A DNA stretch of 51,491 nt from Thiotrichaceae bacterium (GTDB taxonomy: Bacteria > Pseudomonadota > Gammaproteobacteria > Thiotrichales > Thiotrichaceae): assembly GCA_026989335.1 (NCBI GenBank), contig JALSJN010000063.1:1-51491 (forward strand), given 5' to 3'. Within the stretch, counting starts at the first letter, position 1. Every line of letters begins with the position of its first letter. A program made the translations under genes and the position numbers. This document shows, in pieces, positions 1-51,491 of the stretch. The notes beneath the pieces are model-generated. The model saw only the letters and a list, made by a program, of their open reading frames with translations. It was not told the origin of the DNA and made no database searches.

Positions 1-114
1 AGACACCACCAGAGCCTGATGATAATTTTGACGTGACTTAATCGTCTGGATAGACGATCACTTGGCTTTAGCCGAAAATACGAAGCCACCGGCTTGAGCC
101 GGTGGTCGTTGACA
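1..114 (+). mobile_element. Probable right end of an IS200/IS605-type element
   Basis: Three hairpins follow one another: a 7-bp stem at 41-58 (ATCGTCT/AGACGAT), a small GGCT/AGCC stem at 64-73, and a 9-bp stem at 86-105 (CCACCGGCT/AGCCGGTGG) followed by TCGTTGAC. A subterminal hairpin of this type just 3' of a tnpB-like gene is typical of IS200/IS605 right ends, where the structured 3' end also gives the guide-RNA scaffold (omega RNA) of TnpB. The family call rests on resemblance from memory; the gene body lies outside the window. Confidence 0.45.
3..41 (+). CDS. 3' end of a gene, candidate TnpB C-terminus
   Basis: One frame stays open from the window edge to a TAA at 39-41 and encodes TPPEPDDNFDVT, an acidic, unstructured-looking tail. 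Its stop codon overlaps the first base of the hairpin series described for the right end. Only 12 codons are visible, so identity is inferred from that position. It could be any gene. Confidence 0.25.
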   Translation, partial: TPPEPDDNFDVT

Positions 115-115
115 A

Positions 116-415
116 GTGTATTACAAACGTAAAAAAGGCTCTGTCTTACCTGAAAGAAAAACGTTTAAATTTGGTCGTTCAGCAAAAATGGTTAAAGATG
201 ACAGTAGTCCATCAGGGGGCGTAGAAATTTATGAGATATCCCCTTTTCTTCAAAAAGCTGTAGCAGAACTAGACTCAATTGTTAATAAGCGCAATAAAGA
301 AATTAATACTAGTAAAATACTTATTACACGAATTGAACAATTAGAAAAAGATGTAAGGGCTGCCACAAATGAGCTTAAAACGCTTGTCAAAGAACTTGAA
401 AAAGAGATATCTTAG
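116..415 (+). CDS. Small coiled-coil ORF, probably lacking its 5' end
   Basis: This frame begins with GTG at 116, only a few bases after the element-end hairpin. An in-frame TGA at 110-112 lies inside the element end, so it cannot extend further up. No Shine-Dalgarno sequence is visible. The 99-residue product is basic at its start (YYKRKKGS), and residues about 45-99 form a heptad-like, Lys/Glu-rich coiled coil (IVNKRNKEI, RIEQLEKDV, LVKELEKEIS). No family is recognised. The position suggests that insertion of the upstream element removed or replaced the original start. An internal ATG at 188 is an alternative start. Confidence 0.4.
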   Translation: MYYKRKKGSVLPERKTFKFGRSAKMVKDDSSPSGGVEIYEISPFLQKAVAELDSIVNKRNKEINTSKILITRIEQLEKDVRAATNELKTLVKELEKEIS

Positions 416-440
416 TCCAAACTTTTGTATAAGTTACTGA

Positions 441-477
441 TAACACTAAAAGCTAACTCATTTAATGAGTTGTGTTA
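441..477 (+). terminator. Weak terminator-like inverted repeat
   Basis: TAACAC (441-446) pairs with GTGTTA (472-477), and inside it AACTCA pairs with TGAGTT around a TTTAA loop, with an 8-nt bulge on the left arm. There is no clear T-tract. It lies between the 99-residue ORF and waaA. The rest of 416-583 shows no gene. Confidence 0.3.
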
Positions 478-583
478 ACTATATATTGTTTCGCCGCTTG
501 TTAGAGGCAGAGCACTTGGCGTTGCTAAAATTTCTATGACTGATCAGGCTTTCTTAATATTTTGATAAAGTAACCACCAATTT

Positions 584-1864
584 ATGTCCTTAAGACGCAG
601 CGTTTACTCTCTTCTTTTATATCTGATATTCCCTATTGTACTCTTTAGGTTGTACTGGCAGGGACGGTTGAACCCTGCATATCGTCAGAGAGTTTTTGAA
701 CGTTTGGGTTTTGTAAAGAATGATTCAAGCAAGCCGATACTCTGGGTACATGCGGTATCAGTGGGGGAGACTATCGCAGCCAAACCCTTTATCGAGGGTT
801 TAATAAATGACTACCCAAACTACCGAGTGTTAGTGACGACTACCACACCTACAGGGTCAGATAGAGTCAAATCTTTATTTGGTGAGAGGGTGGCGCATGT
901 TTATTTTCCTTATGATTTGCCTGATATTATTGCTCGTTTCCTTAAAAGAATAAGTCCGCAGGCTTTAATTATTGTCGAAACCGAAATTTGGCCCAATTTA
1001 TATGCCGCATGTGCTAGGCGTGAACTTCCTTTACTAATAATAAACGCACGACTTTCAAAAAAATCAACACAGGGTTATAAAAAAATAAGTGGCTTGATGG
1101 CAGAAACATTGGCGTGTGTTGATTTAATCGCTGTTCGTTCGAATCAGGATAAAGAAAACTTTTCAAGTTTAGGTGCGAGTGAGCGTCAACTTGAAGTTGT
1201 TGGTAACATTAAGTTTGATTTTATGCTTGATCAAACTTTAGTTAAAAAAGGCTTAGTATGGAAACAGCAATGGGGAAATAATCGTAAGGTATGGGTTGCA
1301 GCAAGCACTCATCAGGGTGAGGATGAAATAATTCTTGAAATTCATAAGCTGTTGTTAACTCAATTTCCTGAATTACTGTTGGTAGTAGTGCCACGACATC
1401 CTGAGCGTTTTGGTCAAGTGTTTGCGTTATGTGAGACTTATTCTCATACGAAAAGACACAGTCAAATTGGCCATGTGGGTTTTAAAGGCTTTAAAGGTGA
1501 GCTTATTCTCGGTGATAGCATGGGCGAGATGCAAAGTTGGTTTGCGGCTGCTGATGTGGTATTTATTGGCGGAAGTTTGGTAGAAATAGGGGGGCATAAT
1601 CCATTAGAAGCCATTGCGCAAGGTAAACCAGTGGTGAGTGGCTCGCACATGTTTAATTTTTCTGATGTCGTGCCTGATTTGAAAAAAAGGGGGCTACTCA
1701 ATTCTTTTGAAGACATTGATGAGCTTACTCAAAAATTGATTCAGCTATTTGAACATCCAGAACAAGGCTTCTTAGAAAAAACGCAACAAATCATGCAGCA
1801 AAACCAAGGCGTTAGTGCGCGACTCTTAGCCTTGTTTTCTCAAATTTCAGGGCTAAAGGTTTAA
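584..1864 (+). CDS. waaA: 3-deoxy-D-manno-octulosonic acid (Kdo) transferase
   Basis: Transfers Kdo from CMP-Kdo to lipid A precursor at the cytoplasmic face of the inner membrane, an essential step of LPS core synthesis. The 426-residue product matches the usual family length. It has an N-terminal membrane anchor (residues 8-22), the RxxFxxRLGF region and the conserved VSVGE motif (residues 58-62, with the Glu expected to be catalytic). Further motifs are ETEIWPN, NARLS, STHQGEDE, VPRHPERF and GGHNPLEA typical of the GT-B Kdo transferase fold. The ribosome site is poor (taaagtaacc). The stop overlaps that of the convergent pilU in a shared TTAA. Confidence 0.95.
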   Translation: MSLRRSVYSLLLYLIFPIVLFRLYWQGRLNPAYRQRVFERLGFVKNDSSKPILWVHAVSVGETIAAKPFIEGLINDYPNYRVLVTTTTPTGSDRVKSLFGERVAHVYFPYDLPDIIARFLKRISPQALIIVETEIWPNLYAACARRELPLLIINARLSKKSTQGYKKISGLMAETLACVDLIAVRSNQDKENFSSLGASERQLEVVGNIKFDFMLDQTLVKKGLVWKQQWGNNRKVWVAASTHQGEDEIILEIHKLLLTQFPELLLVVVPRHPERFGQVFALCETYSHTKRHSQIGHVGFKGFKGELILGDSMGEMQSWFAAADVVFIGGSLVEIGGHNPLEAIAQGKPVVSGSHMFNFSDVVPDLKKRGLLNSFEDIDELTQKLIQLFEHPEQGFLEKTQQIMQQNQGVSARLLALFSQISGLKV

Positions 1865-3114
1865 GCGTTTGCTCTTTCTCGTTGCATTTTAGCGGCTTTA
1901 GCTTCCATTAATTCTTGAGGTGACATGCCTTCAGTTGAGTCCTGTGCTACCTCAGACTCCTCTCCGACCATGTCTTGTAAGGCTAAACCTGCTAAAGGAT
2001 CATTCGCATCTTTAGCACCGTCATCATCTTTAGAATTTACTGCATCGGCATAAACATTATTCTCAAGATTCATCCGCACCTGTAGATTACTCGGTGAATC
2101 TGCATTTTTAAGTGCTTCTTCTAATGAAATAACACCTTCTTTGTAGAGCCTGTAAATATGGCTATCAAAGGTTTGCATGCCTTGCTCTTCTGATTTTTCC
2201 ATGACTTCTTTAAGGCCCATGATATCGCCTTTAAGAATCATATCTTGCACGATGGGTGTACCGATCAAAATTTCGATAGCAGCAACACGTTTACCATCGA
2301 TAGTCGGTATTAAACGCTGTGAAATAAAGGCCTGAATATTGGTAGCAATATCCATAAACAATTGGTTATGACGTTCTTCAGGGAAGAAGTTAATAATACG
2401 GTCTAGCGCCTGGTTAGTGTTATTAGCATGCAGTGTTGATAAACATAGGTGGCCTGTTTCTGCAAAGGCGAGGGCATGTTCCATGGTCTCTTCGGTGCGA
2501 ATTTCACCGATTAAAATAACATCGGGGGCTTGGCGCAGTGTGTTCTCTAACGCATCTTCAAAGCTATCGGTGTCTACGCCAACTTCACGTTGACTCACTA
2601 AACACTTTTTATGTGGGTGTACATACTCGATAGGATCTTCGATGGTAATTATGTGTCCGGTAGAATTTGTATTTCGATGATTGATAAGAGCAGCCAATGA
2701 GGTTGATTTACCAGAACCTGTACCACCAACAAACAGTACCAAACCACGTTTTTTCATGATCACATCTTTAAGAATTTGTGGGAGACCTAAATCATCTGCT
2801 TCAGGCACTTCGACCTTGATATTACGAATAACCATCGCAATGTGAGTACGCTGTTTAAAAATATTGATACGAAAACGACCCACATCAGGCTCATCTAACG
2901 CAAGGTTCATTTCAGGCTTTTGTTCAAACTGCTCTTGCTTGTCTTTGCTCATAAGTGACATAGCAATTTCATTAAGTTGCTCAGATGTCATTTTATCTTG
3001 GCTCAGCGCTTTAAGCTCACCTTGAAATTTTGCAGCAGGTGGTGCGTTAAAGGTTAAGTATAAATCTGAGCCATCGTTTTGCACCAGTGTGCGTAAAAGT
3101 TGTTTGAAATCCAT
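1861..3114 (-). CDS. pilU: Twitching motility ATPase, PilU type
   Basis: Hexameric secretion-type ATPase that assists PilT in retracting type IV pili. From the ATG at 3114 the protein is 417 residues and starts MDFKQLL, as PilU proteins do, with AGGGGA about 8 nt upstream. An upstream in-frame start at 3138 is less likely. Visible motifs are the PAS-like N-domain, Walker A GGTGSGKST (about 130-138), the Asp box IEDPIEYVH, Walker B VILIGEIR and the His box STLHANN. The acidic C-terminal tail after residue 350 is longer than in PilT, which favours PilU. No other pilus gene is nearby. Confidence 0.9.
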   Translation of the reverse strand: MDFKQLLRTLVQNDGSDLYLTFNAPPAAKFQGELKALSQDKMTSEQLNEIAMSLMSKDKQEQFEQKPEMNLALDEPDVGRFRINIFKQRTHIAMVIRNIKVEVPEADDLGLPQILKDVIMKKRGLVLFVGGTGSGKSTSLAALINHRNTNSTGHIITIEDPIEYVHPHKKCLVSQREVGVDTDSFEDALENTLRQAPDVILIGEIRTEETMEHALAFAETGHLCLSTLHANNTNQALDRIINFFPEERHNQLFMDIATNIQAFISQRLIPTIDGKRVAAIEILIGTPIVQDMILKGDIMGLKEVMEKSEEQGMQTFDSHIYRLYKEGVISLEEALKNADSPSNLQVRMNLENNVYADAVNSKDDDGAKDANDPLAGLALQDMVGEESEVAQDSTEGMSPQELMEAKAAKMQRERANA

Positions 3115-3270
3115 CTGGAAATTCCCCTGTAGTAGCAAACTCGTTTTTTGTAAGCTTACTTGTGTTTTATTTTTATTATCAAACGTATTTTAAAACAGAG
3201 GGACATTGGATAAAAGTAAAAACCGATTAACAGTAGGTTTAACATTTGTTGCGAATAACTTACAAATTTA

Positions 3271-3302
3271 CTAAGTTTTAGCTAAGTCTTCTCATGCAGA
3301 CT
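3271..3302 (+). promoter_or_regulatory. Copper-island promoter box A (CTAAG-N6-CTAAG)
   Basis: A perfect direct repeat CTAAG-TTTTAG-CTAAG lies at 3271-3286, upstream of the cytochrome c-copA-copB operon. The hexamer 26 nt after the first half-site (CAGACT, 3297-3302) is a poor -10, unlike in the four sister sites. The 11-bp period is what an OmpR/PmrA-type dimer would need. Regulator assignment is inferred. Confidence 0.6.
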
Positions 3303-3353
3303 TGTTTTAAGTTATTTTTACACTTTGTTACAACCCTATTAAGAGAGGAGAAC

Positions 3354-4040
3354 ATGACAAAATTACTTATTAGTAGTTTATTATTAGTAGCGTCTAATGG
3401 TTTATTTGCCGAAGGTAAACATAGTGGCGATCATGCTGGCGCACATTGGATGTCACCTGAAGCGGCTACAGCTATTCCTAACCCTGTTAAATATGATTCA
3501 GCTTCAGTTGATCGAGGTAAAAAATCTTATTTTCAATACTGTGCTTCTTGTCATGGAGCGAAGGCGGATGGAAATGGCCCAGCAGGCTCAAGCTTAAAAC
3601 CAAAGCCTGCAAATTTAAGCGTAATGGCTGGGATGCATCCTGATGGTGATTTTGCATGGAAAATTCAAAATGGTCGTGGAACAATGCCCGGCTGGAAAAC
3701 GGTGTTATCTGATACGCAAATATGGGAGTTGGTCAACTACATTAAAAGCTTAAAAGCTGTGGGACAGTCGGATACCATGAAAGATATGAAGAGCATGATG
3801 AAAGACATGGATATTAGTAAAATGAGTAAACCTGAAATACTTGCCTTTATGAAAAAGATGATGCCCGATATGGATCATTCTGCGATGAGTAAAGAGAACC
3901 TTCAAAATATGTTGACGATGATGCAGAGTAACGTGGTGTCGGATGCTGGGCATTCCAATGCTGATGGTCATCATAAACAAAAAACTGCGTCTGAGCCTAA
4001 AGAAAAAGAGCACGGTCACGATAAAGCACATTCACATTAG
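3354..4040 (+). CDS. Secreted cytochrome c with Met/His-rich tail
   Basis: The start at 3354 has a strong ribosome site (AGAGGAG) and gives a signal peptide (MTKLLISSLLL...LFA); an upstream in-frame ATG at 3294 is rejected. The mature protein has a class I haem motif CASCH (residues 63-67) and a likely axial Met in GTMPGW. After the haem domain comes a Met-rich helical tail (MKDMKSMMKDM, MKKMMPDMDHS) and a His-rich end (HGHDKAHSH), both suited to binding copper. It is the first gene of the operon, 11 nt before copA. A role as electron carrier or copper chaperone for CopA is inferred from this context. Confidence 0.85.
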   Translation: MTKLLISSLLLVASNGLFAEGKHSGDHAGAHWMSPEAATAIPNPVKYDSASVDRGKKSYFQYCASCHGAKADGNGPAGSSLKPKPANLSVMAGMHPDGDFAWKIQNGRGTMPGWKTVLSDTQIWELVNYIKSLKAVGQSDTMKDMKSMMKDMDISKMSKPEILAFMKKMMPDMDHSAMSKENLQNMLTMMQSNVVSDAGHSNADGHHKQKTASEPKEKEHGHDKAHSH

Positions 4041-4051
4041 GAGATAAAAAA

Positions 4052-5989
4052 ATGATAACAAATTTAGATGATAAACGTCGACGTTTTGTAAAAGGGCTAG
4101 CCGTCGGTGGGGCTGTAGCAGGGCTTGGTTTAACGGGCTGTTCTTCAACACAAAGTCTTTCGTCTCAGTCAGCTAAGGGACTTAAAGCTAACCATGAGAC
4201 AGAGCTAAAAGGAAAGGTTTTTAACCTTACCATTGACGAGCAACGTGTAAACTTTACCGGTAAAACCCGAGTTGCGACAGCGATTAACGGAACAGTTCCT
4301 GGACCAACACTGCGGTGGAAAGAGGGCGAAACGGTCACTTTAAAAGTAACTAATAACTTATCAGAAGTGAGTTCGATTCATTGGCACGGAATGATTTTAG
4401 ATTATCGAATGGATGGTGTGCCAGGTCTTTCATTTGATGGCATAAAACCAGGGGAAACGTTTACTTATCGTTTTAAGGTTAACCAAAGTGGTACTTATTG
4501 GTATCACAGTCACTCAGGTTTTCAAGAGCAAACGGGTATGCACGGTGTAATAGTAATTGAGTCGAAAGACCCTTACCCTTATAAATTTGACCGTGAATTT
4601 ACCGTGTCACTGGCTGATTGGACTGATGAAGATCCTAAACGTGTATACAGTAAATTAAAAAAGCTGAGTCACTATTATAACTTCAATGAGCGTACTGTAG
4701 GCGACTTATTAAAAGACTTGAAAAAAGATGGCTTATCAAAGACCTTTGGTAAGCGCAAAATGTGGAATGAAATGCGCATGAGTCAGCGTGATTTATCCGA
4801 TGTGACAGGTTACACCTATACCTATTTAATGAATAACAGCACACCACGAAAAGGCTGGAGAGGATTGTTTAAACCGGGTGAAAAAGTGCTATTACGTTTT
4901 GTAAACACCTCGGCAATGAGCTTTTTTGATGTGCGTATTCCTGGTTTGAAAATGACAGTAGTTGCCAGTGATGGGCAATATATTCAACCGGTTTCTGTGG
5001 ATGAGTTTCGTATCGGTGTAGCAGAAAACTATGATGTGATTGTCGAGCCTGATGCCTCACAAGCCTATACTATTTTTGCACAATCGTTGGGGCGATCAGG
5101 TTATGCACGTGGTACCTTAGCACCGAATGAGACGATGACTGCTGCAGTACCAAAAGTTGATCCAGTACCTGATTTAACCCATTTGGATATGGGTATGGAT
5201 ATGAGCAATATGAGCGGTATGGATCACTCAGGAATGGATATGGGAGGCGGTAGCATGGCAGGTGGTATGGACTGTTCTGACCCGATGCATGCATCGATGG
5301 ATGCGTGTAAAAATAAAGCTAAGTCTAAAATGTCTGGCATGGATCACTCAAAAATGCCAATGGCTGGTATGAAGGGTATGGATCATACGAAGATGAACCA
5401 CTCCAAGATGAAAGTGGGCAGCGGTAGTATGGCTGGCATGGATCATGGTGGTATGGATATGAAGGGTGCAGAGCGGGTTACACATGCTGCTACAGAATAT
5501 GGACCCCATGTTGATATGCGTGCTGAAGCCCCCCGCCTTGGTATCAGTGATCCAGGAATTGGCCTACGTAAGAATGGTCGAAAAGTTCTCACCTATGCCG
5601 ATATTAAAAACCTTTACCCAACCAAGGATAAACGCAAACCAAGCCGAGAGATTGAATTGCATTTAACGGGTAATATGTCGCGTTATATGTGGTCCATCAA
5701 TGGGGTTAAATATGCAGATGCTAAGCCGATAGAACTTAAATTTGGCGAACGAGTCCGTATAACCTTGGTCAATGATACGATGATGAGTCACCCTATGCAT
5801 TTACATGGGCTATGGAGTGAGTTAGAAACAGGGGACAGTGATTATTTACCTAGAAAGCATACCGTCATCGTGCAGCCAGGTTCTAAGGTTTCATACTTGG
5901 TAACGGCTGATGCACGTGGACGGTGGGCTTACCATTGTCATTTGTTATACCACATGCTTGGTATGTTCCGTGAAGTTAGAGTGGTTTAG
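4052..5989 (+). CDS. copA: Copper resistance multicopper oxidase CopA/PcoA
   Basis: Periplasmic laccase-like oxidase that oxidises Cu(I) and binds extra copper. The N-terminus has a Tat motif (RRRFVKG, residues 10-16) and a lipobox-like LTGC (27-30). Copper motifs are HWHGM (about 110), YHSHSG (about 151), SHPMHLHG and the C-terminal HCHLLYHMLGMF that supplies the type 1 site. A long Met/His-rich insert (about residues 385-470) repeats units like MDHSGMDM, as in CopA of Pseudomonas. The length of 645 residues is slightly above the usual. copB follows after 9 nt. Confidence 0.93.
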   Translation: MITNLDDKRRRFVKGLAVGGAVAGLGLTGCSSTQSLSSQSAKGLKANHETELKGKVFNLTIDEQRVNFTGKTRVATAINGTVPGPTLRWKEGETVTLKVTNNLSEVSSIHWHGMILDYRMDGVPGLSFDGIKPGETFTYRFKVNQSGTYWYHSHSGFQEQTGMHGVIVIESKDPYPYKFDREFTVSLADWTDEDPKRVYSKLKKLSHYYNFNERTVGDLLKDLKKDGLSKTFGKRKMWNEMRMSQRDLSDVTGYTYTYLMNNSTPRKGWRGLFKPGEKVLLRFVNTSAMSFFDVRIPGLKMTVVASDGQYIQPVSVDEFRIGVAENYDVIVEPDASQAYTIFAQSLGRSGYARGTLAPNETMTAAVPKVDPVPDLTHLDMGMDMSNMSGMDHSGMDMGGGSMAGGMDCSDPMHASMDACKNKAKSKMSGMDHSKMPMAGMKGMDHTKMNHSKMKVGSGSMAGMDHGGMDMKGAERVTHAATEYGPHVDMRAEAPRLGISDPGIGLRKNGRKVLTYADIKNLYPTKDKRKPSREIELHLTGNMSRYMWSINGVKYADAKPIELKFGERVRITLVNDTMMSHPMHLHGLWSELETGDSDYLPRKHTVIVQPGSKVSYLVTADARGRWAYHCHLLYHMLGMFREVRVV

Positions 5990-5998
5990 GAGAGAGAA

Positions 5999-6730
5999 AT
6001 GAAATTAAGAATAAATTCAAATATATTTAAAACGGGGGCTTCACTGCTCACAATAGCAAGCGTAATAATGACCATTCCTGCTTATGCAGGAATGGAAGAT
6101 GACCCGGTTGAAACTAAGCTTATGCTAAATCAGTTCGAAGTGGGTAAAGTTGATGGTAATCGAACGCTCTCATGGGAAGGAGATCTATGGACAGGTAAAG
6201 ACATTAATAAACTTTGGATTAAATCAGATGGAGAACGTGTTGCAGGTGAAAATGAAGGGACTTCAACCCAACTCTTATACAGTCGTGCCATTGCTCCATT
6301 TTGGGATGTCCAAACAGGTGTTCGTCATGATACTGCCCCCGGCGCAAGAAGAAACTATGCAACATTCGGTATTCAAGGGTTAGCACCTTACTACTTTGAG
6401 ACTGATGCTTCACTTTCAGTTGGCAAGAAAGGCCAAGTTAAACTAGATGCAAGTTTTGAATATGAAATGATGTTTACCCAAAAGCTAATACTATCACCAG
6501 AAGTAGCTATCAATGCATATGCTAAAGATGATAAGCCTATGGGAGTTGCTTCAGGGCTTGCAGATATCGAAGCTGGGTTACGTTTGCGCTATGAAATAAA
6601 ACGTGAGTTTGCCCCTTATATTGGTGTTAATTGGGCTAAAAAATTAGGGGGTACTGCTGATTTAGCTAAAGATGAAGGTGAAGATACTAGTGAAAGTAGC
6701 TTTGTATTAGGAATTCGCGCATGGTATTAA
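5999..6730 (+). CDS. copB: Copper resistance outer-membrane protein CopB
   Basis: CopB/PcoB proteins are outer-membrane beta-barrels that work with CopA in periplasmic copper resistance. This one has a signal peptide ending in PAYAG. The family core is clear: SWEGDLWTGKDINKLWIKSDGE, SRAIAPFWDVQTGVRHD and FGIQGLAPYYFETDASL. It ends in RAWY, an aromatic C-terminus expected for a barrel. At 243 residues it lacks the Met/His-rich N-terminal extension of longer CopB proteins. It is the last gene of the operon and is followed by a terminator. Confidence 0.92.
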   Translation: MKLRINSNIFKTGASLLTIASVIMTIPAYAGMEDDPVETKLMLNQFEVGKVDGNRTLSWEGDLWTGKDINKLWIKSDGERVAGENEGTSTQLLYSRAIAPFWDVQTGVRHDTAPGARRNYATFGIQGLAPYYFETDASLSVGKKGQVKLDASFEYEMMFTQKLILSPEVAINAYAKDDKPMGVASGLADIEAGLRLRYEIKREFAPYIGVNWAKKLGGTADLAKDEGEDTSESSFVLGIRAWY

Positions 6731-6783
6731 GAAAATTTTTTCTTAAGTTTTATTAAATAAACGTTGCGAGTCGTTTATATTGT

Positions 6784-6818
6784 CAGGTGAGGTACTTGCT
6801 ACATCATCTGGCTTTTTT
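6784..6818 (+). terminator. Rho-independent terminator after copB
   Basis: CAGGTGA pairs with TCATCTG and GTA with TAC around a CTTGC loop, with one G/A mismatch, followed by GC and six T. It separates the copB operon from the next multicopper oxidase genes. Confidence 0.85.
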
Positions 6819-6870
6819 AATTTCAGCTTATTACCTATAAAAATAAATTTATGTTAGGAAACATATTGAT

Positions 6871-7557
6871 ATGAAGAAACAATCACGTAGAAACTTTATT
6901 AAATCATTGGGGGTAACAGGGTTGTTAGGCTCTTTTGCCACACCTTTATGGGCAAAAAATAATGGTGTAAGTCTTAATACCTTTGTTGTGCCACCTTTAG
7001 ATAGAGGCGTTAGAAATGGCAATAATGTGACTTTTAAGCTAGCTATTCGGGCGGGTAAAACATCATTTTTTAATGGCGTAAATACTCCAACCCTCGGTGT
7101 AAATCAAAGCTATCTCGGGCCTGTATTACGTGCTAAACGGGGTGATACCGTCAATATAAATGTGAATAACGGCATTAATGAAGTTACCACTTTACACTGG
7201 CACGGCATGACGTTACCTGCCCATATGGATGGAGGCCCGCATCAATCCATTCAACCCAAGAAAACTTGGCGTTCAACGTTTGAAATTCGCCAAGAAGCTG
7301 CCACGCTGTGGTATCACTCACACGCAATGCATAAAACAGGGCCACAGGTTTATCATGGCCTAGCAGGCATGTTTATAATTGATGATGAAAGTAGCGATAA
7401 ACTCGGTTTACCTAACGAGTACGGTGTGGATGATATTCCTTGTACCATTCAAGACCGCCGCTTTAATCAAGATGGAACACTCAGTTATATGAGTTCGATG
7501 CCTGATCGTATGATGGGAATGCAGGGCTCTATTGTATTAGTTAATGGTGTGGTATGA
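6871..7557 (+). CDS. N-terminal part of a split CueO-like multicopper oxidase
   Basis: A Tat signal (RRNFIKSLG, then a hydrophobic stretch) leads into cupredoxin domain 1, which has HWHGMTLP and WYHSHAMH copper ligands. The frame enters domain 2 (EYGVDDIPCTIQDRRF, GSIVLVNGV) and stops at a TGA that overlaps the ATG of the next frame (ATGA, 7554-7557). The intact paralogue at 8205 has about 90 further residues of domain 2 at this point that are absent here. The gene is therefore both deleted and frameshifted. It is either a pseudogene or half of a two-chain enzyme. Confidence 0.75.
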   Translation: MKKQSRRNFIKSLGVTGLLGSFATPLWAKNNGVSLNTFVVPPLDRGVRNGNNVTFKLAIRAGKTSFFNGVNTPTLGVNQSYLGPVLRAKRGDTVNINVNNGINEVTTLHWHGMTLPAHMDGGPHQSIQPKKTWRSTFEIRQEAATLWYHSHAMHKTGPQVYHGLAGMFIIDDESSDKLGLPNEYGVDDIPCTIQDRRFNQDGTLSYMSSMPDRMMGMQGSIVLVNGVV

Positions 7558-8114
7558 TGGGAATGATGCCGATGATGCAAACGAACAATAAAGAATTAAC
7601 CATCATGACTATTGACGCACGCCAAGCGCAAAATTCAACAAAAAAGGTTCCTGCTATTTTAAGAACAAGTACTATCGGGCTTAATCCTAAAGCAGTTACG
7701 ACCACACGTAAATTCTCCTTAGAAATGGGCATGATGGGTGGAATGATGAAAAACATGGGCGGAGGAAGTCGTGGAGGTATGTTCCGCATTAATGGTAAAA
7801 GCATGGATATCAAGCGTATTGATTTCCAAGTTAAAGCTAACTCGACTGAAATTTGGGAAGTTAGCAATAGCTCTATGATGGCGCATCCTTTTCATGTTCA
7901 TAATGTACAATTTCGACTTTTAGATCGAAATGGAAAACGTCCAGACCCCAGTGAATCTGGTCTTAAAGATGTTGTTTTGGTTCCACCTGGTGATATTGTA
8001 AGAATTATTATGAAGTTCCCTGAATATTCCGATGCAAAAGTACCCTATATGTATCACTGCCATATTTTAGAACATGAGGATCAGGGCATGATGGGGCAAT
8101 TTGTTGTCGTATAA
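7554..8114 (+). CDS. C-terminal part of the split multicopper oxidase
   Basis: It starts at an ATG overlapping the stop of the preceding ORF and encodes 186 residues: a Met-rich start (MMGMMPMMQ), the end of domain 2, a second Met-rich loop (MGMMGGMMKNMGGG) and a complete domain 3. Domain 3 has INGKSMDIKRID, AHPFHVH, and HCHILEHEDQGMMG with the type 1 Cys, His and Met. Together with the upstream ORF all four copper motifs of a multicopper oxidase are present, but on two chains. No signal peptide is present, so a separate chain would not reach the periplasm unless it were carried there by a folded partner. Confidence 0.7.
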   Translation: MMGMMPMMQTNNKELTIMTIDARQAQNSTKKVPAILRTSTIGLNPKAVTTTRKFSLEMGMMGGMMKNMGGGSRGGMFRINGKSMDIKRIDFQVKANSTEIWEVSNSSMMAHPFHVHNVQFRLLDRNGKRPDPSESGLKDVVLVPPGDIVRIIMKFPEYSDAKVPYMYHCHILEHEDQGMMGQFVVV

Positions 8115-8204
8115 AAAAATAGTAAGAGATAGAGGCATAGGTAGAGATAGAGGTTGAGAAGAGTATCTCTTATAATTAATAATCTAATTTAAGGTAATAA
8201 AAAA

Positions 8205-9620
8205 ATGCATAGAAGAGAGTTTTTAGTGTTTAGTTCAGTGGCGTCGTTATTATTCGTAACCGGTTGTGGGGGGAGTTCTTCTCGAAGTTCGGCAAACCCA
8301 ACGGTTAAAACATCGGCTTTACCGATACCGGGCCTTTTAAAACCCATTACAAAAAATGGCGTACAACATTATGATATGGACATAAAAGAGGCAAAGCACG
8401 CTTTTTTTGAAGGCAAACTTACGGACACTTTTGCCATTAATGACAGCACCTATTTAGGGCCTACTTTATTACTGCAACAGGGTGATCGCGTGTCAATTAA
8501 TTATAAAAATAACTTAAAAGAAACTATCACGATGCATGGACATGGAATGCATGTACCACCGACGATGGATGGTACGGCACATCAAGCGATTGCTCCCAGT
8601 CAGGCTTGGTCGCCACAATATACGGTGAATCAGAAAGCGTGTACCAACTGGTACCATCCTCACACGATGGAAAAAACAGCAGAGCAAGTTTACCAAGGAT
8701 TAGCCGGTCTTATTATTGTTGAGGATGATGAGAGCAGGGCTTTAGATTTACCAAAACGCTATGGTGTTGATGATATTCCTTTAGTGTTACAGGATCGATT
8801 TTTCACTGATGGTCAAATAGATTATAGCCCAACCATGCGAGAAATAATGCGTGGTTATGTGGGTGATACCTTCATCGCAAATGGTGCGATAGAACCGACA
8901 TTGGATGTGGAAGCAAAGGAAATTCGTTTTCGAATTTTAAATGGCTCAAATTCATCTATTTATGAACTTGGTTTTTCTGATGGTAGAGCTTTCAAACAAA
9001 TTGCGACTGATAATGGCTTTTTAGAACAAGCTGTTGAAATCACGCGCCTTAGGTTGTCTCCAGCCGAACGTGCGGAAATTGTTATTGATCTTAGTAGTGA
9101 TAAAAATAAGAGTCTAAGTTTTAATGATTACAAGCAGAATAAAACGTTCCTTAACATCAGTGTAAATAAAGATGCAACACAAATCACCCGACTACCCAAC
9201 AAACTGACTACCTTAGAAACGATTAATCCAATGGCTGCTGTGCGTACACGTCCTTTCGTGTTTACAGGAAGCAGAGGAAACTTTCAAATCAATGGTAAAA
9301 GTATGGACATGAAGCGTATCGATGAGCGGGTTGTTCTGGGAGAAACGGAAATATGGGAAGTCAAAAATAACATGATGATGGATCATAACTTTCATATCCA
9401 TGCGACTAACTTTCGTCTCATAGAAAGAAATGGAAATGCTGCCAATGTAGCTGAAAATGAAAAAGGATATAAAGATGTTGTATTTGTACCCGCAAATGAA
9501 AGCGTAAAACTGTTGATTAAAATGGTTGATTACACCAATGCTACGGTTCCTTATATGTACCACTGTCATTTTTTAGAGCATGAAGATAGAGGCATGATGG
9601 GACAGTTTGTTGTTGTTTAA
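8205..9620 (+). CDS. CueO-like multicopper oxidase, lipoprotein
   Basis: Intact 471-residue three-domain multicopper oxidase, probably a periplasmic cuprous oxidase. The N-terminus combines an RREFL Tat-like motif with a lipobox (FVTGC, Cys about 21). The first copper motif reads MHGHGMH rather than the usual HWHG, then WYHPHTM, DHNFHIH and HCHFLEHEDRGMMG. It is the best internal reference for what is missing from the neighbouring split gene. It lacks the long Met-rich insert. The leader at 8115-8204 is AG-rich, with AGAGATAGAGG repeated at 8125 and 8143. It probably belongs to one transcription unit with the genes on both sides. Confidence 0.9.
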   Translation: MHRREFLVFSSVASLLFVTGCGGSSSRSSANPTVKTSALPIPGLLKPITKNGVQHYDMDIKEAKHAFFEGKLTDTFAINDSTYLGPTLLLQQGDRVSINYKNNLKETITMHGHGMHVPPTMDGTAHQAIAPSQAWSPQYTVNQKACTNWYHPHTMEKTAEQVYQGLAGLIIVEDDESRALDLPKRYGVDDIPLVLQDRFFTDGQIDYSPTMREIMRGYVGDTFIANGAIEPTLDVEAKEIRFRILNGSNSSIYELGFSDGRAFKQIATDNGFLEQAVEITRLRLSPAERAEIVIDLSSDKNKSLSFNDYKQNKTFLNISVNKDATQITRLPNKLTTLETINPMAAVRTRPFVFTGSRGNFQINGKSMDMKRIDERVVLGETEIWEVKNNMMMDHNFHIHATNFRLIERNGNAANVAENEKGYKDVVFVPANESVKLLIKMVDYTNATVPYMYHCHFLEHEDRGMMGQFVVV

Positions 9621-9656
9621 CAGATTGAAATCTATAAGTTTAGGAGGGATTTAAAA

Positions 9657-10155
9657 ATGATAAAACTATTACTAATAGTAAGTTTAAGCAGTGTTTTTTT
9701 AATTGCCTGTGGCAGTGCCGACTCGGATGAAGTAAAAGCTGTGAACACAGAAGTAACTACAAAAGGCGTTAAAAAAAACTGTCACCCCTACGGAAAACGC
9801 TGGCGCAAAACGTTGGTATAGCACTGCCAAAAAAATTAACGGAAAACAGGTTTTTAACGAAAATTGCGCTTCTTGTCATGGCGATAAAGGCGAAGGTTTA
9901 GTAAAAGACTGGAAAAAGTCTGATGCAGAGGGGAAATTTCCAGCACCGCCATTAAATGGAACGGCACATGCATGACATCACTCTAAAGAACTGTTATTAC
10001 GCACCGTCAATAATGGGGGTATTGCCTTAGGAGGAAGCATGCCAGCGTTTAAAGATAAACTAACCGATAAAGAAAAAGAAGCTGTGGTCGCATATATTAC
10101 CAGCCTTTGGCCTGATAAAACCTACGCTATGTGGGCTAAGAGAAACTTAAAATAA
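9657..10155 (+). pseudogene. Cytochrome c lipoprotein, frameshift plus stop
   Basis: A good ribosome site (AGGAGG) precedes ATG 9657 and a lipoprotein signal (LIACGS). At a run of eight A (9771-9778) the frame shifts; with one A fewer it continues as KKTVTPTENAGAKRWYS, then a haem motif CASCHGDKGEG. At 9973-9975 a TGA stands where relatives have Trp (THAWHH). The rest (LLRTVNNGGIALGGSMPAFK, AVVAYITSLWPDKTYAMWAKR) is a normal cytochrome c C-terminus. The two independent lesions make this a pseudogene. It ends one base before the regulator gene. Confidence 0.85.
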
Positions 10156-10156
10156 A

Positions 10157-10813
10157 ATGCGAATTCTACTGGTTGAAGATGATGATCTGATAGGCTCAGC
10201 GGTTGAACGAGCTTTAAAAGATGATGGCCATGCTGTTGATTGGGTGCAAGATGGTGAAACAGCACTCTCATCACTTTATATTGAAGCTTATGCCTTGGTT
10301 TTACTGGATTTAGGTCTACCTATTAAAGATGGTTTAGAAGTCTTAGAAACCATGCGAAAAGCCAAGAAAATAATGCCTGTGATTATTTTAACAGCACGAG
10401 ATTCTATTGAAGACCGTATTAAAGGGTTGGACTTAGGTGCAGATGACTATTTAGTAAAACCCTTTTCAATTGATGAATTACATGCACGGATTCGTGCAGT
10501 GGTTAGGCGCAATCAAGGTGTTGCTGATCCTGTATTAAAAAGTTCACTATTACAACTGAATACAACAACTAAAGATGTCGAAGTAGGGGGTGAAGCCTTT
10601 TCACTTTCAGCAAAAGAATATGCCTTACTTCATGCTTTAATGGCTCATCCTGGGGCAATTTTATCTAAGCAGAGTTTGGAAGATGCACTGTATGGTTGGA
10701 ATGAAGAAGTCGCGAGTAATGCGGTTGAATTTATTATTCATGGTTTGAGAAAAAAACTTGGGAAAGATGCTATTAAAAATGTCAGAGGTATGGGCTGGTT
10801 GGTGACAAAGTGA
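10157..10813 (+). CDS. OmpR-family response regulator (PmrA/QseB/CopR-like)
   Basis: The 218-residue two-domain regulator has a receiver domain with EDD (7-9), phosphoacceptor Asp51 in LLDLGLP and Lys101 in LVKPF. A winged-helix C-terminal domain follows (SAKEYALLHALMAHPG, FIIHGLRKKLG, VRGMGWLV). The sequence is closest in style to the PmrA/QseB group, whose members bind direct half-sites with an 11-bp period. That period matches the CTAAG-N6-CTAAG boxes of this island. It is followed after 9 nt by its sensor kinase, so a copper-responsive role is likely but inferred from context. Confidence 0.9.
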   Translation: MRILLVEDDDLIGSAVERALKDDGHAVDWVQDGETALSSLYIEAYALVLLDLGLPIKDGLEVLETMRKAKKIMPVIILTARDSIEDRIKGLDLGADDYLVKPFSIDELHARIRAVVRRNQGVADPVLKSSLLQLNTTTKDVEVGGEAFSLSAKEYALLHALMAHPGAILSKQSLEDALYGWNEEVASNAVEFIIHGLRKKLGKDAIKNVRGMGWLVTK

Positions 10814-10822
10814 TAAAAATAA

Positions 10823-12136
10823 ATGATTAAAACATATTCACTTAAACGCGAATTAAATCGCTGGATAATTATCACTACATTAATATTTGTTTTACTGGCA
10901 GGAGCAATAGCGGGTTGGTTGGTGTTTAAGCAAGCACGCGAGCAACAAGACTTTACTTTATTAGAAATAGCGGCATTAATTAAGGAAGATTCACTAAAAG
11001 AGTCTAAATACTTACATCATGATATAAAAAAGAATACGGTAATCATTAATGAACTCGGGAAAATACAGCATATCCCAATTGTGCGGACCCAGACAGGAAA
11101 TGGTTTTCATACAATGCATCTTGATGGTAGCCAGTGGCGAGTACTAATCACTACACAACCTGAATCTCAGCGTCGATTCTCGATTGCACAACAAACAGAA
11201 CAACGTGATGAAATAGCCTTAAGCAGTAGTTTAAGCGTGTTGCTACCGATCGTAATTTTGATTGGATTAATGCTATTAATGATTAATTTGATTATTAATC
11301 GTCAGTTTAGGTCATTAGCAAAGCTAACTGATGAGCTCGAGCAGCAAGATGCTATAAAATTATTTACATTAAATGCTAAGAAAGTCCCAGAAGAAATAAG
11401 TCCTTTTGTTGACTCAATTAATAGCTTGTTATTACGTGTTTCAAAAACAGTCCAAAAACAGCAACGGTTTATCGCCGATGCTGCCCATGAGTTACGCACA
11501 CCCATAGCAGCTTTATCGGTACAAGTTGATAACCTTGAAAAAACGCTCGATCAAGTAGATAGGGATGCTCGGCAAAAGGACTTACAAAAGAGTCTGCTTA
11601 GACTACGCACTCTAGTTACACAGTTACTCAATTTAGCTCGTCTACAAAGCGAAGATAATACTAAAAAAACAGTAGTGGTCTTTAACGTATTAGTTTTTCA
11701 AGCCATTGAAAGTTTATATCCTCTAGCAGAAAAGGCCGAAATTGATATAGGTATTACCCAACAAGATGAAAACCTAAGAGTCTATGATCAGCAAGACCGC
11801 TTAGCCCAGCTTATTTTTAACGCAGTAGATAATGCTATTCATTACTCACCAAAAGGTGGTCGAATTGATATTAGCCTTGTACGTGAAAACTATAATGGTA
11901 ACGAAAGATTACTTTTTTGTATTGAGGATAACGGTATTGGTATACCTGAAAACGAGTTAAAACGGGTGATGCAACCCTTTTATCGGGTAAAAGAAAGCCA
12001 TCAGCCTGGCAATGGTTTAGGGCTTGCTATTAGCCAAGAAATTGCACAATTACTTGGTGGCTCAATCGAATTAAGTAATCGTCAAGCAGGTGGGCTTAAA
12101 TTTTGTTATCAACAAGCTTTGGTAAAAGTTAAGTAG
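10823..12136 (+). CDS. Sensor histidine kinase, partner of the regulator
   Basis: Membrane histidine kinase of 437 residues with transmembrane segments at about 14-36 and 138-158 and a short periplasmic sensor between them. The H-box FIADAAHELRTPIAAL carries His222. It is followed by an N-box (FNAVDNAIHYSP) and G-boxes DNGIGIP and GNGLGLAI. The sensor loop has three His (HLHHD...) but no CusS-type motif that I can recognise. The stop TAG uses the first base of the palindromic element that follows, so the original C-terminus may have been slightly different. Confidence 0.9.
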   Translation: MIKTYSLKRELNRWIIITTLIFVLLAGAIAGWLVFKQAREQQDFTLLEIAALIKEDSLKESKYLHHDIKKNTVIINELGKIQHIPIVRTQTGNGFHTMHLDGSQWRVLITTQPESQRRFSIAQQTEQRDEIALSSSLSVLLPIVILIGLMLLMINLIINRQFRSLAKLTDELEQQDAIKLFTLNAKKVPEEISPFVDSINSLLLRVSKTVQKQQRFIADAAHELRTPIAALSVQVDNLEKTLDQVDRDARQKDLQKSLLRLRTLVTQLLNLARLQSEDNTKKTVVVFNVLVFQAIESLYPLAEKAEIDIGITQQDENLRVYDQQDRLAQLIFNAVDNAIHYSPKGGRIDISLVRENYNGNERLLFCIEDNGIGIPENELKRVMQPFYRVKESHQPGNGLGLAISQEIAQLLGGSIELSNRQAGGLKFCYQQALVKVK

Positions 12137-12292
12137 AGACCTTTGCACGAATCAGATGATGAGCAAAAATGACTAAAATTTTACTGCTTTTCGTTGGGAA
12201 ATTGCTAAGAACGAGTTATTAGCTTCATTTTCCGCCTCAATCAGTAAAAATCTAGCCCAGTTTCTATTGCCACTGACTCGTGCAAAGGTCTC
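12136..12292 (+). mobile_element. Palindromic non-autonomous element, copy 1
   Basis: Terminal inverted repeats GAGACCTTTGCACGA (12136-12150) and TCGTGCAAAGGTCTC (12278-12292) bound about 157 bp with no coding capacity. The interior holds secondary similarity to copy 3 (CTGCTTTTCGTT, GTTATTAGCTTCATTTTC). Its first G completes the TAG stop of the kinase gene. No clear target duplication is seen. It looks like a MITE mobilised by a DDE transposase that is not in this window. Confidence 0.75.
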
Positions 12293-12331
12293 AGTCGTTA
12301 TTATCCTAATAAAAGGAATAATTTTTAGCTT

Positions 12332-12390
12332 CTAATTTTCAGCTAAGTTGATTAATTTAATATTCTTTCAACGCAAATATAAACAGCGTT
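12332..12390 (+). promoter_or_regulatory. Copper-island promoter box D and leader hairpin
   Basis: CTAAT-TTTCAG-CTAAG lies at 12332-12347, and a -10 hexamer TAATAT at 12358-12363. The predicted +1 falls on AACGC (12370), which pairs with GCGTT (12386-12390). Spacing is identical to the boxes at 15176 and 15742. Confidence 0.65.
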
Positions 12391-12419
12391 TAAAAACTAC
12401 TTATTAAAAGGATATAAAA

Positions 12420-12764
12420 ATGAAAACACTTACTCGTAAACCAGCAACTCTATTATCAACAGCTTTATTAACTTTATTTTTAAGTGGCATGCAACCCGCA
12501 ATGGCTGATGGTGATATGCCGCACAATAAAAAAGATATGAAAGAGATGATGAAAGAAAATATGAAAAAAGAGGGTGTGAAAAAAGAAGACCATCACAAAC
12601 TTAGTGAAAATTCAGAAAGTGATCCTCTGTTTGAAAAATTACCCGAAGGTCATTCTGATGATAAACATGATATTGGAAATTCTGAATATGGTGTGGCGAA
12701 TGAAGAACTCCCAAAATCAAATAATAAAGATGGGCATCATGATGTGAATAAAAAGGCAAGATAG
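12420..12764 (+). CDS. Small secreted Met/His-rich protein
   Basis: A signal peptide (LLSTALLTLFLSGMQPAMA) is followed by an 85-residue charged, low-complexity mature protein. It has a Met-rich start (KKDMKEMMKENMKK) and scattered His pairs (EDHHK, DKHD, DGHHD). There is no Cys and no recognised domain. The composition and the copper-type promoter directly upstream suggest a periplasmic copper-binding protein, which is inference. A strong terminator follows at 12872. Confidence 0.7.
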   Translation: MKTLTRKPATLLSTALLTLFLSGMQPAMADGDMPHNKKDMKEMMKENMKKEGVKKEDHHKLSENSESDPLFEKLPEGHSDDKHDIGNSEYGVANEELPKSNNKDGHHDVNKKAR

Positions 12765-12871
12765 CCTCATGAAGGCTTATTTAATCAGGTGATTTAAAAT
12801 TATTAATACCTATGTTGTATGAAGGAAGTACTTAATTAACCATAGTTTTAATATTTTGCACTGATATTTAT

Positions 12872-12900
12872 GAAAAAGCTGACTTTTTGTCAGCTTTTTC
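12872..12900 (+). terminator. Terminator after the Met/His-rich gene
   Basis: A perfect 12-bp stem GAAAAAGCTGAC/GTCAGCTTTTTC encloses a TTTTT loop, with a T-run inside each arm, so it could work in both directions. It separates the gene at 12420 from the cytochrome gene at 12982. The region 12901-12981 shows no box of the CTAAG type. Confidence 0.85.
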
Positions 12901-12981
12901 AATGTAAGCGCTAACTCCTTTACATGAGTAATGGGGGCTTAACGTTATTGATAAGTAATAATTCAATACAAGGAAAATAAT

Positions 12982-13440
12982 ATGAAGTTTAGTTCACTAG
13001 TTGGTTTGACTATAACGGGGGTACTTGCTGCCGTTCTGGTTGGATGGTTCGGGTTTTATAATGTATCTGCAAAAGATAAGCACTGGGAGATAACAAATAA
13101 AGTAATGGAGTTTGTACGTGAACGATCAATTGAAGTGAGAACAGATGATATTGTAGTACCTAAAAATCTAACTGATAAAAAAATGATTACTAAAGGTGCG
13201 AAAAACTACGATGCAATGTGTGCGCAATGTCACTTATCTCCTGTAAAACAACCTACGGAGTTAAGTCAGGGTTTATATCCTGAGCCTCCTGTTTTTCATG
13301 AAAATATACACGCAAGTCATGATCCTAAGAGTATGTTTTGGATAATAAAAAATGGAATCAAACTTACAGGTATGCCTGCCTGGGGAGACTTTCATACGGA
13401 GCAACAAATGTGGCAAATGGTTGCTTTTTTAAATAGCTAA
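12982..13440 (+). CDS. Membrane-anchored cytochrome c, frameshifted near its end
   Basis: An uncleaved N-terminal anchor (VGLTITGVLAAVLVGWFGFY) precedes a class I haem domain with MCAQCH and a likely axial Met in TGMPAWG. The region YPEPPVFHENIHASHDPKSMFWIIKNGIK is intact. The frame stops at 13438-13440 right after VAFLNS, yet the next frame continues with the sequence expected in relatives (ELSAEDYQGLVGEGGHTHKPG). A 1-nt gain or 2-nt loss near 13435 therefore cut off a His-containing tail. The haem domain itself is complete and may still function. Confidence 0.75.
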   Translation: MKFSSLVGLTITGVLAAVLVGWFGFYNVSAKDKHWEITNKVMEFVRERSIEVRTDDIVVPKNLTDKKMITKGAKNYDAMCAQCHLSPVKQPTELSQGLYPEPPVFHENIHASHDPKSMFWIIKNGIKLTGMPAWGDFHTEQQMWQMVAFLNS

Positions 13441-13597
13441 TGAACTATCGGCAGAAGATTATCAAGGCTTGGTGGGTGAGGGTGGACACACTCATAAGCC
13501 CGGGTATGAACACACATCGAATAAAAAAAATGCATCAATGAAAAAGATACCAACAGCTGATCCTTTGTATAAAGATTCTCATGCGCATATACACTAA
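13436..13597 (+). pseudogene. Out-of-frame C-terminal tail of the cytochrome at 12982
   Basis: This frame encodes ANELSAEDYQGLVGEGG, then a His-rich end (HTHKPGYEH ... DSHAHIH) with a stop at 13595-13597. It has no start or ribosome site of its own and directly continues the cytochrome. The His-rich end resembles the tail of the cytochrome at 3354, supporting a common copper-related use. Confidence 0.7.
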
Positions 13598-13614
13598 CTA
13601 AACTAATTAAGCTC

Positions 13615-13646
13615 CTAAGTTTGAGCTAAGTTTATGCTGGTAGTGT
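13615..13646 (+). promoter_or_regulatory. Copper-island promoter box F
   Basis: A perfect repeat CTAAG-TTTGAG-CTAAG lies at 13615-13630, with TAGTGT at 13641-13646, again 26 nt from the first half-site. More CTAAx words lie upstream (13594, 13598, 13603), off the 11-bp register. A palindromic element separates this promoter from the porin it would drive. Confidence 0.55.
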
Positions 13647-13668
13647 GCAGCGAATAAGCTATTAAGGA

Positions 13669-13823
13669 AGTCCTGATCAAGTCCGATTTTTTATACTGGC
13701 TAGAATCATCCTGATTTTCCACGAAGTTCGCGACAATAGAGCGACAATTCTCGTTCACTTCCATGAAAAATCAGAACAATTCTATCTCAGCCTAAAAGCA
13801 ACTGGACTTAATTAGGAGTTCAG
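13669..13823 (+). mobile_element. Hairpin element in the porin leader
   Basis: The two halves form a long imperfect inverted repeat. The ends TCCTGATCAAGTCC (13671) and GGACTTAATTAGGA (13804-13817) match at 12 of 14 positions, and inner blocks such as CTGATTTTCCA/CATGAAAAATCAG also pair. TAAGGA flanks both sides (13663-13668 and 13824-13829) and may be a 6-bp target duplication. No coding capacity. It is unlike the GAGACC family. Confidence 0.65.
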
Positions 13824-13873
13824 TAAGGAGACTTTTGTTTAATTAATTTAATACTTTTTAAAGGAGAATAAAA

Positions 13874-14953
13874 ATGAATATCAAAAATGTATTACAGGTT
13901 AGCACATTAGCTTTTGTGGCAGTTCCTATGCTATTTCCTATCTATGCCGCGACTGGATCAACACCTTTAACTTCAAATAAGGTGAATTTTACAGTTTCTG
14001 GCCAAGTCAGTCGTGCTTTAACCTTTGCAGATAATGGAACGGATTCTGATACATTATTTGTTGATAATACCAATAGTGGTTCCAGAGTTAGAATTGTTGG
14101 CAAAACAGATTTTGGGGCCAGTTCTGCGGGGGTTAATATTGAAACTCAGTTTGAAGACAACCTTTCTTATGCAACAGATATTGATGATAAAGATAATAAT
14201 AATGTTTTTACTTCAAGAAAGAGAGAGCTTTGGATTAAAGGCGGTTGGGGTAAAGTAACCTTAGGTAAAGGTGATGGTGCTGCAAATAATACCTCTGAAG
14301 TTGATAATTCAGGTACATGGATTGCTAATAATGTAGGTGATTTCTTGCATAGTGGTTTGAGCTTTGCAGATAATACGGGTAAGAAAATAGTTAAATTAGC
14401 AAACTCAATGACAAACTTTGATGGTTTTAGTCGTAATAATCGTTTACGTTATGATACCCCTAAAATAGGTCCTGTTAGTCTAGCCGTAAGTCAAACACAA
14501 AGAGGTTCTGAACTTGGTCTATTTTATAATCAACCCTTAGGTGTGGGTTCTAAACTATCTGGTGCGCTAGGGTATGTAAAAGAAAGTGACTCAGATTTAA
14601 AGCAATTGGGCCTATCTATCTCTTACTTGATGGCTAATGGCTTAAGCGTAACAGGTCATTATGGTATGCGTAACCCTGATAATACATCGGTAGATCCAAA
14701 AGGTATGTATGTGAAAGTCGCTAAAAAAATGGGCGGAGCAAAAAATCATATTATTTCAACAGCATACCATACAGTAAATGATGCGGTGTTAGCAGGGGAT
14801 AAAGCTAAAAGAGTTAATGTATCTTATGTATATCTGATTCCAAATCGTCGTATTGAAGTTTTTGGTGATGTACAAAAAGCTTCATTAGAACGTACAACAG
14901 GTAATTTAGAAGATTTAAGTTCTGTTTCTTTAGGCTCGCGAATCAAGTTTTAA
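13874..14953 (+). CDS. Gram-negative porin
   Basis: Outer-membrane trimeric general porin of 359 residues with an AAGGAG ribosome site and a signal peptide ending PIYAATG. The mature protein starts with the porin signature VNFTVSGQVSRALTF and has the typical SRVRIVGKTDFG and RELWIKGGWGKVTLGKGD strands. The constriction-loop region (VDNSGTWIANNVGDFLHSG) is present, and the chain ends in the C-terminal Phe (GSRIKF) required for barrel assembly. It sits downstream of box F. Copper-regulated porin expression is inferred from that placement. Confidence 0.88.
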   Translation: MNIKNVLQVSTLAFVAVPMLFPIYAATGSTPLTSNKVNFTVSGQVSRALTFADNGTDSDTLFVDNTNSGSRVRIVGKTDFGASSAGVNIETQFEDNLSYATDIDDKDNNNVFTSRKRELWIKGGWGKVTLGKGDGAANNTSEVDNSGTWIANNVGDFLHSGLSFADNTGKKIVKLANSMTNFDGFSRNNRLRYDTPKIGPVSLAVSQTQRGSELGLFYNQPLGVGSKLSGALGYVKESDSDLKQLGLSISYLMANGLSVTGHYGMRNPDNTSVDPKGMYVKVAKKMGGAKNHIISTAYHTVNDAVLAGDKAKRVNVSYVYLIPNRRIEVFGDVQKASLERTTGNLEDLSSVSLGSRIKF

Positions 14954-15104
14954 GAAACGGATGTTTATTTGTTTCTACGAGTTTGAAGTGCTTGCTTCGT
15001 GACACACACTATTAGGTAGATAAATTATTTTTTGATAAGGTTTTGACTCCTTTACAATTCGTTTATACCTTAGTCATTTTCTGCAAGTACTTCATTTTTA
15101 ATGC

Positions 15105-15131
15105 AAACCAGCTTTTAGCTGGTTTTTTTTT
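15105..15131 (+). terminator. Terminator after the porin
   Basis: AAACCAGC/GCTGGTTT with a TTTTA loop and a run of nine T. It is nearly repeated at 15684, where it opens the second copy of the tandem unit. The remainder of 14954-15104 has only a weak AGAAAC/GTTTCT hairpin. Confidence 0.88.
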
Positions 15132-15175
15132 GCGTATAAGCTGCAATAAAAAATAAATTTAATTTTTAATTCCAT

Positions 15176-15236
15176 CTAATTCTCAGCTAAGTTTTTTCTC
15201 CTATTATTACGTCAACGCTAAATAAACAAGAGCGTT
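15176..15236 (+). promoter_or_regulatory. Copper-island promoter box G and leader hairpin
   Basis: CTAAT-TCTCAG-CTAAG (15176-15191) is followed by a -10 TATTAT (15202-15207). At the predicted +1 starts a stem AACGCT (15214-15219)/AGCGTT (15231-15236). The second half-site overlaps the -35 position, as at promoters activated by PmrA-like regulators. Confidence 0.7.
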
Positions 15237-15278
15237 TGTCAAACAACTTTAAATTAAAAATAATTCAGGAGAATTACA

Positions 15279-15575
15279 ATGAAAAATCTAATTATTAAAA
15301 CGAGTCTTGCAGCACTGATCGTATTAACTGCCAATACTGCAATGGCATTCGAGCAAATAAGCTCAGAATATGGTACTGATAGTGCGTTTCTTAATGGTGG
15401 TATTGAGAAAAATGTAATACCTGTAGCTTCATACCGTGCTCATGCCGGCCATGAAATACAGTTTAGTGGTGGTGCAGAACGTTATAATGGTGGAAATACA
15501 GTATCTTATAGTGATACTGATCACCATAGTAATACTAATAACCCACTTTCTATCGATTTTATGAGCAAAAAATAA
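15279..15575 (+). CDS. Small secreted protein of unknown family, copy 1
   Basis: The 98-residue product has a clear signal peptide (MKNLIIKTSLAAL...NTAMA) and a mature part starting FEQISSEYGTDSAF. It has no Cys and no recognised domain. It contains YRAHAGHEIQFSGGAERYNGG, a His pair near the end (DTDHHS) and a basic end MSKK. Its near twin lies at 15829, and each copy has its own copper-type promoter and terminator. A periplasmic role in copper stress is inferred from the promoter. Some unrelated-looking short secreted families have this size, so no function is assigned. Confidence 0.8.
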   Translation: MKNLIIKTSLAALIVLTANTAMAFEQISSEYGTDSAFLNGGIEKNVIPVASYRAHAGHEIQFSGGAERYNGGNTVSYSDTDHHSNTNNPLSIDFMSKK

Positions 15576-15591
15576 TTACTATGATTATCTT

Positions 15592-15626
15592 AAAAAGCTG
15601 GAATGTATTCGTTACTCCAGCTTTTT
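15592..15626 (+). terminator. Terminator of the first duplicate gene
   Basis: AAAAAGCTGGA (15592-15602) pairs with TCCAGCTTTTT (15616-15626). A related hairpin, GCTGGAAT/ATTTCAGC, follows the second copy at 16151. Confidence 0.85.
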
Positions 15627-15683
15627 AAGAACCTATATTGAGTTCCATATGAAAATGTTCTAGATCTCAGTATTCTTAAATAC

Positions 15684-15710
15684 AACCAGCCTTATTGAGC
15701 TGGTTTTTTT
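15684..15710 (+). terminator. Second terminator, duplicate of the one at 15105
   Basis: AACCAGC (15684-15690)/GCTGGTT (15699-15705) runs into a T-tract ending at 15710. It marks the start of the second repeat unit of the tandem duplication. Confidence 0.85.
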
Positions 15711-15741
15711 ATGCATCAAAATAAATTTAAATTTTTAGACT

Positions 15742-15798
15742 CTAATTTCTAGCTAATTTTTTATCGGTACTATTACTTCAACGCAACACAAAAAGCGT
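15742..15798 (+). promoter_or_regulatory. Copper-island promoter box H and leader hairpin
   Basis: CTAAT-TTCTAG-CTAAT (15742-15757) with -10 TACTAT at 15768-15773. AACGC starts at 15780 at the predicted +1, and ACGC can pair with GCGT (15795-15798). The spacing equals that in boxes D and G. Confidence 0.65.
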
Positions 15799-15828
15799 CT
15801 TTAAATAACTTAAATCAGGAGATTGAAA

Positions 15829-16128
15829 ATGAAAGATCTAATTATCAAAACTGGACTTGCAGCACTTATTGTATTTACTGCTAATACTGCAATGGCATTC
15901 GAGCAAATAAGCTCAGAATATGGCACTGATAGTGCGTTTGTTAATGGTGGTATTGAGCAAAATGTAATACCCGTAGCTTCATACCGTGCTCATGCTGGCC
16001 ATGAAATACAATTTAGTGGTGGTGCAGAACGTTATAATGGTGGAAATACAGTATCTTATAGTAATACTGATCACTATATTAATACTAATAATAACCCGCT
16101 TTCTATCGACTATATCAGTAAAAAGTAA
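15829..16128 (+). CDS. Small secreted protein of unknown family, copy 2
   Basis: The ATG at 15829 with AGGAG upstream is preferred over an in-frame TTG at 15823, because it matches the start of copy 1. It encodes 99 residues. Differences from copy 1 are few and mostly conservative in the mature part (FLNGG to FVNGG, EKNV to EQNV), with more change at the end (DTDHHSNTN to NTDHYINTNN). Retention of the coding sequence while the leader has diverged more suggests selection on the protein. It may be cotranscribed with the DUF302 and ATPase genes by read-through of the terminator at 16151. Confidence 0.8.
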   Translation: MKDLIIKTGLAALIVFTANTAMAFEQISSEYGTDSAFVNGGIEQNVIPVASYRAHAGHEIQFSGGAERYNGGNTVSYSNTDHYINTNNNPLSIDYISKK

Positions 16129-16150
16129 GTATTCCCGCTTTTTTATTATG

Positions 16151-16196
16151 GCTGGAATGATGCTTTATACGAAGTTTTATTTCAGCTTTTTTTTTT
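16151..16196 (+). terminator. Terminator of the second duplicate gene
   Basis: GCTGGAAT (16151-16158) pairs with ATTTCAGC (16179-16186), one G-T pair, followed by ten T. The next gene begins only 18 nt later, so some read-through is likely needed for its expression. Confidence 0.75.
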
Positions 16197-16214
16197 ACAC
16201 ATCAGGAGTAAGTC

Positions 16215-16613
16215 ATGTACAGTTTTTCAACCGCATTAGAGGGAAGTTTAGAGTCAATCGAACCCCGTGTTATTGACGCACTTAAAGATGAAGGTTTTGG
16301 TGTATTGACTGAGATTGATATCCAAGCAACGTTAAAGGATAAGCTTGGTGAAGATATGGAACCTTATAAAATTTTAGGTGCTTGTAATCCCCCTCTGGCA
16401 CATCAAGCATTGATGGCCGAACCCGATATTGGATTATTACTTCCCTGTAATATTGTGCTTCGCACTGTTTCAACAGGGGTTGTCGTCTCTTTTATGGATC
16501 CAGCAGCAGTATTAACGTTAGTTAATAGGCCAGAGGTTGAAGCACTTGCACAAGATGTTCGTCAACGATTAATTAGGGTTAGATTAGCTTTAGGTGGTGA
16601 TTTTAGTCATTAA
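16215..16613 (+). CDS. DUF302 domain protein
   Basis: The 132-residue product matches the DUF302 family over its whole length: GFGVLTEIDIQATLKDKLGED, PYKILGACNPPLAHQAL and EPDIGLLLPCNIVLR. Two conserved Cys lie in GACNPP and LLPCN. There is no signal peptide, so it is probably cytoplasmic. DUF302 genes often sit beside metal-efflux and thiol-related genes, but their biochemical role is not established. It has a good AGGAG site and lies 33 nt before the copper ATPase gene, which suggests an operon with it. Confidence 0.88.
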   Translation: MYSFSTALEGSLESIEPRVIDALKDEGFGVLTEIDIQATLKDKLGEDMEPYKILGACNPPLAHQALMAEPDIGLLLPCNIVLRTVSTGVVVSFMDPAAVLTLVNRPEVEALAQDVRQRLIRVRLALGGDFSH

Positions 16614-16646
16614 TAATTACATAAAATAAGAAATGGAGGACGTGTT

Positions 16647-19139
16647 ATGAAACAGTTAAAAGACCCAGTCTGTGGGATGGATGTTAAACAAGATAGCCAA
16701 TTTACTACTGATATTGACAACAATAGTTATTATTTTTGTAGCGAACACTGCCTTAGTTCTTTTAAGGAGAATCCAGTTTCTTTTTTAAAAACAGTGGATG
16801 AAAAATATAAGTCAGATCAACACTCGCATGATCACCCGCACAAGCATACAACAAAAGATAAAGGTGATTGCTGTGGTACACAAGCTCATGTGATGAGTGG
16901 CGAAAGTGGTAACGGTATTTACTATTGCCCAATGCACTGCGAAGGTGAGAAAACCTACCCAGAAGCTGGTGATTGCCCCGTTTGTGGGATGGATTTATTG
17001 GAGCAACCCAGCTTAAGCACAAGTGATACACAATACACATGCCCAATGCACCCAGAAATCATAAAAGATGAGGCGGGAGATTGTCCCATTTGTGGCATGG
17101 ATTTAGTGCCGATGGCACCTACTGAGTCAAATGAGCAAAAAGCGTATCAAGAGCTAGTGCATAAGATGAAGGTAGCCACCTTGTTTACCGTACCGGTGTT
17201 CTTAATCGCAATGGCTGACTTAATTCCAGGCAAGCCTTTATTAAATATAATGAGCCAACAATCATGGAATTGGTTAATGTTTTTTCTTACCTTGCCAGTC
17301 GTTTTTTATGCGTGTTGGATGTTTTTTGAGCGCGCTTACAAGTCTATTGTTACGATGAACCTTAATATGTTTACACTGGTAGGTATTGGCACAGGTGTGG
17401 CTTTTGTGTTTAGTATTATTGCGATGTTATTTCCTGATGTTTTCCCCGATCAGTTTAAAACGGAGGAGGGCACTGTTTTCCTCTATTTTGAGGCAACTGC
17501 TGTTATTTTAACCTTAGTCTTATTAGGTCAACTCCTAGAAGCTAGAGCGCATAGCCAAACCAGTGGAGCGCTTAAAGAATTATTAAAACTGGCACCTTCT
17601 GAAGCAGTTATTGTTGAAAATGGCGAAGAACGTGTGATCTCAATTCATGACATTAAAGAGGGTGACTTATTAAGAGTTAAGCCCGGTGACAAGATTCCCG
17701 TTGATGGAAAAATCACAGAAGGCAAAAGTAACGTGGATGAGTCGATGATTTCAGGTGAGCCTATTCCCGTTGATAAATCGGAGGGTGATAAGGTTAGTTC
17801 AGGCACAATTAACGGCAATAAGTCATTTGTAATGGTTGCAGAAAGAGTAGGGGCAGACACATTACTATCACAGATTATTCAAATGGTTAATGATGCCAGC
17901 CGCTCACGCGCGCCGATTCAAAAATTAGCTGATACCATTTCAAAATACTTTGTGCCGATAGTCATAGCCGTAGCATTGATCACTTTCTTTGTTTGGGTAA
18001 AATTTGGCCCTGAGCCAGCCTATGTTTTCGGTTTTGTAAATGCGATCGCGGTATTAATTATTGCTTGTCCTTGTGCCTTAGGCTTAGCTACTCCAATGTC
18101 AGTGATGGTTGGCGTAGGCAAGGGTGCACAATCTGGCATCTTAATTAAAAATGCAGAAGCATTAGAGACGATGGATAAGGTTGATGTACTTATCACGGAC
18201 AAGACCGGAACGATTACCGAGGGTAAGCCTTCAGTTGAAAAAGTCTATGCACTCAAAGGAGAAAAAAGCGATGTATTACTACAGCAAATTGCTTCACTTA
18301 ATCAATACAGTGAGCACCCTTTAGCAGAGGCTATTGTTAAGTATGCCAAGCAGGAGTCAGTTAGCCTTAAAGATGTTGATGATTTTGAAGCGGTAGCAGG
18401 TAAAGGTGTGATTGGTAAACTTGATAAAACGCAGATTTCACTGGGTAATAAAAAACTCATGAATCAAATGAGTGTTAAGGTATCCGATGAATTAGATCAG
18501 GCCATTCTGGCAGAGCAAAAACTCGGTAAAACTGTTTCGTATATCGCTATTGACAAGGAAGCTGTGGGCTATGTGTCAATCTACGATGCGATTAAGAAAA
18601 GTAGTAAAGAGGCTATTACCGAACTGATTAATAGTGGTGTAAAAGTCATTATGATGACGGGCGATAATCGTAACACAGCGAAAGCGGTTGCGGATGAGCT
18701 GAATTTAACAGAGTACGTTGCCGATTGTTTACCCGAAGATAAGCTTAATAAAATCAAAGAACTACAATCACAGGGACTATTGGTCGCTATGGCAGGTGAT
18801 GGTATTAATGATTCACCCGCATTAGCGCAATCAAATGTCGGTATTGCAATGGGTACAGGCACCGATGTCGCGATTGAAAGTGCTGAAATCACATTAGTTA
18901 AAGGTGACTTGCAAGGTATCGTTAAAGCTAAAAAGCTGAGTCACGGAGTGATGAAAAATATTAAGAAAAATTTATTCTTTGCCTTTATTTACAATATATT
19001 AGGTGTGCCTGTTGCAGCTGGTGCCTTATACCCTGTGTTTGGCTTGTTACTTTCACCGATGATAGCAGCTACCGCAATGAGCTTTAGCTCCGTTTCGGTT
19101 ATTGTAAATTCGCTACGATTACGCAGTATTAAACTATAA
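16647..19139 (+). CDS. Copper-exporting P1B-type ATPase with YHS and CPMH domains
   Basis: P-type ATPase of 830 residues that exports Cu(I) from the cytoplasm. In place of the classical CXXC ferredoxin-like domain it has an N-terminal YHS domain (KDPVCGMDV, YYFCSEHC), a His-rich linker, and two CPMH...CPxCGMDL metal modules at about 94-117 and 131-154. Core motifs are the transport motif CPC (474-476), phosphorylation loop DKTGT (Asp518), SEHPLAEA and GDGIND (about 718-723). The layout fits CopA-type exporters of the YHS subgroup. The stop TAA is followed immediately by a palindromic element. Confidence 0.93.
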   Translation: MKQLKDPVCGMDVKQDSQFTTDIDNNSYYFCSEHCLSSFKENPVSFLKTVDEKYKSDQHSHDHPHKHTTKDKGDCCGTQAHVMSGESGNGIYYCPMHCEGEKTYPEAGDCPVCGMDLLEQPSLSTSDTQYTCPMHPEIIKDEAGDCPICGMDLVPMAPTESNEQKAYQELVHKMKVATLFTVPVFLIAMADLIPGKPLLNIMSQQSWNWLMFFLTLPVVFYACWMFFERAYKSIVTMNLNMFTLVGIGTGVAFVFSIIAMLFPDVFPDQFKTEEGTVFLYFEATAVILTLVLLGQLLEARAHSQTSGALKELLKLAPSEAVIVENGEERVISIHDIKEGDLLRVKPGDKIPVDGKITEGKSNVDESMISGEPIPVDKSEGDKVSSGTINGNKSFVMVAERVGADTLLSQIIQMVNDASRSRAPIQKLADTISKYFVPIVIAVALITFFVWVKFGPEPAYVFGFVNAIAVLIIACPCALGLATPMSVMVGVGKGAQSGILIKNAEALETMDKVDVLITDKTGTITEGKPSVEKVYALKGEKSDVLLQQIASLNQYSEHPLAEAIVKYAKQESVSLKDVDDFEAVAGKGVIGKLDKTQISLGNKKLMNQMSVKVSDELDQAILAEQKLGKTVSYIAIDKEAVGYVSIYDAIKKSSKEAITELINSGVKVIMMTGDNRNTAKAVADELNLTEYVADCLPEDKLNKIKELQSQGLLVAMAGDGINDSPALAQSNVGIAMGTGTDVAIESAEITLVKGDLQGIVKAKKLSHGVMKNIKKNLFFAFIYNILGVPVAAGALYPVFGLLLSPMIAATAMSFSSVSVIVNSLRLRSIKL

Positions 19140-19216
19140 GAGACCATTGCACGAATCGGATGATGAGTAAAAATGACTGAAATTTTTCTTTTTTTATCGA
19201 CTCGTGCAAAGGTCTG
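19140..19216 (+). mobile_element. Palindromic non-autonomous element, copy 2 (short)
   Basis: The ends GAGACCATTGCACGA and TCGTGCAAAGGTCTG bound 77 bp, about half the length of copies 1 and 3; the middle is deleted. The flanks read CTATAA before and TATAAG after, a possible TATAA target duplication. It begins at the base after the ATPase stop codon and fills the space between two converging genes. Confidence 0.75.
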
Positions 19217-19229
19217 TATAAGCATAAGC

Positions 19230-20141
19230 TTAAAAAAACAACTGTTCTTCTAAAGTCTTACCGCGACTAAACTGTCGGTAAGACCAGTTTTTTTCTGCTA
19301 AAAGCATCAAAAGTTTTGCATCTAACTTGGGTTCTTTTAATTCACTGTATTCAATAATGTATTCATTTCTTTGTGGGCTATTAATGGCAATTACTCCAGT
19401 GAGTTGTTGCAGAGTATTAATGACTTCGGTAACGGAGTAGGTTTCTAGTTGTAGGGTTATGAATTGACTTGCTTTTGTTGAGTCTGAAGCGTCTAACATC
19501 GTCGTACGCATATGGCCTTTTTCTAGCATCAGCACTTGCTGACATAATCGACCGAGTTCGTTGAGATCATGTGAGCTGATGATAAAGGTCGTATCAGCGG
19601 TTTGTTCGGATATGATGCTACGTATTGTTCGCGTGTTTACTGGGTCTAGCCCTGCTGTGGGTTCGTCTAAAAACACTAACGAAGGTTTGCCAATAAAGGA
19701 TTGAGCGATTGCTACGCGTTTTCCCATACCGTGACTCAAGGTGCTAGGTTTGTTGTTAAATTCTTGTTTTAAATCCACCGCCTCTAGCACTCTATGTACT
19801 TCATGAACCGCAGCTTTAGTGCTAAACCCTTGTAGCCTTGCATATAAGCTTAGCTGTGCGCCAATGCTGAAAGAGGGGTCTAGCTGTGCATCTTGCGGTA
19901 ATGCAGAGACCTTTCCAATCAGCTTAGTAGAACCGGGCTTATGCCCAAATAAACTGACATTGCCAGAACTGGGGTGAAGGTAGCCGCATAAAATATTAAA
20001 TAACGTTGTTTTGCCTGCACCGTTAGGGCCAACTAGCCCAATTGGCTCACCGGCATGAAGGGTAAAATCGATATTATTGAGTACCTGTTTTTTTGCATAG
20101 CGGTGGTTAAGATTCTGGCAAGTAATAATCGGATCATTCAT
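19230..20141 (-). CDS. ABC transporter ATP-binding protein
   Basis: The 303-residue ATPase of an ABC-2 type exporter has Walker A GPNGAGKT, Q-loop SALPQDAQ, signature LSHGMGKR, Walker B LVFLDEPTAGLDP and the switch His in ISSHDLNELG. The signature deviates from LSGG by having LSHG. A C-terminal extension of about 90 residues follows the nucleotide-binding core. It overlaps the permease gene by 4 nt, so they form a two-gene operon. The substrate is unknown; NosF/NosY-like exporters are similar in style, but there are no nos genes here. Confidence 0.85.
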   Translation of the reverse strand: MNDPIITCQNLNHRYAKKQVLNNIDFTLHAGEPIGLVGPNGAGKTTLFNILCGYLHPSSGNVSLFGHKPGSTKLIGKVSALPQDAQLDPSFSIGAQLSLYARLQGFSTKAAVHEVHRVLEAVDLKQEFNNKPSTLSHGMGKRVAIAQSFIGKPSLVFLDEPTAGLDPVNTRTIRSIISEQTADTTFIISSHDLNELGRLCQQVLMLEKGHMRTTMLDASDSTKASQFITLQLETYSVTEVINTLQQLTGVIAINSPQRNEYIIEYSELKEPKLDAKLLMLLAEKNWSYRQFSRGKTLEEQLFF

Positions 20142-20953
20142 AGGTTTTTAGTCACCATTATCCAGCGCCCAATGGTTAAGAACACAGCTGTTTGTATCAG
20201 TGGCAGAGCCGCTAATTTTAAAGGTATTAAGCCAGATACTTTGGCAATATCTGCATTATAAAAGCCAAGAATGAAAAGCTGTAAGATGTCTAGAATGGGT
20301 GCATAAGTACTGAGTTTAGTGATGATAGCTGAGAATACAATCATAATAAGTATTGCCCACATAATGGCTTGCCGAGCCGAATTTAGCTTGGCTGAAAGTA
20401 GCGCCATCAAAGCATTATAAGGTAATAATATAATGACTAAATTAACTAAGATGGTAGTCGCTGTTGTAAAAGCTAGTGGGATTAGAGATGCGTCGCGATA
20501 CAGGGCTAAGCCTAGTGTTGTAATTAATGTAAACAGAATAATTAACAGCTGAATCACCGTAACCGACAAGAAACGACCAAAAAATATATTGTCGCGTGTG
20601 GTACGTAAGGTGAGAAAACGCAAGGTGCCGCGTTTTCTGTCAGAGCTTGTTTGATCCGCTGCAATGGCGATACTTAATAATGGTAAAAAAATGATAGTGA
20701 TTTGCCAATAAACTTGGAACTCAATGACCGGCCATCTTATTAACGAGCCTAAGCCAAGAAAATTAGTAAGCGCATTACTTTGATCTTGTCCTGTTTGCAT
20801 CACAATATTAGCGGCTAAACGAATGGGGTAAAATAAAATCAAACCCCAAACTGCAAATAAAGTAATTAATGACAATAAACCTTTGCGGCTTGCAAACAAT
20901 CGTCTTAATTCAAATTGAATGATAAGGTATAGATGTTTTAATGAAACTGACAT
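20138..20953 (-). CDS. ABC-2 type permease
   Basis: Integral membrane protein of 271 residues with about six hydrophobic segments and the ABC-2 hallmark SSDRKRGTLRFLTLRTTRDNIFFGRFLS in the first cytoplasmic part. It starts at 20953 and its end overlaps the ATPase start. Its substrate cannot be told from the sequence. Confidence 0.82.
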   Translation of the reverse strand: MSVSLKHLYLIIQFELRRLFASRKGLLSLITLFAVWGLILFYPIRLAANIVMQTGQDQSNALTNFLGLGSLIRWPVIEFQVYWQITIIFLPLLSIAIAADQTSSDRKRGTLRFLTLRTTRDNIFFGRFLSVTVIQLLIILFTLITTLGLALYRDASLIPLAFTTATTILVNLVIILLPYNALMALLSAKLNSARQAIMWAILIMIVFSAIITKLSTYAPILDILQLFILGFYNADIAKVSGLIPLKLAALPLIQTAVFLTIGRWIMVTKNL

Positions 20954-20987
20954 AGATGAATTGTAGCAGAATGTTGTAACTATATTC

Positions 20988-22247
20988 TCACTGCTTGGGT
21001 GGCTGTTTGCGTTTTAATTTATTGATGATAAAACGGGCAGGGTGGCAGTTTTCTAAGTGGCTTTTTTGATTTTTCTCTAGCATATTATTGATTAAGTTAG
21101 TCAAAATATTGGCACAATAACCACTGGTGGTTAAACCCCGCGAGCCGAGCCCACCTAAAACAAATAAACCGGTTTGGTATTCAGCCTTTGGGTATTGTTT
21201 GTATTGTTTACCTTGGTGTAAATCATGGTAAGTTTTATTGTAAAAGGCTTTATTTGGCAATGCGCCAACATAAGGGAAGCGGTCTGGTGTTGTCATGCGT
21301 ACTGCCGTATGCCCGCTTTTACGGTGTAAAAAGGCATTGGCAATATTGGGTAAGTATGAATGTAAGTTCGTAAAGTTTAGCTTATCAGCATGTGCATTTA
21401 AGGTCGGATCATCAATATTGCGCTCGAAGGTAGCACCAAAAACATGCTGACCATTTATTGATGGTGTTAAATAACCCTCATGTCCTATGACTGTCTTAAG
21501 TTTTTTTGTGGTTGCAGATGCGGTTGCGATGCTAGTTTGGCCTGCTACTGCTAAACCTGGTAAAAAGTTGGATTGTTGAAAGCTCATTAAGTCCTTGCCA
21601 TTGGCAATAATAACTACCTCGCTTTTAGCGACTAGCTGATTTTTATGATTAAGTAGCTGCCAAATTGACTCGTTTTGTACTAGCTCAAGTGCATCGGTTT
21701 GAAAAGAAACAGTGCAGTTTGGGTGGTTTGCCAAAGAGTTAGTAAGGCTACTAGGGTTTACCCATGCCCCTTTGGGGAAGTAAGAAGATTTGTACGGTAA
21801 GCATATACCTGCGACTTCACTGGTTTTCTGTTCATCAAGCAGTTGAATAAAATCAGTCGTTAAATTACGGTTTTGTAACGCATGCCAACGTTTTTCTTCG
21901 CGGTCATTATGGGTCAATTGTAAAACACCTGAAGCTTGCCATTCGATATTTTCTCCACGGTCTTCAAGTTTTTTAATCAGACTTAAGGTGTATTCAAAAG
22001 CATGTCGATAAAAATCTTCGCCGATACTGGGCAATGCCGTCATTTTGGGTGAGATTACACCAGCCTTATTACCAGAGGCTTCTATAGCCAGTGCTTTATG
22101 CCGCTCTATCAGCGTAACTTGCCAACCCTTCTCACACAGGTGCCAAGCCATTTGGCAACCTGCAATACCACCGCCAATTACAACAGCCTGTTGTTTTTTC
22201 CAGTGATAGCTTGGGTACTTAAACCAAGGTGGGGTCTTTTTGGACAT
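20988..22247 (-). CDS. FAD-dependent oxidoreductase like the MnmC C-terminal domain
   Basis: In bifunctional MnmC this domain removes carboxymethyl from cmnm5s2U34 of tRNA to give nm5s2U. Here only the FAD domain is present: PPWFKYPSYHW, the dinucleotide motif GGGIAGCQMAWHL, ASGNKAGVISPKM, the substrate-side strand ASGVLQLTHND and GGLGSRGLTTSGYCANIL. There is no N-terminal methyltransferase domain. The ATG at 22247 (MSKKTPPW) is preferred over an upstream in-frame TTG at 22271. Similar DAO-type oxidases exist, so tRNA specificity is likely but not proven. Confidence 0.75.
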   Translation of the reverse strand: MSKKTPPWFKYPSYHWKKQQAVVIGGGIAGCQMAWHLCEKGWQVTLIERHKALAIEASGNKAGVISPKMTALPSIGEDFYRHAFEYTLSLIKKLEDRGENIEWQASGVLQLTHNDREEKRWHALQNRNLTTDFIQLLDEQKTSEVAGICLPYKSSYFPKGAWVNPSSLTNSLANHPNCTVSFQTDALELVQNESIWQLLNHKNQLVAKSEVVIIANGKDLMSFQQSNFLPGLAVAGQTSIATASATTKKLKTVIGHEGYLTPSINGQHVFGATFERNIDDPTLNAHADKLNFTNLHSYLPNIANAFLHRKSGHTAVRMTTPDRFPYVGALPNKAFYNKTYHDLHQGKQYKQYPKAEYQTGLFVLGGLGSRGLTTSGYCANILTNLINNMLEKNQKSHLENCHPARFIINKLKRKQPPKQ

Positions 22248-22272
22248 GTTTTTTAGAGTCGTTGAAAGCAAC

Positions 22273-23046
22273 TTACGAGCGTATTCCTACTCCTTTCTTG
22301 AGTAATTGATAAGCAAATGCATAAAACACCACAATAAATATAATCAGTAAGGAGAAACTCGCCCAAGGGCTAATATCAGACACGCCTAAAATACCGTAAC
22401 GAAACCCGTTTACCATATACAGCACGGGGTTAGCTAAGGATACGGTTTGCCAAAAGTCAGACAACATATTGATCGAATAAAACACACCGCCTAAATAGGT
22501 AAGAGGCGTAAGCACGAACGTTGGAATAATAGTAATATCATCAAAGCTTTTCGCGTAAACCGCATTCACTAGACCAGCAATGGAAAATAGCATGGAGGTT
22601 AAGATTACAATGGCGATGGTTATAAACGGGTGAGCAATTGTTAACGATGAAAAGAACAATGAAACGATGGTAACAATTAAACCCACGATTAAGCCACGCG
22701 CCATTCCGCCGCCTATGTAACCCATTAAAATTATGTGATTGGGCACGGGTGAGATTAACATTTCTTGAATATGACCAAACATTTTTGCGGTGAAAAAAGT
22801 CGAGACGACATTTGAGTAAGAGTTGGTAATCACCGACATCATGATCAAACCAGGGATAATATATTCGATGTATTTAAAACCATCCATATCACCAATTTGG
22901 CTACCGATTAAGTTGCCAAAAATCACAAAATAAAGTGTCATGGTAATAGCTGGTGGTACTAATGTTTGCAACCAGATGCGCATAAAACGCATAACTTCTT
23001 TAATGAAGATAGTTTTAAAGGCAGTTATTTTTTGTTTGCTTGTCAT
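22273..23046 (-). CDS. ABC-2 type permease, YadH-like
   Basis: The 257-residue membrane protein is close to the YadH/inner-membrane ABC-2 family: TLVPPAITMTLYFVIFGNLIGSQIG, DGFKYIEYIIPGLIMMSVITNSYSNVVSTFF, EMLISPVPNHIILMGYIGGGMARG and LTPLTYLGGVFYSI. It overlaps the ATPase gene by 4 nt. The pair is conserved in many gammaproteobacteria, with no well-established substrate. Confidence 0.88.
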   Translation of the reverse strand: MTSKQKITAFKTIFIKEVMRFMRIWLQTLVPPAITMTLYFVIFGNLIGSQIGDMDGFKYIEYIIPGLIMMSVITNSYSNVVSTFFTAKMFGHIQEMLISPVPNHIILMGYIGGGMARGLIVGLIVTIVSLFFSSLTIAHPFITIAIVILTSMLFSIAGLVNAVYAKSFDDITIIPTFVLTPLTYLGGVFYSINMLSDFWQTVSLANPVLYMVNGFRYGILGVSDISPWASFSLLIIFIVVFYAFAYQLLKKGVGIRS

Positions 23047-23981
23047 TGGTTTATCTCACTTTTATCATTGTCGCTTTTAACCAATTTGACAAACAATTCT
23101 TCTAAACGGTTGGTTTTATTACGCATACTGGTAACACGGATATTGTGTTTGCTTAACTGCTCAAATAAATAATTCAATGATCGTGACTTATCAAGCTCCA
23201 CTTCAAGCGTTGATGCATCACGTTGGTATAAGGTTAGTTCACAATCTTGAGGTAAGCTTTCGTGGGGTTCTTTCAAATCCAATACAAAGGTTTCGACTTG
23301 CAACCGTGACAATAATTCTTTCATGCTGGTGCTTTCAACCACCTCACCTTTATTAATTATCGCAATGTTTTTACACATGCTTTCGGCTTCTTCTAAGTAA
23401 TGCGTAGTGAGGATGATGGTTGTTCCGGCTTGATTGAGTTTGCTTAAAAACTCCCACATTGAGCGGCGAATTTCAATATCAACCCCCGCAGTAGGTTCAT
23501 CTAAAATCAAAAGCTTGGGTTGATGGACTAAAGCCCGTGCAATCATTAAACGGCGTTTCATACCGCCTGATAAATTCTGCGCCTGATCATCACGCTTATC
23601 CCATAAATCAAGCTGCGTGAGTAATTCCTTGGTGCGTTGTTTTGCGGTAGTGCGGTCAATGCCGTAATATCCCGCTTGATTAATAATAATTTCTTGAACA
23701 GGTTCCCATATATTAAAGTTAAATTCTTGCGGGACTAATCCTATGTATTCTTTAACTTGCTCGCGTTGTGTATCAATATTGTTGCCAAAAACTTCAACAT
23801 CACCTGAGCTCTTATTAACTAAAGAACAAATAATGCCTATGGCGGTTGATTTACCCGCGCCATTAGAGCCAAGTAGTGCAAAGAAATCACCTTCTTCTAC
23901 TTCTAGGCTAATTCCTTTTAGTGCCTGAAAATCATTATCGTAGGTTTTTTTAAGATTTGTTATTTTAAGTGCGTATGTCAT
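23043..23981 (-). CDS. ABC transporter ATP-binding protein, YadG-like
   Basis: From the ATG at 23981 (MTYALKITNLKKTY) the length is 312 residues, as in YadG. Upstream in-frame ATG (23999) and TTG (24023) exist but do not match the family start. Motifs are Walker A GSNGAGKST, LVPQEFNFN, signature LSGGMKRR, Walker B LLILDEPTAGVD and the switch His in LTTHYLEEAE. It is the partner of the permease downstream. Confidence 0.88.
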   Translation of the reverse strand: MTYALKITNLKKTYDNDFQALKGISLEVEEGDFFALLGSNGAGKSTAIGIICSLVNKSSGDVEVFGNNIDTQREQVKEYIGLVPQEFNFNIWEPVQEIIINQAGYYGIDRTTAKQRTKELLTQLDLWDKRDDQAQNLSGGMKRRLMIARALVHQPKLLILDEPTAGVDIEIRRSMWEFLSKLNQAGTTIILTTHYLEEAESMCKNIAIINKGEVVESTSMKELLSRLQVETFVLDLKEPHESLPQDCELTLYQRDASTLEVELDKSRSLNYLFEQLSKHNIRVTSMRNKTNRLEELFVKLVKSDNDKSEINQ

Positions 23982-24043
23982 TGGTTTATCATGTGGCATA
24001 TTAGGGCTAAAAACAATGTTCAATAAGAACTAAAGGTTAAAAA

Positions 24044-24292
24044 ATGAGTCAGTGGTTTGTTTATATGTTGCGCTGTGCAGATAATAGTTTGTATACAGGG
24101 ATTACAACTGATTTAGTACGTAGGGTGGACGAGCATAACGCTAAAAAATCAGTAACTCGCTACACGCGAGTACGCCAGCCTGTGAAGCTTGTTTATAAAG
24201 AAACAGCCGAATCCCGATCACAGGCAAGTCAACGAGAAGCGCAAATTAAAAAGTTACTTAAGGCAGAAAAAGAAGCAATGTTGCTTGGATGA
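24044..24292 (+). CDS. GIY-YIG nuclease-fold protein, YhbQ type
   Basis: An 82-residue stand-alone GIY-YIG domain with WFVYMLRCADNSLYTGIT, Arg in LVRRVDEHN and the conserved Glu/Lys end QREAQIKKL. These small proteins are widespread and possibly involved in DNA repair or nuclease activity, but few have been characterised. It is the only + strand gene between 19140 and 31850. Confidence 0.88.
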   Translation: MSQWFVYMLRCADNSLYTGITTDLVRRVDEHNAKKSVTRYTRVRQPVKLVYKETAESRSQASQREAQIKKLLKAEKEAMLLG

Positions 24293-24299
24293 TGTGCGG

Positions 24300-25325
24300 T
24301 TATGTTGAAGGCCGTTCTAGCTCTTCTAATGACCAACGTGGTTTAGGCTGAATAACGGCTTCTTCTGTCTGCCCTGCTTGTAAACGAATCGCGCCTGCAT
24401 AAGCTATCATTGCGCCATTGTCGGTGCAAAACTGCATGCGCGGGAAGAAAATATCTGCCTCTAACTCAGCTAGCTTCTCGCGTAAACGCTTATTTGCCCC
24501 AACGCCCCCAGCGATAATTAGGCGTTGTCTGGTTTGGTTTTCATCCGCAATACTTTCTAATGCCCTACGACACTTGATAAATAAGGTATCTACCACGGCT
24601 TCTTGAAACGCATGGGCTATATTGGCCTTGTCTTGCTCTGATTTAGCTGATTTGTTCCATGTGGTTAGGGCAAAGGTTTTTAAGCCACTATAACTAAAAT
24701 CAAGCCCGCCCTGACGAATCATTGGGCGAGGGAATTTATAAGCATCGGCTTCACCTTGTTCTGCTAATTCAGCAAGAATAGGTCCGCCGGGATAGCCTAG
24801 GCCCAACATTTTGGCGGTTTTATCAAAGGCTTCTCCTACGGCATCATCCAGTGATTCTCCCATTATACGATAATCACCAATGGCTTTGACCTCGACTAAC
24901 ATGGTATGTCCACCAGAAACCAATAGTGCAATAAAGGGAAACTCAGGTGGATTACTTTCTAACATCGGTGCTAGCAAATGACCTTCCATATGATGCACGG
25001 CAACCGCAGGGATTTTTAAGCCCCACGCTAAAGAGCGCCCAACAGACGCCCCAACCATAAGTGCGCCGATTAATCCCGGGCCGCTAGTGTAGGCGATGCC
25101 ATCAAGATCCGTTAACGATAATTTGGCCTGTTGCAGTGTCTCTTTAATTAATGGTGTGATTTTACGAATATGATCGCGGGAGGCTAACTCAGGCACAACC
25201 CCCCCATATTCTGCATGTAGCGCTACCTGCGAGTACAGTTTATCAGCGAGTAATTCATCTGTGCTAGTGTCATAAATAGCGATGCCAGTTTCATCACAAG
25301 AGGTTTCAATACCGAGTACTTTCAT
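24300..25325 (-). CDS. tsaD: tRNA N6-threonylcarbamoyladenosine transferase subunit TsaD
   Basis: Essential enzyme that, with TsaB and TsaE, puts threonylcarbamoyl on A37 of ANN-decoding tRNAs. The 341 residues begin [19 protein letters not shown] and contain the metal-binding HHMEGH motif, ALLVSGGHT and the ASKHA signature [22 protein letters not shown]. The end of the family ([29 protein letters not shown]) is intact. Its start overlaps the stop of the transglutaminase-like gene by 4 nt. Confidence 0.96.
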
Positions 25326-25933
25326 GCGTAAGACCCTGCTACTTTTATCATTGAGTGAGGCGTTATAAGAGCGGTTTTAGGTAAGTTTTCTATGACATCT
25401 TGATAGCTTTTGCTGTTGTTTAAAAGGCTGATAATTTCAGGCAGTGGCTCAGAACAGACTTCATAATAATCTGTTTCTTGTTCATCTTGAATGGCAAAGG
25501 CGAGTTGTTCAACAGGTGGACAAAACTTTGCATTTACCTGTGAATTATTACCCCGAGGGTCAACCCGATACCATGCATTGAACTCTTCGAGATAGATTGC
25601 ATTGAGTCCATGTAAACAATAAGGTGAAGCGCCTTCATTCATACTTAAACATTGATAACAAAAACCTGTGGGAATTTGATTGGCACGAAGTATTGCGGCT
25701 AATAAATGGCTTTTAGCGAAACAAAAACCCGTTTTGTGTTTCAAAACATCAGAGGCATTACATGTTACGGGGTTTAGTTTAAACTCAGCACTGTGCTGAA
25801 TATTATCACGTACCCAAAGGAAACAATTTTTAGCCGTTTTAGTGCTTGAATCAGCTCGTAAAGAATCAGCTAACTGTATGATACTAGGTTCATACAAATC
25901 AATAATTGAAGAGCTTTCTAAATAGGGTTTCAT
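25322..25933 (-). CDS. Transglutaminase-like cysteine protease family protein
   Basis: The 203-residue protein has the papain-like triad of the transglutaminase-core family: Cys in [17 protein letters not shown], His in [10 protein letters not shown] and Asp in WYRVDPRGN. It has no signal peptide. Such proteins may act as peptidases or transferases; no substrate is known. It is translationally coupled to tsaD by a 4-nt overlap, which is genomic proximity rather than proof of a link. Confidence 0.82.
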
Positions 25934-25954
25934 AAGTGTATTGATACTAAAATG

Positions 25955-27460
25955 TTATAAAAGTACAACATCAAACTGCTCTTGGGTATACAACGTCTCA
26001 GCTTGCAAACGAATCGGTACACCGATAAATTCTTGTAGCTCGGCCAAACTGTCTGATTCCTCATCTAATAATAAATCAGTCACATCTTGGGATGCTAGTA
26101 CCAATAATTCACGCGCATCAAATTGACGAAATTCACGCAAAATCTCGCGGAATATTTCATAACAAACAGTGCTGGCGGTTTTGATATAACCACGACCTTC
26201 ACAGGTGGAGCAGGATTCACACAGTACATGTTCTAGTGATTCACGGGTACGTTTACGTGTCATTTCTATTAAGCCTAAACTCGACAAGGTGGTGACAGCG
26301 GTTTTAGCAGGGTCATTTTGCAGTGCTTTTTCTAAGGCCTTAACCACCTGTTCTTTATGGGCATCTTCCTTCATATCAATAAAGTCTAGGATAATCATTC
26401 CACCTAGATTTCTTAATCTTAGCTGTCGTGCTAAAGCCTGAGCGGCTTCGAGGTTGGTTTTAAATATGGTTTCTTCAAGGTTTCGATGGCCAACAAACCC
26501 GCCTGTATTAACATCAATGGTCGTCATCGCTTCGGTTTGGTCAATAATCAGATAACCCCCTGATTTTAATTGAACATTTCTTTTTAAAGATTTTTGTATT
26601 TCATCTTCTACCCCGTGTAGATCGAAAATAGGGCGGTCGCCGGTATACAGTTCTATTTTATCGGTAAGTTCGGGTATAAAAGTTTTAGAAAATGTCAGTA
26701 AGTTTACATGACTTTCGCGTGAATCAACCCTGATTACTTCAATGCGTTCTGACACCATGTCACGTAATACACGGTGTACCAAGGGCAAGTCTGAGTAGAG
26801 GGATTGATTTGTATCGGATTTGACTGAGTCTTCGTTGACTGTTTTCCAGAGTAAGGCAAGAAAGTTAATATCGGTTGAAATGGCTTCTTCATCGACACCT
26901 TCGGCGGCCGTTCTAACAATAAAGCCTAGTTTTTTTTCTGCTTCTGTACCCTCTGTAAAGGTAGCTTCTAAGGATGATTGAACGATTGTTTTCAGGCGGG
27001 TGCGTTCTTCCTCATCTTCTATTTTACTGGAAACACCGACTGTTTCAGTGTCGGGCATTAACACCACATAACGAGATGGAATCGTCACATGCATGGTGAG
27101 GCGAGCGCCTTTAGTGCCGAGAGGATCTTTAATAACTTGAACCAGAACTTGTTTACCAACATGCAATAACTTGCCAATGGTGGGCTGTTCTTTCGTTTCG
27201 CTGGGCGTGCCTGGGTTAAATATAATTTCAGTAGGAAAACGTAAATCAGAGGCATGTAAAAATGCAGCTTTTTCAAGTCCTATATCAATAAAAGCAGCTT
27301 CCATACCGGGTAATACACGTAGTACTTTGCCTTTATAAATATTACCGACAATACCTTGGTTGGAGCTGCGCTCAATTAATATTTCTTGGAGTATGCCATT
27401 TTCAAGTACCGCAACACGTGATTCTTGCGGGGTGACATTAATTAGTATTTCTACACTCAT
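25955..27460 (-). CDS. rng: Ribonuclease G
   Basis: Endoribonuclease that matures the 5' end of 16S rRNA and degrades mRNA. The 501 residues fit RNase G rather than the much longer RNase E. Visible features are the start MSVEILINVTPQESRVAVLENG, the S1 domain (GIVGNIYKGKVLRVLPGMEAAFIDIG), catalytic Asp in TIDVNTGGFVG and ILDFIDM, and the zinc-link cysteines in CESCSTCEGRG. Confidence 0.95.
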   Translation of the reverse strand: MSVEILINVTPQESRVAVLENGILQEILIERSSNQGIVGNIYKGKVLRVLPGMEAAFIDIGLEKAAFLHASDLRFPTEIIFNPGTPSETKEQPTIGKLLHVGKQVLVQVIKDPLGTKGARLTMHVTIPSRYVVLMPDTETVGVSSKIEDEEERTRLKTIVQSSLEATFTEGTEAEKKLGFIVRTAAEGVDEEAISTDINFLALLWKTVNEDSVKSDTNQSLYSDLPLVHRVLRDMVSERIEVIRVDSRESHVNLLTFSKTFIPELTDKIELYTGDRPIFDLHGVEDEIQKSLKRNVQLKSGGYLIIDQTEAMTTIDVNTGGFVGHRNLEETIFKTNLEAAQALARQLRLRNLGGMIILDFIDMKEDAHKEQVVKALEKALQNDPAKTAVTTLSSLGLIEMTRKRTRESLEHVLCESCSTCEGRGYIKTASTVCYEIFREILREFRQFDARELLVLASQDVTDLLLDEESDSLAELQEFIGVPIRLQAETLYTQEQFDVVLL

Positions 27461-27653
27461 AGTTTTGCTTCCTTAGGCTGAGTCGATTGTACTTTATTTG
27501 CTGGGGTCTGGTAGAAAAAGAATTACCATGAAGCGTTGAAGAAAAGAAAAAGCTTGATGATCCTTCAAGTAAATTCTACAACCTCAGCGTAATAAAATGA
27601 TTTCAGTCTGTTGTAATGTGTCGGGTACTAAGCAAGGTGTGCTGAAAGTTAAA

Positions 27654-27688
27654 TCTTAATGGTCTTAATGGTCTTAATGGTCTTCATG
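27654..27688 (+). repeat. Short tandem repeat TCTTAATGG
   Basis: Three perfect 9-bp copies (27654-27680) and a fourth imperfect one (TCTTCATG). It lies in the 261-bp space between rlmH and rng, where I see no gene. It may vary in copy number. Confidence 0.9.
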
Positions 27689-27721
27689 CGTTTCATGGTA
27701 AAACTAGTTTTTTAAGCTTTA

Positions 27722-28195
27722 TCAACCAGCACGATGATAAGGGTGGTTTTCAGTAATGGTATAAGCACGATAGAGTTGTTCAGCTAATACAACACGCACT
27801 AATGGATGAGGAAAGGTTAAACTGGAGAGCGACCATTTTTCGTTGGCAACCGCTAATATCTCTGGGGTTAGACCTTCTGGACCACCAATTAATAATGCAA
27901 CATCTTGTCCTGACATCATCCAATCTTGTAATCGTATTGCGAGTTTTTCAGTACTCCATTGTGCACCTTTTACATCCAAGGCTACGATACGACAGTTATT
28001 GGGAATAGCTGCTTGTAGCTTTTCAGATTCTTTTATTTTAATCGCAGGGATATTACTATTTTTGGTACGTTTTTCTGCAGGGATTTCTTTAAGGTGTAAG
28101 TTACATTTGGCGGGTAAACGGGTTGCGTACTCGTTGTAGCCCTGGGTTACCCACGCGGGCATCTTAGTACCAATGGCGAGTAGGTGTATTTTCAT
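27722..28195 (-). CDS. rlmH: 23S rRNA pseudouridine-1915 N3-methyltransferase RlmH
   Basis: SPOUT-fold methyltransferase acting on 70S ribosomes. At 157 residues it fits the family length. It starts MKIHLLAIGTKMPAWV and carries the SAM-binding knot motif LLIGGPEGL and the C-terminal tail LVRVVLAEQLYRAYTI with ENHPYHR. It lies downstream of rsfS, the usual order. Confidence 0.95.
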   Translation of the reverse strand: MKIHLLAIGTKMPAWVTQGYNEYATRLPAKCNLHLKEIPAEKRTKNSNIPAIKIKESEKLQAAIPNNCRIVALDVKGAQWSTEKLAIRLQDWMMSGQDVALLIGGPEGLTPEILAVANEKWSLSSLTFPHPLVRVVLAEQLYRAYTITENHPYHRAG

Positions 28196-28221
28196 AATGA
28201 ATTAATGTAACGCATAGCAGT

Positions 28222-28590
28222 TTATGCCTTGTCAGAAATGGCTTCCTCGACTGTTTTGTCTGTTGCGTCCTCAGGCTCCCAGAGTTTTTCTAATTGATAA
28301 AACTCACGCGTACCTTCTAGCATGACATGCACAATGACATCATTTAAATCAACCAATACCCATTCAGCGGATGCTCTACCTTCACTGCCAATAACATCAA
28401 GGTTTTCTTCTTTGGATTTAATCACAACGGCATCTGCTATTGATTTTACATGACGCGTTGAGTTTCCTGAGGCAATAAATAGGTAGTCGGTCATGGATGA
28501 TTTTCCACGCACATCAATGGATACTATATTAACGGCTTTCATATCTTCGAGACTATTTTGTACTAAGTCTCTAATTTTATCTAAATTCAT
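28222..28590 (-). CDS. rsfS: Ribosomal silencing factor RsfS
   Basis: Binds ribosomal protein L14 and blocks 30S-50S joining in stationary phase. The 122 residues contain the family core DYLFIASGNSTRHVKSIADAV, EGRASAEWVLVDLNDVIVHVM and REFYQLEKLWE. It lies between nadD and rlmH, as is common. Confidence 0.95.
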   Translation of the reverse strand: MNLDKIRDLVQNSLEDMKAVNIVSIDVRGKSSMTDYLFIASGNSTRHVKSIADAVVIKSKEENLDVIGSEGRASAEWVLVDLNDVIVHVMLEGTREFYQLEKLWEPEDATDKTVEEAISDKA

Positions 28591-28625
28591 AGGTTTTCTT
28601 TTCAGTTATAGGTGCAATTATCGTA

Positions 28626-29249
28626 TCAGGCTTTGTATAAAGTGTTTTTTTGAATATAGTCAGTCACACTTTTTGTGGTTAGGTAACGCGAGCTACCGCC
28701 TTTTTTAAGGTTTTTTCTAATATTAGTGGCAGAAATATCCAGCTGGGTGACATCACAAAAATAGAGTTTACCTGCAGGGCTTTGTGACAATAAAGCACTA
28801 TCATCACAATGGTGACTCTGCATCCAGCTTTCAATGGGGCTGTCATCATAATTGGGTCTTGATGAAATAACAATATGGCAGAGTGTTAATATTTTTTGCC
28901 ACTGATGCCATTGGGTAAATGATTTAAATGCATCCATTCCCAAAAGCATACAAAGCGGGGTGGTTTCATCCACTTCATCACGAATCGATTGCAAGGTGTC
29001 AACGGTGTATGACGCACCTTCGCGATGATATTCGCGATCATCCAATACAAATTGAGGTGCATCTTGTATGGCCAATTGCACCATCTCTAAACGTTGCTGT
29101 GAGGATGCCTCAGGTTGCCAGCGATGCGGAGGCGTTGCACTTGGAATAAAACGAAGCTCGTCTAACGCTAAGGCTTGCGTAATTTCTAATGCAGGGCGTA
29201 AATGTCCAAAGTGAACGGGGTCGAATGTGCCACCTACAATACCAATCAT
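28626..29249 (-). CDS. nadD: Nicotinate-nucleotide adenylyltransferase
   Basis: Makes deamido-NAD from nicotinate mononucleotide and ATP. The 207-residue protein has the nucleotidyltransferase motif [12 protein letters not shown] (with HxGH), PPHR, LLGMDAF and ISATNIR. Its start overlaps the proA stop by 4 nt, indicating translational coupling. Confidence 0.95.
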
Positions 29250-30508
29250 TTGCGGATATGCCCATTACCAAACACCACATATTTAACCGAGGTTAAACCA
29301 TGCAGACCAACAGGGCCACGTGCGTGTAGCTTATCGGTACTAATACCAATTTCAGCGCCTAAGCCATATTCAAAACCATCAGCAAAGCGGGTAGAGGCAT
29401 TAACCATTACCGAGGCAGAATCAACCTCTCGCATAAAGCGGCGAGTCTTTGAAATATCTTGGGTGATAATCGTGTCAGTGTGTTGTGAGCTGTAGGTGTT
29501 GATATGGGCGATCGCCTCATCCAAATCTTCAACAACTTTAATGGATAAAATGGGCGCCAGATATTCTGTGTGCCAATCCTCTTCTGTTGCCGCGTTACAT
29601 TCAATAAAGCCTTGTGTTTTTTTGCAGCCTCGCAGTTCTACACCTTCTTTATCAAAAATTGTTTTTAATAAAGGAAGAATTTCTTTGCCACGTGATTGAG
29701 CCACCAACAGCGTTTCTAAGGTATTGCAGGTACCGTAGCGTTGGCTTTTTGAATTAAAGGTGATTTTAATGGCTTTTCCGGTATCAGCATCATCATCAAT
29801 ATAAGCATGACAAATACCGTCTAAATGTTTGATAACAGGGATTAAAGAACCATTACTGACCCGTTCAATAAGACCCTTTCCGCCACGAGGAATAATCACA
29901 TCAACATGATCTTTTAAACGTAATAACTCACCAACGGCTTCTCTATCGGTGGTTTCAACAACTTGAACACAACTAGACGGTAATCCCGCTTGTTTTAAAC
30001 CGTACTGAATACAAGCTGCAACAGCTTTATTCGAATGAATCGCTTCAGAGCCGCCACGAAGGATAGTTGCGTTGCCTGATTTTAAACAAAGTGCAGCCGC
30101 ATCAGCGGTTACGTTAGGGCGAGATTCATAAATAATACCGATAACACCAAGTGGTACACGCATATTGCCTACTTGAATACCGGATGGCATATATTTTAAG
30201 TCAGTTATTTCACCGACAGGATCAGCTAAAGCAGCAATTTGTCGTAAACCTTCGGCCATTTTTTCTATGCCATCATCCGTTAACGCTAAACGATCAAGCA
30301 TTGCAGCTTCTAAGCCTTTGTCTTTTCCTGCTTGTAAGTCTTTAGCATTTTCTGTTTTTAAAACACTCGCTTGCTCAACTAAACGATCAGCTATGGTATG
30401 TAATGCATCATTTTTAAGTTGTGCCTCAGTTGCTGCGAGTACAATGGATGCTTCGCGTGCAGTTTTACCGAGAGTTTGCATATATTGTTTGATAGTTCGA
30501 TCCTGCAT
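29246..30508 (-). CDS. proA: Gamma-glutamyl phosphate reductase
   Basis: Second enzyme of proline synthesis, reducing gamma-glutamyl phosphate to the semialdehyde with NADPH. At 420 residues the length is as expected. Motifs include [36 protein letters not shown], the active-site Cys in [13 protein letters not shown] and the end [20 protein letters not shown]. proB is not nearby. Confidence 0.96.
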
Positions 30509-30542
30509 GTTTGATTTACCTTTACTTGGCTATGCGTCTATT

Positions 30543-31607
30543 TTAACTAGCTTCGGCGTGAAGTACAGGCGAACCTGATAATACCAGTGCTAATTCTAAT
30601 AATTCAGCCCATATTCTATCCGTACCTTTAATACTGGTCTCACCTTGGCCTTTAGAAAGCTTATCAATGCAACTATTCATAGCTAGAATTATCGTCCAGT
30701 CGGCGTGTTGCATACGTTGCAACGCTACTTGAAAAGGCTTTTGTCGTGGGCGCGGCATTTTGGATAAAATTTGTGGCATCGGTGTACCATTACGTAAACT
30801 AAAGCTGGCTTGATAGAGTTGGCGGTTTAAATCACTCAATGTCCATAACATCAATGTTAACGGTACACCTTCTTGCTGCAAATTATGATGAATATGTTGT
30901 ACGCGGTGTGTATCGCCCAACATCACCGCATTGGCTAAATCAAATATAGAGTAGCGTGATGAATCACTCACAGCGGATAAAATGTGTTCTTCATTAATCT
31001 CTGTTTGTGGTACATCGCCTGCATGATAAAGCAGTTTAAGTTTGGCTATCTCTTGTGTAGCTGCAAGCAGGTTGCCTTCTACGCGATCAGTTAATAGGCG
31101 TACCGCGTCGGATGAGGCATGCATACCGTTTTCACGTAAACGTTTGGCAATCCATGCCATCGTCTGTGGTGTCGATAAATCCCATGCTTGTATGAATAAG
31201 CCATCCTTTTCGATAGCTTTTACCCAAGCACTATTGCGCATTCCACGATCAAGCTTGCCCATTTGCATTAATAGAATTTTATCCTCAGGAGGATTCTTCA
31301 TATAATTGCGAATCGCTTCACTGCCTTTTTTCCCGGGTGATTTTATTTCTAAACGAAGATCAATGAGTTTTTTATCACTAAATAAAGAAAGCGCGTTAGA
31401 TGCACCTGCTAGTACACTCCAATCAAAAGACCCCTTATCGACATGAATAACATCGCGTTCAGAAAAACCTTGTTCCTTAGCAGAGTGCCGAATTGTGTCT
31501 GCGGCTTCCATAATCTGCAAAGGCTCATCACCCGAAAGCAAAAACACTGATGGAGCTCGTTGTTGTCTTTGTAAAAACTGTTTGAGCTGGTCGGGATTAA
31601 TTTTCAT
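30543..31607 (-). CDS. holA: DNA polymerase III delta subunit
   Basis: Clamp-loader subunit that opens the beta sliding clamp. The start MKINPDQLKQFLQ at 31607 matches the family; an in-frame ATG at 31643 would add 12 non-conserved residues. The domain order is the AAA+ like N-domain (VFLLSGDEPLQIMEAADTIR), the helical DRVEGNLLAATQEIAKLKLLY region and the C-terminal collar. lptE and leuS, which often precede holA, are absent. The space 31608-31852 shows no gene. Confidence 0.93.
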   Translation of the reverse strand: MKINPDQLKQFLQRQQRAPSVFLLSGDEPLQIMEAADTIRHSAKEQGFSERDVIHVDKGSFDWSVLAGASNALSLFSDKKLIDLRLEIKSPGKKGSEAIRNYMKNPPEDKILLMQMGKLDRGMRNSAWVKAIEKDGLFIQAWDLSTPQTMAWIAKRLRENGMHASSDAVRLLTDRVEGNLLAATQEIAKLKLLYHAGDVPQTEINEEHILSAVSDSSRYSIFDLANAVMLGDTHRVQHIHHNLQQEGVPLTLMLWTLSDLNRQLYQASFSLRNGTPMPQILSKMPRPRQKPFQVALQRMQHADWTIILAMNSCIDKLSKGQGETSIKGTDRIWAELLELALVLSGSPVLHAEAS

Positions 31608-31852
31608 AGGGTTTATAATAACCTCAGGTGATAAATCCTGCACTAAGGGATAGGTTATATTTTATAAATTAGTACATTTTATGGTTCAGCTTGCAGGATC
31701 AACAGGAAAAAGCTACCGTTCATTCAGGTTCTACTATTTAAAATGGGTATAAATTAGCCATACTTTGTCCAACTATTGCAACGTCAATGTATTATTATTT
31801 GATGTTGTTTAGAATATTTTAACTTTAGATAACTTTCAATAGGATTTCATTC

Positions 31853-33415
31853 ATGAAAATAACAACAACACTCTCAGTCTCAAGTGTGATACTTGCCTCT
31901 GTATTATCAGGCTGTAGTCAACAACAAGTTGTTGGCGGTTCACAGGTTTCTGGTGGTTCTCAACAACAAACAGATAATGCACAGGTTAGTAACGTAACAG
32001 GTGGGTCTCAGCAAGTAGCTGGCGGATCTCAGGTAGCAGGTGGCTCGCAGCAAACTTCTGATGAATCACAGATTAGTAATGTAACCGGTGGTTCATCACA
32101 ACAGATGACCTCACAACAACAAGTTGAACAAGCTGTTCCTGTTGTAGCCGAGCCTATTGTGGTTGCTCAGCCTCGCGTTTATCAGCCACGTAAAATGCAA
32201 CAACGTGTTTATACACGCGGGCCTGCTCCTCGTGTTACTCGTAGCGTCGTTAAACGTGGTTTAGGTTTACCACCTGCTAAGCCTGGTCAGTGCTTTGAAA
32301 AAGTAAAAACACCTGCTAAGTACATTACTAAAACTAAGCGTGTGTTAATCCAGCAAGCATCGAGTAAGAGAGTTTTAGTACGTGCACCTCAATACACTTG
32401 GGTGAATAAGAAAGTTCTTGTTCGTAAAGCAAGTTACCGCACCCGTACCCAAGCTGCTCAATACCGAACAGTTTCTAAGCGTGTGATGGTGAGGCCTTCT
32501 TACAATACATGGAAAAGAGGCCACGGCGCGATTACCCGTATTGATAACTCTACCGGCCAGATCATGTGTCTTGTGAAAGTCCCTGCGGTTTATAAAACAG
32601 TTCAGCAACGTGTATTAGTTCGTCCTGCTAAGACAGTTAGAACCTTAGTGCCTGCAGTTTATAAAAATGTTCGTTCGATGAAAGCGACTGCGCCTGCACT
32701 GTACAAGACCGTTAAGCGACCAGCGCGTTATACGACAAAAAGTTACCGCGTAAAAGTAGGTGGCGCACGTTATGTTTGGAAGCCAATCGTATGTCAAACC
32801 AATGCACCTAAACATTACAAGGCTACAGTTAAGAAAAGACCAGTAGAGCGTACTACTTATAAAAAGCAGTACAAGAATAATGGTGTAAGTCGTCAAGACT
32901 ACCTTCGTGTAATGAATGCCGGTAAAGTTAAAAAGCAGGCATCTCGTGCAAAGACTAGCTCAAGTGTTATTAGTCAAAGTGACTATCAACGTGTAATGAG
33001 TGCAGGTAAAAAGTCAGCTAAAAAGGTCGCTCCTAAAAAAACAACACTAGGTATTAGCGAAGCTGATTATCAGCGCATTATGAATGTAGGTAGTTCTAAA
33101 GCAAAAGCATCAAGCGCTAAGAAAATTGAAAAACGTGCCGTGTTAAAGCCTAAGACGGCTAAAGCAGCAACTAAGCCTGCCGCTGCTACAACACCAAAAG
33201 CTACTGCTACAGATGCAGGTTCTGCAACGAATAAAACAAGTATTGTTTTAGGTATTCAGAAAGCACTTAAAGCAAAAGGTTTTGATCCAGGTGCAACTGA
33301 TGGCAAGATGGGTGCTGGTACTGCAGCAGCTCTAAAAGCCTTCCAAAGCTCACGCGGTCTGCCTGTCGGTGTTCTAACAAAAGATACCTTTAGAGCATTA
33401 GGTTTAATTCGCTAG
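31853..33415 (+). CDS. Lipoprotein with GGSQ repeats, basic repeats and PG-binding domain
   Basis: A 520-residue predicted lipoprotein (lipobox LSGC, Cys21). After the signal come Gln/Gly/Ser repeats (GGSQQ, VAGGSQ, NVTGGS; residues about 28-85). A basic Tyr/Val/Arg-rich region (about 140-330) follows, with repeated words like KRVLVRA, KRVMVRP and QRVLVRP spaced 20-30 residues apart. Next are three copies of an ISxxDYxRVMxxGK motif (about 343-410), an Ala/Lys linker, and a C-terminal peptidoglycan-binding fold (GIQKALKAKGFDPGATDGK, TAAALKAFQ). It likely links the outer membrane to the cell wall. No named family is recognised for the middle part. Confidence 0.8.
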   Translation: MKITTTLSVSSVILASVLSGCSQQQVVGGSQVSGGSQQQTDNAQVSNVTGGSQQVAGGSQVAGGSQQTSDESQISNVTGGSSQQMTSQQQVEQAVPVVAEPIVVAQPRVYQPRKMQQRVYTRGPAPRVTRSVVKRGLGLPPAKPGQCFEKVKTPAKYITKTKRVLIQQASSKRVLVRAPQYTWVNKKVLVRKASYRTRTQAAQYRTVSKRVMVRPSYNTWKRGHGAITRIDNSTGQIMCLVKVPAVYKTVQQRVLVRPAKTVRTLVPAVYKNVRSMKATAPALYKTVKRPARYTTKSYRVKVGGARYVWKPIVCQTNAPKHYKATVKKRPVERTTYKKQYKNNGVSRQDYLRVMNAGKVKKQASRAKTSSSVISQSDYQRVMSAGKKSAKKVAPKKTTLGISEADYQRIMNVGSSKAKASSAKKIEKRAVLKPKTAKAATKPAAATTPKATATDAGSATNKTSIVLGIQKALKAKGFDPGATDGKMGAGTAAALKAFQSSRGLPVGVLTKDTFRALGLIR

Positions 33416-33435
33416 TTTGTTAGCTTATTAAAGAC

Positions 33436-33464
33436 AAAAAAGCCTGCTTCGAGCAGGCTTTTTT
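33436..33464 (+). terminator. Terminator after the PG-binding lipoprotein gene
   Basis: GCCTGCT (33442-33448)/AGCAGGC (33452-33458) with a TCG loop, six A before and six T after. The rest of the gap to 33682 holds no recognisable feature. Confidence 0.92.
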
Positions 33465-33682
33465 GTGGCTGTGTTTTTTGGTGCGGCTGACCAAAATAAG
33501 CAGGGCAGTAATAATGCTAAAGTTAGCTTTGTACTATCGTCGTGTTTCTATCTAGGGTTACGGTTTAAACTACTGAAGTGGCATTATTTCTCTTCTGTTT
33601 TAAGTCTATGATTGATGAATCTATCTTTTAGTATTTTAAAGCCAATAAGATAGCAAAATTCGTCTGTACTTGGTGATAAGCT

Positions 33683-35560
33683 TCAAGGTCGACTCATTAA
33701 ATTTTCAATTTCTTGTAATGAGGTTGGATCTTCAATCGTCGAAGGCATGCTAAATGTTTCTCCATTAAAAATCTGACGGATGGTTTTACGCAAAATCTTA
33801 CCCGAGCGAGTTTTAGGTAAACGCTTAACAACATAAGCTTCTTTAAAGGATGCTACCGCACCTATCTCTTCTCGAACCAATAGCATTAAGGCCTTTATGA
33901 TATCTTTTTCAGAGTCCTTTATACCATTTTTCAATACGACAAAACCCACAGGTATTTGACCTTTCAAGTCATCATTTCGGCCCACTACTGCACACTCAGC
34001 AATTGCTTCATGCTTACCAATGATTTCTTCCATCCCTCCCGTGGATAAACGATGTCCAGCGACATTGATTACATCATCCACTCGACCCATTACGAATAAA
34101 TAACCATCATCATCTAAATAACCACCATCACCACTCACATAATAACCAGGGTAAGTTTCTAAATATTCTGCTTTAAAACGAGGCATATCTTCCCAAATGG
34201 TAGTCAGACAACTAGGAGGTAGCGGTAGTTTTACGGCAATATTACCTTGTTGGTTAGCACTGAGTTTTTTACCATCTTCACCCAGAATTTCAATAGTGTA
34301 ACCAGGACAAGGAACAGTCGAAGAACCCGCTTTAACAGGCATTTTTTCGATACCTCGCATATTGGCCGAAATAGCCCAGCCTGTTTCAGTTTGCCACCAA
34401 TGGTCAATAACGGGTAATTTAAAGGTATCACACAGCCACTCATAGGTTGGTGGGTCAAGCCGTTCGCCAGCAGAAAATAATGACTCAAGACTACTTAAAT
34501 CATACTTATTTGCTAACGCTGCTTGAGGGTCTTCTTTTTTAATTGCTCTAAAAGCAGTAGGTGCTGTGAATAACGCTTTTACTTTATATTCTTCTACTAC
34601 ACGCCAGAACGCACCTGCATCGGGTGTCATGATTGGCTTACCTTCGTATAAAATGGTTGTACAGCCGTGTAGCAAAGGTGCATAGATAATATATGAGTGT
34701 CCCACCACCCAACCCACGTCCGAAGCTGCCCAAAAGACATCACCTGGGTTCATATCATAAATGGCCTTCATACTGTACTTCATCGCAACTGCATGACCAC
34801 CATTTTCGCGTACTACCCCTTTCGGCTTCCCCGTTGTGCCTGAGGTATAAAGAATATAAAGTAGGTCACTACCTTTTACTGGAGTGCAATCAACAGGTTC
34901 TGATTTGGAAAGTGCTTCTTGCCAATCAATATCACGTGGTGGGTGCATTGATGCTTTAGCTAGTTTGTGTTGGTAGATAACACAGTGGTTTGGTGCATGA
35001 GAGGCAATTTTTATTGCCTTATCAAGTAAGGGTTTGTACTCAATACAACGTTTTATTTCAATGCCGCATGATGCACTCAAAATCACTTTTGGTGTGGCAT
35101 CATCAATACGAATAGCAAGTTCAGGGGCAGCAAACCCACCAAAGACAACCGAATGTATTGCACCAATTCGTGCACACGCTAACATGGCAATAGCGGCTTG
35201 AGGAATCATCGGCATGTAGATAATGACACGGTCGCCTTTTATAACATCTAAATCTTTCAGCATACCTGCACAAAGTGCAACTTCATCTCTTAGTTCTCGG
35301 TAGGTGAAGGTTTGTTTTATACCGCTTACAGGTGAGTCATAAATTAAAGCCGCTTGGTCAGCTCTACCATTGTCGACGTGGTAGTCCAGTGCCATATAAG
35401 CGGTGTTCATTTCACCATCGGAAAACCAATGATGAATGCCATATTCGTCTTGAGAGAGTATTTTTTGTGGAGGTTTAAACCATTTAAGATCCGTAGATTT
35501 ATCTTTCCAAAAAGCTTCAGGGTTATCTTTAGAATTATTAAATTCATCGTGATAGTTCAT
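33683..35560 (-). CDS. prpE: Propionyl-CoA synthetase-like acyl-CoA synthetase
   Basis: AMP-forming acyl-CoA synthetase of the acetate/propionate group. The 625 residues contain the adenylation motif LYTSGTTGKPKGVVRENGGHAV, the acetyl/propionyl-type WWQTETGW, the hinge YLFVMGRVDDVINVAGHRLSTGGMEEII and the catalytic Lys in KTRSGKILRK. The NGGHAVA and DVGWVVGHSYIIYAPLL versions favour PrpE/ACSS3 over Acs. The remnant of prpF two genes upstream also supports propionate metabolism, although no prpB, prpC or acnD is visible. Confidence 0.85.
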   Translation of the reverse strand: MNYHDEFNNSKDNPEAFWKDKSTDLKWFKPPQKILSQDEYGIHHWFSDGEMNTAYMALDYHVDNGRADQAALIYDSPVSGIKQTFTYRELRDEVALCAGMLKDLDVIKGDRVIIYMPMIPQAAIAMLACARIGAIHSVVFGGFAAPELAIRIDDATPKVILSASCGIEIKRCIEYKPLLDKAIKIASHAPNHCVIYQHKLAKASMHPPRDIDWQEALSKSEPVDCTPVKGSDLLYILYTSGTTGKPKGVVRENGGHAVAMKYSMKAIYDMNPGDVFWAASDVGWVVGHSYIIYAPLLHGCTTILYEGKPIMTPDAGAFWRVVEEYKVKALFTAPTAFRAIKKEDPQAALANKYDLSSLESLFSAGERLDPPTYEWLCDTFKLPVIDHWWQTETGWAISANMRGIEKMPVKAGSSTVPCPGYTIEILGEDGKKLSANQQGNIAVKLPLPPSCLTTIWEDMPRFKAEYLETYPGYYVSGDGGYLDDDGYLFVMGRVDDVINVAGHRLSTGGMEEIIGKHEAIAECAVVGRNDDLKGQIPVGFVVLKNGIKDSEKDIIKALMLLVREEIGAVASFKEAYVVKRLPKTRSGKILRKTIRQIFNGETFSMPSTIEDPTSLQEIENLMSRP

Positions 35561-35579
35561 GTGATGCCTCTACTAATAT

Positions 35580-36245
35580 TCACTTAAAATATTGTGTAAA
35601 TGAGTCACTATCTTCACGCGAAGTGCGATAACTATTCACCACCGCATTTTTATCTTCATAGCCTAATGCCATTCCACACAATAAAATATTGTCATTAGAA
35701 TAACCCAGTTCTTGTTTAATAATCTCAGGGTAATCTGCGAGTGAAGCTTGAGGGCAGGTGGCTAAACCCTGCTCTACAGCAGATAACATAACCGACTGTA
35801 AAAACATGCCATAATCCATAAAAGAACCTGCTTGCATGCGTTTATCCATAAAAAATAACAACATGACGGGGGCATCAAAGGCTCGATAATTAGCCGCCCA
35901 CTGATTGGTTTGCCGCTTTCTATCCCCACGCTCAATATTGAGTGTTTTGTACATCAGTAAACCACATTCTTTTCGACGTGAAGTGAATGGTTCAGCCCAT
36001 TCCTTAGGATAATAGTCATATTCAGCTTTACCTTTATCACCACTACGAAAAGTATCTTCAAGCTTTGTTTGTAAACGTTTCTTAGTTTCACCACTTATCA
36101 CAGCAACTTGCCAGGGTTGTGTATTTACCCCTGAAGGTGAATGGCTTGCGGCATCTAAAATGGCGGTTATTTTTGTCGGTTCTACAGGCTGATCTAAATA
36201 GGCACGAACAGACTTTCGTTGTTGTAGGGCTTCTGAAACTGTCAT
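35580..36245 (-). CDS. Nitroreductase family protein
   Basis: FMN-dependent oxidoreductase of 221 residues with the family start EALQQRKSVRAYLDQPV and the FMN contact SPSGVNTQPWQVAVI. The later region has SFMDYGMFLQSVMLSAVEQGLATCPQASLADYPEII and CGMALGYED. The physiological substrate is not known from sequence. It lies 19 nt upstream of the acyl-CoA synthetase gene and probably forms an operon with it. Confidence 0.88.
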   Translation of the reverse strand: MTVSEALQQRKSVRAYLDQPVEPTKITAILDAASHSPSGVNTQPWQVAVISGETKKRLQTKLEDTFRSGDKGKAEYDYYPKEWAEPFTSRRKECGLLMYKTLNIERGDRKRQTNQWAANYRAFDAPVMLLFFMDKRMQAGSFMDYGMFLQSVMLSAVEQGLATCPQASLADYPEIIKQELGYSNDNILLCGMALGYEDKNAVVNSYRTSREDSDSFTQYFK

Positions 36246-36282
36246 GATTGATTCTCCATTTACTCTTTTTAATATGGCTAGG

Positions 36283-37090
36283 AATTATGGTAAGGGATAT
36301 GTACGTGCCTGCCATTAAAACACGTGTGCTACGGCTCATAATAACTTTATTGACTAGCCATTTTCCATCAATATTAAGTGTTTCAGAACCTACCTTTAGT
36401 GTGTTTGAAGGGTGATCAAAGATGATTGAATTTTTAATATTCCCGCCTACAGCTGACTAGGCATCAAATTTTAGGCGTGGATTTTGAGAATGGTCATTCC
36501 TTCACAAAATTCACAATAACGAAGTTGATGCCTTGTAAGCTCGCCCTGCGGGGCTTAGCCAAATTCTCAGCCTCTGTGTTATGTTCGCTTTAAAGGTAAT
36601 AAGCATTAAAAGTTCACATGCCTTGATGCTGAAAATTTGGCGTTGCCAGAACTCAGCTAGGTTATTCAGAGGTTCCTTAAAGGTTCCAATATTCGGTACT
36701 TTAAGGTTATCAACAAGATTACCTGTCGGAAACATGGCTTCGGTAGCATCAACAGGGTTTATAAATTCAATTAGAATTTCAGCCGCTGGAAAGGTAACGC
36801 CATCCAATTAAAAATCACCAGCCTCTTGAACTTCACTATTTACGATTGGAACGTGTATAACAATAGTTTTTTTAATATTCACTTGCCAGACACGTACTGC
36901 AGCAATACTATTTTCAGGTATTTACCTTGGTCAATCAAACCATTACTCATCGCAAAAGAGCCGACCGCAGCGGTTAAATTCCCACAGTTGCCACTCCAGT
37001 CACAAAGGGTTTATCAATAGAACTTGGCCAAAAAGATAATCAACATCATGACATTTTTGAGAGTTTAGAATTTGTTTTATTCCTTTCTTT
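36283..37090 (-). pseudogene. Remnant of prpF (2-methylaconitate isomerase)
   Basis: Several pieces in different frames align in order with PrpF. HDVDYLFGQV and SIDKPFV are followed by DWSGNCGNLTAAVGSFAMSNGLID (one base off) and NIKKTIVIHVPIVNSEVQEAGDF. A stop then precedes LDGVTFPAAEILIEFINPVDATEAMFPTGNLVDNLKVPNIGTFK. About 200 bp of foreign, palindrome-bearing DNA follows, then the C-terminal piece HPSNTLKVGSETLNIDGKWLVNKVIMSRSTRVLMAG. The middle of the gene is missing. The isomerase would act in the methylcitrate cycle; the gene is clearly dead. Confidence 0.8.
36459..36533. repeat. Imperfect palindrome inserted in the prpF remnant
   Basis: AGGCATCAA (36459-36467) pairs with TTGATGCCT (36525-36533), with inner pairing GTGGATTTTG/CAAAATTCAC and a GAATGGTCATTC centre. 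It lies within a stretch of about 200 bp that does not match PrpF, so it probably belongs to an inserted or relic mobile sequence. A second small GC-rich hairpin lies at about 36538-36557. Confidence 0.6.
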
Positions 37091-37132
37091 GCCTCAACGT
37101 GCAATTCACTGCTTGCTTCACACTGGTGAACC

Positions 37133-37162
37133 GATTAAAGCGCCTTAGAGGCGTCTTTAATC
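37133..37162 (-). terminator. Hairpin at the purL stop
   Basis: GATTAAAGCGCC (37133-37144) pairs with GGCG-T-CTTTAATC (37150-37162, one bulged T). It includes the last codons of purL. No U-tract follows on the purL strand, so termination is uncertain. Confidence 0.45.
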
Positions 37163-40100
37163 GACCCAAACACGTGCATTTCTAAACATTCTCATCCATG
37201 GGCTATCTTCTCCCCAATCATCTGGTGCCCAAGAGTTTGTAGCCGTTCGAATCACACGTTCAGGGTGTGGCATCATAATGGTGAAACGTCCGTCAGTGCT
37301 TGTTAATCCCGTTATTCCAAGTTGTGAACCATTGGGGTTTTCAGGGTACATATTAGTTGGGTTACCCGCATTATCAATGTAGCGGACGCTTACAAAACCA
37401 TTGCTTATAACATCGTTAGGGTTAATATTATCGACAAATACGGCGTTACCTTCACCGTGCGCATTAACTACAGGGATTTTTGTACCTTGCATGTCTTTAA
37501 AGAAAAGTGAGGGTGAATCCATAATCTCAACCATCGTAACTCGTCCTTCAAATTGTTCAGATTCGTTTCGATGAAATTCTGGCCAATGACTAGCGCCAGG
37601 AATCATATGACGAAGATGTGAGAGCATTTGGCAGCCATTACAAACACCGAGCCCGAAAGCATTCTTGCGTTCAAAGAAAGCACTAAACTCATCTTTCGCA
37701 CGTGGGTTGTGTAAAATCGTTTTTGCCCAGCCGCCGCCAGCACCTAGCACATCCCCATAGGAAAAACCTCCGCAAGCTACCATTCCTTTAAAGGTATCGA
37801 GAGAGGTACGTCCAGAGATGATATCTGTCATATGAACATCAATCGTGTTAAAGCCTGCGCGGTCAAAAGCCACGGCCATTTCTTGTTGCCCATTTACGCC
37901 TTGATCGCGCAAGATAGCAATTTCAGGGCGCGCCCCTGTATTTACATAGGGCGCTGTAATGTCTTCATTAATATCAAAATGTGTATGTGCAAATAAGCCA
38001 TTATCATGATGATCATCAAGTCGCTCAAATTCTTGTTGCGCGCAGGCGTCATTATCACGTAATGATTGCATGCGGTAACTGGTTTCGCTCCACGTTTTTT
38101 GTAAGGCTACACGCTCTTTTTGATAAACTATTTGATGCGCCCAACTAAAGCTAATCTCATCATCTTCATTAAGTTTGCCGATCACATGTGAGTAGGCTCC
38201 TAAATCGGCCTCACGCAGTGCCGATAAAACGTCTTCGGTATCGGTATGGTGTACCTGAATAACCGCGCCAAGCTCTTCGTTAAAGAGTGCTTCTAAGGGA
38301 CTTTTTGCAATATCATCAAGGCGAATAGTAATACCTGTATGACCCGCGAAAGCCATTTCAGTCAGGGTCGCGAGTAAGCCACCATCAGAGCGATCATGAT
38401 ATGCCATGATTTTATCTTCACTATTGAGCAACTGGATAACTTTAAAGAAGTTAATCAGTGTTTCAGCGTCATTCAAATCAGGCGCACGTGCCCCCACTTG
38501 CGAATAAACTTGCGATAGCGCCGAAGCTGCTAAACGATTCTTGCCTTTGCCTAAGTCTATTAAAATCAGGTCACTGTCGCCGCTGTCTGTTCTTAGCTGT
38601 GGCGTTAGTGTTTTACGCACATCTTCTACAATGGCAAAACCTGTTATAATTAAAGAAAGTGGGGCAGCCATTACATGGTGGGTTTCACCTGTTTCAGTGC
38701 GCTGATCCCACACGGTTTTCATCGAGAGTGAATCTTTTCCTACTGGAATCGCAATCCCAAGTTTTGGGCATAGCTCTTCACCCACCGCTTTTACGGTATC
38801 AAATAGCGCCGCATCTTCGCCTTCAAAACCTGCCGCTGCCATCCAGTTGGCAGATAAAAATATATCAGAAATTTTGCCAATTTTTGCAGCAGCAATATTG
38901 GTAATGGCTTCACCAATTGCCATGCGACCCGATGCTTCAGGGGATACTAAAGCGATAGGAGTACGCTCGCCCAGCGCCATGGCCTCACCATGATGCCCCA
39001 CATAATCAGAACATGTAACAGCCACATCCGCAACGGGTACTTGCCAAGGCCCAACCATTTGATCACGGTTAACCATGCCAGTAATAGAACGATCACCAAT
39101 TGTAACAAGAAATGATTTTGAGGCAACGGAGGGTAAACTTAATACCCGTTCAATAGCTTCATCAAGTTGAATATTTTCTAATCTGAGCTCAGGTTTATGA
39201 AAGGTTTTGTGATGTACATTGCGGAGCATTTTCGGTGGTTTACCTAACAACATATCCATCGACATATTGACGGGTGGCACAGGCTCATTATTGAATAATG
39301 AATCTTCCACCCGTAAATGTGGCTCTTCAGTGGCTTCACCCACTACCGCATAAATGGCACGCTCACGCTCACATAATGCTTTAAAGGTATCCAACTTATC
39401 TGCATCTATTGCTAATACATAACGCTCTTGCGCCTCGTTACACCAAATTTCATGGGGTGCCATACTCGGCTCATCATTCGGTACATTGCGAAGCTCAAAC
39501 TTACCACCACGCCCAGCATCATTAACAATTTCAGGAATCGCATTTGAAATACCCCCTGCGCCCACATCATGAATCCACAAAATAGGGTTGTCATCGCCCA
39601 TCGCGACACAGCGATCAATCACCTCTTGTGCACGACGTTCCATCTCTGGGTTACCCCGTTGTACTGAAGCAAAATCTAATGATTCTGCGGATGCGCCACT
39701 CGCCATTGAAGAAGCTGCACCACCGCCTAAACCAATCAGCATGGCAGGACCACCTAAAACAATAATCGGCGTTTTGACAGGGACTTCTTTCATTTCAATA
39801 TTATTAGGGCGGATATTTCCCACACCGCCCGCCAACATAATCGGTTTATGGTAACCGCGTAACTCTTTACCATCTTCACCGAGTTTAGAAGCCCCAGGTA
39901 CTTCGGCCTCATAGGTTCTAAAGTATCCCGTTAAACAGGGGCGACCAAACTCATTATTAAATGCAGCCGCACCAATCGGCCCTTCCAGCATGATGTTTAA
40001 AGCCGTGTCGATGCGTGATGGCTTGCCGTGGTCTTTCTCCCATTCGTGGGTGAAATTGGGTATTTTAAGATTAGATACTGAAAAACCACACAAACCTGCT

Positions 40101-41134
40101 TTGGGTTTAGAGCCATTACCCGTTGCGCCTTCATCACGAATCTCACCACCAGAACCTGTTGCAGCACCAGGGAAAGGTGAAATGGCAGTAGGGTGGTTGT
40201 GTGTTTCAACCTTCATTAACATATGCACAGCTTCATTCGTGTATCCATACTCATGGTTATTTGAGTTAGGAAAGAAACGTGTCGCTTGTGGGCCTTCAAC
40301 CACCGAAGCATTATCATGATAGGCAGATAAAACTCCTTCAGGCGATTGCTTAAAGGTATTTTTAATCATGCCAAACAAGGTTTTATCTTGCTTTTCACCA
40401 TCAATAATCCAATCCGCATTAAAGATTTTATGCCGGCAATGCTCTGAATTTGCCTGCGCAAACATCATTAATTCAACATCGGTTGGATTACGTTTTAGCT
40501 GTGCGTAATTTTTGGCGAGGTAGTCTATTTCATCATCAGATAAGGCTAAACCTAGTTCAATATTCGCTTTGTTTAAAGCAGCTACTGCAATAGGGTGGTT
40601 GTCTTCCACGCTATCTTCATCAAATTCTAAATCTATAATTTGCAATGGCGCAGGTTCAGCGGTTGTAAATAACGCTTCAGCCTTTACATAGTCACCCATT
40701 ACCGTTTCAATCATACGGTCATGCAATTGATCCTTAATGAATAGTTTTCTATCATCAGTTAGTTCTTCAAAATTATTTTCACGCTCAATATAGTAAGCAA
40801 TACCGCGCTCAACACGGTTGACATTACCCAACCCACAATTATGTAATATATCTGTTGCTTTGCTCGACCACGGTGAGATTGTGCCAGTACGCGGAACGAC
40901 TAAAAATAAATCACCCGCAGGCTCATGATGACCATAATTTTTGCCACTATCACTGTAGTCAAGTAAAGACTTTAAGGTGTTAAATTCTTTACTACTTAGT
41001 TCGTTACTGGTTTTTATAAAATGATAATAACGAGCATGAATATCCGTAATTTCAGGCATAGACTGTTGAAGTTTTGTGAGTAGTTTATTTTTCTTAAAAT
41101 CAGAGAAGGCGCGACTACCAGGGAGTGTTAACAT
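37157..41134 (-). CDS. purL: Phosphoribosylformylglycinamidine synthase, large single-chain form
   Basis: Fourth step of purine synthesis, converting FGAR, glutamine and ATP to FGAM. The 1325-residue single chain is the proteobacterial type. It has an N-terminal PurS-like domain, two synthase halves ([55 protein letters not shown]) and a C-terminal glutaminase with Cys1165 in GVCNGCQ and the His1290/Glu1292 pair in MMPHPER. The gene is intact. The 41135-41392 region upstream shows no gene. Confidence 0.97.
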
Positions 41135-41392
41135 ACTCGTTAAACCTTTTATGGGTTAGTTTTGAATGTAAAGGGGTGATATGCACATGATAAAACAAAT
41201 TCGAATGAAGTCTTATCTTTTTTCGGATTAATTACAGTGCTTGTTTGTGACTGATGACATTAAGCCCTTTCTTTAAATATGAGGCTTACATTTTATTGAA
41301 AGTGTTTTCGAGATAGAGATGTGAGGGCTTACAGCGAAATGTCTTTGCAATCCCTCAATATAGTAACTCTCTGTCACGTGTTATTGATTAAA

Positions 41393-41550
41393 TGGGCCGT
41401 AGCACGACTCGGATGACGAGTAAAAGTGGCTGAAATTTCGCTGCTTTTCGTTAGAAAACGTGCTAATAACTCGTTATTAGCTTCATTTTCGCCTTAATCA
41501 GTGGAATTTCATCTGCTTTTTCTTTCGTCACCGAGTCGTGCAAAGGTCTC
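41393..41550 (+). mobile_element. Palindromic non-autonomous element, copy 3
   Basis: The left end is degenerate (TGGGCCGTAGCACGACTCGG) and the right end is intact (CCGAGTCGTGCAAAGGTCTC). The interior matches copy 1 in blocks (CTGCTTTTCGTT, AACTCGTTATTAGCTTCATTTTC, CTTAATCAGT). TAAA adjoins both ends and may be the target duplication. The right end supplies part of the TAG stop of the neighbouring - strand gene. Confidence 0.75.
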
Positions 41551-43250
41551 TAAATATCTAATAATTTATAGAGCTTGATACTAACTTTGCCACCTTTCCT
41601 CGTTGGCAATGTAACATATAAGGCGTTACCTACAATCACCAGACCTTCTGGCTCAATGGTTTTGTAACTTAAGGCATTTTGAAGTGTGAAAGAATACGAA
41701 GCTATTAGCTTTCCAGTCGTAGCATCCAGTAGAAAAAGTTTTTTAATATTATCTTCAGTCTGTGTTTTCCAGTCACCCCTAGCGATATAGATAATATTAT
41801 CTTTCATCGCGATACCTTGGTTGTAATTACCATTAGGCTGTCCATCACTTAAATCTAACTTAAAGCGGTTCTCCATTTTTAATGATTCTTTATCAATAAG
41901 CTGAATATCTAAGACTTTACGACTTACATAACTTACAACGGCAACTTTATCCTTTTTTTCATTTAGGCTCGCTGTTGAAGAACCTCTATTATTAAGGACA
42001 ATATCCTTATTATGCGTAATATTTAACTCAACAGAATTGTTATTACCCAAATGATTAAAATCAATATTTGTCGTATCTAGAGTGAATCGAGCTATGCCTT
42101 TCCCACCATTATCTCTTTGGGTATAAACATAATATAGATTACTACTTAGTTTTTCTAAGCTTAAATCTTGCCCATGAGAAGCGTAGTCTAATCGCTTATT
42201 GGCAATAGATTTACCATTAGGAGCAAGTAGGTTGAATAAGATGTAGGTGTCTTCCTTCTTACCAGTGACAGGGTTTAGCGTTTTAATATTATGCGACATA
42301 AGATAAAAGCCATTATCTAACACCGTAATCGCTTGCAGCCACATTTTGTAGTTAGGGTTGAGCGTGTTTTGCGGTAAAAAGTTTATGTTGTCTTTACTTT
42401 TAAGTAAACGTCTCGCGCTATTTTCATCATTGGTTAAGACAAGTAAGTCTTGAGGGTTTCTAGAAGTATCAATATTAAAAGTAGAGCCAACACTCCAATC
42501 AGTCCAGTTATTATTGTTAAGGCTTCTTACCCACCATGTTTTGATATCTCCTTGTTTAAATTTTGTTTGTGATGCTGTTAACGTATATGAACATTGGCTT
42601 GTATTGCAACTGACTTGATTGTTAGAAAGAATAAATGATGCCCAGCCTTGACCATTATCACTTTCAAACCCTATTTGATACTTTGAAGAATGACTACTTA
42701 AAGACCAAACAAACGTCGGATTAAGCAGTGTTGTAGCTGTTTCTGATGACGGTAAAATAGGTTTTGCCGACGTTATAATTGTTGGTGGCGGTGTCGCTGA
42801 ATAGAGAAACACGTGCGTACTTGACCATTGCGTTGTCTTACCTGGGATATACGGTTTTACCCACCATGCTTTTTCATCATTTTCATCGAGCACAAGGTCA
42901 GCAGGCGTGTATGAGCATCTAGAGGCATTAGCTTGATTACAGTTTGCCTGCTCGGCAGTTACAATATATTCATGCCAGCGTGTGCTGGTTTCGGTGTCTT
43001 CATGACCCACTAAATATTGTGTAGCACCAACAGTCTTTGGCCAAACAAATTCAGGGGTTGAATCACTAATCTGACCCGTAGGCTTGTAATGATTTGATGT
43101 GGCAACCTTCTCTCGAACAAAAGCAGGGTGGTTAGCACCATCAAGGCCGGGGGAGCCTAATTTATTGCTATCTAGACAGCCTGATAAAACCAAACTTAAT
43201 AACGCAGTTAAATGAAGTTTAGGGTTGTTTGTAATGAATTTATAGCTCAT
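41550..43250 (-). CDS. Secreted lipoprotein, two repeat modules and probable beta-propeller
   Basis: From ATG 43250 (an in-frame ATG lies 12 nt upstream) the product is 566 residues with a lipobox LVLSGC. Two similar modules of about 100 residues follow. Each has FVW, a Cys pair ending in CSYT (NCNQANASRCSYT, SCNTSQCSYT) and WWV...W, suggesting fibronectin-like folds with one disulfide. The C-terminal 290 residues contain blade-like repeats (QDLSLEKLSSNLYYVY, QGIAMKDNIIYIARGDW, IEPEGLVIVGNALYVTLP). They may resemble propellers of the TagC/phage receptor-binding type, which is tentative. The palindromic element provides the stop, so the original C-terminus may be lost. Confidence 0.65.
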   Translation of the reverse strand: MSYKFITNNPKLHLTALLSLVLSGCLDSNKLGSPGLDGANHPAFVREKVATSNHYKPTGQISDSTPEFVWPKTVGATQYLVGHEDTETSTRWHEYIVTAEQANCNQANASRCSYTPADLVLDENDEKAWWVKPYIPGKTTQWSSTHVFLYSATPPPTIITSAKPILPSSETATTLLNPTFVWSLSSHSSKYQIGFESDNGQGWASFILSNNQVSCNTSQCSYTLTASQTKFKQGDIKTWWVRSLNNNNWTDWSVGSTFNIDTSRNPQDLLVLTNDENSARRLLKSKDNINFLPQNTLNPNYKMWLQAITVLDNGFYLMSHNIKTLNPVTGKKEDTYILFNLLAPNGKSIANKRLDYASHGQDLSLEKLSSNLYYVYTQRDNGGKGIARFTLDTTNIDFNHLGNNNSVELNITHNKDIVLNNRGSSTASLNEKKDKVAVVSYVSRKVLDIQLIDKESLKMENRFKLDLSDGQPNGNYNQGIAMKDNIIYIARGDWKTQTEDNIKKLFLLDATTGKLIASYSFTLQNALSYKTIEPEGLVIVGNALYVTLPTRKGGKVSIKLYKLLDI

Positions 43251-43382
43251 GAGAGTCACCATATATTAGTTTTTTAGCAAGAATAGATTACTCCTACTAA
43301 TAGGTGTAGTAACTCATGATTAATGGTTGTATAAAAAGACAAAAGGATAAATAAGGAATATTAGATTCCTCTAGTTTAATAA

Positions 43383-45368
43383 CTACTCCACAATTACCCT
43401 AAACTTAATATTAAAATTTGGCGATGTAGCAGCCGTCTTGGGTAAGAAATCCCCACTCATTGAAGCACGAATATTTGTGACGCTACTATCGCTACCCTCA
43501 GCATCTGGAGAAGGTGTGTAAGCATACGTAGTACCACCATTGTTTGAATAAGTAATGCTTGCAAGTAATAAACCACTTGTTGGCGTACCATTAGCAAAAT
43601 AGAGTGCTTTACAATCACCCAAAGTTGTTACACAGACCTTCGTATTAGTAGGGATAGCATCAGAAATCACAATAGAATTATTATCAGCAGCTAAGTTACC
43701 ATCATTTTTAGCGGTAATAGTATATTCTAAAATAGCGCCAGGAATGGCAATAGGGTTACTCGCACCATTATAAGGGTCATAAACAGTTAATACTGTTTTT
43801 GCCAAACTAATATCGGGTATTGCAGTATTAGACTCACCCATGCTATTAATAAATGAAGAGGCATCTGTATCTCTTGTAATAAAAAAACCGGAACATGCAC
43901 TAGCATCACCACTGCTGGTGATTTCCCAGCACACACTGGAGTCAGAGTCGGTATTATTAGGCGTTAAACTAACAGACTCACCAGTAGCTGCCCCACCAAG
44001 TCTGCCACTGTCAACGTTATTCCAACTAACCGTCACACCATTGACACTCACCGGAGCAGGGTCGATAGAACCACCTGTGCCATAAGTCATAAAATCAACA
44101 GGAATCGAGTTATAAGCAACAGAGCCACCAACAAGGGTAGTTGCATCGGTACTCGATGGTTTTAACAGCACAATATCATCCGCTGTATTTGCCAGTGGTG
44201 TCGTCGTTTTTCCTGAATAAATATGATGAACACCGCCAGAACTACTGGGCGTACCAATAGCAGAATGGAAAATCACATAGTCACCCACATTGACATTAAC
44301 ATCAGGAAAACGAAAATCTTGAGACGCACCACCATCTTGTGAAGAAACCAAATAATTAAGAATAGAACCACCACTCAAAACCGTAAATTCTATAAACTCA
44401 TCAATACCCGTCACTTGGCGATACAATACCTCATTGATTCGAAGATCAGCATAGGTTTTTACAATAGGCTCCATCACCCAGTAAGCCACCTGCTCAGAGG
44501 TATGACTACGGTCAGTGTCACTCACAGTATCCTCATCAATCGCCAAGCTTATTTGAGCAGAAACGGGAGATGCACCATAGAGAACAGCCCAGCCACCATC
44601 AGAGCCATCCATTGCCGATATTGTAGCGGTAGCATAACTATAAGTGCGAGGTAAGGTATAACTATAGGGCGGAGAATTTAAAACCCCTCGAACCGTATCA
44701 ACCCCCAAAGTAATTTTTACATAGGCATTGGGTAGGATATATTCAGCTTCTTCAGCTATAAAATACCCTAACGTTTCTGTAGTTGGGGCTGTAACAGTAG
44801 ATTCCCCAGTGTGTTTACCCACACAAATAGATGCATTAGTAGCAGACGCTGTACGCGTACAATTACTTGACCAAAAAGATACAAAGTTAGCATTATTAAA
44901 AGACATCACCTGTCCAGTGATGACAGGTTTTGTATACGTTTGAACTTTACTAGCCGTAACATTGACCATTTTAGCAATGTCCCAATCGCCTTTTTTATTG
45001 GTTTGAGTTGATGAAACAGTATGTGCCTCATACTTAATAGGTAACGTGTAAGAACCCTCTTCAGAAATAGTACAATACACATCAGACGCAGTAATAGCGG
45101 TAGAATTTAAAGGTCGCTGAACTTTAACCTGAATACTAGAACCCACAAGCTGAACACGCACCGCACCTTCATTATTGGCACCAGAAGGAAGGTTATAAGT
45201 ACAGGCGACAACAGGGCTGGCGTAACTATTTGAAAGAGATAAAGTTCTCCATGCATTACTTACATTCGAGATCCTCACCATCTCTAGATAAGAAGTAATC
45301 GGGTAAGCTCCTGATAAAAAAGGAAGAAACATGAAAAATAGTAATGTTAAAAATTTAAAATACATCAT
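43383..45368 (-). CDS. Large secreted beta-rich protein with lamin-tail-like domain
   Basis: The 661-residue product has a signal peptide (FKFLTLLFFMFLPFLSGAYP) followed by two or three related beta modules (residues about 30-300) that share Cys pairs and YFIAEEAEY/YWVMEP words. A lamin-tail-like domain follows (LRINEVLYRQVTGIDEFIEFTVLSGG ... FRFPDVNVNVGDYVIFHS). The C-terminal region resembles a DUF11/conserved-repeat domain (PGAILEYTITAKNDGNLAADNNSIVISDAIPTNT). No anchor is seen at the C-terminus. It is probably a surface or extracellular protein; function unknown. Domain names are from memory of motifs. Confidence 0.65.
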   Translation of the reverse strand: MMYFKFLTLLFFMFLPFLSGAYPITSYLEMVRISNVSNAWRTLSLSNSYASPVVACTYNLPSGANNEGAVRVQLVGSSIQVKVQRPLNSTAITASDVYCTISEEGSYTLPIKYEAHTVSSTQTNKKGDWDIAKMVNVTASKVQTYTKPVITGQVMSFNNANFVSFWSSNCTRTASATNASICVGKHTGESTVTAPTTETLGYFIAEEAEYILPNAYVKITLGVDTVRGVLNSPPYSYTLPRTYSYATATISAMDGSDGGWAVLYGASPVSAQISLAIDEDTVSDTDRSHTSEQVAYWVMEPIVKTYADLRINEVLYRQVTGIDEFIEFTVLSGGSILNYLVSSQDGGASQDFRFPDVNVNVGDYVIFHSAIGTPSSSGGVHHIYSGKTTTPLANTADDIVLLKPSSTDATTLVGGSVAYNSIPVDFMTYGTGGSIDPAPVSVNGVTVSWNNVDSGRLGGAATGESVSLTPNNTDSDSSVCWEITSSGDASACSGFFITRDTDASSFINSMGESNTAIPDISLAKTVLTVYDPYNGASNPIAIPGAILEYTITAKNDGNLAADNNSIVISDAIPTNTKVCVTTLGDCKALYFANGTPTSGLLLASITYSNNGGTTYAYTPSPDAEGSDSSVTNIRASMSGDFLPKTAATSPNFNIKFRVIVE

Positions 45369-45499
45369 TTTTTATTTGAAAGTAGAGGTTATGGCACCAT
45401 TATAAAAGTACAGAGCTTGATACAAGATGAATCAACGATTTATCAGACAAATACTGACAGGAACTAAAAAACCTGTAAAATGTCTATTAAAATAGAAAA

Positions 45500-45524
45500 T
45501 AGGGCGTTTATAAAGTACGCCCTA
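45500..45524 (-). terminator. Hairpin upstream of tmRNA
   Basis: TAGGGCG (45500-45506)/CGCCCTA (45518-45524) with an 11-nt AT-rich loop. It lies between the divergent secreted-protein gene and ssrA. Orientation is uncertain. The rest of 45369-45585 shows a TATAAA (45551) that could be the ssrA -10. Confidence 0.4.
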
Positions 45525-45585
45525 TCATCATAACTAGCACTGCTCGCTAGTATAAAAAGAGCATCTTTATTAATTTAAAGACTTT

Positions 45586-45944
45586 GGGGGCGATCTGGAT
45601 TCGACGTGGATTGTGAAACCTTAGGAGCATGTAGTGCGTTTAGTGAGCACTTAAACACTATCTAAAAAACTTTAGTTGCCAATGATGACAACTACGCTCT
45701 AGCTGCTTAATAAGCATCACTAGACTCCTGACCTTTCCTCGTCCGTAGGGCAAGTGTTCGGGATCATATATACGGAATCGCGGTGAAGCACGTCTGGGGT
45801 GGATCCGTTAAAACTTTACCAGAATCGCTCTTTTCAATCCTGTCTATTGGTTAGATAAGAGCTAAATTAATAGATAGACTAAACATGTAGCGCCTACAGG
45901 CAGAGCGTTTGCGGACGCGGGTTCAATTCCCGCCGCCTCCACCA
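45586..45944 (+). ncRNA. ssrA: Transfer-messenger RNA
   Basis: Rescues stalled ribosomes and tags the unfinished protein. The 5' acceptor arm GGGGGCG (45586-45592) pairs with CGCCTCC near the 3' end, and the TTCAATTCC T-arm and CCA (45942-45944) are encoded. The GGATTCGAC sequence near the 5' end is diagnostic. The tag reading frame starts at GCC 45678 and ends at TAA 45708-45710, giving ANDDNYALAA. A strong terminator follows. ssrA genes are frequent integration sites, and a decayed mobile region begins right after this one. Confidence 0.97.
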
Positions 45945-45954
45945 AACAAAAACA

Positions 45955-45979
45955 GCCACCCGTAAGGGGTGGCTTTTTT
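45955..45979 (+). terminator. tmRNA terminator
   Basis: GCCACCC (45955-45961)/GGGTGGC (45967-45973) with a GTAAG loop and six T. Confidence 0.93.
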
Positions 45980-46004
45980 GTTTGTGTGGAGCGGGAATTG
46001 AACC
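45974..46004 (-). repeat. Inverted partial copy of the tmRNA 3' end
   Basis: Read on the - strand, this stretch gives GGTTCAATTCCCGC, then TCCACACAAAC. The tmRNA end reads GGTTCAATTCCCGCCGCCTCCACCAAAC, so the copy lacks about four bases and has one change. With the terminator arms it forms an inverted repeat of about 86 bp (45919-46004) centred on the terminator loop. It may be a relic attachment site or an inverted duplication. Confidence 0.7.
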
Positions 46005-46502
46005 GAAGGTAGCTTTTGTAGCACCCTAGGCGCAAAAAAGTTCATCAGAGATTCCGCAGGAAGAACGGAGTCTGGTCGAACAAAGGGTGAATTAGTGCGA
46101 AGTAGGAGTATAAGAGGCAGTTGTACAAAACATTCCCATAATCCCCCTTCACACGCCAAAGCATTAATATTCTGAAAATCAGTTTCAATAATCGCTTGTT
46201 GTTCAACGGGTAATTCAAGAAAAGCATTAAATATTTGTTCAGTGTCTTTTTCTTTCAGTTTTTTAAAATCAACAGCCAGTTTAATATTTTTAGCGTTAAA
46301 ATAATGAGCTAAATCCGCATTAGGCGTGTGCCTGAAGAATTGTTTATGTGAGTATTGAGCTGTCATAAGTTATACCCCTGTCATTCCTAGATATTCAATT
46401 AGTTAAGTAGTGATATAAAAAACACTATTAGTACTCATAGCATCACTTTACACTTCCAGTTTATGATAGAGTTTCTAACCATTGATTTAGTCGAAAAATA
46501 AA

Positions 46503-48075
46503 ATGTCTCAAATGGAAATTGTGCAACTACAGCTAGAAGACTTAGCCTACCAACAAGAGGCTATTGATACCGCTGTCAAAATTTTTGAAGGTCAATGTTT
46601 TAATGCCTCAAATCAGCCGAGTTTAACGGGTGTAAATGCTAATATTTGCAACTTAAATAATGAGCAAATCCAAAAAAACAAAACTGAAATTCTAAAACAA
46701 AATAGCTTAGATGAAGAGCAAGCCCAGCTTGATGATGAACGTCAAGCCTGTATAGAAATGGAAACAGGCACAGGTAAAACACTCGTTTATATACGCACCA
46801 TATATGAACTATATAAAGCCTATGGCTACACTAAATTTATTATAGTCGTGCCGTCAATTGCCATAAAAGAAGGCATTAAAAACACACTTGATTCCTTTAG
46901 AGAGCCATTAAAAACACGCTATAAAAATACCATCCATAGTTTTGAATACAACAGTAAAGACTTAACCCCGCTCAAGCACTTTATCCAAGATAACAATCCG
47001 CAAATAATGCTAACAACGATTCAAGCGTTTAAATCGGATGACACCATACTCAATGATAAAAACCGTGATAACAGCATAGATGGTTTAAGTTACCTAGAAG
47101 CTTTAGGCAATACTCGCCCCGTTATTATTATGGATGAGCCACAAGAGGGCATGGATACAGAGCTTGCACAACAACGCCTTGCTACGCTAAACCCATTATA
47201 CGTTTTTCGCTATTCCGCCACACATAAGCGTGTTATCAATCGTCTATACAGACTAACACCAGCAGATGCCTACAACGCAGGCATGGTAAAACGTATAGAA
47301 GTATTAACCGTGGCAGAAAAAAACGATGAAGCCACCCTAAAAATAGAACTGAGCGAAATACAAACAAAAGCTGGGCAAAACCCAAAAGCCAAGCTAAAAC
47401 TATGGCACAACACCGCATGATTTAATCGAAGTACTCAGTGAACAAACCTCACTGTCATACCGTGTGGTGCTAAATATTGTTAATGGCTTAAACAATTTAG
47501 ATCAACTGATAAAAAACCCGCCTAATTACTTACAACAAGCCAGCAACCTGCTCAAACGTATAGAATTAGACGAAATGTACCGCGCCACCCAATACCGCCT
47601 AACAGGTGAAACCCTAGAAACCGACTTTGCCAAACAAATAGAAACCGCGCTTGCCACCGAGCCAACCCCGCACCGTGGCATATACGATTTTTCAATCTGT
47701 GACTCAGATTCAAACCCAGAACATAACTTTGCCTACAATGCCGATGTTGACCCACAAGTACTGTGCTTTTTAAAATTACCAAACGATTATAAAATCAGCA
47801 CTCCTATTGGTAAATACAACCCCGATTTTGGTGTAATCGTTCAAAAGAAAGGTATAAAAGATAAAAGCTCAGAGGACTACTGGTTTGTCATAGAAACCAA
47901 AAGCACCAATGATTTAGAAGATGGCACATTGCGCGAAGAAGAATACGCCCGCATCAAATACGCCATAAAACACTTTGAAGCACTCGGCATCAATACCCTC
48001 AGTTATATTGCACCCGTTAAAGATTATGAAGACGGCTTTAAACAGCAAGCTCAAAAAGCGATGGAGCAAACATAA
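46503..48075 (+). pseudogene. Type III restriction endonuclease (Res), internally deleted and frameshifted
   Basis: The first frame (46503-47420) gives the helicase start: Walker A METGTGKT (86-93), VVPSIAIKEG, DEPQEGM (211-217) and RYSATH. It then shifts frame. The second part (from about 47421, own start at 47464, to 48075) carries LIEVLSEQTSLSYRVV and the nuclease domain NPDFGVIV...WFVIETKST, the PD-(D/E)XK signature. Normal Res proteins are about 900-1000 residues; several hundred in the middle are missing here. ATP-dependent cleavage is unlikely. It ends overlapping the rhuM start. Confidence 0.88.
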
Positions 48076-49118
48076 TGAATAACACAGGGGAATTTCTACT
48101 TTACCAAAATAAACAAGGTGGAATACAACTTGATGTAAAATTAGAAGATGAAACTGTCTGGCTCAATCAAGCACAAATCTCAACGTTATTCGGAAAAGCA
48201 AGAACAACGATTACAGAGCATATTGGCAACGTATTTAAAGAAGGGGAATTAGAAGAAAAAGTGGTATGTCGGAATTTCCGACATACCACTCAACACGGTG
48301 CTATAACAGGAAAAACACAACAGCCAAAGGTTAAATATTACAATCTCGATGTTATCATATCCGTAGGCTACCGCGTAAAATCCCAACAAGGCACACAGTT
48401 TCGTATTTGGGCAACCCAGCGCTTAAAAGACTATATAGTTAAAGGCTTCGTCCTAAATGATGACCGCTTTAAAACAGGGCAATCCATGCAGTATTTTGAC
48501 GAATTGCAACAACGCATTCGTGAAATACGCCTTTCTGAAAAATTCTTCTACCAAAAAATCAAAGACATCTACACCACCAGTATCGACTACAACCCAAAAG
48601 ATGAAAAAACCCAGCAGTTTTTTAAAATAGTACAAAACAAACTACTCTGGGCAATTAGCCAACAAACAGCTGCCGAGTTAGTTTATCGGCGTGTCGATGC
48701 CAGTTTGCCACTGATGGGCATGTTGTCACTTGATAAAGATAATCCTAAATCCATTACCAAACAACAAGCCAGCATAGCCAAAAACTACCTCAATGAAGAT
48801 GAGATAAAATTACTGGGCTTGCTAGTAGAACAATACCTAGCCTTTGCCGAAACCATGGCGCAACAACAAACCCCCATGACCATGCAAGACTGGAGCGAAC
48901 GCCTCGATGGTATTTTACAATTAAACGGCAGAGAGTTACTCACCCACGCGGGTAAAATAAGCCAACAACAGGAAAAAGAAAAGACAGCACAAGCGCTAGA
49001 AAAATACCGAAAGCAACAAAAAGTGTTGGAATACGAACAAAGTCTAAAAGAAATAGAAGCCGATATAAAACGCTTAGAAAGCACTAAACAAGTTAAACCA
49101 AAGAAACAAACAAAATGA
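48075..49118 (+). CDS. RhuM family protein
   Basis: The intact 347-residue RhuM-like protein has an N-terminal domain with LEDETVWLNQAQISTLFGKARTTITEHIGNVFKEGEL, then YYNLDVIISVGYRVKSQQGTQFRIWATQRLKDYIVKGF. It ends in a long Lys/Gln/Glu-rich coiled coil. RhuM proteins are common in mobile islands; a DNA-binding or toxin-related role has been proposed, but none is established. Its start overlaps the res stop (TAATG), and its stop overlaps the mod start (ATGA), so it is embedded in the operon. Confidence 0.88.
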   Translation: MNNTGEFLLYQNKQGGIQLDVKLEDETVWLNQAQISTLFGKARTTITEHIGNVFKEGELEEKVVCRNFRHTTQHGAITGKTQQPKVKYYNLDVIISVGYRVKSQQGTQFRIWATQRLKDYIVKGFVLNDDRFKTGQSMQYFDELQQRIREIRLSEKFFYQKIKDIYTTSIDYNPKDEKTQQFFKIVQNKLLWAISQQTAAELVYRRVDASLPLMGMLSLDKDNPKSITKQQASIAKNYLNEDEIKLLGLLVEQYLAFAETMAQQQTPMTMQDWSERLDGILQLNGRELLTHAGKISQQQEKEKTAQALEKYRKQQKVLEYEQSLKEIEADIKRLESTKQVKPKKQTK

Positions 49119-51036
49119 CAGAAAAACTAAACGATTTACTCCCCACCACGCCCGACGTGCAACAAGAACGCCTTAATGAATTAAAGCGACTATTCCCCGA
49201 TTTATTCGATGGTGAAGGGCAGCTCAAACTCGATGAAATAAAACAACTCACAGGTGACGAGCCACAATGCCGCGAGCGATATGACTTTAGCTGGTACGGC
49301 AAACGCCAAGCCAAACAAACTGCCTACACACCCACCACCGCCACCCTAAGCTACGACGAACAACGCAGTGTTAACCCCGAAAAAGCCGATGGCAACCTAA
49401 TTATAGAAGGCGAGAATTTAGAAAGCCTAAAAACACTGCTCTCAGCCTACCGCGAATCCATTAAATGTATCTATATTGACCCGCCCTACAACACCGGCAA
49501 AGATTTTGTCTATTCCGATAACTACACCGAAGACAAACGCGCCTACTGGGAAGAAACAGGCGGGCTAGAAAAAGGCGTAAAAATAGATACCAACCCCGAA
49601 ACCGCAGGGCGTTATCACTCCAACTGGTTGTCGATGATGTACTCACGCTTGCTATTAGCCAGACAACTGCTCAAAGATGATGGCGTGATCTTTGTTTCGA
49701 TAGATGACAATGAAGTGCATAATTTAAGACGCTTGATGGATGATGTTTTTGGGGAGGAGAATTTTGTTGCTGAGTTAGCAGTACAGCTAAACCCAAGAGG
49801 TAGAAACTTGGATAAGTTTATAGCTAAAACACATGAATTTATCCTTATATTTTGTAAGAATATAAATTCTTCTACCGCTATGTATGGTGTTGAAAAAGAA
49901 GGAAGAATGTTAGATGAATACGATAGAGAGGATCAAAGAGGGAAACATCGTCTGTTGGGGTTAAGAAATAGGAATCAAGCATTTAACCCAGTTACACGCC
50001 CAAACTTATTTTTTCCTTTATATGTGAACCCTCAGAATTGTAATATCTCCCCAGTCAAGGACTCTGATTTTACTGATGAAGTTTTTCCTGTAACTCCTGA
50101 TGAAATTAAAACATGTTGGACTTGGGGGAAGGATAAAATAGAAAAAGACAATAAGCTTTTAATCGCGGAGAAAACAGGAGATGAGTGGAGAATATATCGA
50201 AAAGACTACTTGCTTGATGAGTTTGGAAATTCAGCTACTACTCTCCCAAAGTCCCTTTGGATAGATAAAGAAATACATAATGATTATGGCAGGAAGTCTG
50301 TTAAAGCCATATTTAATGTTGCTGTTATGGACTTTCCTAAATCTCCAAACTTAATCAAAAAGTTATTAGTTGCAAGTACAATTAAAGAGGATATTATTTT
50401 AGACTTCTTTTCAGGCTCAGGCACAACCGCCCAAGCCGTCGCAGAACTAAACGCCGAAGACAACGGCAACCGAAAATTCATCCTAGTCCAACTCCCCGAG
50501 CAAACGCCCGAAAAATCAGAAGCACGCAAAGCAGGCTATAATAAAATATCCGGCATCACCATTGAGCGCGTAAAGCGCGTGATTGAAGGCTACGGCGACG
50601 ACCCTAAACCCTTAGATACGGCTTTAAAGTCTATCAACTGACAAAATCACACTTTCCGCGTACCGAGTTCAAGCCCGACCCTGAAAAAACCGAAGCCGAA
50701 AATATCGCGGTGTTAAAAGACTATATCGCTGAAAAAGAAAAACAGCTAACAGGCTTGTTTGAAGCCACCGAAATACAAGATGAAGTGTTGCTTAAAAATG
50801 GTTTTCAACTTAACTACACCCTTGAAGATGCCAGCGAGTTTAAGCACAATAAAATCAAACGTGCCGATGACGGCTTAAAACAATCACTGCTTTGCCTAGA
50901 CAGCAAACTAAACCCCGAAACGGTTAAACAACTGATCAAACACCCGCAAGCCTTCATCTGCCTAGAACGTGCCTTAAGTACGGATGATAAATGGAACCTA
51001 AGACAACATCTTAAACATGAGTTTATTGCGTTTTAA
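49115..51036 (+). pseudogene. Type III DNA methyltransferase (Mod), frameshifted near the end
   Basis: N6-adenine methyltransferase of the beta class: DPPY in IYIDPPYNTGKDFVY (122-125), a central target-recognition part, then FxGxG in LDFFSGSGTTAQAV. The frame stops at 50639-50641 after residue 508. From about 50625 the next frame carries the expected continuation (GFKVYQLTKSHFPR ... NIAVLKDYIAEKEKQL ... LLKNGFQLNYTLED ... LERALSTDDKWNLRQHL) to 51036. One missing base near 50628 explains the break. The catalytic core is complete, so partial activity is conceivable. Confidence 0.85.
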
Positions 51037-51095
51037 ATGTACAAAAGTGCCAAAAAGAGGGGGGGTGTACTTTATATTTACACCTATTTACCCGA

Positions 51096-51401
51096 GTGAA
51101 GAATCTAATCCGCAACAGTACCGCTGAATTCTTAATCTTTACCTTACAAGCAGGTGAACAGGGGATAGAAGCGCGTTATGAAGATGAAACAGTCTGGCTT
51201 TCACAAAAACTTATGGCGGAATTGTTTGATGTGACTGTACCGACTATTAATGAACATTTAAAAAACATCTATTCTCAAGGTGAACTGGAACAAAGTGCAA
51301 CTATTAGGAATTTCCGAATAGTTCAAATGGAAGGCAAGCGCGAAGTGAATCGTAATGTCGATTTTTATAATCTTGATGCGATTATCTCTATTGAGCTATA
51401 G
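51096..51401 (+). pseudogene. Truncated second RhuM gene
   Basis: Beginning at GTG 51096 it encodes 101 residues of the RhuM N-terminal region (EARYEDETVWLSQKLMAELFDVTVPTINEHLKNIYSQGEL ... VDFYNLDAIIS). It then breaks off exactly where relatives continue with VGYRV, reading IEL and a stop. It is clearly a paralogue of the gene at 48075, but with a different recognition-like segment (FDVTVPTINEH). The break probably marks the insertion of another element. Confidence 0.8.
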
Positions 51402-51422
51402 TCAAATCTGGTGTATGGCATC

Positions 51423-51491
51423 CTAAGCGGCTTCCTGTTTTTGATCTACATCTTGTTTAATTCCATTAGTAAATTTAGTTCCTGTTATCAC
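51423..51491 (-). CDS. 3' end of an unknown gene, possibly a transposase
   Basis: Twenty-two codons are open on the - strand from the window edge to a TAG at 51423-51425, encoding ITGTKFTNGIKQDVDQKQEAA after the first codon. The gene ends about 30 bp from the point where rhuM is interrupted, which is the arrangement of a transposase near its element end. The family cannot be named. Confidence 0.35.
   Translation of the reverse strand: MITGTKFTNGIKQDVDQKQEAA

Follow-up and report, generated by a model that had tools for sequence, protein, structure and literature searches.

The stretch of DNA analysed here (the window, 51,491 nucleotides from a Thiotrichaceae bacterium) carries a set of copper genes together with a response regulator gene, its cognate histidine kinase gene and five predicted operator boxes (Table 1). 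The start at 3294 given for the cytochrome c gene in the list of open reading frames overlaps the -10 hexamer, so 3354 is its likely start. The P-type metal ATPase gene could possibly be reached by read-through from box 5, and boxes are present upstream of such ATPase genes in two genomes of the genus (G002 and G010).

Table 1. Genes and predicted regulatory features of the copper gene region, with positions in the window.
Feature	Position	Strand	Remarks
Operator box 1 (predicted), CTAAGTTTTAGCTAAG	3271..3286	+	cytochrome c-copA-copB promoter; 19.6 bits, out-of-sample model
G001 orthologue of box 1	L080 17279-17310		
-10-like CAGACT	3297..3302	+	+26 of box 1; G001 orthologue has TACTAT
Cytochrome c, Met/His-rich tail	3354..4040	+	
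copA-type multicopper oxidase	4052..5989	+	
copB	5999..6730	+	PF05275
Multicopper oxidase-like gene	6871..8114	+	two overlapping frames, 6871-7557 and 7554-8114
Second multicopper oxidase-like gene	8205..9620	+	
PmrA/QseB-type response regulator	10157..10813	+	proposed box binder
Cognate histidine kinase	10823..12136	+	HHD and QHIP motifs in periplasmic region
Operator box 2 (predicted), CTAATTTTCAGCTAAG	12332..12347	+	22.0 bits
-10 TAATAT	12358..12363	+	+26 of box 2
Small secreted Met/His-rich protein	12420..12764	+	no Pfam family matched
Downstream cytochrome c gene	12982..13440	+	without own box
Operator box 3 (predicted), CTAAGTTTGAGCTAAG	13615..13630	+	19.0 bits
-10 TAGTGT	13641..13646	+	+26 of box 3
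Gram-negative porin (Porin_4)	13874..14953	+	G001 and G006 porins also with boxes
Operator box 4 (predicted), CTAATTCTCAGCTAAG	15176..15191	+	26.0 bits
-10 TATTAT	15202..15207	+	+26 of box 4
Small secreted protein, copy 1	15279..15575	+	
Operator box 5 (predicted), CTAATTTCTAGCTAAT	15742..15757	+	21.4 bits
-10 TACTAT	15768..15773	+	+26 of box 5
Small secreted protein, copy 2	15829..16128	+	tandem duplicate
P-type metal ATPase	16647..19139	+	copper type from HMBD and YHS domains; without own box

The first-pass annotation had reported five CTAA[GT]-N6-CTAA[GT] repeats of 11-bp period in this region, and all five were recovered in place and on the plus strand, together with the hexamers CAGACT, TAATAT, TAGTGT, TATTAT and TACTAT at +26. 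This five-site repeat exceeds chance. Indeed, (i) the window contains six matches, against a mean of 0.58 and a maximum of 3 in shuffled sequences (0 of 100 shuffles reached at least six), and (ii) the 37 CTAA[GT] words on the plus strand of 3.2-15.9 kb form five pairs at period 11 and 0-1 pairs at each other period from 6 to 24. The sixth match (16572-16587, minus strand) lies within a DUF302 gene and is judged to be due to chance. However, genome-wide, the bare pattern gave 24 matches versus 21 in the reversed control, i.e. chance level, and was dropped as a specific marker; an extended pattern with two mismatches was also too permissive (72 versus 57). Further bases are conserved beyond the bare repeat, giving CTAAKT-N3-AGCTAAGT, and the specificity of the sites comes from these bases and the -10 register rather than from the repeat itself.

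The boxes at 15176 and 15742 each precede one of the two secreted proteins listed in the first-pass annotation, but the two genes are tandem duplicates, and the bases downstream of 12332 match those of 15176 and 15742 at 39 and 37 of 78 positions, so that the five sites are only partly independent. The duplicated targets and the downstream sequence common to three promoters could suggest that the repeat is a functionless relic of duplicated promoters. This is exceedingly improbable, since the upstream flanks are identical at 10-26 of 60 positions (17-26 of 60 for 12332, 15176 and 15742) as against 12-15 of 16 for the boxes, and other genomes carry the box at different kinds of genes.

A site model was trained on 19 of the 28 pattern hits found outside the window's genome, contributed by seven further members of the genus (G001, G002, G003, G005, G006, G007 and G010; the sites of G003 and G007 are almost identical), and thus contained no site from the window's genome; the nine hits left aside were both of those in each of G008, G009 and G011, one of G004 and two of G010. 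In the window's genome (2.46 Mb), this model retrieved the five window sites and a sixth strong site outside the window (C25:8600-8631) at 19.0-29.5 bits, and the best remaining hit, among the 150 of 1778 first-look candidates that were scored, had at most 13.2 bits. The sixth site precedes acyltransferase-3 and GDSL-lipase genes. The regulon previously proposed, namely cytochrome c-copA-copB, the Met/His protein, the porin and the two secreted proteins, is supported and would also include this acyltransferase gene.

Within the genus, the box followed by its -10 was found 35 times in 12 genomes versus 11 times in the reversed control: 30 versus 5 in the nine genomes encoding a regulator of at least 70% identity, and 5 versus 6 in the three genomes without one. 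Hits of the model at E<=0.01 were obtained in 8 of the 12 genus genomes (six of these eight supplied training sites) and, outside the genus, in 1 of 51 family genomes. The boxes of G001, G002, G006 and G010 lie upstream of genes for cytochrome c, porins, small Met/His proteins, a multicopper oxidase and metal ATPases, and in G003, G005, G007 and G010 a box precedes the series of genes that ends in the regulator gene. Three genomes speak against the pairing of box and regulator: in G009, a good box (E 2.9e-4) lies close to multicopper oxidase genes, but the assembly (89% complete) contains no orthologous regulator; G011 has the regulator and no good box (best E 0.128), and the best E value in G003, a training genome, is just 0.065.

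The regulator encoded at 10157 had been described as PmrA/QseB-type, and this assignment holds: compared with four E. coli regulators, it is closest to BasR/PmrA (45.9% identity) and QseB (44.5%), followed by PhoP (35.3%) and CusR (33.9%). Its best-scoring solved chains are also BasR/PmrA, it comprises Response_reg (1.3e-27) and Trans_reg_C (2e-18) domains, and its phosphoacceptor D51 is invariant in 10 aligned rows. No box lies immediately upstream of the regulator gene in the window. Its clade has members on plasmids as well as in several groups of proteobacteria, and the clade loci (31) contain 51 intergenic CTAAK boxes versus 0 in the reversed control, a count made without the distant, box-less Ile/Leu regulators L146, L160, L170 and L258 (E. 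coli PhoP). The spacing to the -10 initially described was confirmed, as 48 of the 51 boxes have a -10-like [TC]ANNNT at +26; eight boxes came from loci selected by a pattern or model hit, and the proportion among the others is 40 of 43. The sequence comparisons thus show the box, its -10 register, its conservation at orthologous genes and its co-inheritance with the regulator clade, and the CTAAK repeat is very probably the operator, as predicted, of the 10157 regulator.

Two details of promoter geometry had to be corrected. The second half-site had been said to replace the -35 element, but a -35 with a 17-bp spacer would begin at box +3, covering the final bases of half-site 1 plus the spacer, and half-site 2 sits between the -35 and -10 positions; at pbgP, the -35 element coincides with half-site 1, according to excerpts of PMC4660055. 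CAGACT had been regarded as merely a poor -10, but CANNNT stands exactly at +26 in 7 of the 51 boxes and is thus a recurring variant. A weak -35 match within the box was found at one of the five promoters (TTCTCA-16-TATTAT, 15180-15207) and none at the other four. This match and the placement of half-site 2, from which blocking is conceivable, would suit repressor sites from which copper releases the regulator; that reading is improbable in view of the strict 26-nt register and the four promoters lacking a -35 match, both of which fit class II activation as described in excerpts of PMC4660055.

The type of half-site follows residue 193 in the recognition helix of the regulator. Regulators with Ile/Leu193 have CTAAK boxes in 21 loci and TTAAK boxes in 0, whereas those with His/Tyr/Phe/Gln193 have TTAAK boxes in 23 loci and CTAAK in 1; without a required -10, 86 loci of the latter type contain 5 C-type boxes versus 2 in the reversed control. 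In this survey, 183 of 369 genomes matched and 40 regions were sampled, drawn nearly in order from the best matches downwards (G426 skipped), and loci with a regulator alignment below 190 residues or at least 95% identical to one kept were dropped. The split is a single evolutionary change, with no phylogenetically independent replicate in the tree, from which L151, the His/Tyr/Phe/Gln/Ala-type regulators lacking a box and the four distant regulators mentioned above were omitted. Phe192 was also considered as a specificity residue and was weakened, because the Val192 and Ile/Leu193 regulators L293, L296, L297 and L304 have C boxes. That a different OmpR-type regulator binds the box, for instance the one beside a cus-like pump on C25, is very improbable: the genome does have 16 matches to the regulator, and C25 carries both a two-component pair and a box, but the box tracks the 10157-type clade over genomes and plasmids, and regulators with His/Tyr/Phe/Gln193 accompany TTAAK boxes.

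Among known systems, PmrA/BasR of Klebsiella and Salmonella resembles the 10157 regulator in subfamily, domain make-up, 11-bp head-to-tail repeat and overlap with the -35 region. It differs in its classical half-site, NTTAAK, both half-sites being NCTAAK here at 5 of 5 sites, and in helix residues 187 (T in PmrA, S here), 192 (V/F), 193 (H/I) and 196 (N/G). PmrA controls lipid A genes, whereas the targets here are copper genes. The Salmonella PmrA half-sites given in excerpts of PMC3973317 are CTTAAG and XTTAAT, and the verified pbgP box is CTTAAT-N5-CCTAAG, whose weaker second half-site, CCTAAG, itself matches NCTAAK and keeps the 11-bp register seen here. Exact YTTAAK-N5-YTTAAK is absent from the five promoters; with one mismatch, it occurs in two leaders (12403-12419, minus strand; 13847-13863, plus strand), and classical TTAA boxes were rejected, since the window total is at chance level (16 versus 12.4 expected).

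QseB of E. coli is similar in the identity reported above and in having QseC as the kinase nearest to that of the window, and differs by Val192-His193; no copper role for QseB was seen among the open-licence PubMed Central articles listed. CopR (P. syringae), PcoR and AgrR also exert two-component control of copper/silver genes, and bind a 16-bp inverted repeat according to excerpts of PMC7380067. This repeat, ATKACANNNNTGTMAT, with at most two mismatches occurs 15 times in the window versus 13.6 expected and 0 times in the five promoters, and was rejected as the operator; kinship to the CusR type is limited to the identity given above, and the distinction from CopR/PcoR/AgrR is drawn from their described site. 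Furthermore, the ZneA-adjacent regulator of Cupriavidus metallidurans (zinc efflux), which is taken to be ZneR from its place in a record that gives no gene names, falls within the same C-box clade, and ZneS was grouped with QseC in excerpts of PMC10127602. The ZneRS system differs in being associated with a zinc pump, not copper oxidases, and the 16.7 kb examined near ZneA contain no perfect box and one with one mismatch. No description of an NCTAAK operator box was recognised among titles and abstract beginnings of the open-licence PubMed Central articles listed.

The window kinase is closest to QseC among four kinases compared (32.4%). Of 29 kinases, 6 combine the motifs [HN]HD and QH[IV]P, and copper genes are present in 5 of the 6 stretches examined for these kinases and in 0 of 9 checked loci without the motifs, which suggests that this two-component system may sense copper; a third histidine of the region, [FL]H, is common to 11 of the 23 kinases lacking both motifs. 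Alternatively, the pairing of regulator and box is correct and the signal is a general envelope or cation stress (cf. PmrB/QseC kinases), with copper genes as some of the targets. The position of clade members of plasmids and family genomes amid runs of genes for PepSY, undecaprenyl-phosphatase, DedA and membrane proteins, as well as the sixth site upstream of acyltransferase-3 and GDSL-lipase genes, would agree with such a signal; it is nevertheless rather unlikely, as the two histidine motifs mark copper-adjacent kinases and G007 has two paralogous pairs, one with motifs and copper genes and one without. Several relatives of the regulator (57-63%) lie within PepSY/membrane-protein gene runs without copper genes and one adjoins a zinc pump; the copper link is therefore perhaps not ancestral.

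Taken as a whole, it is quite likely that the repeat serves as operator for the 10157 regulator and that a copper-stimulated kinase activates a copper regulon through it. The kinase would be stimulated, most likely by periplasmic copper, and the phosphorylated regulator would bind as a head-to-tail dimer to the pair of NCTAAK half-sites, which are separated by one helical turn; placed immediately upstream of a -10 that lacks a good -35, the dimer would recruit sigma-70 RNA polymerase in the manner of PhoB and PmrA. Cytochrome c-copA-copB would thereby be turned on, probably along with the regulator's own genes by read-through, as would the small Met/His-rich protein, the porin, the two secreted proteins and the acyltransferase gene elsewhere. 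We infer binding, activation, copper as the signal and autoregulation.

In the clade, across proteobacteria and plasmids, it is conceivable, though somewhat short of probable, that NTTAAK changed to NCTAAK through residue 193 (His/Tyr to Ile/Leu) with promoter geometry kept, and that the clade was later recruited to resistance against copper (and perhaps zinc in Cupriavidus) through changes of the kinase sensor, including new histidine motifs. This offers a one-residue hypothesis for the choice between TTAA and CTAA half-sites by PmrA-type regulators. In summary, the analysis provides a predicted operator for a two-component regulator clade that spans several groups of proteobacteria and also plasmids, points to a copper regulon under a regulator outside the CopR/CusR type, and yields a motif from which the regulon may be read from sequence in relatives.

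The direct repeat CTAA[GT]-N6-CTAA[GT], described by the first-pass annotation at five promoters of the copper island, was recovered at all five positions by a pattern search of the window, always on the + strand and with the hexamer reported for +26 (counted from the box start). The 11-bp period was likewise borne out: among the 37 single CTAA[GT] words on the + strand between 3.2 and 15.9 kb, pairs occur five times at period 11 and at most once at any other period from 6 to 24. Shuffled windows contained a mean of 0.58 pattern matches, and six, the number in the window including one intragenic match, were reached in 0/100. The boxes are not five independent inventions, since two of the promoters drive tandemly duplicated genes and downstream sequence is common to three of them. 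Mutually similar terminator-like hairpins lie ahead of box 4 and box 5; the unit that was duplicated may thus comprise terminator, box and gene.

Coordinates of the boxes and associated features (window unless a contig or locus is named)
Feature	Position	Strand	Remark
Box 1	3271	+	cytochrome c-copA-copB
Box 2	12332	+	Met/His-rich protein
Box 3	13615	+	porin
Box 4	15176	+	small secreted protein
Box 5	15742	+	small secreted protein, tandem duplicate
Sixth pattern match	16572	minus	intragenic
Hairpin ahead of box 4	15105-15125
Hairpin ahead of box 5	15684-15705
Split multicopper oxidase-like gene	6871-8114		two overlapping frames, 228 + 186 aa
Its G001 counterpart	L080 12082-13575		single 497-aa frame
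Cytochrome c-like pieces	9657-10155		short frames ahead of the regulator
Intact G001 cytochrome c gene	L080 10039-10536		165 aa
Response regulator	10157-10813
Kinase	10823-12136
Strongest own-genome box	C25:8600-8631 (L077)		acyltransferase-3 gene, then GDSL-lipase gene
Weaker candidate	C53:1354		DUF2189 gene
G007 copper-island pair	L091 3518-15490		kinase motifs present
G003 triple half-site	L085 8540-8566		ahead of PepSY gene
Enterobacter plasmid boxes	L260 7050, 10611, 11901		three perfect boxes

Promoter geometry recurs among boxes with NCTAAK half-sites (C-type). Indeed, TANNNT stands at exactly +26 in 41 of 51 such boxes and zero to six times at each other offset from 16 to 39. CAGACT of box 1, regarded earlier as a poor -10, is a recurring variant, because CANNNT occupies +26 in 7/51 boxes. 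Nor does the second half-site replace the -35, as had been proposed: it falls in the spacer, 10 bp ahead of the -10, and at a spacing of 17 bp from the -10, a -35 hexamer would begin at box +3, on the end of half-site 1. According to PMC4660055, the -35 element is located at half-site 1 of the pbgP PmrA box. In a consensus promoter scan, box 4 alone yielded a -35/-10 pair, a weak one (TTCTCA-16-TATTAT); the -10s of boxes 1, 2, 3 and 5 yielded none.

As a genome-wide signature, the bare pattern is at chance (24 matches, 21 read backwards); a sequence-only model was therefore trained on sites from other genomes (19 sites, seven genus genomes) and run on the window's own genome. Six matches reached at least 19 bits, namely the five window boxes (26.0, 22.0, 21.4, 19.6 and 19.0 bits) and one box on contig C25 (29.5 bits); the seventh-best scored 13.2 bits (E 0.41; 150 of 1778 first-look candidates scored). 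Within the window, no further match appeared up to E 5. Bases beyond the pattern are kept: T after the first CTAAK in 19/19 training sites, and A and G ahead of the second half-site and T behind it in at least 70%. The G001 counterpart of the acyltransferase-3 gene is also boxed (E 0.005), at a site outside the training set. Upstream of the C25 box lies a run of cusA-like pump genes having its own two-component pair. The weaker candidate on C53 scored 12.4 bits and is supported by a box at the G001 counterpart of its DUF2189 gene.

Across 12 genus genomes, box-N10-TANNNT gave 35 matches versus 11 in the reversed control: 30 versus 5 in the nine genomes whose regulator is at least 70% identical, and 5 versus 6 in the other three. 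Outside long genes lie 34 of the 35 (only the pattern matches were classed). Targets include, in G001, orthologues of the cytochrome c, the porin, the Met/His-rich protein and the secreted proteins; in G006, genes for a cytochrome c, a porin, a multicopper oxidase and small proteins; in both G002 and G010, genes encoding metal ATPases or small secreted proteins; and gene runs into the regulator, headed by a PepSY gene in G003, G005 and G007 and by a small secreted protein in G010. Other matches, before ordinary housekeeping genes or no gene (e.g. G011, G004, G008), were judged to be chance. At E<=0.01, the model matched 8/12 genomes inside the genus (six gave training sites; G000, the window's own, and G009 gave none) and 1/51 family genomes outside it. 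Three genomes provide counter-evidence: a box is present in G009 and no orthologous regulator was found, which may be absent from the assembly or replaced; G011 has the regulator and no good box was found; and the best match in G003 reaches only E 0.065. The G009 box (C165, L252) adjoins two multicopper oxidase genes. Ahead of a G003 PepSY gene, three consecutive half-sites at 11-bp period may form a tandem site that takes up more than a single dimer.

The regulator shares 45.9% identity with E. coli BasR/PmrA, 44.5% with QseB, 35.3% with PhoP and 33.9% with CusR, and its best solved-structure relatives are BasR/PmrA chains. The pbgP PmrA box, CTTAAT-N5-CCTAAG, is bound head to tail (PMC3973317), and its CCTAAG half-site is the NCTAAK word of the window boxes in identical register. 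PmrA recognizes bases through Asn188 and Asn196; its Arg210 lies in the minor groove, and Thr187, Val192 and His195 make hydrophobic contacts (PMC4660055). A docking model assigns a DNA-specific hydrogen bond to His193 (PMC3973317). By alignment, the window regulator keeps Asn188, His195 and Arg210 but carries Ser187, Phe192 and Gly196.

In 28 relatives' loci, 15 relaxed boxes of either type with a -10 stood no more than 350 bp ahead of a gene, against 0 in the reversed control. Among 138 non-redundant regulators, surveyed over up to 14 kb around each, a C-type box was present at 21 loci of those with Ile/Leu at residue 193 (n=35) and a T-type box (NTTAAK, classical PmrA) at none, whereas those with His/Tyr/Phe/Gln (n=100) had T-type boxes at 23 loci and a C-type box at one (L151), which is probably chance; the three with Ala had none (Fisher p 6e-12, uncorrected for kinship). 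Reversed controls gave two T-type boxes in the Ile/Leu set and none elsewhere. Without the -10 demand, 31 clade (C-box, Ile/Leu193) and eight genus loci gave 51 C-type (reversed 0) and six T-type boxes (reversed 10), and 86 other-type loci 56 T-type (reversed 0) and five C-type (reversed 2). In a regulator tree built without the recognition helix, one branch (support 99) sets apart a group made up of the C-box regulators and a further ten that have Ile/Leu but lack a scored box. Box type and residue class each change once in this tree, so their link is a correlation seen once. A clinical Enterobacter plasmid (L260) carries a clade regulator next to tellurite-resistance genes; its boxes precede membrane-protein, secreted-protein and PepSY genes.

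The island encodes copA, copB, multicopper oxidases and a copper-type P-type metal ATPase. When 29 kinases from 31 clade loci were aligned, [HN]HD and QH[IV]P occurred together in the periplasmic region of six (window, G001, G002, G006, G010 and the second pair of G007); the L098 kinase has HHD without QH[IV]P. A further histidine, [FL]H, is found in 6/6 of these but also in 11/23 others. Multicopper oxidase, ATPase or CopB-like genes lie in the fetched stretch of 5/6 two-motif kinases; that of G010 has none, and its boxed metal ATPase is on another contig. Nine checked loci without the motifs (L084, L086-L090, L259, L260, L262) had copper genes in 0/9 stretches. Of the paralogous G007 pairs, L086 is PepSY-linked without motifs and L091 lies in a copper island. 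One clade member adjoins ZneA, the zinc pump of C. metallidurans; PMC10127602 groups ZneS with QseC. The split multicopper oxidase-like gene of the window may reflect either a real break or an assembly error. The short frames ahead of the window regulator resemble fragments of the cytochrome c gene that is intact in G001.

Together, a putative periplasmic copper signal would activate the kinase, and the phosphorylated regulator dimer would bind both half-sites and, by analogy with PhoB/PmrA, aid sigma-70 where the promoter has no good -35. No terminator-like site is listed on the + strand between 5940 and 10700; transcription from box 1 may therefore extend into the regulator pair, possibly giving positive feedback. 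Among the literature matches listed, none was recognized as describing a regulon like the one predicted here, in which a PmrA/QseB-type regulator would control copper genes through an altered half-site.
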